A stretch of 64,000 bases of DNA, taken from the IMG/VR virus record IMGVR_UViG_3300019776_000919, positions 105,714-169,713 of that record; one strand, written 5' to 3'. The translations under genes and the position numbers were made by a program. Positions within the stretch are counted from its first letter, which is position 1, and every line of letters starts with the position of its first letter. Shown here one piece after another: positions 1-64,000 of this stretch. A model generated the notes under the pieces. The model had not been told where the DNA came from and did no database searches. It was given only the letters and a program-made list of their open reading frames with translations. The stretch is from a virus.

Positions 1-109
1 CTTGGAAAATCGGATGATTGGAAACAACGCCGCCCAGGTAAGTGAGCCCGTTTTTGTCAGTTTCCAGTCTCCAATAACGCAGAATCACAGGGTTTTTCAA
101 ACGTTTCAT
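1..109 (-). CDS. Hypothetical protein, 5' part only
   Basis: Partial gene running off the left edge; only the first 36 codons are present. The ATG is at 107-109 on the minus strand with an AAAGG-like ribosome site about six bases upstream. The visible N-terminus (MKRLKNPVILRYWRLE...) contains a basic start and then hydrophobic/aromatic residues. No family is recognised. It lies downstream of the metallophosphoesterase on the same strand. Confidence 0.6.
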   Translation of the reverse strand, partial: MKRLKNPVILRYWRLETDKNGLTYLGGVVSNHPIFQ

Positions 110-149
110 GGATACCTTTCAAGTAGGTCAGGAGTTGACCAAAAGTTGA

Positions 150-356
150 TTAAAGATTGTCCAAAAACTTCTTGAACTCCAGGGAAAATTGTCCAGTAAA
201 ACGATCAGAGACAGGGGCAGGGAGTTTTTTCTCCTGAGCCCGAAATTCTTCCTGCTGAACCTTATTCCAACCAAAGGGATTGGGGATCTCCGATGTGTGG
301 TGGAATTGGCTGATCTGGTTCGGGGTCGTTTCCACCGTCTGTTGAAGTGATCTCAT
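150..356 (-). CDS. Small hypothetical protein overlapping the metallophosphoesterase 3' end
   Basis: A 68-residue reading frame whose first 95 bases overlap the end of the phosphoesterase gene in another frame. It has an ATG start but no clear Shine-Dalgarno site. The product is hydrophilic with a Lys/Glu-rich middle and ends in FKKFLDNL. No family is recognised. The long overlap makes either a later unseen start or a non-coding frame possible, hence the low confidence. Confidence 0.4.
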   Translation of the reverse strand: MRSLQQTVETTPNQISQFHHTSEIPNPFGWNKVQQEEFRAQEKKLPAPVSDRFTGQFSLEFKKFLDNL

Positions 357-1212
357 TTATAGGTATGAACAGGAAAGGGTTGAAATCCAAAACACCTTCT
401 TTAGGATACCCTTTTGCATTGGATATCAAAGTCAAATGTTCTATTTGTGATGTTTGGCAGAAATGAGAGTGGCCGTAGATCCACAAGTCTGCGTATGGGA
501 ATAGAACATCTGCGTTGGCGTAGAAGATGTTATCTTTAATACTTCGAAGAATATATGGGTGGAGCAAACTGGCCGAAGGGACGTAATGAGTAACCACTAC
601 GGTTGAGTTACTGGGGCTATGGATATTTGCCTGTCGAATAGAAGACTGAAGGGCTCCAATTTCTCGTTTACAAAACGAGTTCATATCCTCAGGGGTAAAT
701 GGGATGTTCCCATTCTTAGATTCGTTTTCCGACAAGAAAATCCTACAGAAATCCGGGGCACCCTTTAACTGAAAGGATTCCAAAGGGTGTTCAGCTCCAA
801 CCGCCCAGAGAGTTGACCCAAACAAGTTCACAGTTCGATTTTTGGATTTGAACTGTAATTGAACAGGGTTCTCCAACGTTGCTACAAAAACTTTACCTGG
901 GTAAATTTGCTCCAGGGATTTGAATTTTTGAGAAGCGGTGTTGAAGTAACTACCCCAATAATCGTGATTCCCAGGCACAAGAATGATCAAAGGAAATCTT
1001 TGAGCAAGAACAGAAATGACCTGGTCTATGATATACGCGTTGCAAATATCCCCCGCCAAAATCAAAGCTGAATGTTGGTCTTGGTCATGTGAAGGAATAA
1101 TGGCGTTGAGCGTTTTTTCAAACTTATCAATTGGATAAGAACTTTGCAGATAAGATTCTAAATGCAAGTCCGACATTGGTCGAAGGTAATCAATGTTTTC
1201 GATTTTAAACAT
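262..1212 (-). CDS. Calcineurin-like metallophosphoesterase
   Basis: 316-residue protein with the ordered motifs of the calcineurin-like phosphoesterase fold: SDLHLE near residue 14, LAGDIC near 52, PGNHDYW near 80, THYVPS near 209 and YGHSH near 245. These supply the Asp, His and Asn ligands of a two-metal centre. The family hydrolyses phosphomono- or phosphodiesters (nucleotides, nucleic acids or phosphoproteins); the substrate cannot be told from sequence. It starts with ATG at 1210-1212. The C-terminal 30 residues are Pro/Asp-rich and probably disordered. A second, unrelated-looking phosphoesterase lies at 43.9-44.5 kb. Fold assignment is secure, role unknown. Confidence 0.9.
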   Translation of the reverse strand: MFKIENIDYLRPMSDLHLESYLQSSYPIDKFEKTLNAIIPSHDQDQHSALILAGDICNAYIIDQVISVLAQRFPLIILVPGNHDYWGSYFNTASQKFKSLEQIYPGKVFVATLENPVQLQFKSKNRTVNLFGSTLWAVGAEHPLESFQLKGAPDFCRIFLSENESKNGNIPFTPEDMNSFCKREIGALQSSIRQANIHSPSNSTVVVTHYVPSASLLHPYILRSIKDNIFYANADVLFPYADLWIYGHSHFCQTSQIEHLTLISNAKGYPKEGVLDFNPFLFIPINEITSTDGGNDPEPDQPIPPHIGDPQSLWLE

Positions 1213-1276
1213 AACTGTAATTCTCGTTTTAATTCTAATGTTATTGTTTAAAGAATAAAGTTAGTCTTGACTTTTA

Positions 1277-1299
1277 GGCAAGGGGATTAACCCCTCGCC
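1277..1299 (-). terminator. Hairpin terminator candidate
   Basis: A GC-rich stem (GGCGAGGGG / CCCCTTGCC read on the minus strand, one mismatch) with a five-base loop lies just after the stop of the 1311-1766 gene. Only a weak U-run follows, so it may be a terminator or an mRNA 3'-end stabiliser. Confidence 0.5.
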
Positions 1300-1310
1300 A
1301 ATTTCAAGAA

Positions 1311-1766
1311 TTAACCTTGATTCTTCTTACCCTTAAGGGTAATTTTCTTGCGTCCGGATTTTCCGGTCTTGCCACGAGCCTCCTCGTCATCAAGCACGGG
1401 TTGAGTCGAGTCAACCGTCAGCTTCAAGGGGGCGTCGGACTTCGCCGTGGTTTCTTCAGCAGTATTGGCGGACTTCTCAGACTTACCCGCTTTTTCAGCT
1501 TTCAGTGACTTTTCCAGCTTGTTCTTGGAATTGTCGATGAATGATATTATCGGCAACAGAACGTTGTCGAAGTTGTGGTCCTCGGGACGGACTCCCAAGC
1601 GATGCTTGAGTTGGTCTACTCCAAGGTCCTTGACTGATAGGAGCTTCGCAATCTGAGCTTTGCGAGTCTCCGGCGTACCCCGGTTAACGCCATTGAACCG
1701 ATCCAGGAAGTTCTTCACATTCCGGGCTGATGCTGAGGCGTAACGTGCTTGGGATTGTACGGTCAT
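1311..1766 (-). CDS. Hypothetical protein with Ala/Lys-rich tail
   Basis: 151 residues. The frame is open further upstream to a TTG, but the ATG at 1764-1766 has a GAGGAA ribosome site seven bases before it, so that start is chosen (MTVQSQARYASASARNV...). The first 85 residues look folded (a helical stretch around LLSVKDLGVDQLKHRLGV). The rest is low-complexity Ala/Glu/Lys/Thr ending in a basic stretch (KKITLKGKKNQG), possibly nucleic-acid binding. It is GC-richer than its neighbours and has a good ribosome site. No family is recognised. A long untranslated leader and a TGGTATAAG promoter lie upstream. Confidence 0.75.
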   Translation of the reverse strand: MTVQSQARYASASARNVKNFLDRFNGVNRGTPETRKAQIAKLLSVKDLGVDQLKHRLGVRPEDHNFDNVLLPIISFIDNSKNKLEKSLKAEKAGKSEKSANTAEETTAKSDAPLKLTVDSTQPVLDDEEARGKTGKSGRKKITLKGKKNQG

Positions 1767-2126
1767 GGATTCCTCTTCATTGTATAAGTAATACTTCAAA
1801 GAAACATACTGCTAGTTCTAGTTATTGTTTTATTGACGAGTCAGTTTGAGCTACCTAAAACAGTTACGACCCACAACGGGGCCGAAGCGGAAGAAAAGTT
1901 TCTCAAACGTAATTGGGTGTGTTAAAAGCGATTTCGCTCTTGATGTGCTACGACTGACATGAAATCCCCTCTCTTACTTCAAAGTCAGGCCCTCTAAGTA
2001 GCCAATGCTTACTGGATTTATACAACAATACAGCAGTCCAGTAAGTCTCCTCTTTTCAAGGCAAAATAAGGCCACGGGAGATTTTCCTCTATGACCTAAA
2101 GCAATGTTTTTGGCATTACTTCTTTC
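1767..2126 (-). other. Long untranslated leader with hairpins
   Basis: About 360 bases lie between the promoter at 2129-2154 and the ATG at 1766, with no convincing gene. Visible structure: a perfect nine-base-pair stem CTTACTGGA/TCCAGTAAG (2008-2016 with 2037-2045, 20-base loop) and a five-base-pair stem AGCGA-TT-TCGCT (1927-1938). It could be a structured 5' leader or a small RNA. It does not fold into an obvious tRNA by eye. Confidence 0.45.
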
Positions 2127-2128
2127 GC

Positions 2129-2154
2129 ACTATTCTTATACCAAATTACAATTG
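2129..2154 (-). promoter_or_regulatory. Extended -10 promoter (TTGTAAT-TGGTATAAG type)
   Basis: On the minus strand it reads TTGTAAT, one base, then TGGTATAAGAATAGT. TG-n-TATAAG is an extended -10 element of sigma70 type. The same block recurs upstream of at least eight other leftward transcription units in the window. It drives the 1311-1766 gene. Confidence 0.7.
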
Positions 2155-2156
2155 CG

Positions 2157-3971
2157 TTATTGAATTTGTTCAGATTCGTTAATTTCTGACAATATGCTAT
2201 TAGCTACGTCAATTAACATTTCTTTTCTGATATTCATCTTTTCAGATAAGGCTTTCCGAATCTTATCTTCTAAAGGGTTATTTGCAAAGATTCTGTAATA
2301 AGCACAGTCATGAGTTTGACCTAATCTATGGACTCGATCTTCTTGCTGCGATTGAATCTCTAAGCTAAAGTTCAAGCTATAGAAAATTTCAGTGTGCACT
2401 GATGGGTCTAAGTCCGGTGGGTAGTATAAACCCTCGTCTTCTAAGTCCTTAGTTTTAGACCCTAGCACTGTAACGCCATAGTTTACAGATTTAGCTTGGC
2501 ATACTAAGTAGGGTATGTTTGGGGATTTATTAAACTTACGTACCTTCTCTCCAATTTCATTATCCCCGCCTTGAATGGATAAGAAAGAAATATCGAGGTC
2601 GGAAAGAAGTTTAGAGATCAACTCAAATTCAGCTGAAAGATTAAACCAAATAATAGCACGTTTGGTTGGAATGGTTTCCGTTATGAGTTTTCTAAGGGCT
2701 CCTATCTTAGGTTGATCCTCAAAGAACAAGGTTTCTCTAGGATTTTTATTCTTTGACGTGGATTTTTTACCCTTAGAGGCAGAAGGCTTACTGTCGGAAT
2801 TATCCGAGGCTATGTCATATAAATGTAGTAAGTCATCATCTTCTTTTTCCGAGTAATAGAGAAACCCTTGAGAAATTTGATATAGCTTACTTAACATGAC
2901 AAGCGGATTGTCTACGTTGAAATCCCTACCTTGAAAGGAAAGATAATAATTCCTAGCCAGTTGATAGTAAGCGTCCTTCTGAGAGGGGCTCATCTGAACA
3001 AACACGTCGTGAAATGTTTTATTAGGAAGTTTTAACCACTTTTCTTTAGTCATGACTATGCAACAACTCTCTAAAATAGTACGCATTTCTACGACATTTC
3101 TTGCTGCAACAGGTCTCTTAACTACTTTACCGTCAGATTGTTTAGTGTCAACCATGACTGAGTATTTAATCATGAAATTGGTATAGTTAGAACCAACTAG
3201 TGAGGGCTGTAAATATCTAACTGGAGAGTAAAGATCTAAAGGGGAATTATTGATTAAAGTACCTGAGCCTCCGCAACGATAAGGTATCCCTTTAGATATT
3301 TCTATAACTGATTGAGTTCTACTGGTAGTAGGATCTTTAATCAGGAATTCATCTAAGTGAATGAAATCAATTTTCGTTTCTTTGATTCTATGCTTAAGGA
3401 TTACTACCTTAGAGTAATTAATGATAATTACAGAGTTAGGGGGCAGAGCTTTAATAGCTTTTAATTCTTCGTCCCAGTCAGTGCTTTTGACCGTATGAAA
3501 ATTAAGTTCTGGTCTATGTTTAGCAATCTCATCTTCCCATACAAACAGTAGAGGTTTTGGACAAACCACCATGCTTAAAGGGAAATCCATCAATTTAATG
3601 TAATCAAGAATAACCTTAGATTTACCCATGCCTGGGTCAAGTAAAATGCCACCGCCACCGACAGTATATGCAAATCTAAGTGCTATTTCTTGAAAATCTT
3701 TAGGGGTAGTATGAAAGGAAAAAGATGGAGGTAAAGGTTTAAGTTTAAAAGGAGAGTTTAACCATTCTTGAACATCTAATGAAATGGATAATTTTTTAGC
3801 GTGACTGGCAAGCCTATTTACCAAGTTAAAAGATATTGGTAGGATTGCTGGACAACCATCTTGCATCCCTACTTTCATAAGGCCAGGAAAAGTCCTTAAT
3901 GCTATTCTATCTTGATCTGTTTGAGGGGTAAAAATTACGTAAGACTTAGAACTATTAAAAGAAACTAGCAT
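2157..3971 (-). CDS. SNF2-family helicase/ATPase
   Basis: 604 residues. Motif I is LDPGMGKSK (about 112-120) and motif Ia follows as VVCPKPLLFVWEDEI. Motif II is LDEF rather than the usual DEAH/DEGH. The C-terminal RecA lobe carries the SNF2 signature QEDRVHRLGQTHD (motif VI, about 545-557). These proteins use ATP to translocate on double-stranded DNA and remodel protein-DNA complexes. The N-terminal ~90 residues look like a small substrate-binding domain of the HARP/SMARCAL type, but that is a guess. A basic Ser/Lys linker lies near residue 400. Starts at ATG 3969-3971; the next gene upstream ends ten bases away. Phage SNF2 proteins usually act in recombination or replication restart. Confidence 0.88.
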   Translation of the reverse strand: MLVSFNSSKSYVIFTPQTDQDRIALRTFPGLMKVGMQDGCPAILPISFNLVNRLASHAKKLSISLDVQEWLNSPFKLKPLPPSFSFHTTPKDFQEIALRFAYTVGGGGILLDPGMGKSKVILDYIKLMDFPLSMVVCPKPLLFVWEDEIAKHRPELNFHTVKSTDWDEELKAIKALPPNSVIIINYSKVVILKHRIKETKIDFIHLDEFLIKDPTTSRTQSVIEISKGIPYRCGGSGTLINNSPLDLYSPVRYLQPSLVGSNYTNFMIKYSVMVDTKQSDGKVVKRPVAARNVVEMRTILESCCIVMTKEKWLKLPNKTFHDVFVQMSPSQKDAYYQLARNYYLSFQGRDFNVDNPLVMLSKLYQISQGFLYYSEKEDDDLLHLYDIASDNSDSKPSASKGKKSTSKNKNPRETLFFEDQPKIGALRKLITETIPTKRAIIWFNLSAEFELISKLLSDLDISFLSIQGGDNEIGEKVRKFNKSPNIPYLVCQAKSVNYGVTVLGSKTKDLEDEGLYYPPDLDPSVHTEIFYSLNFSLEIQSQQEDRVHRLGQTHDCAYYRIFANNPLEDKIRKALSEKMNIRKEMLIDVANSILSEINESEQIQ

Positions 3972-3980
3972 TAATGCAAA

Positions 3981-4277
3981 TTATGTAGGGTTACTGAACA
4001 AACTTTGCTTTTTAGATTTTTGTTCTAATAAGAAAGCGTCTAAGTCAAAACCTATTTGTGAACATACCATTCGTACCGGTTCAGATTTCAACTCCATTCT
4101 TTTAAAGGATTCTAGCATTCTTCTAACAGAGTCGATGTTTTGAGAATCTACTTTCCAAACCGTATGAATGAAATGAGAGTTTCTACTGAAAAAACCAGGG
4201 TCCTCAGTGTCGATAAACTCCGCAGACCTAACGTTTAATTGAAAGTCATTATCTAGGTAAATATAGTAGTTAATCAA
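3981..4277 (-). CDS. Hypothetical protein (TTG start)
   Basis: 98 residues. The start appears to be TTG at 4275-4277 (MINYYIYLDNDF...), with an AGGA ribosome site that overlaps the stop region of the upstream gene, suggesting translational coupling. No ATG exists in a suitable place. Mixed alpha/beta, no recognised domain. Sits between the SNF2 helicase and a 161-residue unknown in one leftward operon. Confidence 0.65.
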   Translation of the reverse strand: MINYYIYLDNDFQLNVRSAEFIDTEDPGFFSRNSHFIHTVWKVDSQNIDSVRRMLESFKRMELKSEPVRMVCSQIGFDLDAFLLEQKSKKQSLFSNPT

Positions 4278-4281
4278 GATA

Positions 4282-4767
4282 TCATCCTATATTGTTTACA
4301 ATCCCTACGCCGTGGTCAACTATCATCGTTGATGACATTGATGATGGTACTACTGATTTAAGTTTTTGAGCTTGGCGAATTGAATTACAAGGAATGTATA
4401 TAACGTCTTGTTGGAAAACAGAAGGATCTATATTAGGTAAACGTTCAATAATTCGTTTGAGCTGAGATAAATCATAATTGTAGATTACAAATACGACCCC
4501 TTTACCGTATTCTGCTACTGCTACTTGCAGAATAAGAGATTCTAATGTACGACCACAAACCCCATTTCTTTTAGATTTAAGAACTTCTAATAAGGCATCT
4601 TTTTTACCTAATTCCGCCCAATAATCAGCGAGGCTGGAAGTTCGAATGTTATAAGTAACACTGAAGTAACAAGGTTCTTTTTCAGAGTAGGGTTTGAATA
4701 AATTAAAAAGCCATTGCACAGGGGAGAAGATTAATACATCTCCAGATTTCTTCATATGTAATTTCAT
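4282..4767 (-). CDS. Hypothetical protein
   Basis: 161 residues from ATG at 4765-4767. The core has alternating hydrophobic strands (VVFVIYNYDL, VIYIPCNS, STMIVDHG) resembling a Rossmann-like alpha/beta fold, but no nucleotide-binding loop is seen. Its strands and spacing suggest it could be an accessory of the neighbouring SNF2 enzyme; this is inference from operon order only. Confidence 0.7.
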   Translation of the reverse strand: MKLHMKKSGDVLIFSPVQWLFNLFKPYSEKEPCYFSVTYNIRTSSLADYWAELGKKDALLEVLKSKRNGVCGRTLESLILQVAVAEYGKGVVFVIYNYDLSQLKRIIERLPNIDPSVFQQDVIYIPCNSIRQAQKLKSVVPSSMSSTMIVDHGVGIVNNIG

Positions 4768-4794
4768 GGCTATATTACAAATCTAAGTTAAAAA

Positions 4795-5139
4795 TTAAAG
4801 TTCAATTATCCGTTTAGATGTACGATAAACATCCCGTAATACCGATAATACTCTAGGTGCAGTATCAATGTTTATGTTTGGAACCAACTCTAGTAATTCA
4901 TTAGTAGCTCTAATCATTCTTTTACCTAGAACCTTTCTACCGTCGTCTAAGTCTTTATCTTTCGATTCTTGTATTGCAAGATCTGCTTGAGCAACCATTT
5001 TCTCTATTTGAGAAACAAAGTTGTTCTGGATAAAGTGGGTATGAACGTAGATCAATTCCCCTGTAGGTACGTAATCAGAAGTACCTTCTAAATATCCATG
5101 GATCAAAGGGTTTGATAGAGTAAAGTCAGTAATAGCCAT
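4795..5139 (-). CDS. Hypothetical helical protein
   Basis: 114 residues from ATG at 5137-5139. Mostly amphipathic helix after residue 40 (QIEKMVAQADLAIQESKD...). No domain recognised. Just upstream is a TATAAT-like element (minus strand GTAGTATAATACC) very close to the start, so the transcript may have a very short leader. First gene of the 2.2-5.1 kb leftward operon. Confidence 0.7.
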   Translation of the reverse strand: MAITDFTLSNPLIHGYLEGTSDYVPTGELIYVHTHFIQNNFVSQIEKMVAQADLAIQESKDKDLDDGRKVLGKRMIRATNELLELVPNINIDTAPRVLSVLRDVYRTSKRIIEL

Positions 5140-5197
5140 TGAGGTATTATACTACTATTTACCAAAATAGCTATTACTAATTTAAATCATTGAAGAT

Positions 5198-5473
5198 TTA
5201 GTTTTTTCTATAAGTATGGCTTTGAATCGATTCTTGCTGAGTACAGTTTTTACCGCATGATTGAGTAGACAACGTTTCTGATGTGCCAGTATTGCACTTA
5301 GTATAGTAGTGAAAGTGTCCACTATCTGTGAACCGATAAACAGTGCAGCCTTCATGAGTAAACAAAGTATCTACAAGTACTTCTGGGTTATTGGTTCCGG
5401 TTCTATTAACAGGGGTTTTCTCGCAGCCGGTGAGGAGCAAAGCGACGGCAATTAATGATAAAAGAACATTCAT
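5198..5473 (-). CDS. Small lipoprotein
   Basis: 91 residues with a short hydrophobic signal peptide and a lipobox LLTGC (Cys about residue 17), so the mature protein should be lipid-anchored in the outer or inner membrane. Three further cysteines (EGCTVYRF, KCNTG, SCGKNC) could form disulfides in the periplasm. Phage lipoproteins of this size act as outer-membrane spanins, in superinfection exclusion, or modify the envelope. The placement far from the lysis genes and the cysteine-rich body fit exclusion at least as well as a spanin. Unassigned. Confidence 0.75.
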   Translation of the reverse strand: MNVLLSLIAVALLLTGCEKTPVNRTGTNNPEVLVDTLFTHEGCTVYRFTDSGHFHYYTKCNTGTSETLSTQSCGKNCTQQESIQSHTYRKN

Positions 5474-5501
5474 AATATAAAGTTGAGGTCTAATTAACTA
5501 A

Positions 5502-5521
5502 AGAAGACGGTTAAGTCTTCT
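5502..5521 (-). terminator. Hairpin terminator candidate
   Basis: Perfect seven-base-pair stem AGAAGAC/GTCTTCT with a six-base loop just after the stop of the 5539-5859 gene; a short U-run follows on the minus strand. Confidence 0.5.
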
Positions 5522-5538
5522 GGGGGGGATTGGGTTTA

Positions 5539-5859
5539 TTACCAACCAGCGGGCAATGGGTAACCCGCTTTTTTTGCTGCGTTGCGGGCCTTTTGAAGAG
5601 CCGCATCTTTCAAGGGGGAACCTTGAGGATAGTTGCGAGTCATCATCAACTCCCAAATCGCCGTCATCAGTTCGTCAGAAGCAGAGAACAGCTTGGCAGT
5701 TGCGTGCAACTGGTCAAGGTTTTCAAACACTCGGCTGGGAGTTTCCACCTTGCACTTGAACTTGGGGCAGGGGCGGTCAAAACCGTCCTTACCCATTGCG
5801 TAAACAGTGACCCCAGAAACCTCGAAAGGTTCCTGAACATGTTTCTTTTTAAGATTCAT
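5539..5859 (-). CDS. Hypothetical protein
   Basis: 106 residues from ATG at 5857-5859. An N-terminal beta-rich part (FEVSGVTVYAMGKDG) leads to a helical C-terminus rich in Ala/Lys (AALQKARNAAKKAG). GC content is clearly higher than in the flanking lipoprotein gene and codons favour G/C in the third position. No family recognised. A hairpin terminator follows. Confidence 0.75.
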   Translation of the reverse strand: MNLKKKHVQEPFEVSGVTVYAMGKDGFDRPCPKFKCKVETPSRVFENLDQLHATAKLFSASDELMTAIWELMMTRNYPQGSPLKDAALQKARNAAKKAGYPLPAGW

Positions 5860-5881
5860 GAGTAGACTTCCGGGTTAAGGA

Positions 5882-6181
5882 TTAGGGCTTACTGTAAGTG
5901 TCGTGTTGCAAACCCTTGTATGCGCCGATGGCCATGATGCAGCCAGCGATGACTGCAAAGCCTGCAGTCACGTAGCTTTGTATCTCTGCAGCACGTTCAC
6001 GTTTGCGGGTCTGATCCATCAAGGTCAGGGTGCGGTCAAAGATGAGGTCTTCACCTTTTTCAGGAACGGAGAGGTCAATCTCCAAGAGACCAGCTTTGAT
6101 GTTGACGCGCTCACGCCGTACGGGTGCTCGGCGGTCAGGTTGAACTTGACCACTGGCATCAGTGAAAGTCTTGGGTTTCAT
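5882..6181 (-). CDS. Single-pass membrane protein
   Basis: 99 residues. The frame is open to an ATG at 6235, but the ATG at 6179-6181 has a GAGGAAAG ribosome site six bases upstream, so the shorter form (MKPKTFTDASG...) is preferred. Residues about 65-85 (YVTAGFAVIAGCIMAIGAYKG) form one membrane helix; the N-terminal part is charged and probably cytoplasmic. Same GC-rich style as the two following small membrane proteins. Function unknown. Confidence 0.7.
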   Translation of the reverse strand: MKPKTFTDASGQVQPDRRAPVRRERVNIKAGLLEIDLSVPEKGEDLIFDRTLTLMDQTRKRERAAEIQSYVTAGFAVIAGCIMAIGAYKGLQHDTYSKP

Positions 6182-6244
6182 GTCTTTCCTCACGTTGTAT
6201 GTTACGGGAGAAGGGGGTTTCGCAAAAGGAATCATGAATCACCT

Positions 6245-6281
6245 TAAAAAAAACCTGAGCAACCGGGTAGGCGCTCAGGTT
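6245..6281 (-). terminator. Rho-independent terminator
   Basis: Minus-strand stem AACCTGAGC/GCTCAGGTT with a 12-base loop followed by a run of about eight T. It lies right after the 6300-6629 gene. Confidence 0.85.
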
Positions 6282-6299
6282 CTTTCAGGCCGGGGAGGT

Positions 6300-6629
6300 T
6301 CAGGCGGTCAGCGGGTCACCGGCGACTTCAGCAGCCGCTTGGTTCATGGCTTCGGTCAGCTTGCGCTGGCCAACCTTGTTGCCCGCGTAGTAACCCAGCC
6401 CGCCAGCAATGGCAGCAATGCCGACGCCCGTGGCTGCGGCAAAGTAGCCCTTCTGCCACCAGCGCTTTTCAAGGGAGGCGGCCGGGACCACGCTCTGATG
6501 GCCTTGGCTGTCCACCATCAGGATCTCGCCGGGGCCGGGCAGGCTGGCGGTGTTGGCACGGGTCTCGTTGGCCTCAGCGGTGTTGGTGGTGGCTTCGGCG
6601 TTGGCGGTGTTGGCGTTCTTGTTCGACAT
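6300..6629 (-). CDS. Small membrane protein with Asn/Thr/Ala-rich N-terminus
   Basis: 109 residues with an AGGAGA ribosome site well placed before the ATG at 6627-6629. Residues 1-30 are low-complexity (MSNKNANTANAEATTNTAEA), a short polar region follows, and residues about 67-85 (FAAATGVGIAAIAGGLGYYAG) form a glycine-zipper membrane helix. Shares the MSNxxxNTAN opening and overall layout with the next gene (6704-6967), so the two are probable paralogs. GC-rich. Role unknown; possibly a membrane-associated early protein. Confidence 0.8.
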   Translation of the reverse strand: MSNKNANTANAEATTNTAEANETRANTASLPGPGEILMVDSQGHQSVVPAASLEKRWWQKGYFAAATGVGIAAIAGGLGYYAGNKVGQRKLTEAMNQAAAEVAGDPLTA

Positions 6630-6703
6630 GAGATTTCTCCTAGAAGAGGTTGGGGTTGGCCCGAGTTACGGGCCGAGGTGCTGGATGGGTTGAAAAGCCT
6701 GGA

Positions 6704-6967
6704 TTACAGGCTGGCGGCGTTGTTGTTGACCGTGTCCTGGCCGAGGTAGTCTTGGCCGAAAGCCTTGTGGGCCGCAGCACGACCGGCAGCGGCACCGAAA
6801 CATGCCAAGAACACAATGCCGACATAGCCGAGTGCGGCCATGGCAAAGACCTTGGTGGCGCTGGGCTCCTTGGCGCCTTCCTGCTTGATGAAGATGATGC
6901 GTTCGGTGCGGGTGTTGCCAACGTCAGTTTCGTTGTTGGCAGTGTTGGTGTTGGTTTCGTTCGACAT
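6704..6967 (-). CDS. Small membrane protein, paralog of 6300-6629
   Basis: 87 residues; good GGAGA ribosome site. Low-complexity Asn/Thr start (MSNETNTNTANNETD), a charged patch, then a membrane helix (VFAMAALGYVGIVFLACFGAAAG). Similar in layout and N-terminus to the gene just downstream. GC-rich relative to the phage average. Preceded by a TGGTATAAG promoter at 7021-7047. No family recognised. Confidence 0.8.
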   Translation of the reverse strand: MSNETNTNTANNETDVGNTRTERIIFIKQEGAKEPSATKVFAMAALGYVGIVFLACFGAAAGRAAAHKAFGQDYLGQDTVNNNAASL

Positions 6968-7020
6968 GAGGTTCTCCGAGAAGTGGTGGGTTTGTTGCGA
7001 GGAAAGCTATTTTTCTCCGC

Positions 7021-7047
7021 ACTATACTTATACCATCTTGTAATTTG
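7021..7047 (-). promoter_or_regulatory. Extended -10 promoter
   Basis: Minus strand reads TTACAAGATGGTATAAGTATAGT: the TGGTATAAG core with the A/T block upstream and the ATAGT tail of the family. It drives 6967 leftward. Confidence 0.7.
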
Positions 7048-7109
7048 AATATTGAAAAATTTGAGCTGTTTTTACATAAAAAGATCGAAAAAAGACTGAA
7101 AATAACTAA

Positions 7110-7132
7110 AAATACCCGTTTTACGAGTATTT
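7110..7132 (-). terminator. Hairpin terminator candidate
   Basis: Minus strand AAATACTCGT/ACGGGTATTT stem (one G-U pair) with a three-base loop, then T-rich sequence, located between the 7149 gene and the 6967 promoter. Confidence 0.6.
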
Positions 7133-7148
7133 AGGACCGTTGAACGGG

Positions 7149-7628
7149 TTAGTTCAACAGTTTTTGTTCTTGCGGCTCATCTTCGCTAGCGAGGGCTATA
7201 CCCACGATAGTTGAGAAGAGTAACAAGGTTGCCATCCCGATGGTAGGTAGGATGCCATCCAAAAAGCTAGATGATTGCTTTTCGGTTTTTTCAGGAGTAC
7301 CGATAAGAACAAACTTATCAGCTAACAATTCCTTGCGGCTGAAAGAAAGCACGGGTGCGGAAGAAGATTTCAGCAAGGATTGAAACCGTTCTTCAGAATC
7401 GTACTTTCGATCAGAGATACCGATCTGCACGGGACAGTCGTTATCAGTGACGTGGATGTTGCGGGTATTGTCCGGATTAACCGAAGCAATTACTGCTGCC
7501 AAATCATGAGTAAAGATACTCGCAGACTTGGTGTCAGGGAATCGAACAATCAGATCCCCTGTTTGCGTGTCATCAGGGACAATAAATACTATCCCCATGT
7601 CTATGTCATCAGAAAACTCCTCTTTCAT
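7149..7628 (-). CDS. Hypothetical C-terminally anchored membrane protein
   Basis: 159 residues from ATG at 7626-7628. The first ~110 residues are polar with an alpha/beta look (MGIVFIVPDD, DLIVRFPDT); one hydrophobic segment near the C-terminus (ILPTIGMATLLLFSTIVGIA) should anchor it in the membrane, leaving a short charged tail. It is the first leftward gene beside the giant inverted repeat and has its own promoter (7665-7690). No domain recognised. Confidence 0.75.
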   Translation of the reverse strand: MKEEFSDDIDMGIVFIVPDDTQTGDLIVRFPDTKSASIFTHDLAAVIASVNPDNTRNIHVTDNDCPVQIGISDRKYDSEERFQSLLKSSSAPVLSFSRKELLADKFVLIGTPEKTEKQSSSFLDGILPTIGMATLLLFSTIVGIALASEDEPQEQKLLN

Positions 7629-7664
7629 AGTACCCCTTGCTAAGAATGAAACGTACGATCTCCC

Positions 7665-7690
7665 TACTTAGTTCTTATACCACTTTCCGT
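7665..7690 (-). promoter_or_regulatory. Extended -10 promoter
   Basis: Minus strand contains TGGTATAAGAACTAAGT, matching the shared leftward promoter core, about 40 bases before the 7628 start. Confidence 0.65.
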
Positions 7691-7880
7691 ATCGAAAATT
7701 GGAATATCGATTTAAACGACTTTAAAGCGATTTTTTTAACGTAAGGTAGGCATGGGTATAGGGTTGCTATTGAAAATTCAACCAAGGGTCGATTAAGGGC
7801 CCTGCTGAAGGTTTCTAGGATAAATTCCTATGTGAGTTATTTCAGATCGAATTAAAGCGAGGTTCCAATCGTTGAAAAAG

Positions 7881-8459
7881 GTCAAAAGCCAGTTTTTTTC
7901 TAGGCTGTTGTAATTTGTCCGGAATTTGTGGCAGAAATTGTTCCAGTAAAATCAGGGAAGAGCCACTTTTTATTTTTTCATTTTTCAAAAAGTGGCTTCA
8001 GGAGTTCCAGTCTTTATTGGTAAAATAGGGTCAAAAGCCAGTTTTCCACTTTTTTTGGAAAAAATATACATACTCTATGAGAGAGAAAAAAATTTCTGGA
8101 AAAATGGAATTCAATATTGTAATATTAAAGTGCCAGTAAAACATACACTTATATATATATATATATATTACTTCTCCTGAGATCTATATTATATATATAT
8201 ATAAGGGACATATTTGTGGCTTTAATGTGTTGATATTTTTTTCCAGAAATTTTCTCTCACACAGAGTATGTATATTTTTTCCAAAAAAAAGTGGAAAACT
8301 GGCTTTTGACCCTCTTTCCCCTGTGGATACTAGAACTCTTGAAGCCACTTTTTGAAAAAACGAAAAATAAAAACTGGCTCTTCCCTGATTTTACTGGGAC
8401 AATTTCTGCCAAAATTTTCGGACAAAACTGGCAAGCAAAAATAAAAACTGGCTTTTGAT
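7881..8459. repeat. Giant imperfect inverted repeat, possible origin
   Basis: About 580 bp of non-coding DNA between divergent transcription units. The arms pair around a centre near 8170. GTCAAAAGCCAGTTTTCC at 8030-8047 pairs with its reverse complement at 8293-8310. A block from TCCAGTAAAATCAGGGAAGA (7942) pairs with the block ending near 8399. AGCCACTTTTT pairs with AAAAAGTGGCT in the same way. The outermost GTCAAAAGCCAGTTTTT at 7881 pairs with a near copy ending at about 8458. The core holds (AT)n tracts at about 8150-8168 and 8188-8202. The motif AACTGGCTTTTGA occurs four times (two per orientation) and AACTGGCTCTT once more. No gene is credible inside. Candidate replication origin, packaging or recombination site. 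Confidence 0.85.
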
Positions 8460-8588
8460 GTTATTGCACCAATTTAGTGCCGATACGAATTAAGAGGTTT
8501 GGTTAAATTTCACATATACAAGAGTCGAATATAAGTCAACTTGTCTTTCAGTTAAAATTCCTATACAATCTAAGTTCCTAACTCAAAC

Positions 8589-10403
8589 ATGTCTTCTTTA
8601 AATCAACCCCCATTAACCCCAGGTTTTGGTAATTACAGCGGCCTAGCAGGGGGCAGTCACGCACAGACAAAAAATCCCTTCTATTCAGTAGGTAATCAAT
8701 TCCTACCTAGAAATCTTCACGATGTTATTAAGTGGGTTAGATTTATTACTGTTCAAAGCCCGGTAACTACCGAGGTTTTACGTAAGCTATCTACTTATCC
8801 AATCACTAAGTTCACTTACGACATCAAGGACCCTGCTTTAAAAGACAAGTATGAAAACATAGCTAAAAGCTTTAAGCTCAAGTCTGTGCTTCATGATATT
8901 GGTTTTCAATATCACACACTTGGAAATGTCTTCATCAGTGTTAATTTCCCTATTCAACGTTTTTATGCTTGCCCTACTGAAGGGTGTGGAGCTTCTTTCT
9001 CCGCTTCAAAGGCGTCGTTCTTGACTTTTAAGAACTACTCTATGAAAGGGGTTTGTCCTAAATGCACAAACGACAATATCTTCAGGAGAGTTGATACTAA
9101 GAGTACCAATATTGATGACATGAACGTCATTGTGTGGGACCCTGTAAATATCTCTGTTAACAATAATCCTATTACTGGGAAGAGTGAGTACTATTACACT
9201 ATCCCGAATGAAATAAAAAGAAAAATCCAAGAAGGCGACAGATTCCTTCTAGATTCTATACCTTGGGAATTCGTAGAAGCTGTTAAAGAGAAAAAACAAT
9301 TTAAATTTGAAAGCAATAGAATATTTCACCTGAAGAATCTGGACATGGGTTTTTCAGTGAACGGAATCTCTGTCCCCCCTCTCGTTAGTCATTTCAGTTT
9401 GGTTTTCTATCAAGCCACGTTGCGTAAAGCGAATGAGAGCATTGCTACTGACTTCATGGCTCCACTTAGAGTAATTTATCCTCAACCTCAAACTGCCAAT
9501 TCTGACCCCGTTGTAAGCTTATCAATGAGAAACTTCTCCAATAGGATGGAAGAAGCTATGATTAAACATAAGCAAGACAATAACCACGTTCTTATTGCCC
9601 CGGTACCTATCGGGTATCAAGCAGTTAGCGGGGAAGGTAAGACTTTGTTGGTTAATCAAGAAATTGCTCAAGCTGAGGAATCTTTGCTATTGAGCATGGG
9701 TGTAAGTAGAGAATTGCTTAGTGGCACGACTAATTGGACCAGCTCTACTGTTGGTTTAAGAATGTTGAAGAATACATTGGATAGTTATGTTAATCAAATC
9801 CTTGAGCTATTGGACTGGATTTTTTCAACTAGCGCTACTTATTTAAATTTGCCTGTACGTAAGGTTGGACTTACTCCATTCCAACTTACGGATGATGATG
9901 CACTGAAAAGCATTCTGATTCAATTAACCCAGTCGGGTAATGTATCCATGACTACGATCTATGAATCGATGGGTAGGTCATATGAAGAAGAACTTGATCG
10001 TATTCGTGAAGAAGCTAAATTAAAGGCCCGTAATGACGTTCGTCAACAATTCGAAGTTGAACAAGCTCAGTACCTAGAAGGTTTAGAGATCAATAAGGAA
10101 AACAAGAAAGACGATGGATACATGGATGTACTTAAAATGTGTCAAGACATGGCTTCTCAACTTATCAATGCAGATGAGGGTACTACTCGTCAGGTCTTGA
10201 ATGAATTGAAAGTAACGGACTACGCTAAATACTTGATGGTATCCAAGTTAATAGAAGAAGGTAGAAAAACTCAAACCTTGCAAACTGATCAAGAGCTAGC
10301 GGCTCAAGCGCAGGATCCTAATTCCCCGAATGCCCCTAAGGGTGCGGATCCCGCGTCAAATCAAAGCACCGGGGGTCAACCTCAAGGTGACGCACCTGTT
10401 TAA
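8589..10403 (+). CDS. Portal protein with inserted zinc ribbon
   Basis: 604 residues. Layout fits a phage portal: N-terminal region around WVRFITVQSPVTTEVL, a central core with NGISVPPLVSHFSLVFYQATLRKA, the membrane-free stem region near QAEESLLLSMGVSRELL, and a C-terminal helical crown ending in a Gln/Pro/Asn-rich tail. Portals form the dodecameric ring at the capsid vertex for DNA entry and exit and tail attachment. Unusual is a Cys4 insertion (C128, C133, C156, C159) that looks like a zinc ribbon. It is the first rightward gene after the inverted repeat and is followed by RNA polymerase beta. The start ATG lacks a Shine-Dalgarno site. The call rests on fold-like features, not on a sharp signature. 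Confidence 0.75.
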   Translation: MSSLNQPPLTPGFGNYSGLAGGSHAQTKNPFYSVGNQFLPRNLHDVIKWVRFITVQSPVTTEVLRKLSTYPITKFTYDIKDPALKDKYENIAKSFKLKSVLHDIGFQYHTLGNVFISVNFPIQRFYACPTEGCGASFSASKASFLTFKNYSMKGVCPKCTNDNIFRRVDTKSTNIDDMNVIVWDPVNISVNNNPITGKSEYYYTIPNEIKRKIQEGDRFLLDSIPWEFVEAVKEKKQFKFESNRIFHLKNLDMGFSVNGISVPPLVSHFSLVFYQATLRKANESIATDFMAPLRVIYPQPQTANSDPVVSLSMRNFSNRMEEAMIKHKQDNNHVLIAPVPIGYQAVSGEGKTLLVNQEIAQAEESLLLSMGVSRELLSGTTNWTSSTVGLRMLKNTLDSYVNQILELLDWIFSTSATYLNLPVRKVGLTPFQLTDDDALKSILIQLTQSGNVSMTTIYESMGRSYEEELDRIREEAKLKARNDVRQQFEVEQAQYLEGLEINKENKKDDGYMDVLKMCQDMASQLINADEGTTRQVLNELKVTDYAKYLMVSKLIEEGRKTQTLQTDQELAAQAQDPNSPNAPKGADPASNQSTGGQPQGDAPV

Positions 10404-10416
10404 TACGTAATTTATA

Positions 10417-10704
10417 ATGGAATCACTTCAAAATCTAGACATAAAAACCAAGGGGAGTGCTACTCCTCTTTCAGCGTCTGCCGTACCTGGTTTTTTACCT
10501 TCGAATAAAAACGGAAATCTAAATAAGTTCAGGGTCCGATATCAGAAACTGAATATGGATGAACTCCCTGATATTGCCGAATTGGAAAAGATTGAAACTA
10601 GAGCAATCCATAATGAAGGTTGCTATATTCTTTCCAAGAAAGAGTTCCTGTTTATGGATAAGGTACTTATCCTAGTTCAATACTTAGAAGAAATTAAAGA
10701 ATAA
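10417..10704 (+). CDS. Hypothetical protein between portal and RNA polymerase beta
   Basis: 95 residues; ATG without Shine-Dalgarno, 14 bases after the portal stop and two bases before the RNA polymerase gene. Polar N-terminus, then a compact C-terminal half (FLFMDKVLILVQYLEEIKE). No family recognised. Tight spacing says it is co-transcribed with both neighbours. Confidence 0.75.
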   Translation: MESLQNLDIKTKGSATPLSASAVPGFLPSNKNGNLNKFRVRYQKLNMDELPDIAELEKIETRAIHNEGCYILSKKEFLFMDKVLILVQYLEEIKE

Positions 10705-10706
10705 AC

Positions 10707-13700
10707 ATGACTGATAAAATCAATGCCGTAACTGGAGATAAGTTAACTTATATCTTCTCGTCACCTAAGGAGATTAATGACAAGGTTGATAAAGTTCTAG
10801 TTAAAGGTTTGTCCACTCAGTTCCCAGTGGAAGGTAAGCACTTTCGTTTGGAAGTAGATAACATCCGTGCTGAAAGAAAGAACTATTCTCACGACGATGA
10901 AAAAACAGCTATCCTTCAGAGTAAGAGTCTGACGTACCCTATTAAAGCTAGGCTTAAACTTATTCGTAAAGACACCGGAGAGGTCGTAGATCAGAATCCT
11001 GACTTTACGCTTATGGATGGTTTCCATATGACTGAGAAGCATACTCTGCTCTATAAAGGTAATAACTACGGCGTTGCTAATCAATTACAATTGCTGCCCG
11101 GGGTTTATACCCGTATCGATAACGTGGGTGGGTTAGAGAGTCACTTTAACACTGGCTCAGGTAGAAGCTTTAAGGTTGAACTAGACCCCCAAACCGAACT
11201 TTTTACCATCACTCCTGATGGAACTAGTTCTAAGATTCCTGTTACTCCTCTACTTACTAAAGTATTCGGAGTAGGCCCTTTAGTAGCCAGCAAATACTTC
11301 TCTCCTGAAATCTGGGACAATAACGTTGCTGCTACTGCAGGTAAGGATGACCGCTTTGTAGCAGATCTCTATAGAAAACTAGTTTCTACTTCTAAACAAG
11401 ATCCTCATGCTTCTGTCCCTAAGATGGCTGAACAGCTGAGAGAATCTTTGGCTTCGTCTAAGCTTCACGCTAAGACTACTTTGGCTACGTTAGGGAAGTC
11501 GTTTGAAGGTATCAACGAAGAGACTATTCTTTTGGCGATGAAGAATCTAGCTGATACCGCTAGTAATAAGCGTAAAGAAGATAACCGTGACTCCCTGCAA
11601 TTTAAACGCGTTCAGAATCTTCCGGATTTCCTTAATACTCGTTTCTCTAAAGAGCACCAAGTTGTTAAGTTAATCAAGAGTAGAATGGCCCGGGAACTGG
11701 ATCGTATTAATCCTGAAAAACCCACGCTAAAAAATAGCTTAGTACCTAAGCCTTTCAACAAGTTCCTGTCCGGTTACCTCATGGATAGTAACCTAGTTGC
11801 TACCCCGCAAGAAACCAATCCTTTGGAGAGCATTGAAAACGTTGCTAAGGTAACTGTGTTAGGTGCTGGTGAAGGTGGTATCTCCTCTGATAGAGGCGTA
11901 CCTATCAGTGCCCGAGACATTGACCCATCCCATTTAGGTATCATTGACCCTAGCCGTACACCTGAAAGTGGACACGCTGGTATTGACCAGCGGTTTACCA
12001 TTACTGCAAGACGTGACGATGACGGTAATCTTTACGCTAGAGTAAAGGATAATAATGGCAAGATCAAATTCTTAAGTACTCAAGATATGATGTCTAGTAC
12101 TATCGGATTCCCCCATCAAGAACACAAGGGTAAGGTACAGGCTCAGATCAAAGGCGAATTGGGAGCTTGCGATGCTTCTGAAGTGGATTATTGGTTAGGT
12201 GACACCACTGACATGTACACAGTTACTACTAACTTAGTTCCATTCTTGAATAGCAACAGTCCGGGTAGACTTACTATGGCTGGTAAAGCTATTCCTCAAG
12301 CGCTGAGTCTGGTCAATAGAGAGGAGCCACTTGTTCAAACTACTAATGAGCATGGATTACCTTTTGTTAAATTACTAGCTAAGCTGGGAACTACTGTTGC
12401 CCCTCATGCGGGTACGGTCATGAAGGTTGATGGTAACTCAGTAGTTATCAAATCCCCTGAGGGAAAACTCACTTCTGTAAAAGCAGTTAAGAATCTTCCT
12501 TTTAATATGAAGGGTTTCCATGACGATGAAACTCCTTTGGTTAAAGTCGGAGATACTGTTCAGGAGCATGATCAACTATACGAGAGTAACTACACTAAGA
12601 ATGGAACTCTTGCCTTGGGTAAGAACTTAGAAGTAGCATATATTCCCTGGAAGGGTTATAACCACGAAGACGGATTGGTAATTAGCCAGTCTATAGCTGA
12701 CGGTTTATCTAGCCATCATGCTTATAAAGTTGACTATGAAATCAGCAACGAGTCTGTTCCTAAGAAAGCTTTGTTGGCCCGTTACTTCCCTGGTAAGTTG
12801 ACCAAAGAGCAACTAGACAAGCTCGATGATCGAGGTTTTGCTAAACCCGGCGTTACTCTTGAGCATGGAGACCCTGTATTTGCCGTTCTGGAGCATCGTG
12901 AGCCTACGCCTAGTGATAAGATGCTGGGTCGCTTACATAAGAGCTTAGTGACACCATACAAGCTCATTACTGAAGTATGGAATCATGATGAAGTCGGTAA
13001 GGTTGTTGATGCCCATACTGCAAGTAAGCAGGTTAGATTCATTATCCGTTCTGTAAAGAGTTTAGAAATTGGAGATAAGCTGACTGGACTACATGGCAAT
13101 AAGGGTATCGTATCTTTGATACTCCCTGACTCAAAGATGCCTTACAATAAGAACACTGGTAAGCCGGTTGACATTCTTTTGAACCCTGCTTCCGTTACTT
13201 CACGGGTTAACTTGGGGCAGCTCATGGAAACTGCAGCGGCTAAGATTGCTAAAGCTACTGGTAAGCCATATATGATCCATAACTTTAGTAAAGGTTCTAA
13301 CGTAGCCGAGCTTCAAGAAGAGCTAAAAAAACACGGGTTGTCTGATGCTGAGGATATTGTAGATCCGGAAACGAATCGTACATTGGGTAACATCCTTACC
13401 GGCCCCCAGTACTTTATTAAACTTTATAAAACGTCTGATCAAAACTGGTCGGCTAGAAATACTGGTGGGTATGATGCTAACAATCAACCTACTAAGGGTG
13501 GTGAAGAAGGGTCTAAGAGCGTAGGCTACATGGAAATGCTCGGTTTAATGGGTTCTAATGCTAGAAAGAATCTGAAAGAAATCGCTACCATTAAGAGTGA
13601 AAACAACCAGGAGTATTGGGATAAGTTTTTACAAGGTCAACCTCTACCTAAACCCAAAACTACGTTTGTATCTAAGAAGTTCTTAGATTATCTAACTGCA

Positions 13701-14099
13701 TCAGGCATCAAGACCACTATTCGTGATGGCGTTATTAAAGCTACCCCTTTGACAGACAAAGACATCCTTGCTATGTCAAATGGAGCTATTAAGAATTCAT
13801 CGATGATCAATGCTAAAACCTTAGGTCCTGACAAGGGTGGATTGTTTGACCCTGCGGTTACTGGTGGATTGGATGGAGAGAAATGGGCTCATTATAAGCT
13901 CGTTGAACCTATTCCTAATCCGTTGATGGAAAGACCCATTAAATCTGTTTTGGGTTTATCAACAAAGGATTTCGAAGACATTACCTTAGGTAAGATCGGA
14001 GTACATCGGGAGGGTGATGTGTTTCATTTACACGATATAGATACTGGCAACAGAATTAAATCTGTTAAAATATCTGCTCTAAATACTGCAGCAGAATAA
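10707..14099 (+). CDS. Phage RNA polymerase beta subunit
   Basis: 1130-residue homolog of bacterial RpoB, here as one chain. Recognisable catalytic regions: IIDPSRTPESGHAGI (about 411-425, matching the PIETPEGPNIGLI region), PWKGYNHEDGLVIS (about 648-661, matching PWNGYNFEDS), GDKLTGLHGNKGIVS (about 788-802, matching GDKMAGRHGNKGVIS with the active-site lysines), LNPASVTSRVNLGQLMETA (about 826-844), and the C-terminal clamp NWSARNTGGY (about 914). It would form the DNA-dependent RNA polymerase with the two beta-prime parts at 14.4 and 23.3 kb. Shorter than E. coli RpoB (1342), so peripheral lobes are reduced. Location among virion genes raises the possibility of a virion-packaged polymerase. 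Confidence 0.93.
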   Translation: MTDKINAVTGDKLTYIFSSPKEINDKVDKVLVKGLSTQFPVEGKHFRLEVDNIRAERKNYSHDDEKTAILQSKSLTYPIKARLKLIRKDTGEVVDQNPDFTLMDGFHMTEKHTLLYKGNNYGVANQLQLLPGVYTRIDNVGGLESHFNTGSGRSFKVELDPQTELFTITPDGTSSKIPVTPLLTKVFGVGPLVASKYFSPEIWDNNVAATAGKDDRFVADLYRKLVSTSKQDPHASVPKMAEQLRESLASSKLHAKTTLATLGKSFEGINEETILLAMKNLADTASNKRKEDNRDSLQFKRVQNLPDFLNTRFSKEHQVVKLIKSRMARELDRINPEKPTLKNSLVPKPFNKFLSGYLMDSNLVATPQETNPLESIENVAKVTVLGAGEGGISSDRGVPISARDIDPSHLGIIDPSRTPESGHAGIDQRFTITARRDDDGNLYARVKDNNGKIKFLSTQDMMSSTIGFPHQEHKGKVQAQIKGELGACDASEVDYWLGDTTDMYTVTTNLVPFLNSNSPGRLTMAGKAIPQALSLVNREEPLVQTTNEHGLPFVKLLAKLGTTVAPHAGTVMKVDGNSVVIKSPEGKLTSVKAVKNLPFNMKGFHDDETPLVKVGDTVQEHDQLYESNYTKNGTLALGKNLEVAYIPWKGYNHEDGLVISQSIADGLSSHHAYKVDYEISNESVPKKALLARYFPGKLTKEQLDKLDDRGFAKPGVTLEHGDPVFAVLEHREPTPSDKMLGRLHKSLVTPYKLITEVWNHDEVGKVVDAHTASKQVRFIIRSVKSLEIGDKLTGLHGNKGIVSLILPDSKMPYNKNTGKPVDILLNPASVTSRVNLGQLMETAAAKIAKATGKPYMIHNFSKGSNVAELQEELKKHGLSDAEDIVDPETNRTLGNILTGPQYFIKLYKTSDQNWSARNTGGYDANNQPTKGGEEGSKSVGYMEMLGLMGSNARKNLKEIATIKSENNQEYWDKFLQGQPLPKPKTTFVSKKFLDYLTASGIKTTIRDGVIKATPLTDKDILAMSNGAIKNSSMINAKTLGPDKGGLFDPAVTGGLDGEKWAHYKLVEPIPNPLMERPIKSVLGLSTKDFEDITLGKIGVHREGDVFHLHDIDTGNRIKSVKISALNTAAE

Positions 14100-14107
14100 T
14101 CTAAAAA

Positions 14108-14127
14108 AAGGAGGGTACGCCCTCCTT
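14108..14127. terminator. Bidirectional terminator
   Basis: Perfect eight-base-pair stem AAGGAGGG/CCCTCCTT with a TACG loop. An A-run on the left gives a U-run to leftward transcripts. It separates the rightward beta gene from the leftward 14138-14353 gene and probably ends the latter. Confidence 0.8.
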
Positions 14128-14137
14128 ATTCACATGC

Positions 14138-14353
14138 TTACTCTATATATCTATCTTCATTTGCAATTTCAATATCAATTGCATCTTCACGAAGCATGTC
14201 GTCCACCTGAGAGAGCCTCAACTTATTTATCTGTCTATTATCAGAACACAACTTGCAATTTCCATGGTTCCTACAACTTCTATCAAATCTTTTAGATCCC
14301 CGATACTCTTCTCTATCTTCTTTCCCGTATTTGATTGATTTATTTAGAGTCAT
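14138..14353 (-). CDS. Small Cys-rich protein, opposite strand between polymerase genes
   Basis: 71 residues, ATG at 14351-14353. The middle holds GSKRFDRSCRNHGNCKLCSDNR, a Cys/His cluster (C-x4-H-x-x-C-x-x-C style) that may bind zinc, and basic residues that could contact nucleic acid; the C-terminus is acidic. It lies on the opposite strand between the beta and beta-prime genes and is followed by a bidirectional hairpin terminator, which supports a real gene. Similar short CRNHG-type proteins occur in other phages as unknowns, from memory. Function not known. Confidence 0.72.
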   Translation of the reverse strand: MTLNKSIKYGKEDREEYRGSKRFDRSCRNHGNCKLCSDNRQINKLRLSQVDDMLREDAIDIEIANEDRYIE

Positions 14354-14396
14354 ATTATTTGTTCAAAATGAGGTAAAATTGTAAGGGATAATTCAA

Positions 14397-15551
14397 ATGA
14401 ATACAATAGATACCGATAGCTTAGTTACCGGCGGAGCAGCAATCAGAGATATGCTTTCTGCTATAGATGTCAAGTCTCAATTAGAAACTCTAAAAAAAGA
14501 TGTTTTGACTATTAAATCAACGTCTAAAAAAGACGCTATGATTAGGAAGATTAAATATCTTCACAGTCTGGATCAAATGGATAAAAAGCCTGATGACGCT
14601 TACATCCTGAACTACATGCCTGTCATCCCTCCTGTCAACCGTAGAACTTTATTCAAGGCTGGAAATCGTGCTGAACATGCAGATGTTACAACTTTGTATA
14701 AGGACCACATGCTAGTTAATAGCAAACTTGGTGAAATTAAGGACGACGTTGAAGGTTCGGAATTAAAAGATCAAAGAGCTGATTTGTACAACGGCGCTAA
14801 AGCCGTGATGGGATTAGGAGATGCTATCACTGGATCCAGTAGAGGAAAAACCCTTAAAGGTTTCTTGAAGCAGATTGCAGGAGAAACTGGTCCTAAGACA
14901 GGTTTTTTCCAAGCCAAAATTTTAAGTAAGAAGCAAGACTTTTCGGGTAGAGCTACTATTTACGCTGAACCCAATCTTGGCTTTAATGAAATCGCTTGCC
15001 CCGAAGATATGATCTGGGCTATGTATGAGTTTCACATCATTCGAGATTTAGTTAAGAACGGATATACTTATCCGGATGCTAAAAAAGCGGTTGAAAGTAG
15101 AAATGCGTCGGCACAATCTACTTTCAACAAGCTTATTAAGCAGATACCCATTATTGCTAACAGAGCACCTACTCTAATGCAAAGCAACATCACTGCTCAT
15201 TTCCCTGTGCCTATTAAAGGTAAAACATTGGGTATCAATCCGATACACTTACCAATGTACGCAGGGGACTTTGACGGCGATGCTTTAACGGTACACGTAC
15301 CGATTACTCCAGAGGCAATTGACGAGGCTAGAAGGAAGTTGCTTCCTGAGCATCACATGTACGACTTCCGTACAGGTTTGGGAAAATCTCTTATCGCCCC
15401 TGGTCACGAAGCCATTTTAGGATCACACTACTTGACTGATCCAGATATGACTCAGAACGTCAGAGAATTTGATTCTGAAGCGGATGTGTTAAAAGCCCTT
15501 GAAAAAGGTGAGATTCAAAAGAATACACCCATCAAGTTACGTGGCTCTTAA
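14397..15551 (+). CDS. RNA polymerase beta prime, N-terminal part
   Basis: 384 residues homologous to the catalytic first half of RpoC. The metal-binding loop is YAGDFDGDALTVHVP (DFDGD about 292-296, the NADFDGD equivalent with three Asp ligands for the catalytic Mg). Other matches: QKDFSGRATIY (about 180-190, matching DYSGRS) and NRAPTLMQSN. The protein lacks most of the N-terminal clamp and the first zinc site. It stops shortly after GSHYLTDPDM, which aligns near E. coli residue 500-550. The remainder of beta prime is encoded at 23262-25088, so the subunit must assemble from two polypeptides. Preceded by AAGGGA as a weak ribosome site. Confidence 0.93.
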   Translation: MNTIDTDSLVTGGAAIRDMLSAIDVKSQLETLKKDVLTIKSTSKKDAMIRKIKYLHSLDQMDKKPDDAYILNYMPVIPPVNRRTLFKAGNRAEHADVTTLYKDHMLVNSKLGEIKDDVEGSELKDQRADLYNGAKAVMGLGDAITGSSRGKTLKGFLKQIAGETGPKTGFFQAKILSKKQDFSGRATIYAEPNLGFNEIACPEDMIWAMYEFHIIRDLVKNGYTYPDAKKAVESRNASAQSTFNKLIKQIPIIANRAPTLMQSNITAHFPVPIKGKTLGINPIHLPMYAGDFDGDALTVHVPITPEAIDEARRKLLPEHHMYDFRTGLGKSLIAPGHEAILGSHYLTDPDMTQNVREFDSEADVLKALEKGEIQKNTPIKLRGS

Positions 15552-15796
15552 TTACCGAATCCAGTAGAGCTTTGTTGATTATCCGATCCAGTACCAAACC
15601 CTGATTGCACGTTACGTACAGAAGGGTTTGATCTAGGTTTAGGAACAGTGATAGCAAGCCGACTGGCCTTTGCTGCTATCGTTCCCCTGGATTTAGGAAT
15701 AACCTTTACTGCGTCTTGCAAACCGTTTCCGTTTTGGTACGCGTTTTTCAAAGCTTCAATCTCTGACTGTGTCCAGAAATAAGAAGAGTTTCCCAT
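15548..15796 (-). CDS. SANT/Myb-like DNA-binding protein
   Basis: 82 residues. Residues 8-50 fit a SANT/Myb helix-turn-helix: an initial Trp (FWTQSEIEALKNAY), middle helix, then TIAAKASRLAI as the recognition helix. The tail is Ser/Gly/Gln-rich and likely disordered. Such small proteins bind DNA and often act as regulators. Its stop overlaps the end of the convergent beta-prime gene by four bases. It is the last gene of the leftward 17.2-15.5 kb unit, directly after the AAA+ ATPase. Confidence 0.75.
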   Translation of the reverse strand: MGNSSYFWTQSEIEALKNAYQNGNGLQDAVKVIPKSRGTIAAKASRLAITVPKPRSNPSVRNVQSGFGTGSDNQQSSTGFGN

Positions 15797-15799
15797 GTG

Positions 15800-17158
15800 T
15801 TACACCGCCGACAGATAAGAGGTGTAATCGACAGTACGTTCAGCCACCTTAGTCAGGACAAGAACTACATTATCTTTTGTCTTGTACACAAACTCACCCG
15901 TATCTGCATTGATGGAGTGAACGTCTTTCTGGGTAAACGTGAAAATATCAGATTCTAAAATATCTGACAGAGCGACACTGAGAGTCGGTTTACCATTGAT
16001 AAATACGTTGTTAAAACTAAACTCCGGGTACTTATCACTAACTGCATTTTCTTGTTCATAGGAAGTCTTGGTTTCGGGGTTTTTCCGAACTTCCTCGTAA
16101 TAAGATGATAGTTCCCGAAACAGTTTTGCATTAAATGCCCCCTCATTGATTCCACCTAATTCAGAATTCAACACTGAAATATTCAGCGGCACCCTGATTT
16201 CAAAATGACAGTGGAAATTGATAGGGTTGATATTTAAAGTCGAATTACTAAGTAGATGGCTAGTAATCGGTTTTTGAAAAGCGGGGTGAATAATTACAGG
16301 TTCAAACCGGGTAACTGCATCTGATTCAGGCTTGGTATTAAGCATTGCAATTGCTTTACCTGCAGGCTCGTTATATAGATTCATTTCCCAGATCAGAGCA
16401 CTGAGAGAATCAAAGTTCAAAGACGAGAACAAGCTGCATACTGAAATCAGATCATTCATATGATCTTTATTCTTCAGATTGTCTTCGGCATATTCTTTGA
16501 CGAACTGATGCGACAAACCTTTGAAATTCAGATGGTAGTGAATCCGGCCCGGACGATTGCGAAGGTGTTGGTTGATCTTCGACAGATCATTGCTGGTAAG
16601 CAGGAACAGCTTCTTCGAGGGAAAAGTACCGTCTAGAACAGTGAGCAATGATTGCTGCTGTTCATCGTTAAATACTTTTTCAAATTCATCAAACAGAATA
16701 ATGCATTCTTGTTGAATAGAATACAGAAACTGAAAGAATTGCTCACCAACAACGGCTTCATTGATGACAAGAGTGGGGATGCCTGCGTTGGCACCTTGAA
16801 TAGAAATCAAACGAGCCAACAGGGTTTTACCACTGCCCTTGAGCCCATCCAGCAGCACACCCAAGTTACCTTTCTTTGATTGATAGGTATTCAGGATGCG
16901 ACTTGCTAAGGCCGGAGTCTCGCCATAAATCCTACCCATCTCCGGAAACGGAGAAGTCATCTCTAAAAAGAAACCCGTCTTGAGAGAAAACTTAACTAGA
17001 TAATTTCCAGCGGGAAGTTTATCGTGGATCGGAGGAGTAGATCCTTTGGTATGAGTGAAGAAATTCATACCTTGTTGGATAAAAGAAACTTGAGTCAAAT
17101 CCCGGATAGTTTCTTTTGAAATTTGAACTTGAATAGAAGTATTTTCGATATTGGACAT
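15800..17158 (-). CDS. AAA+ ATPase
   Basis: 452 residues. Walker A is GLKGSGKT (about 106-113), Walker B is CIILFDEFEKVF (about 160), sensor-1 is LLTSND and the second-region-of-homology arginines are in RNRPGRIHYH (about 208). Such modules form ring hexamers that remodel protein complexes. The N-terminal ~85 residues and the long C-terminal ~180 residues are not recognised and may bind the substrate. A different AAA+ protein of Bcs1-like type lies at 53.3-54.6 kb. The leftward unit is led by the 17180-17554 gene with a promoter at 17598-17627. Confidence 0.85.
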   Translation of the reverse strand: MSNIENTSIQVQISKETIRDLTQVSFIQQGMNFFTHTKGSTPPIHDKLPAGNYLVKFSLKTGFFLEMTSPFPEMGRIYGETPALASRILNTYQSKKGNLGVLLDGLKGSGKTLLARLISIQGANAGIPTLVINEAVVGEQFFQFLYSIQQECIILFDEFEKVFNDEQQQSLLTVLDGTFPSKKLFLLTSNDLSKINQHLRNRPGRIHYHLNFKGLSHQFVKEYAEDNLKNKDHMNDLISVCSLFSSLNFDSLSALIWEMNLYNEPAGKAIAMLNTKPESDAVTRFEPVIIHPAFQKPITSHLLSNSTLNINPINFHCHFEIRVPLNISVLNSELGGINEGAFNAKLFRELSSYYEEVRKNPETKTSYEQENAVSDKYPEFSFNNVFINGKPTLSVALSDILESDIFTFTQKDVHSINADTGEFVYKTKDNVVLVLTKVAERTVDYTSYLSAV

Positions 17159-17179
17159 GTACTATTACCTACAAAAAAA

Positions 17180-17554
17180 TTAAACAGCTTCAGGGGCGGG
17201 GTTAACCTTGCACAGGTCACCCATCAATTCAATAGTTTTAGAAAGAGCAATCCTGCGAGCTTTTAGGATACGATCAGGAATCGGTTCTGCGGTATGAATA
17301 CCCAGATTGGAGAATTCAGTTTTTCCAAATACAGGCTTACTGTATTCTGTAATGTCACCAAACACTTTACGGTACTGGTGGAGATGTTCCCACTTCCAGT
17401 TAAAAGTAACAGGGTCAAAATCCCCGGGTTTGGCGATTTCAGGGTGAAGTTTTTCGACTGAACTTAGAATCGCTAAGTCCGGTTCATTGCCCAGCAAAAC
17501 CATTTTTGCTGCAAGTTTATATACTTCAGGATCAGGTTGATTTGTGTTTGTCAT
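17180..17554 (-). CDS. Hypothetical protein
   Basis: 124 residues from ATG at 17552-17554. Contains a helical middle (VYKLAAKMVLLGNEPDLAIL) and a conserved-looking PGDFDPVTFNWKWEHLHQYR. No family recognised. First gene of the leftward unit that also carries the AAA+ ATPase and SANT protein; a TGGTATAAG promoter stands about 50 bases upstream. Confidence 0.7.
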   Translation of the reverse strand: MTNTNQPDPEVYKLAAKMVLLGNEPDLAILSSVEKLHPEIAKPGDFDPVTFNWKWEHLHQYRKVFGDITEYSKPVFGKTEFSNLGIHTAEPIPDRILKARRIALSKTIELMGDLCKVNPAPEAV

Positions 17555-17597
17555 ATTACGCGCGTATAGTAGACTAAAGAAACAAACTAAGTTGTTT

Positions 17598-17627
17598 ACA
17601 ATTGTCTTATACCACGTAATTACAAAT
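17598..17627 (-). promoter_or_regulatory. Extended -10 promoter
   Basis: Minus strand reads TTGTAATTACGTGGTATAAGACAATTGT: TTGTAAT block followed by the TGGTATAAG core, as at the other leftward units. It serves the 17554 gene. Confidence 0.7.
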
Positions 17628-17640
17628 TATGTAATTTGAT

Positions 17641-18525
17641 TTATTCGACGGTGTCAATATCACCATCAGCATCGCCGTTATAAATCGGCATGCGAAGCAT
17701 TTTATGAGCAAGACCCATGGTTTCTACTTGGATAAGTCTACCTATCCAATCCTTGGGATTGTTCCAAGCGTCTATACGTTCATTCCTAGAGAACCCCGAT
17801 CCGACCTTAGCGACTTGCCTGCCAGAAGCATCACAGACTACTACAGCACCCATAGATTGTTTAGGATTCCCATCCTTGTCTATTTCTTGAATGATGTCAG
17901 TTATTTTTAAATTGTAATGTTCTTTGTGCTTTACTTTATATCGAACATTAACATCTTCTGGCTCTGTCAAAGAAGTAATAATAACCCCTTCTTGACCACC
18001 GGCTTTAGTAGAACGTATCAGAGAGTGTATGTCTGAAGGGTTAGAGTATGTTTTTGCAGCGTAGATAAGATCAGGTTTACCGACAATGGATTCTACTCTT
18101 TTCAAATGATCCATTTTATCTTTATAAGTAGGGAAGTCAGGGTTTATTACGTTGTGTAAAACCGCACGGACTGGACCTATTTTGTTTTGTGTATCTATTG
18201 ATCTGGCAGGTAAGGAATTTAGAATACCAGAAACTATCCTATGAGACTCGACATTGGCTTTATTAAAACCCGTATGTATTAATTCTACGTTATATACGTG
18301 ACCCGCAAGTTCCGGATATTTCTTATCTGTTAATTGAGGAAGTTGAAGGGTTCGGTCAGGATAGCCTCCTTTAACAGAAGGACGACGTGATATAAAAGAT
18401 AAACTTCCGTCACTAGACACAGGCATAAAGAAATTAGCCCCGTCATATTTGATTGTAGCAACGGGGTTTCTAATTGACATCCAAGATGTCTCATCTATAT
18501 CCTTGTATTTAGAACGGGAGTACAT
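17641..18525 (-). CDS. ATP-dependent DNA ligase (minimal form)
   Basis: 294 residues. Motif I KYDG has the nucleotidyl-accepting Lys at about residue 26. Motif III lies near YNVELIHTG, motif IV is GQEGVIIT, and motif V is KVKHKEHYNLKI. The C-terminal ~90 residues (VCDASGRQVAKVGSGFS) fit the OB-fold domain. It joins nicked DNA using ATP. No N-terminal DNA-binding domain, so it is a compact ligase. Next to it lie three genes with the KYLxKIA leader and a LigD-type 3'-phosphoesterase, suggesting a break-repair module. The ligase itself has no such leader. Confidence 0.88.
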   Translation of the reverse strand: MYSRSKYKDIDETSWMSIRNPVATIKYDGANFFMPVSSDGSLSFISRRPSVKGGYPDRTLQLPQLTDKKYPELAGHVYNVELIHTGFNKANVESHRIVSGILNSLPARSIDTQNKIGPVRAVLHNVINPDFPTYKDKMDHLKRVESIVGKPDLIYAAKTYSNPSDIHSLIRSTKAGGQEGVIITSLTEPEDVNVRYKVKHKEHYNLKITDIIQEIDKDGNPKQSMGAVVVCDASGRQVAKVGSGFSRNERIDAWNNPKDWIGRLIQVETMGLAHKMLRMPIYNGDADGDIDTVE

Positions 18526-18536
18526 TGCTTATACTA

Positions 18537-18785
18537 TTATTCTGCTCTAGGCTTATCTATTAACAAATGAATACCTTTAGCCATCCCGTATCCAACCGCC
18601 CCGCCAATAAGACCTTCTTTCGGTATTCTGGATATTTTCTGTAATAAGCTTTGATTCTTATAGAAAGGGTGGGTAGCTCCTACTACTGCTCCCGTAAGAC
18701 CTAGCGCGGTCGGGTTTAAAAAGCTTCTATCTGAAATCGGTCTACTAGGTTGATTCTCAGATATTTTAACCAGGTACTTATTCAT
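18537..18785 (-). CDS. KYLxKI-leader protein with glycine-zipper segments
   Basis: 82 residues. N-terminus MNKYLVKISENQ matches the recurrent leader peptide found on seven other proteins in the window. The body has two glycine-rich hydrophobic stretches (ALGLTGAVVGATHPF and GLIGGAVGYGMAKGI) compatible with membrane insertion. Candidate packaged, injected membrane protein (inference). It lies in the leftward unit with the ligase, phosphoesterase and helicase. Confidence 0.75.
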   Translation of the reverse strand: MNKYLVKISENQPSRPISDRSFLNPTALGLTGAVVGATHPFYKNQSLLQKISRIPKEGLIGGAVGYGMAKGIHLLIDKPRAE

Positions 18786-18812
18786 AAGTAATCTTTGATA
18801 AAAAAATGAAAA

Positions 18813-19211
18813 TCAATACTTAGCATGATAATGATCCCCTAATAATTTTGTATATTTATTAGTGAAATCTTTATATGCATATTCATGGCTTGCCACAGGA
18901 TTGCCTAATTTAGCCATATCGCTGGCATATACATCATGTAAAGCTTTGTGATCTTTTTTCAATTCCGGACCATGGACTTTAGAAGTAATAGCGTCAAAAT
19001 ACGCTTGACCACTTATAGACTTACTTTTAGATTTCAATGAAAGTTGTTTTTTTACATTATCGTTATGTCTATTGAAATGCTCTACGTATAAATTGTGTGA
19101 GTCATTCATAAATCTGTTGACTCTATCTTTAACTAAAGCATAATCGACCTTAGGTTCTTCTTTTTTATTGGAAAACGTAATTCCTGCAATTTTTTCTAAA
19201 TATTTATTCAT
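18813..19211 (-). CDS. KYLxKIA-leader protein, unknown
   Basis: 132 residues opening MNKYLEKIAGITF. The rest is hydrophilic, Lys/His-rich and mostly helical (VNRFMNDSHNLYVEHFNRH). No family recognised. The start overlaps the helicase stop by four bases (ATGA), so the two are translationally coupled. Confidence 0.75.
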   Translation of the reverse strand: MNKYLEKIAGITFSNKKEEPKVDYALVKDRVNRFMNDSHNLYVEHFNRHNDNVKKQLSLKSKSKSISGQAYFDAITSKVHGPELKKDHKALHDVYASDMAKLGNPVASHEYAYKDFTNKYTKLLGDHYHAKY

Positions 19212-20674
19212 GATTGATCTTTCATAACTTGTTTAATTTGGTCAAAAACAACTTGCTTATCATCGCTCATACCTGATAAGTATTTGTCTATTGATACCGG
19301 GGCTTTACCAAACATAGGCTTAGGATGAACACTTAGATAATGTTCAATGTCCATATGTCTTTCCTCTTTTGGCAAGTGTTCATGAGATTCATATCTAGCC
19401 CCTCGTCCAACTACTTGCTTTATCTTGCTAGGGTTAAAGTGGGGTTCGAGTACTTGAGTTAGTTTAGTACCTTTAAGATCAAGCCCCTCTGCACCGGAGC
19501 TGGATACTAAAAGAACCTTAACTTTACCTGAATTGTAATTCTTTACCGCCTCATCTTTCTCCGCTTGACTTAGCTTGCCAGAAAACACTACGTGAGGAAT
19601 ATCCTCTTCACTTAGTTTTTTAGCATATTCATGTACACCGGCATCTAAATAATTGCTATAGACAAGACCTTTAAAATTCTTATCCGAACCCATTTTTGTT
19701 TTAAGATTTTCAACAGCCTTCTTTATCTTGGGAGTGTACTCGACATTTTCTGTGTCTTGATGCAGGTGACGATGAGAGTTAGAGACTTGACGAACTCCCG
19801 TTGAGAACGAATTTAACTGGGCTTTTTCTTGTTTATCTAAAGGGAGGTTATTTCTAATTTTCATTCTAAGCCAGAAAGGTATTTGACCTTCCATAAACTT
19901 ATACATTCTTCCTTGTTCAGGAGACATGTCTACTTCTATTGTTTTAGAAGAAGTAGTTGGAAATTTAGACTTAGATTCTGGATCGTCTTTTACATCGTAA
20001 TAAGAAACGTGATCCTTAAACAGAGACCCTAATGCTTTCTTATTTCTAAGTACATCCACTTCTTTGGCGGGATGACGTAACAATACTTCCGCCAGACTTC
20101 TAGGTACTTTTTCTTTACCTAAAAAATGCTTTTCAAATTCTTTTCTATTCTCAGGTAAAACCTTGCCGCCATAAGCCATATTCATGATAGGCGCAATATC
20201 AGCAGCATGGTTGTAGTTAGCAGTAGCAGTAGCTAACACTCTTTTGTCAGCGTCTTGAAATATTTCAGATAAAGCTTGAGTTCTTTTAGTTTCAGTATTG
20301 CGAAGACGTTGTGCTTCGTCGGCAATAGCTAGTACGTATTTATTTTTCTTTAGTTCTGGAGCTATTCTGGTAGCTTTTTCGTAAGAGTAAACATCAAGTC
20401 TTTTACGATCAATTTTTAACTTGTGTTTTTTAATCTCCTTATCTACGTTACTAACTAAGCTAGCGGGGGCTACAACCAATACCTTACCATCTTTATTCTT
20501 GGCTTGAGCACGTTCAGCGGCAACTAAGAAGCCACGAGTTTTTCCAGAGCCCGTTCCCCAGTGTAAAACTACACCATCATTTTTTTCTAGCTTGTCTAAA
20601 GCAGCTTCTACATGAGGGCGTTCCTTTCTACTCTCGGGTTCTGACTTAGCAATTTTCACCAGGTATGGATTCAT
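19208..20674 (-). CDS. SNF2/SF2 helicase with KYLxKIA-type leader
   Basis: 488 residues. Leader MNPYLVKIAK. Motif I is WGTGSGKTRG (39-48), motif Ia is VVAPASLVSN, motif II is DEAQRLRN (about 116), motif III is ATATANYN, and the second lobe has SSSGAEGLDLKG (motif V) and QVVGRGARYESHE (motif VI). The motif VI and V pattern is of the SNF2/DEAD-like translocase type. Expected to move along DNA with ATP. The leader is shared with small head-region proteins, suggesting the enzyme may be packaged in the capsid and cleaved after KIA. Overlaps the phosphoesterase stop by four bases. Confidence 0.88.
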   Translation of the reverse strand: MNPYLVKIAKSEPESRKERPHVEAALDKLEKNDGVVLHWGTGSGKTRGFLVAAERAQAKNKDGKVLVVAPASLVSNVDKEIKKHKLKIDRKRLDVYSYEKATRIAPELKKNKYVLAIADEAQRLRNTETKRTQALSEIFQDADKRVLATATANYNHAADIAPIMNMAYGGKVLPENRKEFEKHFLGKEKVPRSLAEVLLRHPAKEVDVLRNKKALGSLFKDHVSYYDVKDDPESKSKFPTTSSKTIEVDMSPEQGRMYKFMEGQIPFWLRMKIRNNLPLDKQEKAQLNSFSTGVRQVSNSHRHLHQDTENVEYTPKIKKAVENLKTKMGSDKNFKGLVYSNYLDAGVHEYAKKLSEEDIPHVVFSGKLSQAEKDEAVKNYNSGKVKVLLVSSSGAEGLDLKGTKLTQVLEPHFNPSKIKQVVGRGARYESHEHLPKEERHMDIEHYLSVHPKPMFGKAPVSIDKYLSGMSDDKQVVFDQIKQVMKDQS

Positions 20675-21534
20675 TTTTGTTTATTTTCTAATTCTTTATC
20701 AACGTCTATACCGGGAGCAATACCCCAATTAAGCAACGCTTGTCTTCTTTTAGGTTGAACAGAGAGATCTTGCAGGGTAGGGTCAGCTTTTTGTAATTGA
20801 GCTAAATGCCTGGCTTTAAAGCTAATCCAACGTTTCATCTGACGCTCATCGTCATCGGTCCTCTTACCTGCCACATACCCTTTGTACCATTGATACCAAC
20901 CTTGGGGGTGTTCTTGATTGTGCCACGTATCAGGCCATTTGTCTAGGCTAGCTCGTACCTTGAAAAAATTGCCAGAAGGATCCCCGTCATTGTACTGAGA
21001 CCCTTTATGAACCAACACCCCTAATCGTTGCATTTGATCAGGGGTTAAATCTGGACGAAACTTAGTCCGAACTTCCTCACTGGAAACTGCAATCTTAGTT
21101 AGATATTTGTTTGAGTTCATTGTCGCCTTTTTTTCTAAACCTAGGTTTTTAAACAACCAAGGCTTACCTTTACCATACTTTGTTTCATCCAATTTCTTTA
21201 ACAAAAACCGAGACCCGTCCTTAGTAGAGATAACCAATTTATCTTCATCATCTTGGGGTTCTACCGTAGCTTTACGCACCCAGTCTAGATAAGTTACACC
21301 ACCGCCATATTCACCTTTAGGTATAACTACTTTTTTACTTAAAGCGTATTCTCTATCATGGACAGGTTGCTCAAAAAGGAGTATTGATTTACCCGGCTCA
21401 GGAAGTTCTTTTTTAGTAGCCCATGAATATGCCTTATCGCCTAGGACCATTCTATAATCCCAATGTAATCCCATTCGGTCAGCTTCGTGTCTCTGACGAG
21501 TAAATAATATTTGTTGACCTGATAGAGGATGCAT
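20671..21534 (-). CDS. LigD-type 3'-phosphoesterase fused to a KYLxKIA-led domain
   Basis: 287 residues. Residues 1-135 form the LigD 3'-phosphoesterase (PE) domain: H16, H24, D26, R28 (LHWDYRM), H59 and IPKGEYGGG (71-79), matching the LHYDLRL and IPEGQYGAG signatures. This enzyme trims 3'-phosphate and ribonucleotide ends so that ligase can seal them. After residue 138 begins MNSNKYLTKIA, the same peptide that starts seven other proteins, with its own AAGG ribosome site. The second domain (about 150-287) carries GWYQWYKGYVAGK and a helical C-terminus; no family recognised. Probably both a full-length and an internally started 149-residue product (20671-21120) are made. Confidence 0.85.
   Translation of the reverse strand: MHPLSGQQILFTRQRHEADRMGLHWDYRMVLGDKAYSWATKKELPEPGKSILLFEQPVHDREYALSKKVVIPKGEYGGGVTYLDWVRKATVEPQDDEDKLVISTKDGSRFLLKKLDETKYGKGKPWLFKNLGLEKKATMNSNKYLTKIAVSSEEVRTKFRPDLTPDQMQRLGVLVHKGSQYNDGDPSGNFFKVRASLDKWPDTWHNQEHPQGWYQWYKGYVAGKRTDDDERQMKRWISFKARHLAQLQKADPTLQDLSVQPKRRQALLNWGIAPGIDVDKELENKQK
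21118..21132 (-). promoter_or_regulatory. Internal ribosome site deciding a second start
   Basis: Within the phosphoesterase gene the minus strand reads AAAAAAAGGCGACAATG: AAGG five bases before an in-frame ATG at 21118-21120. The ATG opens the MNSNKYLTKIA peptide, so it is a likely second translation start. Confidence 0.55.
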
Positions 21535-21551
21535 TGTAATTGAGTAATCTA

Positions 21552-21587
21552 AAAAATAGAACCTGGATTATACCAAGTTCTATTTTA
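21552..21587 (-). terminator. Hairpin terminator
   Basis: AAAATAGAAC...GTTCTATTTT with an inner TGG/CCA pairing, followed on the minus strand by a T-run, right after the 21601-23163 gene. Confidence 0.75.
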
Positions 21588-21600
21588 GCTTTCCTGTATT

Positions 21601-23163
21601 TTAGAAAGGAAGATTGCCGTAGAATTCAGGCTTAGCCATCAAACTTAGCAATTCTTTTCTCGTAGCAGGAGAACCTTCAATTGAATTTACAAATTCTTCA
21701 ACTTTCTTGTTTTTTGCATCAATTATGATTTTATGAAATCTCGGTTCTTTTGCTAAAATCCCCATAATGTCATTGATTCTAACTTTAGTAGAGATTGAGC
21801 TATTACGCCTTTCCAGGAAAAATGTCAATATTTTTCGTAAAGCATTTATCTTAGGGATATTTTCAAACGGGTGATCTTTGTTATTAATTCGACTGAACAT
21901 TTCTAAACAAATCGAATCAAATTGACCTTCTGGATTCCAATATGACCTGGATGTGATTGCAGTATAAAAACTGCTAAGGGAATACCCGTTGCTTGAAGTA
22001 TTTTCGTAGAATGGTACGAAATCAGATAACTTAATTTTTTCCTTGAAAATTTCTTCCTTATTATCAATAATTGATATATGAGATTCCCATGTATTCGGGT
22101 CCGCATTTAGAAACGATAGGGTTAAGGATTTATCTAACCGAGGTATACCAAATAATTGATAGTCTGGAACTTTAAAAAGGACACTTGCAACATCTGTTGT
22201 TTTATTGACAGGGCCGCCTGGAATTCTAAATTGATAGTTGCTGATCCAAAAATGACAAATTTTGGATTTAACAATTCCGGAATTTAAATCACCGGCAGTT
22301 ACTTTTACGTAATAGCTCAAACAAATGCTAGCAGGGATATTCCTAGCCCCGTCTTCATAGACCTCAAACACATTTATCAGTGTTAATTCCGTATTGAGCT
22401 TAGAGTATCCCAATGCATTATGTAGACTAACACCTGTTAAAATTACCGGTGTTGATCTTGTACTTTCTGCAACCGCTCTAGTATTAGAACTACTAGATTG
22501 GAAAAGATATCTAATAGCTAAATAGAAATTTCTTATGCTACTTGCTTTTTCTGCGTGCAGTTCGTAATGACTTTCATAACGATTTAGTTTTCTGCCAGCA
22601 ATCTCCATCAAATCCTTTTGGTCAAATTTTATACCATGAATTCTTTTAACGGAACTGTCTAAGACAATTTCATTCATTAACGGTTTAATCTTCAGGGTAT
22701 TAAGTACATAAGATTCCCAACCGGTAATTTGACCCAGTGACCAAGCAGACCTGTCAAAACACAAAGGGGTTACGTCATTAAGCTGATAATCAGACTTAAC
22801 ACCCCAACCAGCTTTGGACGGGGTAATAGAAGCATCCCCCCAGTTTATACTATCTTCAAAATCTAAAGAGTAAGGGTCAAATCTAGTGACAGCCCCGTCC
22901 GCAATACCAGCGGTTCTGGGGGTTTTTGCAAAAACACCCTGTACCTTTACAAATTTAGGTATCTTGAACCCTTTGACGTATTCTGCTCCAGGTACGTTTT
23001 CAAGAGTAGTACTCATTTTGAAAGACTCAAACTGAGGATACATACCGTCTGGAATAGAATTAGGTTGACCTAAAACAGAAGGTATTTTATTTGAAAGGGT
23101 TTCTTTAATAAGCTCTGGAACAGTTTCTGTTGATTCCAGTTTCACTTCAAAATCTGAACTCAT
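21601..23163 (-). CDS. Large hypothetical protein
   Basis: 520 residues from ATG at 23161-23163. No motif of a known enzyme is seen; the protein is mixed alpha/beta with a long beta-rich middle (LTLINVFEVYEDGARN, ICLSYYVKVTAGDL) and a helical C-terminus. It is alone between a promoter at 23191-23228 and a hairpin terminator at 21552-21587, so it is its own transcription unit within the leftward island that separates the beta-prime halves. No function assigned. Confidence 0.75.
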   Translation of the reverse strand: MSSDFEVKLESTETVPELIKETLSNKIPSVLGQPNSIPDGMYPQFESFKMSTTLENVPGAEYVKGFKIPKFVKVQGVFAKTPRTAGIADGAVTRFDPYSLDFEDSINWGDASITPSKAGWGVKSDYQLNDVTPLCFDRSAWSLGQITGWESYVLNTLKIKPLMNEIVLDSSVKRIHGIKFDQKDLMEIAGRKLNRYESHYELHAEKASSIRNFYLAIRYLFQSSSSNTRAVAESTRSTPVILTGVSLHNALGYSKLNTELTLINVFEVYEDGARNIPASICLSYYVKVTAGDLNSGIVKSKICHFWISNYQFRIPGGPVNKTTDVASVLFKVPDYQLFGIPRLDKSLTLSFLNADPNTWESHISIIDNKEEIFKEKIKLSDFVPFYENTSSNGYSLSSFYTAITSRSYWNPEGQFDSICLEMFSRINNKDHPFENIPKINALRKILTFFLERRNSSISTKVRINDIMGILAKEPRFHKIIIDAKNKKVEEFVNSIEGSPATRKELLSLMAKPEFYGNLPF

Positions 23164-23190
23164 AATGGTTAGACTTAAATTGGTTAATGT

Positions 23191-23228
23191 ATTTTTCTTA
23201 TACCAGAAATACTAGATATTTGTAATTG
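23191..23228 (-). promoter_or_regulatory. Extended -10 promoter
   Basis: Minus strand TGGTATAAGAAAAAT with an A/T-rich block upstream, about 30 bases before the 23163 start. Same core as the other leftward promoters. Confidence 0.6.
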
Positions 23229-23245
23229 CATCTAATACTTCTTTA

Positions 23246-23258
23246 CTGCTAAAATATA
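23246..23258 (+). promoter_or_regulatory. TAAAAT-type rightward promoter candidate
   Basis: GCTAAAATATAAC ends three bases before the ATG of beta-prime part two. Nearly the same string occurs at 54690. If TAAAAT acts as a -10 box, transcription would start at or next to the ATG. Confidence 0.45.
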
Positions 23259-23261
23259 ACC

Positions 23262-25088
23262 ATGTCTGAAAAGTTAACAACTCCTGGTGCAATATTACTT
23301 AAGCACTCTATGCCCAATAAAGAAACTAGGGATGACTATGATCTATATAGACCTTTGGATAAAAAAGGCGTAGCCAACGTAGTAGCATCTTTAATGAAGC
23401 ATGGTGGACCTGAAGCCGCTGAACACATAAATAGTTTGGGTAAATTATTCTTTAACACTGCAAGTGAAATCGGGGCCTCAACCCCTTTGTCAGACTACGT
23501 TAATAATAGTGATGAAAGACACGCTATTACTAATGAGTATGAAATGAAAGTAAACAAGATTATGCTTTCAGATAAATCAAAAGCTCAAAAGAATAATGAA
23601 CTTAAAGAACTTACCGGACAATACAACTTAAAGATCGAAGACCAAAACTTAGCGTTTTTAGATAGTAAGGGCTCAGTAGCTGCTAAGATGGCTAGAACGG
23701 GTGCCCGAGGAAATAAAGCTCAGTTGGCCAGTGGTACTGCCACTCCTCTAATGTCTTTGAATGTTAAGGGTGAGTTGATCCCGTTAGTTATTAAGAAAAG
23801 CTTTGCTGAAGGTATGACTCCGGCTGAATTAATAGCTTTGAGTTACATGGGCAGAAGTTCGACTGTAATGTCTCAGTTAAGTACATCTTTACCTGGAGCA
23901 TTGTTTAAAAAGCTTTCACCTACTGTATTTCATGAAGTTATTACAACAGATGATTGCGGCACTAAGAACGGAATAGATGTTCCTACTGAAGATAAATCTA
24001 GTCTGCTAGGTAGATACACTGCAGGTTATAGTGTTTTAATCACCGAACCTTACTTGAAAGATGCAATCAATTCCGGCAAGAAAAACTTAAAAGTTAGAAG
24101 TGCCTCTACTTGTGAAGCTAAAGAAGGTGTGTGTCAAAAATGTTTTGGATTAATGGCTAACGGTAGATTACCCGAGATCGGGACTAATGTAGGCGTTATT
24201 GCTGCTCAGAGCGTTTCAGAAATTCTAACCCAGCGCATGTTAAGTACAAAGCACCAAGCCAACGTTGGAGCCCGTAAGGGTAATGCGTATGAGTTAGCCG
24301 CCAATCTTATGAATAACCCCACGGAGAACTTTAAAGATGAGGCTACCTTGTCTACTAAGAACGGCATAGTGAACGATATTAAGAAGACTGCACTGGATGC
24401 CTCTCATGTTTACATTGACGGTAAAATGCATTTCGTACCTATTGAACAACAAGTCTTGGTTCAAAAAGGTGACACGGTAAAAATTGGACAACCTATTTCT
24501 ACCGGCACTTTGAACCCTAGAAAGTTGGTAGATTTACGAGGTATCGGGGCCGGTAGAGAATACATGGCTAAAGAACTGAGAAGTATTTACGGAGGTGATT
24601 TAGATCCTCGCCATTTTGAAATTATCGCTAAAAATTTGATTAAGTATGTAGAAGTACAAAACCCTGGTAATACTGGACTTCTACCGGGAGATAAGGTAGA
24701 AGTTAACACTATTCGTAAGTATTTGGATAAAGGATCTGCTGCTGTACATATTAATAAAGCAGAGGGTAGTGTGTTATCCAAAGGAGTTGGTAACTTAGTA
24801 CCTGGCACTTTATTGGACAAAAATCACATCGATGATTTAAAAGAATTAGGAGTAGAGTCAGTATCCGTGAGCAATACTGGATTGACTGTCAAGCCTATTG
24901 TCCCAGGCCTACAAACCGCTAAGATGCTAGATAAAAATTGGGTTTCTAAATTAAGTTTTTCAAGGTTGAGAGATTCATTAAAAGAAAGCACTGCTACCGG
25001 GGCAGAAAGTGAAATTCACAGCACTGATCCTATTGCTAGTTATGTAATGGGTTCAGAGTTTGGCGAAGGCGTACATGGTAAGTATTAA
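23262..25088 (+). CDS. RNA polymerase beta prime, C-terminal part
   Basis: 608 residues homologous to the second half of RpoC. The zinc site is complete: DDCGT (about 229), STCEAKEGVCQKC (about 284-296). The trigger-loop region follows as NVGVIAAQSVSEILTQRML (about 310-328, equivalent to GVIAAQSIGEPGTQLTMRT), with TGARGNKAQL near 147. Ends after a C-terminal clamp/jaw region. Together with 14397-15551 it completes beta prime; the break lies near the rpoC1/rpoC2 split known in cyanobacteria and plastids. The intervening 7.7 kb is all opposite-strand genes. No ribosome site is seen; a TAAAAT element ends nine bases before the ATG. Confidence 0.92.
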   Translation: MSEKLTTPGAILLKHSMPNKETRDDYDLYRPLDKKGVANVVASLMKHGGPEAAEHINSLGKLFFNTASEIGASTPLSDYVNNSDERHAITNEYEMKVNKIMLSDKSKAQKNNELKELTGQYNLKIEDQNLAFLDSKGSVAAKMARTGARGNKAQLASGTATPLMSLNVKGELIPLVIKKSFAEGMTPAELIALSYMGRSSTVMSQLSTSLPGALFKKLSPTVFHEVITTDDCGTKNGIDVPTEDKSSLLGRYTAGYSVLITEPYLKDAINSGKKNLKVRSASTCEAKEGVCQKCFGLMANGRLPEIGTNVGVIAAQSVSEILTQRMLSTKHQANVGARKGNAYELAANLMNNPTENFKDEATLSTKNGIVNDIKKTALDASHVYIDGKMHFVPIEQQVLVQKGDTVKIGQPISTGTLNPRKLVDLRGIGAGREYMAKELRSIYGGDLDPRHFEIIAKNLIKYVEVQNPGNTGLLPGDKVEVNTIRKYLDKGSAAVHINKAEGSVLSKGVGNLVPGTLLDKNHIDDLKELGVESVSVSNTGLTVKPIVPGLQTAKMLDKNWVSKLSFSRLRDSLKESTATGAESEIHSTDPIASYVMGSEFGEGVHGKY

Positions 25089-25094
25089 TTAAAT

Positions 25095-25901
25095 ATGGCA
25101 ACTACAATAAAAGGGGTTTCTGCTACTAGCGGGCAGAGAGTGGCCAAGATCAAGGATATAGTTAAAACCTTGATAGATTCTCATTTCCCGTCCACATTAG
25201 CTAGAGAGCCTGATATCATCAACGTAGTCAATGCACTTTGCTTTTTGGAAAGTTCTTATAACTATAATGCTGTTGGTGGGGTAGTATCTTCTACTCCTCA
25301 TACTGGCGGCGGTATTTATCTATCAAGCTCTGCAGTATCAGCAGTAATGAATAACCCGAGTTCAACTCCTACTCAGAAAAGTAATATTTTGCAAGGACTT
25401 ACTGCCTTAGGGGTTATGCAGGTAATGGGTCATAATTTTGTAAAAGGCGGAACCCCTTCTGGTAAATCTGAACTTGAAAGACTTAGACCTGACATAGCCA
25501 GTACATTAGTAGTAAATCCCGGGGATGATATAAGAGCTTCTGTACTGGGGGAATCAAATTTACAAAAAGCAATTCTTGCAGGGTTAATTATCCTGGAAGG
25601 TAAATATAGATCTGTTAATCAAACCGGTTCATATTTTTCTATTAAAGCAGATCCTTATGCTAGAAAATTTTCAAGTAGATTGCAGGGGGCTGTGGCTGCA
25701 TATTTAGGATTAGGTAAACAAGACAAAAATGGTACTACTCCTGAGAACTATGCTAATCAAATATTAGGCGGTTCTATTTACGCCCAGGCAAATGGTAAAG
25801 GATCTATTTATGTCAGAGATACTGACTTAAATCTGGCTTTAGCATCTACCCCTTCTACCAACGGATCCAGTATGCATACGTTAGGCCCTGCTGGTTGCTA
25901 A
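25095..25901 (+). CDS. Lytic transglycosylase-like virion protein
   Basis: 268 residues. LESSYN (E52 as candidate catalytic Glu) followed by ALGVMQVMGHN (105-115) matches the E-S...G-x-M-Q pattern of soluble lytic transglycosylases, which cut peptidoglycan between MurNAc and GlcNAc. In phages such domains are carried on the virion and open the cell wall during DNA entry. Starts six bases after beta prime. The spacing between the motifs is longer than usual and the rest is not recognised, so moderate confidence. Confidence 0.65.
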   Translation: MATTIKGVSATSGQRVAKIKDIVKTLIDSHFPSTLAREPDIINVVNALCFLESSYNYNAVGGVVSSTPHTGGGIYLSSSAVSAVMNNPSSTPTQKSNILQGLTALGVMQVMGHNFVKGGTPSGKSELERLRPDIASTLVVNPGDDIRASVLGESNLQKAILAGLIILEGKYRSVNQTGSYFSIKADPYARKFSSRLQGAVAAYLGLGKQDKNGTTPENYANQILGGSIYAQANGKGSIYVRDTDLNLALASTPSTNGSSMHTLGPAGC

Positions 25902-25913
25902 CTCAATTATACA

Positions 25914-25936
25914 TACGAACTAAAATAAGCTATAAT
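25914..25936 (+). promoter_or_regulatory. TACGAACTAAAAT promoter candidate
   Basis: TACGAACTAAAATAAGCTATAAT lies 24 bases before the 25960 gene. The TACGAA-C/T-TAAAAT string recurs before 28568 and before the tail sheath gene (56329). Confidence 0.5.
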
Positions 25937-25959
25937 CCCACAACAGTAACTAAATAATT

Positions 25960-27879
25960 ATGGAATTCTCAGACATCGCTTTGGCTAAGTTTTTGCAAGT
26001 TGCCCCGGAACTAGGCCCCTACATTCTTAACTTCTCAAAGATTAATGATGAAATGGGGGATGCTACTTCGGGAGTAGAAGTTGGTGTATTTATTCTCAAT
26101 ACCGGTTCCGGCCTAGCGTATGTGCCGGTTATTGGTAAGGGTGATACAGTATTCCCTATTGATTCTATTTTCCTAGAATCGGAATCTCTGTTTAGACCTT
26201 TGAGCCCTTCTAGTATTTCATACATAGTAAATACTGCATCAACAAGCTTAGGTAAAACTGTTAAGATTCCAGACACTGTTGACCAAAATCCAAGTTTGAT
26301 GAACATGATCAATCCTCCTAGGACTGGTAAGTTCATATACGCGTCCGCTAGTAGACTGCCAGAATTCCTAGCCGTTGTACCAGGAAACATCAGAAAAGCT
26401 CTGTTTGAAAAAATTGCATCCGAGCAAAGTGTTTACACTTCCCTGGATAAACTGTTTGGCCTCAAGGCTATTTTCTCTGTTCTCAATGGGGATCATGGCG
26501 GCTCCGGCGTAGCTAACAATGTTGCTTCCGGACCCGATGCAGTTAGAGTAAACAATCTTTCTGTAATCACCACACCTCAAGAAGTAAAAGCTCTTTTAAA
26601 TGACGCTGCTGCCAAAACTTTCTTGGATCAAGGCTATGTAATTCAAGGCGAACCTGGAGCTTTCAGAGCTGCCGTATCATACTTTCCGTATGATAAGATT
26701 GGTCAATACTTTAAGATTAATCCCGCATCAGACGGTGGAAAAGACTATAAGATTGCAATGGGTAATGGAGAGGTAAATACTGCTTTCATTCCTAAATACC
26801 ATTTGCTAAATCCCGTACCCTCTAAGAACTCTTTGGCTGCTGTATTTGCAGACGGTAGCTATGCTACTGGAGAAATGATTGCAGTTGGCGGACCTCTTCT
26901 AAAAGAAGATGTATTGAATTTAGTATTTTCACTAAACCCCCCGATCCTATTAAAAGAGTTAAATCAACAAGACAGATTCCTGATTTTTACTACCTCTGGA
27001 GAAGCATTAGGCCCCTTTACTGCTCACGGAGTTATTCGTACCAGCATGGGCGTTGAGATCAAAACTTATTCCGGTAAAGTAAAACGTATTTGTGGTTATA
27101 ATAATTTCACTAAAGAAGTTGATCAAGTAGGTGATACACTATTTGTACCCTTTAATGCAATCGTCCTTCCATTAAGAGAAGATGTCACGTTAGACCTAGA
27201 ACGAAGCATTAATGGGGCTTTAAACAAACAAGAACTTTGTGCATCACAACTATTGAGTCAGGAAATGAATCTCCGTTATGACGGAGTAGAGTTTTCAACT
27301 GACGACAGAGTCCTTGGTAAATTTGCCTCTGCTATGAAGTATCTAGTAGAGGGTGAGAATATTGAACCAGACGTAGCTAGCAATTTCCTGAAACAAGCTG
27401 AAGAAACTAGTTACTTGAAGATCTTCATGTCTAAGGAAGCATCTGCTGCTTCTACTGATTTCAAGCCAGCAGAAATTCCTCAGTATGGTACTTCGGCACC
27501 TATGGATCAACAAGTTGGTTTAAACGGGGCGCTAATCCCGTCAATACAATCATCAACTGCTTTAGGGGATTCTCAAGTAGTTGAATCAACTATTATTTCC
27601 CAACTGCTGCAAGTACCTGATTTATTTGAATATATTCAGGAATACTTGCCTGAACTAGAACAAACAGTTGATAGACTGGGTAGAATTCTATTCATGACTC
27701 GTGCTAAAATTGATCAAATTTCAGCGTCGTTGGATTCGGATTCTGTTTTCAGCATGATTTCTCAGATTAAAACAGTTTATCGCCAACTCGGAGATACTAC
27801 CTTGAAGCTCAAGGGTATGTCTAATATGGCAATCGGCTATAAGAGAGAAGACGCTGAGAATACACCTCAAGGCTCTTAA
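25960..27879 (+). CDS. Large virion or head-morphogenesis protein, unknown
   Basis: 639 residues; no Shine-Dalgarno before the ATG. No enzyme motif is visible. Beta-rich N-terminal two-thirds, with helical C-terminus (DLFEYIQEYLPELEQTVDRL). Contains KIAS and KEAS sites (FEKIASEQS about 149, MSKEASAAS about 491) of the kind proposed as protease sites. Sits in the head operon before the protease and scaffold genes. A structural role is inferred from position only. Confidence 0.75.
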   Translation: MEFSDIALAKFLQVAPELGPYILNFSKINDEMGDATSGVEVGVFILNTGSGLAYVPVIGKGDTVFPIDSIFLESESLFRPLSPSSISYIVNTASTSLGKTVKIPDTVDQNPSLMNMINPPRTGKFIYASASRLPEFLAVVPGNIRKALFEKIASEQSVYTSLDKLFGLKAIFSVLNGDHGGSGVANNVASGPDAVRVNNLSVITTPQEVKALLNDAAAKTFLDQGYVIQGEPGAFRAAVSYFPYDKIGQYFKINPASDGGKDYKIAMGNGEVNTAFIPKYHLLNPVPSKNSLAAVFADGSYATGEMIAVGGPLLKEDVLNLVFSLNPPILLKELNQQDRFLIFTTSGEALGPFTAHGVIRTSMGVEIKTYSGKVKRICGYNNFTKEVDQVGDTLFVPFNAIVLPLREDVTLDLERSINGALNKQELCASQLLSQEMNLRYDGVEFSTDDRVLGKFASAMKYLVEGENIEPDVASNFLKQAEETSYLKIFMSKEASAASTDFKPAEIPQYGTSAPMDQQVGLNGALIPSIQSSTALGDSQVVESTIISQLLQVPDLFEYIQEYLPELEQTVDRLGRILFMTRAKIDQISASLDSDSVFSMISQIKTVYRQLGDTTLKLKGMSNMAIGYKREDAENTPQGS

Positions 27880-27887
27880 GATTAACA

Positions 27888-28529
27888 ATGGCACAAGTAC
27901 ATGCCAAATTTCTTTTAGTAAGACAAAAAACTACGGGGGTTGATGCCACCGTAGATGCAATTCTTTCTGGAAAACCAGAGGACAAAGATACTAGGGCTTT
28001 ATTTGATAAGGCCCGTAGTATTTATAATTCCCCGATTAAAAAAAGCTACGTAGAAGCTTGCTTAATGGCAACCACGGACATGGATAAGATAGGTGAACTA
28101 TTATCCATGTCAAGAGAGTTGTTAGAGATGTATAAAAACATCTTCTTTGACATAGAGGGTTATGACAAGCTAAGCTTGATGGAGGTAATTGAAAATGCCG
28201 ACTCTCCCGATGAAAAAGGAATGAAGATTTGGGCATTGAGTCAAGGCCTGGACTTCGTAGCTTGGAGACTTGGAAAAGCCGTTAGTATTAATCCTGTTGA
28301 AGGCTTGCAGGAATTATTTACCTTAGCTGTCTATAAGAGTAAGGAAGCTTTATTCTCAGGTAAAGATACTGAGGCTAGTAAAGCTGCTACTACTTGGACA
28401 AAACTGAGTATGGACTTAGCCCGTATTCTTAAAGCTTGGGTGTCAGACTCGGAAGCTGCTAAAGCTGATATTGAATTGGCTTTGAAATCTATTGACCCTG
28501 AATTCCAAGGGTTTGACTCCATACAATAA
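27888..28529 (+). CDS. Hypothetical head-region protein
   Basis: 213 residues; largely helical, with a central LWALSQGLDFVAWRLG-like helix region. ATG nine bases after the previous stop, no ribosome site. No family recognised. Between two KxA-rich head proteins in the same rightward unit, so probably virion or assembly related. Confidence 0.72.
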   Translation: MAQVHAKFLLVRQKTTGVDATVDAILSGKPEDKDTRALFDKARSIYNSPIKKSYVEACLMATTDMDKIGELLSMSRELLEMYKNIFFDIEGYDKLSLMEVIENADSPDEKGMKIWALSQGLDFVAWRLGKAVSINPVEGLQELFTLAVYKSKEALFSGKDTEASKAATTWTKLSMDLARILKAWVSDSEAAKADIELALKSIDPEFQGFDSIQ

Positions 28530-28548
28530 AACTAATACTTATTAGGCC

Positions 28549-28561
28549 TACGAATTAAAAT
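28549..28561 (+). promoter_or_regulatory. TACGAATTAAAAT promoter candidate
   Basis: TACGAATTAAAAT ends six bases before the ATG at 28568. It matches the 25914 and 56329 elements. No Shine-Dalgarno site is present, so the transcript may be leaderless. Confidence 0.5.
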
Positions 28562-28567
28562 CAACTT

Positions 28568-29635
28568 ATGGCAACTATTACCATTCAAGATCTACAAGAA
28601 ATCGCTGTGCAAGCCACTAGTGATTTTTTTAACAATCAAGTCCCTCTGAATCAATCCCTTGCTAAGCAGGCATCTGAGCGTGGACTTAATTCGGAACAGC
28701 TAAAAAGAGCTATTGAGACTACTAATACTTTGACTCATTTAAAGAGTATTGAAGTATCCAAGGATAGAACCGTAGAGTTTCCTGTTGCAGACTACACGTC
28801 AATTGTTAAAATGGCTTCAGTCCCTAATTTGACTGGCCCAGAAGACGAAGACGTACCTGACGGAGATGCTCACGGCTTCGTAGAAAAAGCAGCTTCTGCA
28901 GAAAGCATCCTAGCATACACTCCTCCTGATATGACGGAGAATGAGAAAATGTTGCATCTGCAGAAAGCTGCGCATATTAATAAAGTTGCTTTGGAAAACG
29001 CTCAAATTAATTTGAGAATTACCGGAGAAACTCTTCTAAAACAGGCTTTCGAACTAAGAAAAGACCCTCAGTTTATAGAGCATCTTTCAGCATCTTCTGC
29101 CGATAGTTTTCAATTTGAAAAGATTTCTACTCTTGTTTTAGGATCTATCGTTGATAGAAAAGATTACACAAACGGTATGTTTAAATCTGCTCAATTGAAT
29201 GAAGTAGAATCATTTGTTTCTCTTTACAAGCAGGCCAGTGAATTGACTTCTGAAATCAAAACCAGAAAGAATATGGACGAACGCTGGGAAATGATTAAAC
29301 AAGCTTCCATTTTAGGTTCTCTTGCTCAAGGGGTGGCTAAGTATACAACGAAAGCAGTGGTTGCCCCGGCTAAGTTAATGGGAAAAGCAATATCGGCTCC
29401 ACTAGTAGCAGGAGCCGGGGTTGTTGGAAGACGGGTTAACAATGCTATTGCCAGTACCGGTGCAGGCAAAGCCGCAGGATTCACACCTAAACCTACTAAC
29501 CCCGCGTTAGCTAAAAAAGTTATGGCTGTAGGAACTGGAGTAGGCATGGCAGCTATGGATGCCTCTGCTTTTGAGCCAAAATCTGATCCTATGGGGTATG
29601 GTCAAGGCCGTATCTGGGATAATCTACAAAGATAA
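28568..29635 (+). CDS. Head-region protein rich in KxA sites
   Basis: 355 residues. Starts with a helical region (ATITIQDLQEIAVQATSDFF). Contains many Lys-x-Ala sites, for example AKQASERG (about 36), KMASVPN (about 81), VEKAASAES (about 105), LYKQASELT (about 222) and IKQASILG (about 247). The C-terminal ~100 residues are Gly/Ala/Pro-rich and hydrophobic, like a glycine-zipper membrane segment. Could be an internal or ejection protein cut by the prohead protease; this is inference. No catalytic motif. Confidence 0.72.
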   Translation: MATITIQDLQEIAVQATSDFFNNQVPLNQSLAKQASERGLNSEQLKRAIETTNTLTHLKSIEVSKDRTVEFPVADYTSIVKMASVPNLTGPEDEDVPDGDAHGFVEKAASAESILAYTPPDMTENEKMLHLQKAAHINKVALENAQINLRITGETLLKQAFELRKDPQFIEHLSASSADSFQFEKISTLVLGSIVDRKDYTNGMFKSAQLNEVESFVSLYKQASELTSEIKTRKNMDERWEMIKQASILGSLAQGVAKYTTKAVVAPAKLMGKAISAPLVAGAGVVGRRVNNAIASTGAGKAAGFTPKPTNPALAKKVMAVGTGVGMAAMDASAFEPKSDPMGYGQGRIWDNLQR

Positions 29636-29648
29636 ATTGAGAACAAAA

Positions 29649-30179
29649 ATGAACGAACAAATTCAAGAACTTTACGAATACGGCTTGGAAAAATACGCCG
29701 GAGATAAGACCGCTGCTAAAGATTTTGTAGTGGCTTTTATAAAAGAGGCTAGTGGTGCTGAAGTTGCTAAGCTGGGATGGAATACTGTAGGTAGATCTGC
29801 CCTACAAGCCTTGGGTGGAGCGTCGGTAGGTATTGGTGTAGGGTTAGGTATTCATGGGCTGTCTAGTATGATAAACGCCGCAGGTAATGCGGGTTTACAC
29901 GCTAAATTTAAAGAAGCTTTCAGTAAGGCTATCGCTATGAATCCCGTAGTTGCAGAGGGTCATAGATCAGAACCCGCTAAAGTAGATTCTTATGCGGAAA
30001 CCATTTTTAAGTTTGCTCCTCATGTTGCCTGTGATGCTAATTTACTAAGTACTGTTTTAGCTAATGCCGTACATGGTGAAAACGTAGATCCTACTATTAT
30101 TAAGTCTATTGTTGACCTAGAGTCCAAGCTTATCGAGACTCGTAAAAATTCTTTATTCACTCCTAAAACCTATCTATAA
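29649..30179 (+). CDS. Head-region protein with glycine-zipper segment
   Basis: 176 residues. The open frame extends upstream into the previous gene, but the ATG at 29649-29651 lies 13 bases after that stop and begins a plausible protein (MNEQIQELYEYGLEKYAG). That opening resembles a variant of the KYLxKIA leader (YGLEKYAG). A glycine-rich stretch (LGGASVGIGVGLGIHGL) around residue 57 suits membrane insertion. Function unknown. Confidence 0.7.
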   Translation: MNEQIQELYEYGLEKYAGDKTAAKDFVVAFIKEASGAEVAKLGWNTVGRSALQALGGASVGIGVGLGIHGLSSMINAAGNAGLHAKFKEAFSKAIAMNPVVAEGHRSEPAKVDSYAETIFKFAPHVACDANLLSTVLANAVHGENVDPTIIKSIVDLESKLIETRKNSLFTPKTYL

Positions 30180-30180
30180 A

Positions 30181-30444
30181 ATGGACAAGTCTAGCAAGTT
30201 ACTAGATTGGGCTGAAAAGTCCATCACTGAACTTAAGAATATGCCTATTCATAATAAGATAGGGTTAGGATTAGGCGTAACTTCACTTGGGCTAGGGTTA
30301 GTAAACTACCATAATAATAAAGTTAAATTAGATATGGATAAAGCAAGAATTGATCTAGATAAAGAGAGAGTTAATTTAGATATGAAATCCCTTTCTGCTT
30401 TACAAAAAATCCACAAAGCTTTATCAAAAAAATCTAACATCTAA
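30181..30444 (+). CDS. Small membrane/coiled-coil protein
   Basis: 87 residues from an ATG one base after the preceding stop. A hydrophobic glycine-rich stretch (KIGLGLGVTSLGLGLVNYH, about 24-42) then a regular charged coiled coil (DMDKARIDLDKERVNLDM). No family recognised. In the head operon just before the protease. Confidence 0.72.
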   Translation: MDKSSKLLDWAEKSITELKNMPIHNKIGLGLGVTSLGLGLVNYHNNKVKLDMDKARIDLDKERVNLDMKSLSALQKIHKALSKKSNI

Positions 30445-30452
30445 ATTACCCC

Positions 30453-31976
30453 ATGTTAAAACTTATAGACATAGACTCTTCTTTCTTCAATGAAGAGCCT
30501 GTGGTTAGAATTATAAACACTGATTCTAATTTTCCATTGGAGAAGACTGCAGCTGATTCTAGGATAAATACTTTTATCTCCGATCTTAAACCGGAACAAG
30601 ATAAAATATACGTCCACATTTTAGCTATGGGGGCTGGGGAATACTTTGGGGCTAATAGAAATGCAGACTATTTCCCTGAAGATAATCTTATCAAATGGCA
30701 TGATACATTTAGAACGTCTCCTGCGCATATCTTTAAGCATCACATAAATAAAAATCCTGAGATTGCTATTGGTAAGGTCATTTTTTCCGTATACAACGAA
30801 AGAATGCACAGAGTAGAAGTTATTGCTTGGATTGATAAGAAAAAAGGATGGGATGTAGTTGATAAAATCGAGAGGGGTGAGTTCCCTGCTACTTCAATGG
30901 CGTGCCATACTCCGTATGATACTTGCTCTATTTGTGGAAACAAAGCTAGATCTCGTAATGAATATTGCTCTCATTTAAGAGGTGAACTGGGTAAAGTCCA
31001 TCCTACTGGTGAAAAAACCATGGCCATCAATGATGGAGCCCTTAAGTTTTTTGATATGTCAGTAGTATTTAAACCTGCAGATGTTACTAGTAGTGTATTA
31101 CAAAAAGTTGCTTATGCTGATCAATCTATTACCGGTTCTGCAGAGTCTGCGGAAATGATGGGTTTAGGTGAAAAAACTACTGAACTTAAAAAGTTAAGTT
31201 CGATGATTAAAGAGATTGAAGGAACTATGATCAATTCCTCAGACTCTTTAAAAGCAATCTTAGACAAAGTTAAGGACCCAGAAGAAGAAGTAATTTCTCT
31301 TTTAGAAGATTTAGAACTTGATCACGTAATTCATGCATTTGCAGAATTAGGCATCTCACCGTCTGTAGGGTTTTTTGCTAAGTTAATCGGTAGAAAAATT
31401 TGTGGCGAGGATGTCGCCGGAATAGAGACGTTAGTAAAAGGTTTAATTCAAGTAGACGGTGATAAGGTACATGTACCGGAACAAGGTCTTTCTAAAGTTG
31501 CATCTACCTATGAAGTAAACCATGCAATTTCTATACTGTCGCCTATGACTAAACAATGTTCTATTTTCCCAGACATTGTTATGCAAAGAGAGCTGGAAAA
31601 TTCAAACCCTGGATTTATACATCAAAGCGGGTTGGATTATATGAATTCTTCCAATGTAGGATATATCGGTAATGGACCTTATCCTGCTGCAGACCCTAGA
31701 AAAACATATTTACATTTGAGAGACGTTTACAGAGAGAAAAACTCAGATGGCTCTAGTATTTTGAAAACTTTATTTACTATCGGTGGCGCAGCAATAGCCG
31801 CTAAATGGCTAGTGTCGAAACTTATCGAAAGTAAAATGCAGGAACTTAGAGAAGAAATTCGCAAAGATAATTCTTCCCCAGTTAAAATAGTATTAGTTAA
31901 ATCGGCTGAACAAGCTTTCACTACTCAACAATTAGTTAAAGCATCCCTCTTGAATAGTTTAAAAACTGGGTTATAA
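30453..31976 (+). CDS. Prohead maturation protease
   Basis: 507 residues. Pattern fits herpesvirus-assemblin-like serine proteases of phage heads (S78/U35 type): His around 96-97 (FKHHINK), IGK at 106-108, a strand VEVIAWID, an IERGE helix and Ser at about 148 (ATSMAC). A Cys3His zinc knuckle follows (C158, C161, C172, H174; TCSICG...YCSHL). It would cut head proteins during capsid maturation. The assemblin family prefers Ala at P1 with Ser after it, which agrees with the many K-x-A-S sites in neighbouring proteins. It also contains such sites itself (EKTAADS about 30, SKVASTY). The C-terminal region is unassigned. Confidence 0.7.
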   Translation: MLKLIDIDSSFFNEEPVVRIINTDSNFPLEKTAADSRINTFISDLKPEQDKIYVHILAMGAGEYFGANRNADYFPEDNLIKWHDTFRTSPAHIFKHHINKNPEIAIGKVIFSVYNERMHRVEVIAWIDKKKGWDVVDKIERGEFPATSMACHTPYDTCSICGNKARSRNEYCSHLRGELGKVHPTGEKTMAINDGALKFFDMSVVFKPADVTSSVLQKVAYADQSITGSAESAEMMGLGEKTTELKKLSSMIKEIEGTMINSSDSLKAILDKVKDPEEEVISLLEDLELDHVIHAFAELGISPSVGFFAKLIGRKICGEDVAGIETLVKGLIQVDGDKVHVPEQGLSKVASTYEVNHAISILSPMTKQCSIFPDIVMQRELENSNPGFIHQSGLDYMNSSNVGYIGNGPYPAADPRKTYLHLRDVYREKNSDGSSILKTLFTIGGAAIAAKWLVSKLIESKMQELREEIRKDNSSPVKIVLVKSAEQAFTTQQLVKASLLNSLKTGL

Positions 31977-32031
31977 TTCAGTCAATTTAGTTAAGAATAA
32001 TCTAAACAGAAAACCAAGGATAAAAAATAAA

Positions 32032-33969
32032 ATGGATCTAACTCTTGATCAACTGCTAGCTAGTTTTGAAACTGGCATGCAAAAATCAGCGTCGGAAGGC
32101 GAAGATAAGAAAGAAGAAGCTAAAGACGAGAAAAACGAATTCCCCTTCAAAAAGAAGGATGAAGAAGTTTCAGAAAAGTCTGAAGAAAAAAAGGACGAAG
32201 ATGAGTCTAAAGATGAATCCGAAGGCCAAGAAAAAGAAGCTTCACTAGCTGGTGCCGCTTTGGCTCGTGAAGTAATGCAAAAAGTAGCATCACTCAACCT
32301 GGACAATGGAATGAATAAACAAGCCTCAACCGCCGGTCAAGCACTGGCTCGTGCCCTTCTAAAGAAGGCCTCTGCTGGAGACGTATCTACGACAAACGGC
32401 ATTACCTCGGAAGCTGTTCCGAATAAGTCTCAAGTAGACAACGCTGAAATGGAAGCTGAAGGCGCTGCTGCTATTAAGGCCCTGCCTACTGGCGACGGCG
32501 TACGTAACTACGGAACCGTTAATGAGATTTTTGATGCGATGATTCAAGACGCTCTTGCACAAGGCGCTGCTTCAACTGATCAAGTTCATGAGCGTGGCGT
32601 TGCTAAGAATGAAGGTGCTGTTCTGGAACATGCTGTTCCGAATCAAATCAAAGTTGCCGCTATGAACGCCCTGATGCAAGGTGGTTTTGATTTTGACACT
32701 GCTGCCCAACTCTTGAAGTCTGCCGAAAGAAACGATCATAAAATTGAAGGATATATTTCCCCCGCTTGGCAAGAAAATGCCATTGCTAAGGACCACGGTA
32801 AAGAAGGCCTTAAGGGCGTAGGCGCTAATGTAAGTAAACACATTACCGGAGGCCTTAGAGTAGCTGGACGGGGATATCTAGAAGGTTTTGGCGGCAGCGT
32901 TGCCGGAGGTCTAATAGGCCAAGCTGTTGGGCTTGCAGGTAAAAATGCCCATGCTGTTAGAACCGGAACAAGTGTCGGAGCTACTTTAGGTGGACTTGGC
33001 GGCTTGGCTCATGGCGTTTATTCCTCTCTGAAAAACCAAGCTGATGAAGCCCATAAGAAGTATGCTTCAGAACAAGACCAATCGCAAGACGAAATCGAAA
33101 AGGCCGCCGCCATTTCCCATCTGGTCGCTAATGGCGTTAATTTTGACGACGCTTTTGAAATGGTTAAACAAGCCGAAGCTGAAATTGCTTTTGAAATGGA
33201 AAAAGCCGCTTGTCTGGAAACCCTGATCAATGAAGGTGTAGATTATGATTCAGCCGTTGAGTTGGTTAAGCAAGCTGCTGCTGGTGATCTGAACACTACT
33301 GATGGTGTTAATCCTGGCTCGGTTCCTAATAAGAACCAAGAAGACAACGCTCAGATGGAAGCCGAAGGCGCTGCTACGGTAAAGCCGCTGCCCACTGGTA
33401 ACGGTATTGCTGCTCAAGGTAATGTAAACCAAATTTTTGACGCCATCGTAGATGATGCTCTGGCTCAAGGCGCTGCTTCAAGTGACCAAGTTCACGAGCG
33501 TGGTGTATCGAAAGCCGAAGGTGCTGTAGAAGCTCATGCCGTTCCTAATCAGGTTAAGGTCGCTGCCATGAATAAGCTGTTGGAAGCCGGTGTTGATTTT
33601 GAAAAAGCTGCTGAAATTGTTAAGCAGGCTGGTGCCGCTGCAATTCCCAGTTTTCTCACCAAAGTAAGAGGCAACGCCATTAACGCTGTCAAAGATGCTA
33701 AGGCCCTAGTTGGAGCTGGTCCTAGCCGGTTCCCGATGGCTCCGGATTCAAAAGGCATGATCCGTCCTTTGAAGAGAGACAGTGCAATGGGATTGGTTAA
33801 GAATCCTGTGGTTCAAGCTGGAGCTGCTACCGCCGCTGCCGGTGCCGGCGCTGCTGCCCTGAGTCGTGAAAAGAAAGCTGCCGTCGATATGCTGACGGAA
33901 GCCGGTATTGACTTTGACTCAGCTGTAAGCTTGGTTAATGAAAAGGCCGCTGAACTGTACGGTGAGTAA
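32032..33969 (+). CDS. Scaffold-like head core protein with internal repeats
   Basis: 645 residues. N-terminus is Lys/Glu-rich and disordered, as in scaffolds. A ~107-residue block (about 115-225) is repeated in diverged form at about 415-525. A motif of about 24 residues, L-x-x-x-G-[VIF]-[DN]-[FY]-[DE]-x-A-x-x-[LIM]-[VL], occurs five times (near 206, 357, 390, 509 and 614). A glycine-rich middle ends in SSLKNQ, matching the next gene. Many KxA(S) sites (MQKSAS, EKEAS, QKVAS, NKQAS, LKKAS). An AAGGA ribosome site precedes it. Probable capsid assembly core, cut by the protease; inferred from composition and neighbours. Confidence 0.7.
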   Translation: MDLTLDQLLASFETGMQKSASEGEDKKEEAKDEKNEFPFKKKDEEVSEKSEEKKDEDESKDESEGQEKEASLAGAALAREVMQKVASLNLDNGMNKQASTAGQALARALLKKASAGDVSTTNGITSEAVPNKSQVDNAEMEAEGAAAIKALPTGDGVRNYGTVNEIFDAMIQDALAQGAASTDQVHERGVAKNEGAVLEHAVPNQIKVAAMNALMQGGFDFDTAAQLLKSAERNDHKIEGYISPAWQENAIAKDHGKEGLKGVGANVSKHITGGLRVAGRGYLEGFGGSVAGGLIGQAVGLAGKNAHAVRTGTSVGATLGGLGGLAHGVYSSLKNQADEAHKKYASEQDQSQDEIEKAAAISHLVANGVNFDDAFEMVKQAEAEIAFEMEKAACLETLINEGVDYDSAVELVKQAAAGDLNTTDGVNPGSVPNKNQEDNAQMEAEGAATVKPLPTGNGIAAQGNVNQIFDAIVDDALAQGAASSDQVHERGVSKAEGAVEAHAVPNQVKVAAMNKLLEAGVDFEKAAEIVKQAGAAAIPSFLTKVRGNAINAVKDAKALVGAGPSRFPMAPDSKGMIRPLKRDSAMGLVKNPVVQAGAATAAAGAGAAALSREKKAAVDMLTEAGIDFDSAVSLVNEKAAELYGE

Positions 33970-33974
33970 TTTGG

Positions 33975-33999
33975 AAGACCTGGGAAACTAGGTCTTTTA
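33975..33999 (+). terminator. Attenuator-like hairpin
   Basis: AAGACCT/AGGTCTT stem with an eight-base loop then TTTTAAAA, between the scaffold-like gene and the leader-peptide gene. Weak T-run, so it may only partly stop transcription and set protein ratios. Confidence 0.5.
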
Positions 34000-34002
34000 A
34001 AA

Positions 34003-34542
34003 ATGACTAACAAGTACATTACTAAAATCGCATCTCACGGGATCTCTGATAAAGTCAGGGATCCTGATTTAGCTCGTGCCGCTGGAAAAGGCTTTTTATA
34101 CGGGTCTGTCGGATCTGCTATTGGAGCCAGGGGCGGCGGACTGACTTCTTTGATTGGTGCCGTTGCAGGCGGATATCATGGATATAAGTCTTCTTTAAAG
34201 AACCAGCTCAAAGATCAACAACTCCATGACATTAAACTTCAGGGGGCGGCTCAACGGCAAGAACTCCATGAAGCTAAAATGCATAAGATGGCGGAAGAAA
34301 AAGATCCCCGCAAAGGTTTAAAAGAAGCCATCAACGTCGGTACTATTGCAGGGTTGGGTGGATTGGCTACTTTTGGTGCAGCTAAAGCTACAAACAAATT
34401 ACTGCCGGTAATTGCAAAAAAATTCCCCAAGGTAACTCATAATGGTCTGTTGACCGGACTGGGTACTATCGGTGGTTTGGCTGCAGATTACGCAGGGCTT
34501 AAAATCGGTGATGCAACTAACAAACACATAGACAAATTATGA
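34003..34542 (+). CDS. KYLxKIA-leader glycine-zipper protein
   Basis: 179 residues; opens MTNKYITKIASHGIS, with the leader followed directly by Ser, the best fit to the KIA-S cleavage pattern. A glycine-rich segment (GSVGSAIGARGGGLTSLIG) ending in KSSLKNQ matches the middle of the scaffold-like protein. A second hydrophobic glycine-rich part is near residue 112 (IAGLGGLATFGAAKA). Candidate injected membrane protein. No Shine-Dalgarno site. Confidence 0.75.
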   Translation: MTNKYITKIASHGISDKVRDPDLARAAGKGFLYGSVGSAIGARGGGLTSLIGAVAGGYHGYKSSLKNQLKDQQLHDIKLQGAAQRQELHEAKMHKMAEEKDPRKGLKEAINVGTIAGLGGLATFGAAKATNKLLPVIAKKFPKVTHNGLLTGLGTIGGLAADYAGLKIGDATNKHIDKL

Positions 34543-35132
34543 AACTGTCAACACTACTATACAAACAAGCTCAAGAGCTTCGCACTCAATCCACAGAATA
34601 TGTGGCGGTTGATCTTCTGAAAAAGGCTGGCATGGATGAAACTCAAGCCAGATTTGAAGTAGCTCAAAAGCTGATGGAAAAAGAAGCTACTGACTATTTG
34701 GTTAACTCTGGGATTGATTATGACACTGCATTGGAAATGGTTAAGATTGCCAACGTCAATGTAAAAGAGTTGGCTTCATTTAAAGTGGAGCCTTCGGAAG
34801 AAGAAGTTCTTTCTTTGAATATTGAAAAAGCTGCCGGGTTAGCAAAAGAGTTGGAAGAAAAGGTTGCTGACTATGATTCCCTGTTGGAAAAAGTAGCTCA
34901 ACTGGAAGCTCAATTGGCCGATAAACCGGAAGTTGAAACTGTATCTGAACCAATGCAGAAGTTTGCTAAGTCAGGTGCGTTTACAAATGAAGATTTGGAA
35001 GCCCTTAGAAAGCTTTCTACGGAAACCTTATCTAAAGTAGCATCATTGTCGGAACAGCCTTGGTCTTTAGGTAAGTCAGATCATTCAGATGTTGAATCAT
35101 TAGATCCGCTTGCTCAATTCTGCTTAAGCTAA
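34539..35132 (+). CDS. KxA-rich head-region protein with GxDYD motif
   Basis: 197 residues, overlapping the previous gene by four bases (ATGA). The N-terminus LLYKQAQELRTQ is a leader-like variant. The motif YLVNSGIDYDTALEMVK (about 51-67) matches the five repeats in the scaffold-like protein. A coiled coil (LEEKVADYDSLLEKVAQLEAQ) follows. Several KxA sites. Could be a scaffold accessory or an internal protein. Confidence 0.72.
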   Translation: MKLSTLLYKQAQELRTQSTEYVAVDLLKKAGMDETQARFEVAQKLMEKEATDYLVNSGIDYDTALEMVKIANVNVKELASFKVEPSEEEVLSLNIEKAAGLAKELEEKVADYDSLLEKVAQLEAQLADKPEVETVSEPMQKFAKSGAFTNEDLEALRKLSTETLSKVASLSEQPWSLGKSDHSDVESLDPLAQFCLS

Positions 35133-35134
35133 AA

Positions 35135-35383
35135 ATGAATAAGTATTTACTAAAAATAGCAAGTATGTGGACTTCGGGGGAGACAGTATCTCCTCCGAAT
35201 CCTCATGTATTCAACCCGTCTTCTCCTCATTATGCACCTAGAGTGGCTAGAAGATCAGCTCTTCTAAAGGGGGCCGGAGGGTTAGCTGCAGGGCTTGGAG
35301 CTGGATATTTAGCAATAAAAGCTCTTAATCATTCTTCTGATCAAAACAACCAATATCAAGACTACTCTCAGTATGGCCAATAA
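35135..35383 (+). CDS. KYLxKIA-leader membrane protein
   Basis: 82 residues opening MNKYLLKIASMWTS. A glycine/alanine-rich hydrophobic helix (LKGAGGLAAGLGAGYLAIKAL, about 43-63) follows a Pro/Ser/His-rich spacer. The C-terminus is Gln/Tyr/Asn-rich. Fits a small packaged membrane-active protein. Two bases separate it from the preceding gene and it overlaps the next by 11. Confidence 0.75.
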   Translation: MNKYLLKIASMWTSGETVSPPNPHVFNPSSPHYAPRVARRSALLKGAGGLAAGLGAGYLAIKALNHSSDQNNQYQDYSQYGQ

Positions 35384-35702
35384 ATACCTAGAGAAAATTG
35401 CTCTTAATAAGTTTGAACAAAAAGTATCATCTGGGATTATCTCCAATGATCCTCGTGTTCAAGCAGTCGCTTCTAAACTAGAAGACTCTAAGAAGTTTTT
35501 ATCTAAATATCCGCATTCCCATGTAAATGAGTTAGTGGATCTACATAAAGACTTTAGTCCAGTAAGAGAAGCACGGGGTAAGTATCGTTCTGCATTAGGA
35601 TCAAACCCGGTTACTCACTTTAAAAACGTGGGTGATAGCTTGGCTCATGGAGCCCCTAGTATTGCTAAGAAGCTTTCTTTTTTAGCTAGAGTACGTGGAT
35701 GA
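35373..35702 (+). CDS. KYLxKIA-leader protein
   Basis: 109 residues opening MANKYLEKIALNKFEQ. The first ~16 residues are almost the same as those of the next gene (NRYLEKIALNRFEQ), showing duplication of the leader region. The body is helical and basic. No family recognised. Overlaps both neighbours, so tightly coupled in the head operon. Confidence 0.75.
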   Translation: MANKYLEKIALNKFEQKVSSGIISNDPRVQAVASKLEDSKKFLSKYPHSHVNELVDLHKDFSPVREARGKYRSALGSNPVTHFKNVGDSLAHGAPSIAKKLSFLARVRG

Positions 35703-36193
35703 ATCGGTACCTTGAAAAAATAGCATTGAATAGGTTTGAGCAGTATTTAGCTGCTCAGCCTAAAGATCGTATTTTCAAAAACCAACAAGTTCAAAAGACT
35801 TATAACTCTGTTCAGAAATCAGAGCAACTAGGTAGAATTGGTCATAAGATGAATTCTCTCGGTGGAGCCGGAGATAATTATCTAAAGCAATCTAGAGATG
35901 AACTTAGAAATAGCCGTGGTAAATTTGGAGTTTGGGATAAGGAAACTCAACCCAATAGAGCTTTTAAAAAACCAGAAGACGTAGCAGCTAAGAATGCTAA
36001 AAAACCCGTTATAGATAAACGTATCAAGGCTCCTAAATTTGATCCTTTAAAACGTTTAGCTGAGTCTGAATATAGGTACAAGCCTATAGTAAGAACTCCA
36101 GCTAGTAAAGGGATGAAAGCCCTGGCTGCATTAGCTGCTGCTGGTGGGGCTGGATTAATTGGTTACGGAATAAAGAAAAATATAACGGAATAA
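35699..36193 (+). CDS. KYLxKIA-leader protein with C-terminal membrane helix
   Basis: 164 residues opening MNRYLEKIALNRFEQ. A long basic, Asn/Gln/Lys-rich middle suits DNA binding inside the capsid. The C-terminus has a glycine/alanine-rich hydrophobic helix (ALAALAAAGGAGLIGYGIK). Last gene of the leader cluster; stop just before the hairpin-rich region upstream of the decoration protein gene. Confidence 0.75.
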   Translation: MNRYLEKIALNRFEQYLAAQPKDRIFKNQQVQKTYNSVQKSEQLGRIGHKMNSLGGAGDNYLKQSRDELRNSRGKFGVWDKETQPNRAFKKPEDVAAKNAKKPVIDKRIKAPKFDPLKRLAESEYRYKPIVRTPASKGMKALAALAAAGGAGLIGYGIKKNITE

Positions 36194-36202
36194 CAATTCT
36201 GT

Positions 36203-36250
36203 ATTAAAATACCTAATATAGAATACAGAAGTTGAAATAGTTCAACTTCT
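36203..36250 (+). promoter_or_regulatory. TAAAAT element and 10-bp hairpin before capsid genes
   Basis: TATTAAAATACCTAATATAG (36202-36221) resembles the rightward TAAAAT promoters. At 36227-36250 AGAAGTTGAA-ATAG-TTCAACTTCT is a perfect ten-base-pair hairpin, with no T-run after it. It may stabilise the 5' end of the capsid mRNA. Confidence 0.5.
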
Positions 36251-36289
36251 ATCTAAAAATAACTCTTCAACACAAAGGATATTTATAAC

Positions 36290-36706
36290 ATGAAGATGGA
36301 ATATACAGCCCAGATTCTGAGAGGTTGGCCTTATGAAGGTGCCCTCGACAGAGCTGAGACCATCAAGACCGGCGTTTCGCTGGTTAACGGCGACTGGGTA
36401 CAAAAACAATCAGACGGAACTATCGATAAGGTAAGTTCCACCAAGACCGCTAATGCTGGTCTAGTCATCCGTGGTAACACAGACAGCACTTCTGGTGTAA
36501 CAACCGGTAAGGCTACTGTTCTGTGGGGTAACTTCATTGCTCAAATCAAGACCGCTACCGTGTTTACGCCAGGCGCTGCCCTGACCGCACAAAACGGTGT
36601 TCTGGTTGCTGGCACTGTCGGTACTGATCCTATCATTGGCTACGTTTTGGACGTTATCGCTTCGAGCGCTACGACCGATGCTAGCGTTGTTGTTAAGATC
36701 AACTAA
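36290..36706 (+). CDS. Capsid decoration protein candidate
   Basis: 138 residues, beta-rich, small and without Cys; starts with an AAAGGA ribosome site. Gly/Thr/Ala-rich strands such as GKATVLWGNFIAQIKTA and the length fit head-decoration proteins that sit on the capsid surface and often precede the major capsid gene. GC-rich codons and a good ribosome site suggest high expression. It lies 20 bases before the capsid gene. Family assignment is by context. Confidence 0.65.
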   Translation: MKMEYTAQILRGWPYEGALDRAETIKTGVSLVNGDWVQKQSDGTIDKVSSTKTANAGLVIRGNTDSTSGVTTGKATVLWGNFIAQIKTATVFTPGAALTAQNGVLVAGTVGTDPIIGYVLDVIASSATTDASVVVKIN

Positions 36707-36725
36707 TCCGGAGGAAATTTAAAAA

Positions 36726-37643
36726 ATGTCATACAATACTGAAACTACTAACGTTCAATTCATGAACCAGAGCTTCCTCCAGAAGATCGACCAAGGCATG
36801 ACCAAAGAAGCTGGCGTTGCCATGACGGCGTTTGTTCGTCAAAAGCTGCGTGAAGACGCCTTCGTTCGTAAGATTCTGCCTTTCCAATCAGTAACTGCTG
36901 CTGAACTGGATCGTCAGACTGACGAAGAGCCCACCATCATCTGCGAAAAAGAACCTGACTCAGTTGCGGCTACCCTGCCGTTCCTGGCTCGTGCCCCGAT
37001 TCGTTACTGGACTGGTCCTCGTTACAAGGTAAACTTCCAGAAGCTGTCGTCAGATGACTTCCGTAAGTCAAAGTTTGAACTGATGACCTATCGTACGGAC
37101 ATCCGTACCGTTCTGCAAGAGAACTCGATCAAGGACATTCAAGAGCAAGAAGACTATGGTTTCTACCAGAATCTGCTGGCTATTGCTGCCAACAACACTG
37201 CTATCGGTGCCACTAACACCTACAGCATCTCTGGTTTCTCGAAGGCTAACTACCTGACAGGTATCAAGAAGCTGCTGGAAAGACGCCTGCCGGTTGGCTG
37301 TGTTCTGATGAGCCAGTCGCTGTACAACGACATGCTAGCCTTCCAGTCGACCGATATCGGTTCGCCTGCTGCCAGCTCACTGTTCATGGGTGAAGCCCAA
37401 CTGCAAGCCCCGTTCGGCTACAAGGTCATCACGACCAACAAGTCGACCGCTGCTAACAGCTTCTTCCCCACCAACAGAATGATCGTTTTTGCACCGCCTC
37501 AGTTCCTGGGTCAAGCGTTTTCGCTGCAAGATGCGACCGTATTCCTCAAAGCTGAGCTGGATATGATCGAATTTACGGCTTACGAATCAATCGGTATCGG
37601 CCTGGGCAACACCCAAGGTTTCGTTATCATCGACTTCGTCTAA
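36726..37643 (+). CDS. Major capsid protein (HK97-like)
   Basis: 305 residues with a strong GGAGGA ribosome site and G/C-ending codons, the most optimised gene in the window. The sequence fits an HK97 fold: an N-arm, a charged E-loop region (RYWTGPRYKVNFQKLSSDDF), helical spine (QEQEDYGFYQNLLAIAAN) and a beta P-domain ending FVIIDFV. A possible protease site lies at TKEA-G (K27-E28-A29). Located between the decoration candidate and a terminator, at the end of the head operon. Copies would build the icosahedral shell. Confidence 0.82.
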   Translation: MSYNTETTNVQFMNQSFLQKIDQGMTKEAGVAMTAFVRQKLREDAFVRKILPFQSVTAAELDRQTDEEPTIICEKEPDSVAATLPFLARAPIRYWTGPRYKVNFQKLSSDDFRKSKFELMTYRTDIRTVLQENSIKDIQEQEDYGFYQNLLAIAANNTAIGATNTYSISGFSKANYLTGIKKLLERRLPVGCVLMSQSLYNDMLAFQSTDIGSPAASSLFMGEAQLQAPFGYKVITTNKSTAANSFFPTNRMIVFAPPQFLGQAFSLQDATVFLKAELDMIEFTAYESIGIGLGNTQGFVIIDFV

Positions 37644-37657
37644 TCTGTAGACAATCT

Positions 37658-37687
37658 AAAAAAAGCCTAGCTAGTCTAGGCTTTTTT
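37658..37687. terminator. Bidirectional terminator after the capsid gene
   Basis: Stem AAAAAGCCTAG/CTAGGCTTTTT with a five-base loop and A/T runs on both sides. It ends both the capsid unit and the leftward homing-endonuclease unit. Confidence 0.88.
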
Positions 37688-37694
37688 CTTTTGG

Positions 37695-39194
37695 TCATTT
37701 CAAAATTAAAACCCAGCGATCTTGACCGCAATCTTTGATTTTGAAATAACCATTTTTGTACATAATTTCAGATTCAGTCATTTCTTTCGGATATTTTTCT
37801 TTAAAGATATCTTCTAGCTTATGGCGTTGAAATGAAACTCTATTGAAACGTCTTTGACCCTTGCACCAAAAGTATCCAGGCTGACTGGAGCTAGAATAAG
37901 CAAAACCATTTTTCCAGTATACACCTCCAATACTCCATCTTCTATCGGAATAAGATACTATTCTTTTAGGGTTTTGATTTCTAATGAAGTGTTTAAGTAA
38001 CTTAGAAAATCCACCTATTACTGAAGTACTGGTTGAATACCTAAGCAGTTCATAACAATCTTCTTCTTGGTCTTCAAATCTAAACTTAGAAAAAGTCATG
38101 CATCCCACGAGATTATTTTCGTAGAATAGTCCGTACCTGAACGAAGAAGAATATGCATGCCCTTGAATATGATTGTTCGATTCAAACTCTTTAACAACTT
38201 GATTAGTGAGTTGTTTTATTTCACATTTTCTCGCAAAGACTTTCTTTGTCGAAGTTAGTATAGAACGGAGTTTGTTTTTGATAATGTCTTGTTTTTCAAG
38301 CCACTCATCTTCTAATACATGGATTATTCTGATCCCTGCTTTTAAATAAGATTCTGTTTTTTCAAACAAAGAATTTGAAGATGCCATGGCCCCTTCAAAC
38401 TTATCCCATTTAGAAGAAGGATCTCTGTGGAAGAATAATCCATTATATTCTATACCCAGGCTCAGTGAAGGAATGTATATATCCAATTCCATTTTTAAGC
38501 CTTCTACTGGTTTTACTCTACTAATAGCATCTGGCCTCAGGCCCTTTATAAATTCGAAGATTTCCAGCTCCGGACTGGATTTTCTAGTCAAAGAACAATG
38601 AGAGCATCTTTTACCGCTTAGGTAGTCCCCGGGCCTAATCATATAGGATCCGTGAACTTTACAATTAATTTCCGATAGTGTTTTACTGCTTACGTACTTT
38701 GTATTTTCAAAAGTATCGAGGCCAATATGAACAGAAGAAGCTTTTTCGATAAAATCATTGATGTCATCTGCTTGATCTTTAGCTCGTTTTTTAATGTTAC
38801 ATTTCGAGCAAAGAAATCTTCTTTTTTTTGAGATTACAGAAATTGGTTGCGTAGAAAAATCACCGTGTTCCTTACATGTAATATTTACGTATGTATGGGA
38901 ATCTACGTATGACACTTTGCTATAGCTACAATTCATCCAAGTATCCGGATAAATCTGTTTAATTTCTTCTATAAATGACTCGGTATTTCTCTTAGCACTT
39001 ATAGCGCATTGCCCGCAAGCAATACCATTTTTCCTAGTTACGTTTTTAAACGTACGAGTAACTTCGCCATGACGGGGGCAAATTACTATTGATTCGGAGT
39101 ACGACCCGTTATATGTAAACTTTGAGAAGTCATATTCAGGCCACATAGCCTTCATTTTTGAAATGGCTTCTTCGGGTTTTATTTTTATAGGCAT
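37695..39194 (-). CDS. Homing endonuclease-like protein (Hef/VSR type)
   Basis: 499 residues. The N-terminal third has three repeats of a zinc-binding module: CPRHGEV...CGQC, CKEHGDF...CSKC and CKVHGSY...CSHC. A central part (about 205-310) resembles a VSR/PD-(D/E)xK-type nuclease: ELDIYIPSLSLGIEYNG then EYNGLFFH. The C-terminal half (SYSDRRWSIGGVYWKNGF...KGQRRFNRVSFQRHKL) is the type found in phage Hef-like homing endonucleases. These enzymes cut specific DNA and spread their own gene. It is a free-standing gene inserted between the capsid gene and the paralog array. Target site unknown. Confidence 0.75.
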   Translation of the reverse strand: MPIKIKPEEAISKMKAMWPEYDFSKFTYNGSYSESIVICPRHGEVTRTFKNVTRKNGIACGQCAISAKRNTESFIEEIKQIYPDTWMNCSYSKVSYVDSHTYVNITCKEHGDFSTQPISVISKKRRFLCSKCNIKKRAKDQADDINDFIEKASSVHIGLDTFENTKYVSSKTLSEINCKVHGSYMIRPGDYLSGKRCSHCSLTRKSSPELEIFEFIKGLRPDAISRVKPVEGLKMELDIYIPSLSLGIEYNGLFFHRDPSSKWDKFEGAMASSNSLFEKTESYLKAGIRIIHVLEDEWLEKQDIIKNKLRSILTSTKKVFARKCEIKQLTNQVVKEFESNNHIQGHAYSSSFRYGLFYENNLVGCMTFSKFRFEDQEEDCYELLRYSTSTSVIGGFSKLLKHFIRNQNPKRIVSYSDRRWSIGGVYWKNGFAYSSSSQPGYFWCKGQRRFNRVSFQRHKLEDIFKEKYPKEMTESEIMYKNGYFKIKDCGQDRWVLILK

Positions 39195-39213
39195 TGAGTT
39201 GTGGATTATACTA

Positions 39214-39462
39214 TTAATCCGGAATTTTTTCAGTATTTACAGTAACATTATCTGGATTAATAATTTCCAAATCACATACGTGGAGACAAACAATATCCCC
39301 TTTGTTGAATGCGCCGACTTTTTCTTCTGCCCTGGCCCTTACAAACCAAGTTCCTAAATCTTGTATTACCGTAAATTTCTTATTAGTCCAATAAGAAAAC
39401 ATTGTGTTCGTATATTTGACTAGAGTTCCAGGCTCGAACTTAGGCATTAAATCTTCATTCAT
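39214..39462 (-). CDS. Array member a: SH3/KOW-like mini-protein without QLELF tail
   Basis: 82 residues, last gene of the array. The body fits the family (KFEPGTLVKY...KKFTVIQDLG) but the C-terminus is NVTVNTEKIPD instead of QLELF. Its stop is 20 bases before the homing endonuclease start, so the tail may have been lost when that gene inserted. Start overlaps gene b. Confidence 0.7.
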   Translation of the reverse strand: MNEDLMPKFEPGTLVKYTNTMFSYWTNKKFTVIQDLGTWFVRARAEEKVGAFNKGDIVCLHVCDLEIINPDNVTVNTEKIPD

Positions 39463-39682
39463 TAAACAGCTCCATTTGAAGTTTTTCTTTTTTCTTTACA
39501 GGTTCGAATCTATACTCATAGTAGTTTGCAATTGATCCACTCTCTGACTCACACTTATATAGACACCTTCCTGGATAAGAAGTTCTGCTCAATCTTTTCA
39601 GTACTTTAAAGGTTTTACCGATTAGTTCAGTATCGCCTTTTACATAGACAACCAAGTCCCCAACATTAAATTTAAAAGACAT
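39455..39682 (-). CDS. Array member b: SH3/KOW-like, tail LQMELFNE
   Basis: 75 residues. Very similar to member c at the N-terminus (MSFKFNVGDLVVYV against MSFKFKVGDLVTYV) and to its Lys-rich linker, so a recent duplicate. The tail is LQMELFNE, with Met replacing Leu at position two of the pentapeptide. Its start shares one base with the stop of c (TAATG). Confidence 0.8.
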   Translation of the reverse strand: MSFKFNVGDLVVYVKGDTELIGKTFKVLKRLSRTSYPGRCLYKCESESGSIANYYEYRFEPVKKKEKLQMELFNE

Positions 39683-39906
39683 TAAAACAATTCCAGTTGA
39701 AGTTTTTCTTTTTTCTTTACGAGTTCAAATCTAGATTCATAGTATTCTAAAAGCTTACCCGTTTCTTCCGATTTGCATCGGTAAAGATTATTGCCTGACA
39801 CAAAGCTTTCTCTTAATTGCCGTATTATTTGGTAAGTCTTACCTATTAAATGTGAGTGGCCATCCACATAGGTAACTAAGTCACCAACTTTGAATTTAAA
39901 CGACAT
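39682..39906 (-). CDS. Array member c: SH3/KOW-like, tail LQLELF
   Basis: 74 residues, ending exactly in KLQLELF. N-terminal strand KFKVGDLVTYV and GKTYQIIRQL fit the family. Near-identical linker to member b (KKEKLQ). Start shares one base with the stop of d. Confidence 0.8.
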   Translation of the reverse strand: MSFKFKVGDLVTYVDGHSHLIGKTYQIIRQLRESFVSGNNLYRCKSEETGKLLEYYESRFELVKKKEKLQLELF

Positions 39907-40136
39907 TAGAATAACTCCAGCTGAACATTGATAGGTCTAATATTTTCCAGATATAACTTTACCATATCACCTTTTTTATAAACGGTATCAGTAATGTCTT
40001 GATTACATACTGCACTTACCGTTTCAAATCCAAAAATAGAATTTGTTTTTATTACGGTAAATTTTTTCAAATGCCAGGTTGGATAATCGGGATTGACAAA
40101 TTGAACTTCATCATTTTCCTTAAAGGTCTTAATCAT
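39906..40136 (-). CDS. Array member d: SH3/KOW-like, tail VQLELF
   Basis: 76 residues ending NVQLELF. Has the typical Trp before the second strand (YPTWHLKKFTVIKTN). Lacks the Lys-rich linker seen in b, c and g; the tail follows the last beta strand directly. Confidence 0.8.
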   Translation of the reverse strand: MIKTFKENDEVQFVNPDYPTWHLKKFTVIKTNSIFGFETVSAVCNQDITDTVYKKGDMVKLYLENIRPINVQLELF

Positions 40137-40365
40137 TGAATAACTCTAATTGACAGCGAGTCTTTTTTTCAATCGCTAATTCCAATTTACTATTACGTAT
40201 ACCAACAAAGACACCTTGTGTATATCTTTCATTAATATCCTCCATACAAACTACCCAAGAAATATCATGCCCGGGATTGGTAACTTTAAATCGTTTATTA
40301 AAAAGTTGCCCTTGGGAATTATCGGTGTATATAACTACATCGTCAATTTTGAACTTATAGGTCAT
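40129..40365 (-). CDS. Array member e: SH3/KOW-like, tail CQLELFND
   Basis: 78 residues ending RCQLELFND. Keeps the CMEDINERY element, the family's equivalent of CLED. Overlaps d by eight bases. Confidence 0.8.
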   Translation of the reverse strand: MTYKFKIDDVVIYTDNSQGQLFNKRFKVTNPGHDISWVVCMEDINERYTQGVFVGIRNSKLELAIEKKTRCQLELFND

Positions 40366-40594
40366 TAAATAATTCCAACTGGAGCCGTTCTTTTCGAGGA
40401 TTACATCGTTCCAAATTAATATTTGCTAGACGCACCGTCATCCCCGCCTTAACCTCAGGGAGGATATCTTCTAAACAAATTAAATCGGAAGTGAGGCCCT
40501 TAGATCGGATAACTCTAAACTTTTTGTCAAACCAGCCTGCGTTTAATTTTGAAACGTATCTAACTATATCGTCTTTGTTAAAGATAGGGTTCAT
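40355..40594 (-). CDS. Array member f: SH3/KOW-like, tail LQLELFNDL
   Basis: 79 residues ending LQLELFNDL. Contains KDDIVRYVSK and WFDKKFRVIRSKG and the CLEDILPEV element. Overlaps e by 11 bases and shares one base with g. Confidence 0.8.
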   Translation of the reverse strand: MNPIFNKDDIVRYVSKLNAGWFDKKFRVIRSKGLTSDLICLEDILPEVKAGMTVRLANINLERCNPRKERLQLELFNDL

Positions 40595-40836
40595 CAGAAT
40601 AGTTCTAATTGACTGCGAATTCTATCCGCCTTATCCGCTTTAAATATTTCTAATCTATCACTAAACAGTCTCACTCTAGAACTCTTTCGATAAACCTCAT
40701 CAATGTCTTCTAGACATATTGCAAGCGTACTTAATTCATCATATTTAATAATTTCAAATGTTTTTTTGTGCCAATTCTTTGCACTTTCAAAATTATATTT
40801 GACTACATCACCAGTTTTAAATTTATGTTTTTTCAA
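40594..40836 (-). CDS. Array member g: SH3/KOW-like, tail SQLELF, TTG start
   Basis: 80 residues if it starts at the TTG at 40834-40836, which overlaps the TGA of member h by TTGA, like the other junctions. A longer frame runs upstream into h, but the homology to the family begins at KKHKFKTGDVVKY. Ends RSQLELF with a Lys/Asp/Arg-rich linker. Confidence 0.7.
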   Translation of the reverse strand: MKKHKFKTGDVVKYNFESAKNWHKKTFEIIKYDELSTLAICLEDIDEVYRKSSRVRLFSDRLEIFKADKADRIRSQLELF

Positions 40837-41063
40837 AATAATTCCAATTGAGGCCACGGTTTCTTTTTCAGATACTGATTCTAAGTATTCATTAAAAAGA
40901 GGTATATGATCCCCTTTTGAAAAAAATTCGCAACGTTTTCTAGGCATTCTACGATAGAAGTTGCCCCCTTAAAGGTAATAACCTTAAAAGTTTTATTGTT
41001 GAAGTATTTGTACTTAGGATTATTGAACTTAACAGTGACACCTTCTGCAAATACTTTTGTCAT
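40833..41063 (-). pseudogene. Array member h: frameshifted, tail PQLELF
   Basis: Starts MTKVFAEGVTVKFNN, nearly the same as member j. After CLENVANFF the frame changes at a run of seven T. The family sequence continues one frame back (KGDHIPLFNEYLES) and then returns near an A-rich stretch to the original frame, ending PQLELF. Two compensating shifts are needed. Either a decaying copy or an error at homopolymers. Confidence 0.6.
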
Positions 41064-41299
41064 TGAAACAGTTCCAGTTGAGTTTTTTTGTTTTTAGATT
41101 CAACTAACTCCAAGAAGGTATGATCGAGAGTCACCAAGGATCCTTGTTTAAAGTATTCACTAACATCTTCTAAACAGATTGATTTTGACATAATATGCCC
41201 CGGCATACAAATCTTAAATTTTTTATCAAACCAATGCTCACAATGCTTAGTTTGCCGAATATATCTAACTACATCACCCTCTTTAAATTTATAGTTCAT
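41060..41299 (-). CDS. Array member i: SH3/KOW-like, tail TQLELFQ
   Basis: 79 residues, tail KTQLELFQ. Contains EGDVVRYI, HWFDKKFKICMPG and CLEDVSEYF. His/Cys-rich loop after the first strand (QTKHCEHWF). Overlaps h by four bases. Confidence 0.8.
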   Translation of the reverse strand: MNYKFKEGDVVRYIRQTKHCEHWFDKKFKICMPGHIMSKSICLEDVSEYFKQGSLVTLDHTFLELVESKNKKTQLELFQ

Positions 41300-41528
41300 T
41301 AAACAGTTCCAGTTGAGGAGAGATTTTTTTATGTTCTATTATCTCCAAATCCTCATTTGCAAGAGTTACAGGGGAGTGTTTTACGTACTTAGAGGTAACA
41401 TCTTCTAGACACCTTACATTGGACGCATAAGGATTAGAGTTAATAATCGTGAATGTTTTATTCAGCCACTCTTTATAATTAGGATTATTGAACTTAACAA
41501 TAACGCCTTCTGCAAATACTTTTGTCAT
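41289..41528 (-). CDS. Array member j: SH3/KOW-like, tail PQLELFNEL
   Basis: 79 residues, opening MTKVFAEGVIVKFNN and ending PQLELFNEL. Its 5' end is almost the same at the DNA level as that of member h (both preceded by similar sequence), so these two are the youngest duplicates. Confidence 0.8.
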   Translation of the reverse strand: MTKVFAEGVIVKFNNPNYKEWLNKTFTIINSNPYASNVRCLEDVTSKYVKHSPVTLANEDLEIIEHKKISPQLELFNEL

Positions 41529-41749
41529 TGAAACAATTCCAATTGAGAGGATTTTCTCGAAACTAATTCTAAGTTCGTAGTCATAAACTTTACCGTTTCA
41601 TTTTTAAGCCAGCTACTCGGAAGATCTTCTAGAGTGGTAACACTCGTAGTGTTAGGATCAGAAGCAACAACTATAAATTGTTTATTGTACCAATCCTCGT
41701 ATTTAATATTGATAAACTTAACAGTATCTCCTTTATAGAACATCTTCAT
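41525..41749 (-). CDS. Array member k: SH3/KOW-like, tail SQLELFQ
   Basis: 74 residues, tail SSQLELFQ, with FYKGDTVKFIN and DWYNKQFIVVAS. CLED is replaced by TLEDLPSSW. Overlaps j by four bases. Confidence 0.8.
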   Translation of the reverse strand: MKMFYKGDTVKFINIKYEDWYNKQFIVVASDPNTTSVTTLEDLPSSWLKNETVKFMTTNLELVSRKSSQLELFQ

Positions 41750-41978
41750 CGAATAACCCCAATTGGAGCGAGGGTTTTTTCTCTTTCACCAGCTCTAAGT
41801 AAAGGTTCAGAGTGCGTGCACTAGCACCTTTTGGGTAAATACTATTAATAAATTCTAAGCACACTAGAGTGGATTTACCATCATCAGAATAGAGCACTTT
41901 AAATTTTTTATTAAACCACTCTGGATATATATTATTCGTAAACCTAACAATATCGTCTTTTTTAAATCTTGGTTGCAT
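41733..41978 (-). CDS. Array member l: SH3/KOW-like, tail LQLGLFDEDVL
   Basis: 81 residues. Tail LQLGLFDEDVL: Gly replaces Glu and a five-residue acidic extension follows. Body has KDDIVRFTN and EWFNKKFKVLYS. Overlaps k by 17 bases. Confidence 0.8.
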   Translation of the reverse strand: MQPRFKKDDIVRFTNNIYPEWFNKKFKVLYSDDGKSTLVCLEFINSIYPKGASARTLNLYLELVKEKKPSLQLGLFDEDVL

Positions 41979-42211
41979 TAAAACAGTTCCAATTGTGGAG
42001 TTGGTTTTTTTCTCTGAGGTACCAGTTCTACATTGCTGATTGAAATGCGGGCTATGCTATCAATAGGGTAACCACTGCTAACAAAATTTAAACACCTAGT
42101 AATACACGTATTATCTTCACAATCAATAATTTGAAATGTTTTATTAAACCAGTTTGGATATGTTTTATTATTAAACCTAACAATATCCCCTTTTGTAAAT
42201 GCTTTGTTCAC
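41978..42211 (-). CDS. Array member m: SH3/KOW-like, GTG start, tail PQLELF
   Basis: 77 residues from a GTG that shares its G with the stop of member n (TAGTG). Body KGDIVRFNNKTYPNWFNKTFQ is typical. Tail PTPQLELF after a Lys/Arg-rich linker. Confidence 0.78.
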   Translation of the reverse strand: MNKAFTKGDIVRFNNKTYPNWFNKTFQIIDCEDNTCITRCLNFVSSGYPIDSIARISISNVELVPQRKKPTPQLELF

Positions 42212-42471
42212 TAAAATAACTCCAGCTGACTTTTAGTAATGAATTCTTGCGAATGTACTAACTCTATATGATTTTCATTGAATAGGATTATAATTGATCC
42301 CTTAAGACGAAAAATATCTATGTTTTCCAGGCATTCTGCCCTAAAGTAATAACTGCCGTTTGTATATTGAAAAACTTTAAGTATCTTGAAAAATTTACCA
42401 TGCCAAGAAACATTGAAATTAACAGCAATATACTTTACAGTATCCCCTGCATTGAATTTAGGTGCCGACAT
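42211..42471 (-). CDS. Array member n: first gene of the paralog array, tail SQLELF
   Basis: 86 residues, ATG at 42469-42471. Family pattern seen here and in the other thirteen: a [KR]F-x-x-GD-x-V-x-[YF] strand, Trp, K-x-F-x-[VI] strand, a C-L-E-D/N element in the middle, L-E near the end, a charged linker and QLELF at the C-terminus. The body looks like an SH3- or KOW-like barrel. QLELF fits the bacterial beta-clamp-binding pentapeptide QL[SD]LF, with Glu for Ser/Asp. If so, each protein would dock on the replication sliding clamp. No biochemical role is known for this family to my knowledge. Overlaps the upstream gene by 14 bases. Confidence 0.82.
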   Translation of the reverse strand: MSAPKFNAGDTVKYIAVNFNVSWHGKFFKILKVFQYTNGSYYFRAECLENIDIFRLKGSIIILFNENHIELVHSQEFITKSQLELF

Positions 42472-43441
42472 CTATGTCAATACCTTCTATCTCTGTAGGT
42501 ATTTGTATTTGAAAACGATTTAAATAACGTTGGAAAATTGGAGCTGAATAGTCCACCATTGTCGAGGATTTTTTCTCAATAGAATCTGTACAAAATCCGA
42601 ATTTTACCCACTCACTATTAGAACTTTTATTGATGATGGAGAACCCTCTACTATCCATATACCGAGAAATCCAATTAGGCACTTCTCGTCTTGTCCACTC
42701 CCCCTTATACCCTTTATTTAGCAAAAAATACAAAGGCAAGACTGGACTATTAAATCCAGATGCAGACTCCAAGGCATTAAATTCCTCTATGATTCCCCCT
42801 CTGCTTGGGCTGATATCGGGGATTAAGCAAGCCTTTTGCTTATACTCATCCGGAAATGAAAAAAAGTCGCATGGATATCCTTGATACGTGACTGCAATAG
42901 TTTCTGAACTGACGCTCGATTGCGTGATATTAACTCCGTGAGAAATACGACTCATAAAGGAGCTACAAGATCCCGATTTAATTTCTGGTATTCTTACATC
43001 TTGCAGGTTAAGTTTGATAAGGTCAGGGTACATTCTGTTAAATAAATTTTGACCAGAATGTTTTTTATTAAATCTAAATTCAAACTCTTCTAAAAACGCT
43101 TTCGCCAAAGCTTGTAGATAAACCTCGTTATTGGTCAAATAACCTATGTAATAGGTTACTGATTCGTACGGTAAAGGTTTAGGTAGGCCCGGTACATCTT
43201 GTACATTAAAAAGACGAAAGTAGTTCTCCTTGCTTAAACTAAGTGGCCAACTACCGGCAGGCGTACGGCCTTTTACCAAATTCCATCTATATTTAATCAC
43301 CAATAACTGCAAGACGCTAACAATAGAAGATCGGAGAATTGTATCCGATAGGTTTCTAGCGCAGTTTACCGGATTGATAGATGTTACATATAAATTAGGC
43401 CTGAGAGGATATTTAGACCATTTTGGGTGGTTGTTATTCAT
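42458..43441 (-). CDS. Hypothetical protein leading into the array
   Basis: 327 residues. The N-terminal part (NCARNLSDTILRSSIVSVLQLLV) and NNEVYLQALAKAFLEEFEFRFNK faintly recall phage proteins of the pyrimidine-dimer-glycosylase-like group, which open with a CA-x-x-L-x-D pattern. This is a weak resemblance and the expected catalytic residues were not confirmed. Directly upstream of array member n with 14 bases overlap, so co-transcribed. Confidence 0.6.
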   Translation of the reverse strand: MNNNHPKWSKYPLRPNLYVTSINPVNCARNLSDTILRSSIVSVLQLLVIKYRWNLVKGRTPAGSWPLSLSKENYFRLFNVQDVPGLPKPLPYESVTYYIGYLTNNEVYLQALAKAFLEEFEFRFNKKHSGQNLFNRMYPDLIKLNLQDVRIPEIKSGSCSSFMSRISHGVNITQSSVSSETIAVTYQGYPCDFFSFPDEYKQKACLIPDISPSRGGIIEEFNALESASGFNSPVLPLYFLLNKGYKGEWTRREVPNWISRYMDSRGFSIINKSSNSEWVKFGFCTDSIEKKSSTMVDYSAPIFQRYLNRFQIQIPTEIEGIDIDVGT

Positions 43442-43892
43442 TTTCAGACCAATCGTTTCTTTCTATTTCTACTGGCTTGCAGAAAACCTTTAAGATCTTA
43501 GAACTGGTTTTGGCTACAGTAATTGTGCTTATGCAGAGTAAAGACCCAATTCCTAAAACTAGATTAAAGATCAATCCCCCTCGAATCCATTCGGTAAAAA
43601 ACGGACTATATCCGTGAGATGCGAGTATTACTGTCCCTGGATCAATATTGGTTAGTAGGTTAACGTCATACATAAAATAGAATGCTGGCCACAGAAATAA
43701 AGATAAGACCATTCCAATTGCCATAAATAAAAGGACGCCTGCAAGAAAAAACAGTAATACAAAAGCTAATCCTGCCATTGATAAAGAGCCAAACAGACTA
43801 CAAATATTCCATTCCCCATGAGGGAAATCAGAAACTGCAAACTTGCAAACTTTAAACAAGATTGAATTATGTTTTATTACAAAGGGTTTCAT
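43434..43892 (-). CDS. Membrane protein with three predicted helices
   Basis: 152 residues. Hydrophobic segments at about 32-50 (LFGSLSMAGLAFVLLFFLAG), 54-75 (MAIGMVLSLFLWPAFYFMY) and 104-125 (GGLIFNLVLGIGSLLCISTI). The C-terminal tail is acidic. Starts right beside the phosphoesterase gene and overlaps the next by eight bases. No family recognised. Confidence 0.72.
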   Translation of the reverse strand: MKPFVIKHNSILFKVCKFAVSDFPHGEWNICSLFGSLSMAGLAFVLLFFLAGVLLFMAIGMVLSLFLWPAFYFMYDVNLLTNIDPGTVILASHGYSPFFTEWIRGGLIFNLVLGIGSLLCISTITVAKTSSKILKVFCKPVEIERNDWSENE

Positions 43893-44474
43893 TCACATTT
43901 CTCCGGTAGAATTAGATTTGATTCGCTTAGATTTTTCGACGGGGATTTTCAGTAATTTATCCTGTATTTCCGACCATTCGAAAGGTTTCATTTCGTTACA
44001 GTCAACTCCAACATCCATTCTCCTAAGTGCAGGATCAAAAGGCAAAGTGCCATGATGATGCCCGTGAAGGTTGAAAGCCCCATGATGGGATCTATTCCAT
44101 GAAAGCTGTGGGAAGTGAGATAGAGTAACTTCGATCTTCTGTATTTTTATCTCATCAATTCTAAACTTTATAGAAACTGGATTGAAGAATCCGACGATTG
44201 GTACATTGTCGTGATTGCCGGTAATTAGACAAATACGTCCGTTGAATCGACTGAGCCAATGCAGGTATTTTCCCAAAGTTTCTGTATCATTTTTGACGAA
44301 TAAAAAGTCTCCGAGAAAGAAAACATCATCATGAGGCTTAACAATTTTGTTATGAGCTTCAATCAAACCTTCGTTCATTTCATCTACCGATGAAAATGGT
44401 CGATTGCAGTATTTGATGATGTTGGCATGGTTGATGTGATGATCAGATGCAAAGAAAATATTAGGTGTTTTCAT
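43893..44474 (-). CDS. Calcineurin-like metallophosphoesterase (second copy)
   Basis: 193 residues. Opens with FFASDHHINHANIIKYCNRP (Asp and His metal ligands), then FFLGDFLF, ITGNHDN and a GHHHG element at about 137-141. This short form resembles bacterial and phage phosphoesterases with the SDxHxxHxNI start. It hydrolyses a phosphoester of unknown identity. Not closely similar to the 262-1212 protein. First gene of the leftward unit with the membrane protein and the array. Confidence 0.88.
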   Translation of the reverse strand: MKTPNIFFASDHHINHANIIKYCNRPFSSVDEMNEGLIEAHNKIVKPHDDVFFLGDFLFVKNDTETLGKYLHWLSRFNGRICLITGNHDNVPIVGFFNPVSIKFRIDEIKIQKIEVTLSHFPQLSWNRSHHGAFNLHGHHHGTLPFDPALRRMDVGVDCNEMKPFEWSEIQDKLLKIPVEKSKRIKSNSTGEM

Positions 44475-44489
44475 ATATTTAAGTTAGAG

Positions 44490-44516
44490 AAAAAGAGAGG
44501 GGGGCAATCCTCTCTT
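44490..44516 (-). terminator. Rho-independent terminator
   Basis: Minus-strand AAGAGAGG/CCTCTCTT stem, nine-base loop, T-run; ends the adenylosuccinate synthetase gene. Confidence 0.8.
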
Positions 44517-44531
44517 GGGTAGGTTAATTAT

Positions 44532-45833
44532 TTAACCTTTGCGGGAACTGGCAAGGTTACCGATACCACGACCATCAAAGGCTTGTACTTCGTAACCCAA
44601 AATGGTTTCAACATTGGCAAGAATTTCACCAACACGGGTCGCATCAAAATCAATGAACTTGCCATCCACCAACATTTGGTAAACGGCTTGGTTGGAAATC
44701 TGATCGGTACAGCTGACCATCACTTTGACACGGGGCCTGTATTTGGTCCCCAGATACTGAAGATCTTGACTGATTCGCTTGCGAAGACCGGCCCAATCCA
44801 AGTGAGCATACCGGATCGTCCCTTGGTATTTGCCCGGGACGTTTGTCCTGTCTTGGCCAAGGGTCCAATAATCGTCACACTCAACCCCATCCTTCGCCAG
44901 AACAGGCCCTGCCCCGTGGCGAGTGATGTAAGGTCGAGTGACGTACAAAACTTCTTCGATGTCGCAGCCTTCCTCGTCGCACGTCTTCACGACGTTCTGA
45001 AGACCCGTATTGCTGCGGGTCAAATGAGGGAAGTATTCGCCACGATTCTGATCAAGGAGCAGCCCTTGAGCGCCTTCGAAGACCACAAGTTCCGATGTGG
45101 GGAAGAACACGTTGGTATTCTTGATTTCATCAGAGCCAGAAGAAACAATTGTGCCCCGAGTTTCACCCAACCGCATCGTCTTCATGAAAGCATACGGATA
45201 CTTCAGGAACTCGGTCAACGCTTTGGAAAGCACCCGATCAGAAGTCCAATAGCCCAAAGGATCAGGGTTCAAGAAGTCGTTCAAACCACCCTCAAGGTGA
45301 AGTTTTCGGATTTGATTGAGGTAGTACCCTTGAATCTCTCCGGTAAACGACACCAGGTACGAGTCGTTCATCAAGTCTTCGGTATGAAGACCTGGAGCTT
45401 GCTTATTCAGCAAACGGGCCACAGTCTCACCAATACCATATCCGACCGAACCGTGGCGTTTGTCGCCACGTCCCATTTCTTTGACTTGGTTCAACGCAAT
45501 GTCCCAGGGGGACACCACAGGGCATTCAGGGTGGACCCGAATCAAGTTCGGGTGAATACCTTTGTCCACCAGATCGTTGCGCTCAGACCAAGCGTAATGA
45601 GGGTTCACCAAAACGTCCTTGGTATACCAGGTATTTCGGCCAAGCAACGTGCCTGATCCGAAGTTCTGATGGACGTGCCGCACGCCGTTCACGGTGACAG
45701 TATGACCCGCTTGAGAACCACCGTTGAAACGGATCACATCTTTGATTGCTTTTTCATTGCACACCTTGGCGACGGTGGCACCCTTGCCTTCATCACCAAA
45801 ATTGGCACCGATAACTACGATAGCTTTTTGCAT
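44532..45833 (-). CDS. purA: Adenylosuccinate synthetase
   Basis: 433 residues (E. coli PurA has 432) if it starts at the ATG at 45831-45833, which has an AAGGA ribosome site; an upstream TTG is also in frame. GANFGDEGKGA (9-19) is the IMP/GTP-binding P-loop with the catalytic Asp at D14, and NGGSQAGHTV (37-46) holds the catalytic His at H44. It makes adenylosuccinate from IMP, aspartate and GTP, the committed step to AMP. Phage PurZ enzymes of the diaminopurine pathway usually replace that Asp, so this is better called PurA-like, although a PurZ0-type enzyme cannot be excluded. GC-rich, with its own promoter (45865-45890) and terminator. Confidence 0.85.
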   Translation of the reverse strand: MQKAIVVIGANFGDEGKGATVAKVCNEKAIKDVIRFNGGSQAGHTVTVNGVRHVHQNFGSGTLLGRNTWYTKDVLVNPHYAWSERNDLVDKGIHPNLIRVHPECPVVSPWDIALNQVKEMGRGDKRHGSVGYGIGETVARLLNKQAPGLHTEDLMNDSYLVSFTGEIQGYYLNQIRKLHLEGGLNDFLNPDPLGYWTSDRVLSKALTEFLKYPYAFMKTMRLGETRGTIVSSGSDEIKNTNVFFPTSELVVFEGAQGLLLDQNRGEYFPHLTRSNTGLQNVVKTCDEEGCDIEEVLYVTRPYITRHGAGPVLAKDGVECDDYWTLGQDRTNVPGKYQGTIRYAHLDWAGLRKRISQDLQYLGTKYRPRVKVMVSCTDQISNQAVYQMLVDGKFIDFDATRVGEILANVETILGYEVQAFDGRGIGNLASSRKG

Positions 45834-45864
45834 GTTCCTTGCCCTCAATAAGGATGGTTGATTA

Positions 45865-45890
45865 CACTATTCTTATACCATTTTTGAACA
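45865..45890 (-). promoter_or_regulatory. Extended -10 promoter
   Basis: Minus strand TTGTTCAAAAATGGTATAAGAATAGTGT: the TTGT/TGGTATAAG/ATAGT pattern, about 30 bases before the synthetase start. Confidence 0.7.
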
Positions 45891-45905
45891 ACTGAATTGA
45901 AACTA

Positions 45906-45931
45906 AAAAAGAGGGATAAACCCTCTTTTAC
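45906..45931 (-). terminator. Rho-independent terminator
   Basis: Minus-strand AAAAGAGGG/CCCTCTTTT stem with a five-base loop and T-run, ending the vWA gene. Confidence 0.85.
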
Positions 45932-45956
45932 CTTTGGTCGTCAAGACCTTCAGGTT

Positions 45957-46889
45957 TTACAGCCGAACCAGACCAGAGGTTGAATTGGCAACCAAGCCGG
46001 TGAGATTGCGGACGGCGTTGCTGACCACGACAGCGGTATCGGATGCCCAGCTCTTGATGACAGATGCCGTGTCTTCACCGGCCACGATTTGCATGGTCGA
46101 AACGATGATTTCCGGCAGCTTCTTGTAGTCCGACACGGGGATTGCACGTTGCCCAAGAACCGATTGCCAGGAATCCTTCACGTTCTTTCCGTCGTACCGC
46201 ATTGCTTGCCCTTCTTCAATGATCATGTGGAAGACGTGGTACTTGTTGGCCAGGTTCTCCAAAAGCTCCTTGTTGGTAGCGACGGGCTCTTGGCGATTGC
46301 CATAAACCCGGATCAAATCTTCAGCGGTCAAGTCCGGCGGACAGCGTTCATCACCGAAGGTGAAAATGAAACCCTTGCGGTTGTCCTTTTCAAACGCATC
46401 GGCTGAGGTGTGGTAGGCCGCAAAGTGCCAGGGCAGGTTGTAGCTTTCAAAGCTATTCCCGCCGCCGCAACCTTCAACCCACAGCTTACCCAGTTGATCG
46501 ACAATTTTCATGTCGGTTTCAAACTGCGAGGCTTGAAGAGGGGCAGTGTCACAGAGCACGTCGCCAATGCCCATGAACATCAGGTGCGGGTCAGAGACAG
46601 GCTTGCGGTCGATGACCTCTTTCAACAGAATGCCGAGACCTTCTTTGGCGATTTCCAAAGCGATGCTGCCCATGCTGCCGGTCACGTCCAGAGCAAAGAT
46701 GCAGGGGGTCGATTTCGGATTGCCGTCCGAGTTGCGAGACTCACGCACCATGAAAGTCTTCGGGTCCAGGTACGGGTCCAAAGACCGGGCTTTGAATGCA
46801 TCCTGGGCCGTAGCAGCCTTGGCGTAGGTTGTTGCTGAAACCGTACGGTATGCGGCAAAGTCGAATGCACTGGTGGAAGTTGATCCCAT
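45957..46889 (-). CDS. von Willebrand A-domain protein
   Basis: 310 residues with an AAGGAAAA ribosome site. The metal-ion-dependent adhesion motif is DVTGSMG (D68, T70, S72), followed by helix and strands FMGIGDVLCD, a Gly-rich GCGGGNSF and GFIFTFGDE. vWA proteins bind partner proteins through a metal ion. In bacterial TerY-like systems vWA genes stand near kinases and phosphatases; here a J-domain/kinase-like gene and a receiver-like gene lie downstream-to-upstream in the same cluster. GC-rich. Function in the phage unknown. Confidence 0.85.
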   Translation of the reverse strand: MGSTSTSAFDFAAYRTVSATTYAKAATAQDAFKARSLDPYLDPKTFMVRESRNSDGNPKSTPCIFALDVTGSMGSIALEIAKEGLGILLKEVIDRKPVSDPHLMFMGIGDVLCDTAPLQASQFETDMKIVDQLGKLWVEGCGGGNSFESYNLPWHFAAYHTSADAFEKDNRKGFIFTFGDERCPPDLTAEDLIRVYGNRQEPVATNKELLENLANKYHVFHMIIEEGQAMRYDGKNVKDSWQSVLGQRAIPVSDYKKLPEIIVSTMQIVAGEDTASVIKSWASDTAVVVSNAVRNLTGLVANSTSGLVRL

Positions 46890-46902
46890 TTCTTTTCCTT
46901 TT

Positions 46903-47127
46903 TTACGTCAAATTGACGATTTGTATGGCGTGTATACGATTACCATACTCAGATTGAGGGGTTAATTTTTCTCCGTGATCTTCGGACAAAACCCCATTTT
47001 TATCTTGAAGTACTGTTATATACTCAAGATACACGTTGGAGTAGATATGACTATTTCTAGAGCATACTACTACCAGGTCACTGTCATCTGCTTGTTCCAG
47101 CAACTTCCTGAGTTGCCCAACGTTCAT
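46903..47127 (-). CDS. Small hypothetical protein
   Basis: 74 residues from ATG at 47125-47127, starting MNVGQLRKLLEQADDSDLVVV, a pattern often seen in short phage and bacterial proteins (helix, then strand with DS/D-L-x-V). The end has IHAIQIVNL. Start shares one base with the receiver-like gene stop. No assigned function. Confidence 0.72.
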   Translation of the reverse strand: MNVGQLRKLLEQADDSDLVVVCSRNSHIYSNVYLEYITVLQDKNGVLSEDHGEKLTPQSEYGNRIHAIQIVNLT

Positions 47128-47450
47128 CAGGGTTCCTTTACGAAGTTGATCGGGTTCAGTTGAACATAGCCATGTGCCAATAAGGCATTGGCCATGTTTT
47201 GCTTTCCAACTGGGTTGGAAGTAACGAGTTGAACATTGCGAGGTATTAGTCCACGCTCCAGACCCTGCTTCAAAATCTCATATCCGTTGTGGGCAGGGTT
47301 TTCTTCACCCAAATCGTGATCCAAACACAAGTGAGTCCAACCACCTTTTGCCAAGGCTTCAAGCCCAGCATCAAAAGTTCTGGCAATGAAGTCACAGTTC
47401 AAATCCCGGATGTCATCTATCAACAACCAATTTTGTATTTCTTTGTTCAT
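47127..47450 (-). CDS. Receiver-like domain protein (cREC type)
   Basis: 107 residues. WLLIDDIRD (8-16) and LCLDHDLGE (41-49), then NGYEILKQ, match the receiver fold of the cyclic-phosphate-processing cREC group described from comparative genomics. The Asp residues could bind a metal and act on a phosphate substrate. Classic phosphoacceptor use is not certain. Six bases separate it from the upstream gene. Confidence 0.75.
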   Translation of the reverse strand: MNKEIQNWLLIDDIRDLNCDFIARTFDAGLEALAKGGWTHLCLDHDLGEENPAHNGYEILKQGLERGLIPRNVQLVTSNPVGKQNMANALLAHGYVQLNPINFVKEP

Positions 47451-47455
47451 CGAGC

Positions 47456-47827
47456 TTATCTCTTTCCTTTTACAATACCTTGAAACCTGCTACTAGGTAC
47501 TGCAGTGAAGGGGCTTTGATATTTCCGTTTATACCCCAGTTCCAGGATACAACTAAAGATCCTAGACCGTGCTTTTTGAAAAGCTTCTTTTTCAGATTCC
47601 TCCAACGGCACATCTGAATGCAGTGTTATCTGCGTCGCCTTTCCATCTTTACCGGCTGTTTGTTCTGTCAGTACTTCAACTACTTCCTTGACCGATGAGT
47701 TCGAAATGTCGAACGAGGTTAAATAATTGATAACCGTAGAGCTTCGGGTTGAGATGTGTAATCCATCACCCAGGTTCTCAGCGGTTTCTTTTTGGAAACT
47801 CATTCGAATTATCAATTTTTTATTCAT
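47456..47827 (-). CDS. Hypothetical protein
   Basis: 123 residues from ATG at 47825-47827. Mixed alpha/beta; opens with a strand (KKLIIRMSFQKE) and ends in a basic tail (SRFQGIVKGKR). No family recognised. Leads the unit with the receiver-like gene and has a TGGTATAAG promoter directly upstream. Confidence 0.7.
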   Translation of the reverse strand: MNKKLIIRMSFQKETAENLGDGLHISTRSSTVINYLTSFDISNSSVKEVVEVLTEQTAGKDGKATQITLHSDVPLEESEKEAFQKARSRIFSCILELGYKRKYQSPFTAVPSSRFQGIVKGKR

Positions 47828-47862
47828 GGTTTAAGCTAAGTAAGAATAGCTGACATATTGTC

Positions 47863-47890
47863 TATACTATTCTTATACCATAAATTACAA
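47863..47890 (-). promoter_or_regulatory. Extended -10 promoter
   Basis: Minus strand TTGTAATTTATGGTATAAGAATAGTATAGA: complete TTGTAAT block, TGGTATAAG core and ATAGT tail, the best match of the family, before 47827. Confidence 0.75.
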
Positions 47891-47903
47891 CGTTATTGAT
47901 TAC

Positions 47904-48965
47904 TCAATAAACATCGGTTTCGGTAAGAGTCAAAGTTTCCCAACGAGGGGTTCCGTATGAACTCCGCTTAACTTTTTCCCACTCTTTAAAAGCCTCGATA
48001 GCGTCTTCCTGTGCGGGTGATATTGCCCAAGTTATAAATGCATCGGGGATATCGGGATTCAAGCGAAGTTTTACCCCGTGAATGTCCCCTAGCAATTCCC
48101 GGCCCAAAGCCTTGATCATCTCAAGCACATGCTTGATAGAAGCTTTCTTTTCAACCAGTAGGCTCGGACAAATCTTTGCAGTTCTTGCAGGAATAGCTAG
48201 AGGCTTTTCCCCGATGCCTCGACTATACTGCCACCCGCCCTCCAGAATAACCCCGTGGGTTTTCGGGTTTATGAGAATTGTTCCCGGAGAGATATCCAGG
48301 TTCAAAACTTTTCGAATCTGCATCAAGCAAGCCAAGCTATGCAGCCTTGACATAATCCAAACCACATGTTTCGGGTCCAGCTTACGTTTCTCCAAAACGT
48401 GATTCAATGCCAAAGTGGCCCTATCTTTTGGAAGAATGCTGAGCACGCCCCCGTTTTCCAGTACTCGGAATTCCGTCTGCAACCTTGAAGCGATGTACAG
48501 ATTTTCATCCGAAGCCATTTCCGGGGGTAGCGGAGTAGACCAAAATTTCAAGTTTTTCTTGGCTTGTTCAACCAAGTCAAGATTATCTCTGGTAAATTCA
48601 GACCAGACATAATACTTGCCCATGTAACGAATACAAGCCCCGCCTTGATCATCTGATTTCAAAAACGACACTTCTAAGAAGCTGGTGGGCGTCGAAAAAG
48701 ATTTGTAGTTATCTCCCCCCCAAACCCCGGCATTGATGTGCGTTTCCGCCAAATCCTTCAACTGCTTGATGTGCTCGAAAACTTTTGTAGCGAAAACTTT
48801 ATCGTTTTCCGATGCGTGTTTGTCAGGATGCCATTTGCTAGACAACCTCCGCCATACCTGCGTTGTCTGAGATTGAGAATTAGGGAACATCATGTAATAA
48901 AACTTGATGTCGAGTACTTGATTTCCGTTAAGGGAAAGAATTTGTTCCGGAGTCAAAGTCAGCAT
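47904..48965 (-). CDS. J-domain protein with degenerate kinase-like region
   Basis: 353 residues. Residues about 20-75 fit a J domain with the HPD tripeptide at 46-48 (WHPDKHASEND), the site that stimulates Hsp70/DnaK ATPase. Further on, MSRLHSLACLMQIRKVLNLD followed by ISPGTILINPKTHGVILEGGW (about 205-245) resembles protein kinase subdomains VIb-VII, with D224 in the catalytic loop but Thr for the Asn and EGG for DFG, so probably a pseudokinase. It would link DnaK recruitment to a phosphate-signalling-like protein. In a leftward cluster with vWA, receiver-like and nucleotidyltransferase genes. Confidence 0.72.
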   Translation of the reverse strand: MLTLTPEQILSLNGNQVLDIKFYYMMFPNSQSQTTQVWRRLSSKWHPDKHASENDKVFATKVFEHIKQLKDLAETHINAGVWGGDNYKSFSTPTSFLEVSFLKSDDQGGACIRYMGKYYVWSEFTRDNLDLVEQAKKNLKFWSTPLPPEMASDENLYIASRLQTEFRVLENGGVLSILPKDRATLALNHVLEKRKLDPKHVVWIMSRLHSLACLMQIRKVLNLDISPGTILINPKTHGVILEGGWQYSRGIGEKPLAIPARTAKICPSLLVEKKASIKHVLEMIKALGRELLGDIHGVKLRLNPDIPDAFITWAISPAQEDAIEAFKEWEKVKRSSYGTPRWETLTLTETDVY

Positions 48966-49066
48966 GATGAATACTGGTTTAAACGCGTTTTAATCGATTT
49001 AAATAAGCAAGAAGCACCGACCCCTTGCTTTTTAATTTGGCTACAGCCCAGGCCCTGTAAAAGGCT

Positions 49067-50131
49067 TTACGGAGATTTGGGAGGAGTCTCTTCCTTTACC
49101 GTTTCTTTGATCAAATCTTCTTGCTGCTTAAAACCCAAATACACCAAGTTCAGACCTGATTGGTAGACAGAGGCCTTACGGATGGTCTTGAGGTAAGGCA
49201 ACTCGGGTTTAGGCTCCAGGGCCGAAGTTGTAGAGGTGTGCGCAGCAAGGATGCAGTTGGTAAGAATCTTTTTGAAGGATTCAGTAAGAATTACGAGCCC
49301 GTCTCTTACTGCAGTGATTGCACTGTCCGGAATTTGCAAAACACCACATCCAGACATGTAGTTTTCGGTCAATTCGGTGAGACTGAAGGTAGTGTCTTCG
49401 CTGATCTGAATCAGCTTAGGTTCTGGAAGAGAGATGTATGCATTTGATTTCACTGCGACTTCTATGGAATCAATTGCAAGTTTGACACCCCCTCGTTTAT
49501 GAAAGTTATCCAAGTGGGAACAGCAAGAAAACCCGAAATAAACGATGTAAATATTCTTTGTTGGGGTGAATTTTCGAACTTGCACTGCAATGGTAAATCC
49601 GCCTCTCGAAGAGGTGTCATACCCAAGGGTCATCAGGCGGGAAATATCCCCGGTTTTTAATGAATTACCAAGTTGATCGAAGAAGTAACTAAACAAGTCC
49701 CCTTGCTCTTCTTTCCGGGGACGCTCTGAGGGATTCCAACTCAAATCCAAGTTGCGGAAATGTTGAATGAGAAACCGGTCTCGATCAGGGTGCGGGGTTA
49801 CCACCTCTTTTACCGGAGTTTTTTTCTTGGCTGTGTAGATGATCCCTGGAGAGAGAATCTCTTCAACCTCTTTGTCGAAGCTAACTTGCAGATTTTCCAT
49901 CAAAGCAAACAGGTTAGCTTGCTCCCCAAGTAGGTAATTTTTACCACTCTCCAGTTTAACAATTCCTGGACGAGAGCCCTTTTCCGGTTGGTGAGCAACC
50001 ACTTTCTTGTAAAGAGTCCCTACTTCTCCCCCGCTTTGGAGAATAAAGATTTCATTGGGGTTCCCGCCTTTAACCCGGTAGAATGCATAGTTACGAAACA
50101 GGCCACGGACGTTTAATTTTTCGATGTTCAT
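49067..50131 (-). CDS. Hypothetical protein
   Basis: 354 residues from ATG at 50129-50131. Mixed alpha/beta with basic linker (KKKTPVKEVV) at about 103. No known motif. It lies directly downstream of the nucleotidyltransferase (two bases apart) and ahead of the J-domain gene, so the three may act together. Confidence 0.72.
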   Translation of the reverse strand: MNIEKLNVRGLFRNYAFYRVKGGNPNEIFILQSGGEVGTLYKKVVAHQPEKGSRPGIVKLESGKNYLLGEQANLFALMENLQVSFDKEVEEILSPGIIYTAKKKTPVKEVVTPHPDRDRFLIQHFRNLDLSWNPSERPRKEEQGDLFSYFFDQLGNSLKTGDISRLMTLGYDTSSRGGFTIAVQVRKFTPTKNIYIVYFGFSCCSHLDNFHKRGGVKLAIDSIEVAVKSNAYISLPEPKLIQISEDTTFSLTELTENYMSGCGVLQIPDSAITAVRDGLVILTESFKKILTNCILAAHTSTTSALEPKPELPYLKTIRKASVYQSGLNLVYLGFKQQEDLIKETVKEETPPKSP

Positions 50132-50133
50132 GA

Positions 50134-51213
50134 TTAAAGAGATTTCAGATGTTGATAGAAATAGAGCGCATTCCTTGCTAGGAATTCGCTTGAATTATTG
50201 CGGGAAGTAGTTCGCAACGTGTCTAGGTTAGGAGATGAATTTATCAACCCTTCTACCTCCGACATTAAATCTTCCGCCATTTTAATGGCAACAACCGGCT
50301 CTATTTTGCCAGTCTTTATATCCAGAAGAATCTTTGATTCTGTCATTGGATACGTGACATATCCTTTCAGCAGGATTTCCTTTGCTTGCAAGACTAATCG
50401 ATAAGAATGCAAGGCATGTTTAGAGTCAAAACCATTTTCTAAAGCTGCATGGGATCTGCCAGCATAGGTCCTGGTTAAAGCTTCCAGCATTCTATATAGA
50501 TTGTCAAAACTGGATTTTTTATTTACGGGCTTTTCATAAACCAAGAAATGGGATTTATCTTCTGCCATCGGTAATTTGTGAGTTACCGCAAGGGAGTTGA
50601 AAAAATCCTCAGGCATTGAGGCATGCACATTAGAAATCGATTTTCTATTGGCATCCATCCACGCCATCATTTCTTTGAATTTCTGAAGTCGAAGCAGTCT
50701 TTTACCAGTCGATTCTAGGCTTTTCTTGGAGAACGCAATCATGGGGGCTAGATCTATGGCAGTAACCGCTTCCCCGAACCTATTCAAAAAATCTATTGTC
50801 AAGGCCCCTTTTTTAAATCTAGAATCGAATTGTTTCGCATCATGTCGACTCTTGATAAAAGACATTGTCTCAATATTTTGAATAATTCCCCGTAAATATC
50901 CGTCCAGTAGAAATGGTAAACTTACAAAAGTTACTTCGATTGTGTTCTTGTCAGACGGTTTAGATATGCCTTCCCCAGTATTCTGAATAGAACCATCTAC
51001 GTTATAACGCCTACTATTAATTTCAGGTATGTTGCCGACTGCGATCTCTTCCAATCGAGGCATATAAACAGCAACAAAGTCCCAGTCACTATCTTCAGTA
51101 TTTGTTCCGTACATTCTGCTACCAAACGGCGTAAGCATAAGAATGTCCGGATGAACTTGATTCAGATTAGTCACCAATAATTCAGTGACTCCCTCTGGGT
51201 TAAATAAAAGCAT
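50134..51213 (-). CDS. Nucleotidyltransferase
   Basis: 359 residues. GSRMYGTNTEDSDWDF (31-46) is the GSxxxG...D-x-D pattern of the polymerase-beta-like nucleotidyltransferase fold (D43, D45 bind metal); it is the type seen in the RlaP/YcgL-like group. It would transfer a nucleotide to RNA, protein or a small molecule. The rest is helical, with conserved-looking AYAGRSHAAL. Has its own promoter (51224-51250). Substrate unknown; related enzymes occur in defence systems, and that is only a possibility here. Confidence 0.8.
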   Translation of the reverse strand: MLLFNPEGVTELLVTNLNQVHPDILMLTPFGSRMYGTNTEDSDWDFVAVYMPRLEEIAVGNIPEINSRRYNVDGSIQNTGEGISKPSDKNTIEVTFVSLPFLLDGYLRGIIQNIETMSFIKSRHDAKQFDSRFKKGALTIDFLNRFGEAVTAIDLAPMIAFSKKSLESTGKRLLRLQKFKEMMAWMDANRKSISNVHASMPEDFFNSLAVTHKLPMAEDKSHFLVYEKPVNKKSSFDNLYRMLEALTRTYAGRSHAALENGFDSKHALHSYRLVLQAKEILLKGYVTYPMTESKILLDIKTGKIEPVVAIKMAEDLMSEVEGLINSSPNLDTLRTTSRNNSSEFLARNALYFYQHLKSL

Positions 51214-51223
51214 AAGCTTCCTT

Positions 51224-51250
51224 TCTATACTTCTTATACCAATATTACAA
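51224..51250 (-). promoter_or_regulatory. Extended -10 promoter
   Basis: Minus strand TTGTAATATTGGTATAAGAAGTATAGA, before the nucleotidyltransferase start. The TTGTAAT block and the GGTATAAG core are both present. Confidence 0.72.
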
Positions 51251-51252
51251 CT

Positions 51253-52170
51253 TTATATTGAATACTGCTTAAATTCAATTAGTTTTCTAAATTGAGTCCA
51301 TCCAAGTGAATTACCAGACATCAAAGTTGGCCGCTCGTAGATAGAAGGGGTAAGCTGATGTTCCATCGGAGACGCATGGAAAGGATTATCCTCATTGTCA
51401 ATATCCATTCCATAAGTCAGTTTTTTAAACAAAGCCAAATCATCTTCTAATGTAGAAGTGACCCCATGATGAGTCTTATAAGAAGTTCTGGCGCAACGAG
51501 ATGCAGACACTGCTAAGGCGTTGTTTAATCCTAGCGTACGAAATTCTTCTTCTGAAACGTAAGGTAGATGCCACTCCCCTTGTTTTAGCTCCTTAGGAGT
51601 CGATTCGTTCAGGGCAGTTTTCACTGCTTGGGTTAAGTATATCATTTCATCTTGGGCATCGGGGTGATCGCGTAAATGGAAAAAGTTTTCAAAAGTAGTA
51701 CCAGTTAGGACCACTTTAATAGTCGAAGCCCATTCGAGTGGGCGTGATGCCCATTGTTTATGTACCCCTAACGCAGTCAATTTTTTACAGCCTTCAGCCA
51801 CTGCGTTAACCATCTCCATCCAAATTCGATTAGCCTCTTGTTGATCCTCTTCTGAAAGATTGTCTTGAGAAGCTCTCATTCCCGGTTGATTTTTACCCCA
51901 ACGAACTGGAAAAACCGGTGCTTTTTGAATAACATCAATTTGCTTCAATGTAGGGATTGCTCGTGAAGAGCTGGCGTTTTTAGAAAATACCCGATGAGTA
52001 TTTAATTCTGCAAGAATGAATCTGGGAAATTCTAATTCTAAAGTAGTAGCTCTATGTAGATGAAGGTTTGTGTAATAGCTGTCTGCGATTACCTTAGCCG
52101 TAATAATTGACGTAGAAGGTAAAACAGGCATCTCAGTTTTTAAAGGGTAATTTGGAAAAGAGTATGGCAT
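51253..52170 (-). CDS. thyX: FAD-dependent thymidylate synthase (ThyX-like)
   Basis: 305 residues. ELNTHRVFSKNASSSRAIP (55-73) matches the ThyX motif R-H-R-x7-S with His59, Arg60 and Ser residues. ThyX makes dTMP from dUMP with FAD and methylene-tetrahydrofolate and supplies thymidine for phage DNA synthesis. A canonical host-type promoter stands just upstream. It is longer than many ThyX proteins (about 220-250), with an extra N-terminal part. Together with adenylosuccinate synthetase it supports phage nucleotide supply. Confidence 0.85.
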   Translation of the reverse strand: MPYSFPNYPLKTEMPVLPSTSIITAKVIADSYYTNLHLHRATTLELEFPRFILAELNTHRVFSKNASSSRAIPTLKQIDVIQKAPVFPVRWGKNQPGMRASQDNLSEEDQQEANRIWMEMVNAVAEGCKKLTALGVHKQWASRPLEWASTIKVVLTGTTFENFFHLRDHPDAQDEMIYLTQAVKTALNESTPKELKQGEWHLPYVSEEEFRTLGLNNALAVSASRCARTSYKTHHGVTSTLEDDLALFKKLTYGMDIDNEDNPFHASPMEHQLTPSIYERPTLMSGNSLGWTQFRKLIEFKQYSI

Positions 52171-52199
52171 ATTGACAATAGTTTTTAGATAAGGTTAAA

Positions 52200-52227
52200 A
52201 TTATACACTCTGCAGTTAAATGTACAA
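52200..52227 (-). promoter_or_regulatory. Sigma70-type promoter for thyX
   Basis: Minus strand TTGTAC (-35), 16-base spacer, TATAAT (-10). It is not of the TGGTATAAG family, and lies 30 bases before the thyX start. Confidence 0.65.
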
Positions 52228-52310
52228 CTTTTTAAATTTCATTAAAGAGATTGACTAAAACAAATATTTACTGTAAGATACAAATACATTAACTATCAAT
52301 ACAAACACAA

Positions 52311-52799
52311 ATGGCAAAATATCTATTTAACACTACAAATTCAATTTATCTTTTTAAGGGGGGTAGTTTGGAAGTGCCGCCGAAGGGTCATAGACCCGTA
52401 TCTGATACGGATTTCAATTCCGGTATTTTTGAAGATGCAATTCTGACCGGGGCTCTTAAAGTCTACAATACTCTAGAGGAAGTTCCTGCTGTTGATACTA
52501 GCTATGAACCTGCGCCGATTGAAAAGGTAAATCAAGGAGTGAATGGGGCTAGTACTGAGGAGCTGAAAGCATTCATTGCTTCAAAGGAAGCTAAGAAACA
52601 AGCTGAAGCGGAAAGACTGCAAGCTGCTATTACCCCGACTGTATCGGAAACAATTCCAGCCCCTACTGTTACTCCGGAACCTGATCCAATCCCTGATGCC
52701 CCGGCTGTCCCGGTTGAACTTAAAATAGAATCAACTGAAACTCCTGTTACTACCCCTAAGAAGACAAAAGCGCCCAAGAACGCTGATGGTAATTCTTAA
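52311..52799 (+). CDS. Hypothetical protein with Pro/Thr-rich tail
   Basis: 162 residues. Starts MAKYLFNTTNSIYLFKGG; beta-rich ~60 residues then a long low-complexity Ala/Pro/Thr/Glu tail ending KKTKAPKNADGNS. No ribosome site. First gene of the second rightward unit, just before a short neck-like protein. MAKYLF is not the KYLxKIA leader. Likely virion or assembly related by position. Confidence 0.72.
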   Translation: MAKYLFNTTNSIYLFKGGSLEVPPKGHRPVSDTDFNSGIFEDAILTGALKVYNTLEEVPAVDTSYEPAPIEKVNQGVNGASTEELKAFIASKEAKKQAEAERLQAAITPTVSETIPAPTVTPEPDPIPDAPAVPVELKIESTETPVTTPKKTKAPKNADGNS

Positions 52800-52818
52800 T
52801 CACTAGACGATTGAATCG

Positions 52819-53256
52819 ATGGCCTCTATACTCACCCCTGAAAAAGTCAGAGAATATATCTCCGATTATCCTGAAAAGAATTTGCTTCTTGATGATAAGG
52901 AATTCTCTGACACGTTCATTGAACTATGCATGGACTTAGCGGTAAGTGAGTATAATTCCATGACCCCGAAGACGGGATTTAATGAAGAAACCTTTCCTTC
53001 TAAATCCCTATTAATGATGGGTACATTATGGCAAATGTTTCTAGGTAGATCGGCCTTAATGGCGAGAAATCAATTGTCCTACTCAGATGGGGGATTGCAA
53101 ATACCCATAGAAGAAAAATATGAACTCTATCTAAGTTTAGCTAATTCTTTTGGGACTCAATTTTCCACAACTGCCGCTAGATTAAAAGCATCTCTTAACA
53201 TGGAGTCGGGTTGGGGTGAAGTACGTAGTGATGAAGCTATGTTCCCTATCTGGTAA
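52819..53256 (+). CDS. Head-tail connector candidate
   Basis: 145 residues, mainly helical, with a compact size typical of adaptor or head-completion proteins that extend the portal. Contains KSLLMMGTLWQMFLGRSAL and ESGWGEVRSDEAMFPIW at the end. It is not recognised by motif; the call rests on length, helicity and place before the tail genes. A bidirectional terminator follows. Confidence 0.5.
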   Translation: MASILTPEKVREYISDYPEKNLLLDDKEFSDTFIELCMDLAVSEYNSMTPKTGFNEETFPSKSLLMMGTLWQMFLGRSALMARNQLSYSDGGLQIPIEEKYELYLSLANSFGTQFSTTAARLKASLNMESGWGEVRSDEAMFPIW

Positions 53257-53275
53257 CTAGTAATTTACTTTTACT

Positions 53276-53304
53276 AAAAAAAGGCCTAATCAAGGCCTTT
53301 TTCT
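53276..53304. terminator. Bidirectional terminator
   Basis: AAGGCCT-AATCA-AGGCCTT stem (53281-53299) flanked by A and T runs. It ends the rightward connector-candidate unit and the leftward AAA+ gene. Confidence 0.88.
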
Positions 53305-53310
53305 TTTGGA

Positions 53311-54600
53311 TTAAAGAAATCCAAGTTTCTGAATCGGAGTATCGATTTTCAAATCTGCTTTGAGATTAGTAATCTCTGCAAGGCTGAAATCTTTTCCATC
53401 CAAAGCGGTATTGTCATGGCCATAGTAATTCTTAGCCACAATTTTTGCCTCATCCCTGGTCAAGCGACGGAAATCTAGGATATCAAAGCAGCGTCCTTTG
53501 CGCAGCAAAGCCGGATCAATACTACTAACGTTCGGCAGGTTAGTACTAAAGATAAGCTTTTTATGCTTGAAAGAGATCATGCCATCCGATGCGTTGAGAA
53601 GTTTTTCCATCAACTTATTTCCTTCTGCCCGTGCTTGCAGCAGATCATCAGCATCTTCAATGATAAGAAGATTGGCGTCGTCCCGGGTAAGGAAAGAAGC
53701 AAAGAAACCATCAGAATTCAGCAGATGACTATCGTAAGTAATAACTGCAGAAGTTCCAGCTGCCTTTACCAGGTGTTTAAGGAAAGTTGTTTTACCGGTC
53801 CCAGGGGATCCCTTCAAAACCAAGACGCATTCATCAGAATCGATAAACGTTTTTGTATAGTTTTGAATAGTGTCTTTCATCCAGGGATATGCCCCGGGAA
53901 TTTCGTCTTTCAAAACAATTGGTAAATGAAACTCTTCCATTTCCCGATAGTTAGGGCCAAACACCCAGTCAACCATGACTTCAGAAGGTCGAAAGTCTTC
54001 TTTTGAAATCCATTCGGTAAACCCGTTAATGGCTTCAACAGTGCCGCTAGCAGTAACGTTTAGATTATTTCCTCGAAATCGAAACTCCAAGTAAACCGAG
54101 CCAGTCGGTCCCGCTTGGTTATTCCAAAACGCGTAAGCATTGTGCGTACCATTCATATAGAACGGGTTAAAACTTTTTGTAATCCAATCAGGAAATACGA
54201 AATTCGATTTGCAAAGTACGTCGTAAGTTTTAGTAACTTGGTTCAACCCCAGATTAATGAACTCCTTCATCCTTTGAAATTCAAAGATTTCGGAGATGCG
54301 ACCTACATTATAGTAGTACTGAGCGTCAGGGCCTACACCCCAGGAATTAGTAGAAGTGGTCATCAAAGTGTTTTTAGCAAAAGGTTTCGGGGGGTATGAG
54401 TCTAAAAAATCTAAACTGTTCAAATTTTCCATCAGCTTACTAGCTTTTAGAAATTCTGACAACGAAGAATTATTAGAGTTAAAGAAACTAGAAAGAGAAT
54501 CTTTTTCTAGTTTTGAAAGAGAATCTGAAGATCGCTGAGAAGGTTTACGGGGCCTACGGGAAGGTCTCTGTCTAAAAATATTCGAATGGTGTTCACTCAT
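53311..54600 (-). CDS. Bcs1-like AAA+ ATPase
   Basis: 429 residues. Walker A GSPGTGKT (about 262-269), Walker B NLLIIEDADDLL, sensor-1 FSTNLPN and arginine finger LRKGRCFDILDF. The pattern fits the Bcs1-like AAA+ family, which pulls or unfolds protein substrates. The N-terminal ~240 residues are not recognised; the first 60 are Ser/Arg-rich. It is the only leftward gene within the tail region, with its own TGGTATAAG-type promoter and a bidirectional terminator. Confidence 0.82.
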   Translation of the reverse strand: MSEHHSNIFRQRPSRRPRKPSQRSSDSLSKLEKDSLSSFFNSNNSSLSEFLKASKLMENLNSLDFLDSYPPKPFAKNTLMTTSTNSWGVGPDAQYYYNVGRISEIFEFQRMKEFINLGLNQVTKTYDVLCKSNFVFPDWITKSFNPFYMNGTHNAYAFWNNQAGPTGSVYLEFRFRGNNLNVTASGTVEAINGFTEWISKEDFRPSEVMVDWVFGPNYREMEEFHLPIVLKDEIPGAYPWMKDTIQNYTKTFIDSDECVLVLKGSPGTGKTTFLKHLVKAAGTSAVITYDSHLLNSDGFFASFLTRDDANLLIIEDADDLLQARAEGNKLMEKLLNASDGMISFKHKKLIFSTNLPNVSSIDPALLRKGRCFDILDFRRLTRDEAKIVAKNYYGHDNTALDGKDFSLAEITNLKADLKIDTPIQKLGFL

Positions 54601-54649
54601 TTAGCGTTTCACATTTTCTAGTCTCGATTTAGACGGTAAATTTGTACGT

Positions 54650-54677
54650 ACTTAGCTTATACCAGATATTACAAATA
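54650..54677 (-). promoter_or_regulatory. Extended -10 promoter
   Basis: Minus strand TTTGTAATATCTGGTATAAGCTAAGT. TTGTAAT and TGGTATAAG as in the other leftward units. It drives the AAA+ gene. Confidence 0.7.
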
Positions 54678-54689
54678 TGTTGAAACATA

Positions 54690-54703
54690 AGTCTAAAATA
54701 TAA
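54690..54703 (+). promoter_or_regulatory. TAAAAT-type rightward promoter candidate
   Basis: GTCTAAAATATAAC is nearly the same as the string before the beta-prime part two gene, and ends three bases before the ATG. No Shine-Dalgarno site. Confidence 0.45.
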
Positions 54704-54706
54704 CGT

Positions 54707-55711
54707 ATGAGTTTCGCCTTATCAATAGATCAAAGTTACATATTAAGGACTCAGTCTATCCCCTCTGCATTGCCATCTTCTACGGATGGCACTAGTAATT
54801 TTATAGACGTAATTTGTTACCCGGAGTGGTATGACAGTATAACTTTACAGTGGGATATACCGTCTTCTTGGGGTGACTGTAAATTCAATGTGTATTTTTC
54901 CCCCGGGGGATCTGATACCTATACGAAACTTAATTCAGTTTTACTATCAAATCCATTTTTCAAAGACACAACTACCAGAGAATACTCAAAGTTTACGAAT
55001 GGGAATTACGTTGTAGAAGCCATTTTTCCCGGGTTAACTAGGTCTATAAAATCAAAGCCGGTATTTACCCAATATCGTAGAAGAGACAGAACTGACAGGA
55101 TTGCGTCCGAGATTCAACGAAGAGAGTATTTATTACTATCTAAGTTCGCAGGAGTAAAAGCTTATTATTTCCGTAAAAGAAATTACGGGATGAGATGCCA
55201 TCGTTGTTGGAATCCTACTCAAGAAAAAGTAATGGATGATCATTGCAAGGTTTGCTACGGAACTTCTTGGGAAGGCGGATACTTCGATCCGACCCCGGTG
55301 TTTATACAATTTGGTACAACCCCTTCTACTAAAAATAGAGGGTATCACGGAATAGTGGAATCCAACTCTATTGAAGCATGGACTATTTCCGTACCAGAAA
55401 TTCGCTCTGAGGATATTATTATTAGAACCGGGGATTTTTGCATGTACAGAGTTTTAGCAAGTGCTCCGACTGAGTTACAGACCCGAGCCGTAAAACAGAA
55501 TCTGAGTTTGGGGCAATTATCTAAAACAGACATTGAAAACGATTTAGCTAATAAAATACAATTGGCTTCAGGAGCAGATTACTTAAAGAATATCGACGGC
55601 CCGTTTGTAGCTCAAAGATTCCCGACTAATCTCCTTGACTTAAATCCTAATAATGATTATGATTGGGCCAAGAAGCAAAATTTAACCACGTTCCCTAAGT
55701 ACGATATATAA
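54707..55711 (+). CDS. Virion neck/tail protein with zinc ribbon
   Basis: 334 residues. Residues about 163-190 contain MRCHRCWNPTQEK...DHCKVCYGT, a Cys4 zinc-ribbon pattern. The rest is beta-rich. It is directly followed by the 55713 protein and lies ahead of the tail sheath, a normal place for neck or tail-completion proteins. The start lacks a ribosome site and has a TAAAAT element just before. Assigned to the virion by position, not by a known family. Confidence 0.65.
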   Translation: MSFALSIDQSYILRTQSIPSALPSSTDGTSNFIDVICYPEWYDSITLQWDIPSSWGDCKFNVYFSPGGSDTYTKLNSVLLSNPFFKDTTTREYSKFTNGNYVVEAIFPGLTRSIKSKPVFTQYRRRDRTDRIASEIQRREYLLLSKFAGVKAYYFRKRNYGMRCHRCWNPTQEKVMDDHCKVCYGTSWEGGYFDPTPVFIQFGTTPSTKNRGYHGIVESNSIEAWTISVPEIRSEDIIIRTGDFCMYRVLASAPTELQTRAVKQNLSLGQLSKTDIENDLANKIQLASGADYLKNIDGPFVAQRFPTNLLDLNPNNDYDWAKKQNLTTFPKYDI

Positions 55712-55712
55712 C

Positions 55713-56303
55713 ATGGATTTTCAAAACGGCATAATTGCCCCTTTAATAATAGAGCCTTTAAGGTACTTTTTTTCCAATTATAGTACTTCTACGAATCTTA
55801 TTTGGAACGAAGATGAAAAGCTTCGTACATTAGAGATTGGCGAATCTTACGACTACAACAAGGTTCCTTTGCAAGAAAAGCCTAGGATTACTGTGACTCG
55901 TGGCACTTATGCTGTAAATAAAGTAGGGCTAACAGACAATTTAGCCGAGTCTAGATCTATGAGTATTACAGGTGGAAGAAAGGATTTTACAAACATGGTT
56001 CTATATCAAGGTAGCGCCATGATCAGTATTGAAGCCAGAAACAAAGGTACTTGTGAATTACTAGCAGATATGGTTAGTCATTTCATTATCTGGACTAGGC
56101 CTGTACTGTGCGATAGTCAGGGATGGAAAGAATTTGGTCTACCGATGAATGTTTCAGATGTAGCATTAGCGATGGACGAAGATCCTTCTTCTCAAAAATT
56201 TCAAATAAATATAGGGATACCTTGGATGAAAGAAGAACATTGGAAATTTCAAACAGACGGTGTTTTACTCAAAGATATCATTTCTAACATTCAACTGTCT
56301 TAA
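55713..56303 (+). CDS. Tail terminator or completion protein candidate
   Basis: 196 residues, mixed alpha/beta, from an ATG two bases after the previous stop. Its size, place before the sheath and sequence such as ELLADMVSHFIIWTRPVL fit a tail-completion protein, but there is no decisive motif. Confidence 0.55.
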   Translation: MDFQNGIIAPLIIEPLRYFFSNYSTSTNLIWNEDEKLRTLEIGESYDYNKVPLQEKPRITVTRGTYAVNKVGLTDNLAESRSMSITGGRKDFTNMVLYQGSAMISIEARNKGTCELLADMVSHFIIWTRPVLCDSQGWKEFGLPMNVSDVALAMDEDPSSQKFQINIGIPWMKEEHWKFQTDGVLLKDIISNIQLS

Positions 56304-56328
56304 TCATGCTTATTAGTATTGATAGAGT

Positions 56329-56348
56329 TTACGAACTAAAATACTAAC
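56329..56348 (+). promoter_or_regulatory. TTACGAACTAAAATA promoter candidate before the sheath
   Basis: TTACGAACTAAAATACTAAC, matching the 25914 and 28549 elements, 56 bases before the tail sheath ATG. It fits a late promoter for highly made tail proteins. Confidence 0.5.
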
Positions 56349-56403
56349 ATAGCGAATTTAAAGTGGACACTTTGTCCAATTAACCAAAAGAGATAACAAA
56401 AAC

Positions 56404-58602
56404 ATGTCTTATATCGTACCAAGCGTACTTGTATATCAACAACTAGCTTCAAATGGCGGAGTCGCCAATGTAACACCGGACTTGGACTCAGTAATTGTAG
56501 GACCAGCTTATAACGTAGTTAATTACGTAGCTGGATCGTCTACGAGTCTGACAAACACCGCTGCCCAAACCTCAACTGGTACTCAAGCAGTTCTGTCAAA
56601 CAATGCTATTACCAATACCGTTTATTTGAACAGTAAAATTGTTGGTCAAGTAGTTGATCCTACCACTGTATCTGTATATCTAAACTCTGCATATGTAGAA
56701 TCAAAGATTCTTTATATGACTGGTACTGCTGGTGCAAACACCGCTACGTACAATACTTTCACTGGAACTGGTTCAGCTACCCTAAGCTCACCGACTATCA
56801 CTGGTGTAACGAACGTAGCTCAACTGAACGTAGGCGACATTATTTCCGTAGCGGGAGCCGGTGTTTCTGCTGCTGCCCTAGTGTCTACGATTATTTCTAT
56901 CTCAGGTACTACTGTTACTCTGGCTGATAATGCTTCAACTACTGCAGCAAGTGCGGCTATTACTAGAACTTCGTTTAATAACCTGAATGCAAATAGCTCG
57001 ACACTGAGAGTTGAAGCTGGGGATATTGCAGTTATTACTTACGGATCTACCGTATTCAATACGAGTATTCTGTCGGTCACAGGAACCGGAAACACTATTA
57101 CAGGTTTGTCTTTTGTGGACGTACTGCCCGCTGGTATTACTGTACCCTTCACGGTTTCAATTCGTAAAACCTTTAATAATCTACTACTGCCTGTTGTATA
57201 TAACACCCATACCAACTATTCGCTGTCTAACGTCACTATCGATGCCAGCGTAGTTATTAACCCCCTGCCGGTAGTTAGCTACGGTACTGTTATTTCTGGA
57301 ACCATTCATCTTCCCTACAAGGCCCTTAGAACCGATCTGTCCGCCGGAGTCATTGAAATTAACTCTAATGATGACATCGTTGCTTCGATTGGTGCGATTA
57401 CAGATTCTAACCCGTTGGCCCTGGGAGCCAGTCTAGCCCTAGCTAATACTGTTTCTAGAGTACTGGTTCTAGCTGTACCTAGTAATGACCTCACTGGATT
57501 TACTAGTGCTTTGCAAGTACTGGAACATGAAACTGTTTATAGCATTGTACCTTTGACTCAAGATACCAGCATTTTGGCCGCTGTTCAAGCCCACGTACAA
57601 CAACTGTCAACCCCTACAAATGCTGCTTGGAGAATTGCACTGGTTAATACGGCAATCCCTACTGTAAGTTATGTCGGTGCGTATAGCCCCTCATTGGTAA
57701 ATGCCAATTCTGGAAACAATGCGGTTACTCTGATTAACGGCGTCTATACGTTGACTTCGAGCAACTCTCAGTTTGTATCTTCTGGGGTTGTTCCGGGTGA
57801 CGTAATCAAAGTTACTTCTCACGCCGCAACAACACAAGTTGTTACATCGATGGTTGTAACTGCTGTTCTGAATAACCAACAAGTTCAGGTTGTTAGCCCG
57901 ATTGCGTTAACAGCGGTAAACTTTTACGTTCAGAGAACTTTGTCTAAACTGCAACAAGCTCAAGCCATTGCTGCTCAGAGTGCGTCATTTGCTTCAAGCA
58001 GAGTATTCCATATTCAACCTGATACTGTTGGCGTAACTATCAGCGGTGTAGTAAAGTATCTACCGGGATACTATCTGTGCTGCGCCATTGCCGGATTGGT
58101 CTGCGGACTTCCTTCGCAACAATCACTGACAAATATTGGTGTAGCCGGTATTAGTGACCTGCAGAATTCTAATCGTTACTTCACGAGAGCCCAGCTCAGT
58201 ACTATTTCTGCTGCGGGTACTTTCTTGCTCGTACAAGAAGCTGCAGGTACTATCCCTTATTGCAGACATTCTCTGAGTACCGATATGAGCGTACTAGAAT
58301 ATAGAGAACTTCAACAAGTTAAGAACATCGACTTCTTGTCGTATTTCTTCCATGACATTCTCAAGGCATTCCCAGGTCGCTACAATATTACTTCAGATAC
58401 CCTGCAAATTCTCCGTACAACTCTGGTTGCTGGAGCTAAACTACTGCAAGGTAAGAGACTGCCGAAAATTGGAGCACCTCTACTGGATTACAGCATTGAT
58501 AGTCTGGCTCAAGATTCGGTTAACAAAGACAACGTGGTTATTCAAATGACTGTGTCTATGCCCACCGTAGCTAACTACATCAGTCTGTACCTAGTCTATT
58601 AA
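56404..58602 (+). CDS. Tail sheath protein
   Basis: 732 residues. N-terminus PSVLVYQQL...VIVGPAYNV is the usual sheath opening, and the C-terminal ~200 residues (YRELQQVKNIDFLSYFFHDI...) match the conserved sheath core that makes the contractile tube cover. Middle regions are beta-rich and Thr/Ala/Ser-rich, probably surface domains. Identifies the phage as a myovirus. G/C-ending codons rise in this gene, as in the capsid gene. Confidence 0.88.
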   Translation: MSYIVPSVLVYQQLASNGGVANVTPDLDSVIVGPAYNVVNYVAGSSTSLTNTAAQTSTGTQAVLSNNAITNTVYLNSKIVGQVVDPTTVSVYLNSAYVESKILYMTGTAGANTATYNTFTGTGSATLSSPTITGVTNVAQLNVGDIISVAGAGVSAAALVSTIISISGTTVTLADNASTTAASAAITRTSFNNLNANSSTLRVEAGDIAVITYGSTVFNTSILSVTGTGNTITGLSFVDVLPAGITVPFTVSIRKTFNNLLLPVVYNTHTNYSLSNVTIDASVVINPLPVVSYGTVISGTIHLPYKALRTDLSAGVIEINSNDDIVASIGAITDSNPLALGASLALANTVSRVLVLAVPSNDLTGFTSALQVLEHETVYSIVPLTQDTSILAAVQAHVQQLSTPTNAAWRIALVNTAIPTVSYVGAYSPSLVNANSGNNAVTLINGVYTLTSSNSQFVSSGVVPGDVIKVTSHAATTQVVTSMVVTAVLNNQQVQVVSPIALTAVNFYVQRTLSKLQQAQAIAAQSASFASSRVFHIQPDTVGVTISGVVKYLPGYYLCCAIAGLVCGLPSQQSLTNIGVAGISDLQNSNRYFTRAQLSTISAAGTFLLVQEAAGTIPYCRHSLSTDMSVLEYRELQQVKNIDFLSYFFHDILKAFPGRYNITSDTLQILRTTLVAGAKLLQGKRLPKIGAPLLDYSIDSLAQDSVNKDNVVIQMTVSMPTVANYISLYLVY

Positions 58603-58627
58603 AATCTAATAAAGAACGATAACCTAA

Positions 58628-59296
58628 ATGGCTACACAAAAATCACAAGACGTACTATCTACGACCGGAACCCAAGGATTTAACACTGCTTGGGACTGGA
58701 AGAGTTCCTACGTTTCTGGGCTTGCAGAAGACGGTCTAGAAAGATATTCCCAGTACTCGGCTACTCCAGATACAACTATTCTGTACGCTGGTCCAGCTAG
58801 ATTTACAGGTCTTTCAGGAGATGCTTCAGTATTAGTCCCTATCGGCTTAGCTGATCAAATTTCTATCCAGTCAAACCCTGCCCTGGCTAGATTGTTTGAA
58901 GTCGGATCTAATAGATCTTTCTTCACACGGGGTAAAACTGCTTCAGCCATGAGCCTAGGCAGAATGCTTTGCGATCAAAAGAACGTACTAGCAGCCCTAA
59001 CTCAAAATTCGTATAGACCGAATACTAGTCCAACTGCCGAACCTGGTGCGGCTAGTCCGAATCCGAATATTATGATGAATATCGATTCAGAGTATTTCGG
59101 TGTACCGTTTGGCCTGATGATGCTGTTTAAAACTCGTGGCGGCGGCAATTCAGGTGAAGGTAAAGTCCTCTCTGCCATTTATCTAGAATACGCTATGTTC
59201 TCAAGTTACGCTTTCCAGGTAGCTTCAGCCAGCCCCGTTATTGTAGAATCTGTCGGTATCGAATTCGATAGAGTTCTACCAATTGCGTTAAACTAA
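58628..59296 (+). CDS. Tail tube protein
   Basis: 222 residues, beta-rich, directly after the sheath. Size and place match the inner tube protein of contractile tails; the sequence has many Gly/Ser/Asn turns and no catalytic motif. The fold cannot be proven by eye. Confidence 0.72.
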   Translation: MATQKSQDVLSTTGTQGFNTAWDWKSSYVSGLAEDGLERYSQYSATPDTTILYAGPARFTGLSGDASVLVPIGLADQISIQSNPALARLFEVGSNRSFFTRGKTASAMSLGRMLCDQKNVLAALTQNSYRPNTSPTAEPGAASPNPNIMMNIDSEYFGVPFGLMMLFKTRGGGNSGEGKVLSAIYLEYAMFSSYAFQVASASPVIVESVGIEFDRVLPIALN

Positions 59297-59300
59297 AAAT

Positions 59301-59771
59301 ATGTTCGAACTTCTTTCTTTACTTGGTGGCGGTATTCTCCGGATGTTACCGGAAGTCCTTTCTTTCCTGAAAGCTAAAAAGGATAGTGACCATGAGTACA
59401 GAATGACTCAGATGCAACTGGAAATTGACAAGGCCAGAGCTGCTCAAGCAATTGATTTGGCTCATGTTAATAATCAGGCTGCATTTGACCAAGCAGATAT
59501 TAATTTACTAACTACTGCGGTTACTGGCCAATCTACTCTAACTGGAATTAAATTCATTGATGGGTTAAGTTCTAGCGTTAGACCCGTGCTTACCTACTGG
59601 TGGTGTATTGTTTTGTATACAGCGTATAAATCAATGATGATGTATTCTGCGTATACAAATAATATTTCTTGGCATGATTTAGCCCCTATTGTCATGACAG
59701 AGTTTGATAGAAGCGTTATGGCCTCTATTATTTCTTTCTGGTTCGTTGATAGAGCCTTGCGTAGAAAGTAA
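59301..59771 (+). CDS. Holin, three-helix type
   Basis: 156 residues. An N-terminal hydrophobic helix (LLSLLGGGILRMLPEVLSFL), a charged coiled middle, then SSVRPVLTYWWCIVLYTAYK and IISFWFVDRALRRK. The VRP...W and FWFxDRAL pattern matches the GTA_holin_3TM family, which permeabilises the inner membrane to release endolysin. Located just before the lysozyme. Confidence 0.8.
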   Translation: MFELLSLLGGGILRMLPEVLSFLKAKKDSDHEYRMTQMQLEIDKARAAQAIDLAHVNNQAAFDQADINLLTTAVTGQSTLTGIKFIDGLSSSVRPVLTYWWCIVLYTAYKSMMMYSAYTNNISWHDLAPIVMTEFDRSVMASIISFWFVDRALRRK

Positions 59772-59776
59772 TAAAT

Positions 59777-60250
59777 ATGGATAGTCAGTTTGACCTGGCT
59801 ATCGAACAAGCCCTCCCGTTATGTAGGCGGTTTGAGGGCTTTAGATCTAAGCCATATTTATGTCCCGCCGGCATTCCTACTATCGGATACGGTTCTACTT
59901 TTTATCCCAATGGATCTAAAGTTACTCTCAAAGATCCCCCGATAACTATCGAAGTAGCTGAGCAAATGCTGAGGTACCAAATAGAAGAGGTATTTTTACC
60001 TGGAGTTTTATCTATTTGCCCTGAGGTCAGAGATTATAGACTTGCTGCCTTAATAGACTTTTCATTTAACTTAGGGCTGACTAGATTAAAAGGTAGTACT
60101 CTTAGAAATAAAGTGAATAATAAAGATTGGGCTGGCGCAGCAATTGAGTTAAAAAAATGGGTTAGAGGTGGTGGTAAAATATTACCAGGATTAGTTTTAA
60201 GAAGAGCTATGGACGCAGCACTTATTGTAAAAGATAATGATTTAAAATAA
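59777..60250 (+). CDS. Endolysin, T4-type lysozyme (GH24)
   Basis: 157 residues. FEGFR gives catalytic Glu at E20, PTIGYG follows with T35; the catalytic Asp position (eight residues after Glu) holds Cys29, as in some other lysozymes of the family that use E-x8-[DC]-x5-T. Cuts the glycan backbone of peptidoglycan. No signal or SAR anchor, so it needs the holin next door. Overlap-free, five bases after the holin stop. Confidence 0.9.
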   Translation: MDSQFDLAIEQALPLCRRFEGFRSKPYLCPAGIPTIGYGSTFYPNGSKVTLKDPPITIEVAEQMLRYQIEEVFLPGVLSICPEVRDYRLAALIDFSFNLGLTRLKGSTLRNKVNNKDWAGAAIELKKWVRGGGKILPGLVLRRAMDAALIVKDNDLK

Positions 60251-60268
60251 CAGACAGATTACTAACAT

Positions 60269-63200
60269 ATGGCATATACTCTAACCACCTATTCATTTGG
60301 CGCTACTTACGCCAACTATAAAGTTCAAATTAAGAATTCTGTAACTGGAATTCCTGCTGTCGTCTTAGCAACTGCTACAGGTGGCCTTATCAGTAATGAT
60401 GGTATAGCTACACTGGATTCCGGTGGTAATTTAAGCGTATACTTAGATTCATCAGGTACTTGGTCGTATGTAATCATCAACGGACTCGTCCCTATTACTG
60501 GAGGCTCATCCGGCGGCGGTGGAGGTGGCGGCGGCGGCAGTGGAACTTCTGATACTACAGAAGCTACTCAACTGTTAGTTAAAGCTGCTGTTCAAGCTAT
60601 CCAGACTTCTAATTCTGCTATCCAAACTTCAGATGCGTCAACAGCTACGTCCACATCTGCCGTCGCTGCTAAACTACCGTCTGGTACTTTGGCTGATGCC
60701 ACTGAAGCTACTCAATTATTAGTAAAAACTGCGGCCCAATCTACAGCCACTTCTACTTCTTCTGTTGCCGCTAAATTACCATCTGGTAACCTATCCGACG
60801 CAACAGAAGCTACTCAATTATTGGTAAAGGCTGCCGTTCAAAGTTTAGCTGGCACGGTATCTGGAGGATCTCTTGCGAGTAATGCAAACCTGCAAGTATC
60901 AGGGGCTCCGGTAACCTCATCAAATCCAGTTCCCATTTCAGTAGCAGGAACTCTATTCTATAACTCTGTTAGTAACAACGCTAATATTCCAGGTTTAACC
61001 AATTCAGGGTTTGGTCAATTAGCAGCAGGAGCTTCTTTTACTGGAGGATGGGAGAGCGCATTTAATTGGCCTTCTATTCAAATCATGGGTAATTCAAACC
61101 AGCCCATGCAATATACCATTGACCAGTCTATCGACGGTACCAATGCTACTATTGTGAATAGTACAGTATTCTACAGGGGAGCTATCGAGGAACTAGATGA
61201 AAACCTTCAAATCAATGGTAACTATGTAAGAATTACTGCCAAGAATCTTGGCGCTGCAAGTACTTCAGGGTTCCAATTAAATACCACTTATGGTGATCTA
61301 GCAGCCCTGCCCCAGGCTTTGTCCAACTCTGGGAATCTGAAAGTAGCGTCAAGAGAAACGCAAAACTTTACTAGAAAATTAAGAGATAATTTCCAATCAT
61401 GGCCTAATAATAACTGGACTAGAGTTTCTAAGGCTGGAGGAGATCTGATCCTATTAGACGGGAACGTAGCCGGTTGCGGATATTTAGTAATGTCCTTAGA
61501 TCCCTTATCTACAGGCACAGAAACTTTCATCGAGAGCGATCCGATTTACAATATGCCTGTAGACTTGGGCGTAGGTATTCATACGTCACAAAGAACCTAC
61601 GGTCAAGAACTTTCTGTTGCTGTTATTTCTAACGACGCAGGAGCAGTGTCATTTGCTGAAGTTCAGATTTTGAACATTCAACAAGCAACCACGACTTTAA
61701 CAATAAACACTTCTGCTGCGCACGGAATGCGTATTGGCCAAAGATTTGGCATCTATGGAGTGACCAGCGACTCTAGATTAAATTACGCCGCCCTTATTGT
61801 TGCTACCACTCCTACTGCCACTCAGTTGACAGCTACTGCTGGTCCTCAAGGTACTATTGCATCCTTGACCGTAGGACCATTTTCTCCAGCAGCTGCATTT
61901 ATGTACATAAGAGATTCAATACACGGGGCAACTAATGGTACGTCAATGATTCTGGAAAATGCGACCACAACTAACGCATCTTTCTATGTAAAAGCAGAAG
62001 GTGGAGATTCTACGCCAATCGGTGGAACTTTCGCGGGAAACCACTCCGCTACGATCCTGACAACAGCCTCATCTCAAATAACTACTGCCGCGTTGAATTA
62101 TGCGTTCAGACCTACCGATCAGTTCATGCTAGCTTTATATGCAGATAGATTACAGTGGTCGGATTCTGTAGTTGATACGACTTCTCAGTCGGTGGCAAGA
62201 GCTACTTTCTCTCAAGTAGTCCCGCACCCTGACAATCAGTATGTAGTTAGATTTGCAATTAAAAACCGTAAAGGATTAACCGTTCCCGTAGCTAAGATCG
62301 TCAGCGCTGTTAAAACTGGTACTACTACTGCTACAGTTACTACGGATGTTGCGCATGGTTTATCTACCGGTGATTATATTAATACTTACGGGGCTAGAGA
62401 TCAGACCAACTTTGCTAACTTAACTACTGCAACTGTAGTGGCTAGCATTATTAACAGCACTTCCTTCACTGTAGTTTGGGGCGCTGCCGTAACAGCGACT
62501 TCCTACGGTGGATCAGTAGCTAGAGTACAGGGTCAGCAGGTATTACAAGGTGCCGTCACTCAATCTATTCAATCTGCTACCATTGCGTCTAGTATTTTGA
62601 CTTTAATCCTATCCAATACGGTTTCTGGCATTACATTTGGTGACTATATAAATATCCATGGATGCCGTGATGCTGTAGCTGGCGCAGATGTGGGTCTTGA
62701 TGGTATTTATAGAGTTCGTGATTTTACAGGTTCCACCGTAATCTTAGAGCCTATTGGTACTACGACGATTCCTACCACCCTCTCCACTACCAACTGCGGT
62801 GGAACAATCCTGAAGAGAACTGACCTTCGTATCAGTTTTGTAAGATTGTTTGATTTTGAAAGACTTAGGGTAGAGTTACTGCCTCGTCCAGCCAGTGATG
62901 CAACCTCAGGAGCGCCAATCGTTGTTCAAGGAGGTACGCTACCTACCGTTACTACAGTCGGTACTGTATCTACGGTAACTTCGCTATCTCAGATAGCGGC
63001 CAGCGTACCGTTAATGACTGTAGCTAACGGTTCGACTAACAAAGCTTTAGGCATATCTATGACTAACGCTCTATCCAACGTTGATCAATCGGCCACGGCT
63101 TTTGCAGGTGCCGGTCGAGTTAACGGCACAGTCGTAGCCACTGCCAACGGGGGTGGTGCAGTAATTTCTTCTGAAATCAACGTAACCGCCATTACTCTAG

Positions 63201-63814
63201 GTACGGCTACTTCCGTTGTAGCCATCCTTCAAGAGTCTCGTGGCGGTACTAACTTTACGGATATTTGGCAGTCTGAACCTATTACTGCTACCGGTATTAT
63301 CTCAACCCCAGCAATTCCAGTAGCCGGTAGACGTAGATGGTGTTTCCATTCGATAGGAGGTACTTCTACTACTGTTACCGTAACTATCACTACCTTAGAA
63401 TTATTCGGTCAATATCCGATGGTCAGATCGTTCCGTGACGTATTTTCAGCAACTAATCCTTTATCGACAGTATTTAACTCTGCCACTGCAGTAGCTACTA
63501 CTTTTGTACTGACTACATTAAATACGGTCACGGCCCCATGGTTGATTGAAGGGTCTAATGCGTTAACGTATTTCATTACTTTGGCCGGTGGTCCTACCGT
63601 TACTACTCAACCAATTATTTCAGTCGAGTTTTCAATGGACGGTACAAACTGGTTAACTACGACAAATACGATTACTGCGGCCGGTAATAATACTTACTCT
63701 TTATCTTTACAGAATCAAATCTGGAAATTTACAAGATTGAAAGTTACAACTGCTGCTGTATATTCAGCAGGTAGCTACACCATTACCTTGATGGGCGTAA
63801 ACGTAAGAGGTTAA
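60269..63814 (+). CDS. Large fibre or virion surface protein
   Basis: 1181 residues. N-terminal beta domain, a poly-Gly linker (about 80-92), then three copies of a DATEATQLLVKAA-type block (about 95-190) that look like a trimeric coiled-coil repeat. The rest is Thr/Ser/Gly/Asn-rich beta sequence with recurrent AHG[ML]-type turns (AAHGMRIGQRFGIYG, AHGLSTGDYINTYG). These features are typical of tail-fibre or baseplate proteins that contact the host. Receptor unknown. No Shine-Dalgarno site. A terminator follows. Confidence 0.78.
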   Translation: MAYTLTTYSFGATYANYKVQIKNSVTGIPAVVLATATGGLISNDGIATLDSGGNLSVYLDSSGTWSYVIINGLVPITGGSSGGGGGGGGGSGTSDTTEATQLLVKAAVQAIQTSNSAIQTSDASTATSTSAVAAKLPSGTLADATEATQLLVKTAAQSTATSTSSVAAKLPSGNLSDATEATQLLVKAAVQSLAGTVSGGSLASNANLQVSGAPVTSSNPVPISVAGTLFYNSVSNNANIPGLTNSGFGQLAAGASFTGGWESAFNWPSIQIMGNSNQPMQYTIDQSIDGTNATIVNSTVFYRGAIEELDENLQINGNYVRITAKNLGAASTSGFQLNTTYGDLAALPQALSNSGNLKVASRETQNFTRKLRDNFQSWPNNNWTRVSKAGGDLILLDGNVAGCGYLVMSLDPLSTGTETFIESDPIYNMPVDLGVGIHTSQRTYGQELSVAVISNDAGAVSFAEVQILNIQQATTTLTINTSAAHGMRIGQRFGIYGVTSDSRLNYAALIVATTPTATQLTATAGPQGTIASLTVGPFSPAAAFMYIRDSIHGATNGTSMILENATTTNASFYVKAEGGDSTPIGGTFAGNHSATILTTASSQITTAALNYAFRPTDQFMLALYADRLQWSDSVVDTTSQSVARATFSQVVPHPDNQYVVRFAIKNRKGLTVPVAKIVSAVKTGTTTATVTTDVAHGLSTGDYINTYGARDQTNFANLTTATVVASIINSTSFTVVWGAAVTATSYGGSVARVQGQQVLQGAVTQSIQSATIASSILTLILSNTVSGITFGDYINIHGCRDAVAGADVGLDGIYRVRDFTGSTVILEPIGTTTIPTTLSTTNCGGTILKRTDLRISFVRLFDFERLRVELLPRPASDATSGAPIVVQGGTLPTVTTVGTVSTVTSLSQIAASVPLMTVANGSTNKALGISMTNALSNVDQSATAFAGAGRVNGTVVATANGGGAVISSEINVTAITLGTATSVVAILQESRGGTNFTDIWQSEPITATGIISTPAIPVAGRRRWCFHSIGGTSTTVTVTITTLELFGQYPMVRSFRDVFSATNPLSTVFNSATAVATTFVLTTLNTVTAPWLIEGSNALTYFITLAGGPTVTTQPIISVEFSMDGTNWLTTTNTITAAGNNTYSLSLQNQIWKFTRLKVTTAAVYSAGSYTITLMGVNVRG

Positions 63815-63827
63815 TAAAAACCTTTTT

Positions 63828-63860
63828 AAACCACCTGGATTAATACCCAGGTGGTTTTTT
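63828..63860 (+). terminator. Rho-independent terminator
   Basis: AAACCACCTGG / CCAGGTGGTTT stem with an eight-base loop and a T-run, after the fibre gene. Confidence 0.9.
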
Positions 63861-63889
63861 TATTCCCTTAATAAAGCTATAATCTAAGT

Positions 63890-64000
63890 ATGTCTTTTTT
63901 CAGCAACCCTTCACCATCAAGTCCCCTCATGGAAGAGGGTACTGTTGTACAACTAGATATTCAAAGATCATTATGCAAAGTTAAAACTTTGAAGGGACAA
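63890..64000 (+). CDS. Hypothetical virion protein, 5' part only
   Basis: Partial: 37 codons before the window ends, starting at ATG 63890 (MSFFSNPSPSSPLMEEG...), then VVQLDIQRSLCKVKTLKGQ, which looks like a beta-strand-rich start of a baseplate or spike-type domain. A TATAATCTAAG element lies just before the ATG. Probably continues the tail operon. Confidence 0.6.
   Translation, partial: MSFFSNPSPSSPLMEEGTVVQLDIQRSLCKVKTLKGQ

Follow-up and report, generated by a model that had tools for sequence, protein, structure and literature searches.

An array of mini-proteins carrying a clamp-binding-type motif suggests, at the level of sequence, that the large bacterial virus encoding it seizes or blocks the replication machinery of its host via the sliding clamp. 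In the window, the 64,000-nucleotide stretch of viral DNA analysed here (positions 105,714 to 169,713 of record IMGVR_UViG_3300019776_000919), 14 family genes lie head-to-tail and slightly overlapping on the minus strand between positions 39214 and 42471, running from n (42471) to a (39214). Each of the 14 scores E <= 1e-19 against the family profile, and copy h (40833..41063) is broken by two compensating frameshifts, which bears out the first-pass annotation's description of 14 head-to-tail genes, one of them frameshifted. The same annotation had thirteen of the proteins ending in QLELF or a variant; a QLxLF-type motif is indeed encoded at 13 of the 14 loci, but it can be produced from only 12, as h is broken and a carries no motif. 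The proposed expansion by duplication is supported by the closest pair, b and c (58-59% identity), and by h and j (58% across 50 residues).

Among the intact tailed copies, ten end in QLELF, one in QMELF (39455) and one in QLGLF (41733), with 0-5 residues after the motif. Copy n (42211..42471, 86 aa) comes first, overlaps the upstream 327-aa gene at that gene's end, and terminates directly in QLELF, as do m (41978..42211, 77 aa, GTG start), g (40594..40836, 80 aa), d (39906..40136, 76 aa) and c (39682..39906, 74 aa). QLELF is extended by Q in k (41525..41749, 74 aa) and i (41060..41299, 79 aa), by NEL in j (41289..41528, 79 aa), by NDL in f (40355..40594, 79 aa) and by ND in e (40129..40365, 78 aa), while l (41733..41978, 81 aa) ends in QLGLF followed by DEDVL and b (39455..39682, 75 aa) in QMELF followed by NE. 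In copy h the start and the retained QLELF codons share a frame, with an in-frame TAG between them. The start of copy g is most likely the TTG at 40836, which overlaps the stop of h; a listed ORF of 117 aa (40594-40947) was rejected as an over-extension of g. Copy a (39214..39462, 82 aa) is the last in the array, and its lack of a tail counts against the clamp-docking explanation.

The array belongs to the same operon as the 327-aa gene (42458..43441, minus strand). An HNH/homing endonuclease gene (37695..39194, minus strand) lies downstream, followed by an intrinsic-terminator-like stem flanked on either side by T/A runs (37659..37687), which lies at the operon's 3' end and faces the capsid gene. 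Upstream of a phosphoesterase gene, an intrinsic-terminator-like site (44493..44516, minus strand) is the likely 5' limit; no promoter of the array was identified, promoter-like sites being no commoner than in shuffled sequence. In the close relative G001 this locus is present but contains no array. G001 shares the endonuclease gene and carries, at the position of the 327-aa gene, a gene that resembles it in an N-terminal stretch, as judged by synteny and by eye with no BLAST-level match.

The tail is far better conserved than the rest of these proteins. Its identity is 93%, whereas five-column windows have a median of 28%, and the heads share a mean identity of 29% (range 18-56%). The 13 motif blocks comprise 12 distinct 15-mers with variation at all seven degenerate sites; only two changes fall at amino-acid-changing positions and nearly all others are synonymous (tail pN 0.029, pS 1.12; body pN 0.49, pS 0.67), and the tail is therefore conserved as protein, under strong constraint. 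The two replacements observed, L to M at position 2 and E to G at position 3, affect exactly the two positions at which the published motif Q-phi-x-[LM]-[FL] is tolerant (PMC11139829). QLxLF tails are expected by chance in about 8e-5 of genes, and a two-motif tandem pattern that matches 4 times in the window has 0 matches across 100 shuffled versions. The motif is short, and its recurrence within the array partly reflects common descent.

In bacteria, Q-phi-x-[LM]-[FL] is the beta-clamp-binding consensus, with QLxLF giving the highest affinity (PMC11139829). It fits all 12 intact tailed copies, provided that Met counts as an aliphatic residue at position 2 of copy b. The motif of copy l is identical to the C-terminal QLGLF of E. 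coli Pol II, a peptide with a KD of 1.7 uM. Growth of E. coli is inhibited when a QLDLF peptide is overexpressed (PMC11139829). The placement of the motif, 0-5 residues from the C-terminus in a segment modelled with low confidence (pLDDT 52), would leave it accessible. The same tail recurs outside the array, on a 196-aa protein encoded next to the primase gene (G000 69838-70428, QLELF) and on a 140-aa protein (G000 48655-49077, QLEMF), neither of which shows meaningful profile similarity to the array beyond the tail itself. A search for homologs of the 196-aa protein found none, a single-sequence fold model of the 140-aa protein reached a pLDDT of 36, and no such tails occur among about 890 ORFs of four relatives. 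A 272-aa ORF ending in QIILF (G000 4814-5632) looks structural and was excluded as support. Agreement with the published consensus, constraint at the protein level and recurrence on two unrelated phage proteins together uphold the earlier assignment of the pentapeptide as a clamp-type motif.

An AF2 model of copy i (pLDDT 88) predicts a small beta barrel of five short strands with a flexible tail (pLDDT 52, against 83-97 in the head). The top Foldseek matches of the head model are mostly SH3-like barrels at E 0.01-0.1, with none at E <= 0.001, and the model thus supports the SH3/KOW-like barrel that had been proposed from the letters. The heads resemble SH3/KOW-like barrel domains (Spt5 KOW, KIN, NdhS, PsaE) in predicted fold, but differ from them in having no detectable sequence similarity and no fold match at E <= 0.001. 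Pfam, PHROGs, NCBIfam, PADLOC and PDB yielded neither a match at curated cut-offs nor one common to the members.

We lean towards the reading that the tails occupy the protein pocket of the host clamp and displace its users. Each mini-protein would consist of a small SH3/KOW-like barrel, a short flexible linker and a C-terminal QLxLF clamp-binding motif, and a single operon would co-produce the set, which would dock on the DnaN ring of the host, in its pocket for protein ligands. Pol III, the clamp loader, Pol II, Pol IV, MutS and Hda all need this pocket. Because they share it, a dozen mini-proteins would displace them, and host replication would be stopped or re-programmed while the phage relies for its own replication on a family-A polymerase, which would not require DnaN. 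The divergent heads probably supply extra contacts or bring different cargo to the clamp. We consider docking on a sliding clamp likely and, given docking, the host clamp very probably the target; inhibition by occupancy, again given docking, receives our modest preference over recruitment of cargo.

The first-pass annotation had left the choice between host and phage clamp open. The phage DNA polymerase belongs to family A, and neither DnaN, a T4 gp45-like clamp nor a clamp loader is detectable in the 169.7-kb phage record; PF02916, PF00712 and PF02767 have no match in that record or in the relatives searched. The host clamp is therefore the likelier target, although a phage clamp may be too diverged for detection or, since the 169.7-kb record may be incomplete, lie beyond it. 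T4 gp33 and gp55 bind the phage clamp gp45 and RNA polymerase, and they resemble the array proteins in bearing C-terminal clamp-binding peptides. With a family-A polymerase and no counterpart of gp45 or loader found in the record, the T4-like coupling of late transcription to a phage clamp that had been suggested is unlikely here. Further differences from gp33 and gp55 are that the phage encodes its own multisubunit RNA polymerase and that the array is missing from the relatives examined.

Other known clamp ligands offer further parallels. Bacterial CBM/SLiM proteins such as E. coli Pol II share the flexible C-terminal Q-L-x-L-F, but are singly encoded enzymes or regulators, whereas the phage places the motif, with putative binding, on 12 small tandem barrels. 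IS transposases have convergently gained a C-terminal QLxLF as mobile elements reaching the host clamp (PMC4549789); the phage array differs in lacking a transposase domain and in bearing the tail on SH3-like heads in multicopy. Gp168 of Staphylococcus phage Twort, a beta-clamp inhibitor, is a phage protein that halts replication via the host clamp, as is only proposed here, but it occupies the DNA channel of the clamp and not the CBM pocket (PMC11139829) that the QLxLF tail predicts, and it is not described as a member of a tandem array with such tails.

The QLELF codons might instead be kept for their part in starting translation of the following gene and not as a protein tail. With few exceptions, the junctions leave 1-2 nt between these codons and the next start, a Shine-Dalgarno-like GGR is found in 11 of the 13 motif blocks with the core spaced at 5-8 nt in most, the motif is missing from copy a, which no family member follows, and the broken copy h retains it. 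However, the nucleotides vary at every degenerate site while the amino acids do not, Leu-Glu is still kept at the two junctions that have lost GGA (TTA-GAR), and no Shine-Dalgarno core extends to the Q or F codons. Furthermore, the tail is also present on the two non-array proteins, and the 196-aa gene stops at 69838 with the next start at 69755, 83 nt past its end. Having tested this explanation, we judge it insufficient in view of the synonymous variation, the TTA-GAR junctions and the non-array tails, and very improbable as the reason for the motif; part of the tail conservation may nevertheless serve translation, since the motif codons lie 1-2 nt from the next start, often with GGR.

The tails could also dock on the host clamp as adaptors, each divergent head bringing its own phage or host partner (for repair, anti-defence or transcription) to replicating DNA without necessarily blocking replication. 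Divergence of the heads beside a fixed tail, the same tail on two proteins of other sequence, as a modular address tag predicts, and the use of a C-terminal QLxLF by transposases to reach the clamp (PMC4549789) fit such adaptors; yet the head partners are putative, the divergence is also compatible with relaxed constraint, and a dozen ligands of one clamp would be rivals for the two pockets that each ring offers, which leaves this alternative rather unlikely. Less probable still is a partner other than the clamp, be it a phage protein, a neighbouring barrel in self-assembly or a host protein whose hydrophobic pocket takes up C-terminal peptides. SH3-like barrels, as which the head is modelled, are able to bind peptides, and the clamp contact itself is putative, but self-assembly leaves the tail of the unrelated proteins unexplained, up to five residues follow the Phe, which speaks against pockets requiring a free C-terminal Phe, and the substitutions tolerated in the tail are those of the clamp motif. 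Occupancy of the host pocket thus stays our preferred reading. A wider, more tentative version is a clamp address tag, in which a dozen diversified SH3-like effectors and at least two unrelated proteins would carry a DnaN-binding peptide, loading functions onto the host clamp or blocking it.

The family was looked for in other phages, as had been proposed, and no homologs were found. The family profile found no further member in 22 other phage records, whole relatives among them, and tblastn with one member against phages and with a 10-member concatenation against phages and plasmids gave weak matches or none, so that 50,697 phage and 72,556 plasmid records yielded no convincing head homolog and no comparable array. 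The full alignment contained no block of sufficient conservation for scanning a collection; sub-alignments A2 and A4, run against viral contigs, and A3, run against bacterial and archaeal genomes, likewise gave no homologs. When viral and genome collections were scanned with DNA patterns for tandem QL[DE]LF, the matches were artefacts that do not lie at the ends of tandem genes. The patterns demanded CAA-TTR as the first codons and a spacing of 195-230 nt, so other arrays could have been missed.

If the proposed role is correct, the array would represent a new phage route to seizing host replication, in which multicopy, diversified clamp ligands fill the pocket common to all clamp users. It would also provide natural, ready-made ligands for the clamp, which is already recognised as an antibacterial target, and would amount to a natural experiment in which one peptide motif is retained while the attached domain diverges freely.

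The window (105714-169713 of the 169,713-base virus record) contains one family of fourteen copies arranged head-to-tail on the minus strand from 42471 to 39214, confirming the array described in the first-pass annotation. Neighbouring genes abut or overlap, and at nearly every junction the next start codon lies 1-2 nt past the Phe codon of the C-terminal motif. The twelve copies that are intact and tailed carry QLELF (ten), QMELF (one) or QLGLF (one), followed by 0-5 residues that come from reading into the start region of the next gene. Thirteen tailed copies had been proposed; this holds for the twelve intact ones, but in copy h (40833-41063, minus strand), which has two compensating frameshifts, QLELF is in frame with the start with a TAG in between. 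The last copy, a, is without the motif. A listed 117-aa ORF was rejected because it reaches past the most likely start of copy g, TTG 40836.

The bodies of the proteins share a mean identity of 29% (range 18-56%), while the five tail columns reach 93%, compared to a median of 28% for five-column windows. According to Nei-Gojobori counts, pN and pS are 0.029 and 1.12 for the tail and 0.49 and 0.67 for the body. The 13 motif blocks comprise 12 distinct 15-mers with variation at all seven degenerate positions and only two amino-acid-changing substitutions in total, which argues against recent gene conversion as well as against conservation of the nucleotides alone. Judged by these substitution patterns, the tail is selected as protein. 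The Shine-Dalgarno-like GGR occurs in 11 of the 13 blocks, so that the tail codons could play an additional role in translation; at the two junctions missing it, Leu-Glu is retained.

Natural beta-clamp motifs follow Q-phi-x-[LM]-[FL], with QLxLF strongest and position 3 tolerant, and may sit internally or at the C-terminus; for TLMTGQLGLF, the peptide from Pol II, binding is given as 1.7 uM (PMC11139829). Every intact tailed copy matches this consensus, the observed replacements falling at tolerant positions. The motif also stands exactly at the C-terminus of two orphan proteins encoded elsewhere on the minus strand of the record: a 196-aa protein ending in QLELF (69838-70428, between TOPRIM primase and PD-(D/E)XK nuclease) and a 140-aa protein ending in QLEMF (48655-49077, between ribonucleotide reductase and a Pnkp-like enzyme). 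Neither resembles the array proteins except in the tail, and about 0.2 loose matches per 249 genes are expected by chance. None of the ~890 ORFs of four relatives (G012, G001, Salmonella phage Arash, Vibrio phage D69) ends in the motif, and the 196-aa gene is absent from the syntenic place in G012. We use the two orphans as independent support for the tail; the QIILF end of a third, structural-looking ORF of 272 aa may be chance.

The SH3/KOW-like barrel claimed for the body was borne out as a predicted fold: AlphaFold2, using the 14-row alignment, gave a five-stranded SH3-like barrel (pLDDT 88; tail 52). The top Foldseek matches, none at E <= 0.001, were mostly SH3-like barrels (KIN, Spt5 KOW domains, NdhS, PsaE, nitrile hydratase beta), alongside many uncharacterised phage proteins. 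No convincing sequence homologs were found in Pfam, PHROGs, NCBIfam, PADLOC or PDB, nor in 50,697 phage records, 72,556 plasmids, IMG/VR and 84,980 bacterial/archaeal genomes, where the scans of IMG/VR and the genomes used short peptide patterns that may miss divergent relatives.

The relatives are collinear phages of ~180 kb; identity is 64% in the capsid protein for G012 and 83% for G001. G001 shares this locus: its capsid gene is followed by an HNH endonuclease, ~106 nt and a gene whose start resembles that of the 327-aa gene upstream of the array, with no array between; the array is thus either a gain in this phage or a loss in G001. Its GC content is ~33%, compared to ~45% in the capsid genes, and its two neighbours are A+T-rich too. 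Terminator-like sites at 44516-44493 (minus strand) and 37659-37687 suggest a single operon of phosphoesterase, 152-aa protein, 327-aa protein, fourteen mini-proteins and endonuclease. Nearby, an adenylosuccinate synthetase-like protein (44532-45848, minus strand; PF00709, E 4e-40), also present in G001, is possibly linked to modified-purine DNA. A 310-aa protein (45957-46889, minus strand) contains a stretch, ALDVTGSMGS, reminiscent of a VWA-type domain; it has no Pfam match, and its sole IMG/VR match is in G001 (62% identical). Just ahead of the window, four tandem paralogs of 115-131 aa (record positions 103951-105402, minus strand) have C-termini without clamp motifs. An RNA repair pair of bacterial type, kept in G012, is formed by adjacent minus-strand genes for a Pnkp-like kinase/phosphatase/ligase (record 49481-52078, L010:10481-13078; PF16542, E 1e-30) and a Hen1 N-terminal-domain methyltransferase (52075-53376, L010:13075-14376; PF22032, E 3e-34). 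An RlaP-like nucleotidyltransferase lies at window 50134-51213 (PF10127, E 2e-6).

The phage DNA polymerase belongs to family A and is in pieces in this record (61901-64127, L011:3401-5627, minus strand): three ORFs, compared to a single 569-aa ORF in G012, a split possibly due to an intron, an insertion or frameshifts. Among family-A phage replicases, that of T7 works without a sliding clamp. The best-supported reading of the tails is that they would dock on the host clamp. As this polymerase type need not use DnaN and overexpressed clamp-binding peptides inhibit E. coli (PMC11139829), the most economical putative function would be occupation of the clamp pocket, by which host replication would be stopped or redirected. 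With heads this divergent, the array proteins could also be cargo-bearing adaptors. The phage has its own multisubunit RNA polymerase genes; neither DnaN, a gp45-like clamp nor a clamp loader was detectable in it, and the suggested T4-like coupling to late transcription is unlikely because a phage clamp was not detected.

A phage protein acting on the clamp, as proposed here, is known in the inhibitor Gp168 of Twort, and C-terminal QLxLF tails are known from mobile-element proteins. In the sequence collections and papers that were searched, no tandem array of diversified, tailed mini-proteins came to light. Beyond docking of the array proteins on the host clamp, a stronger reading is possible, in which the tail would serve as a phage-wide clamp address tag.
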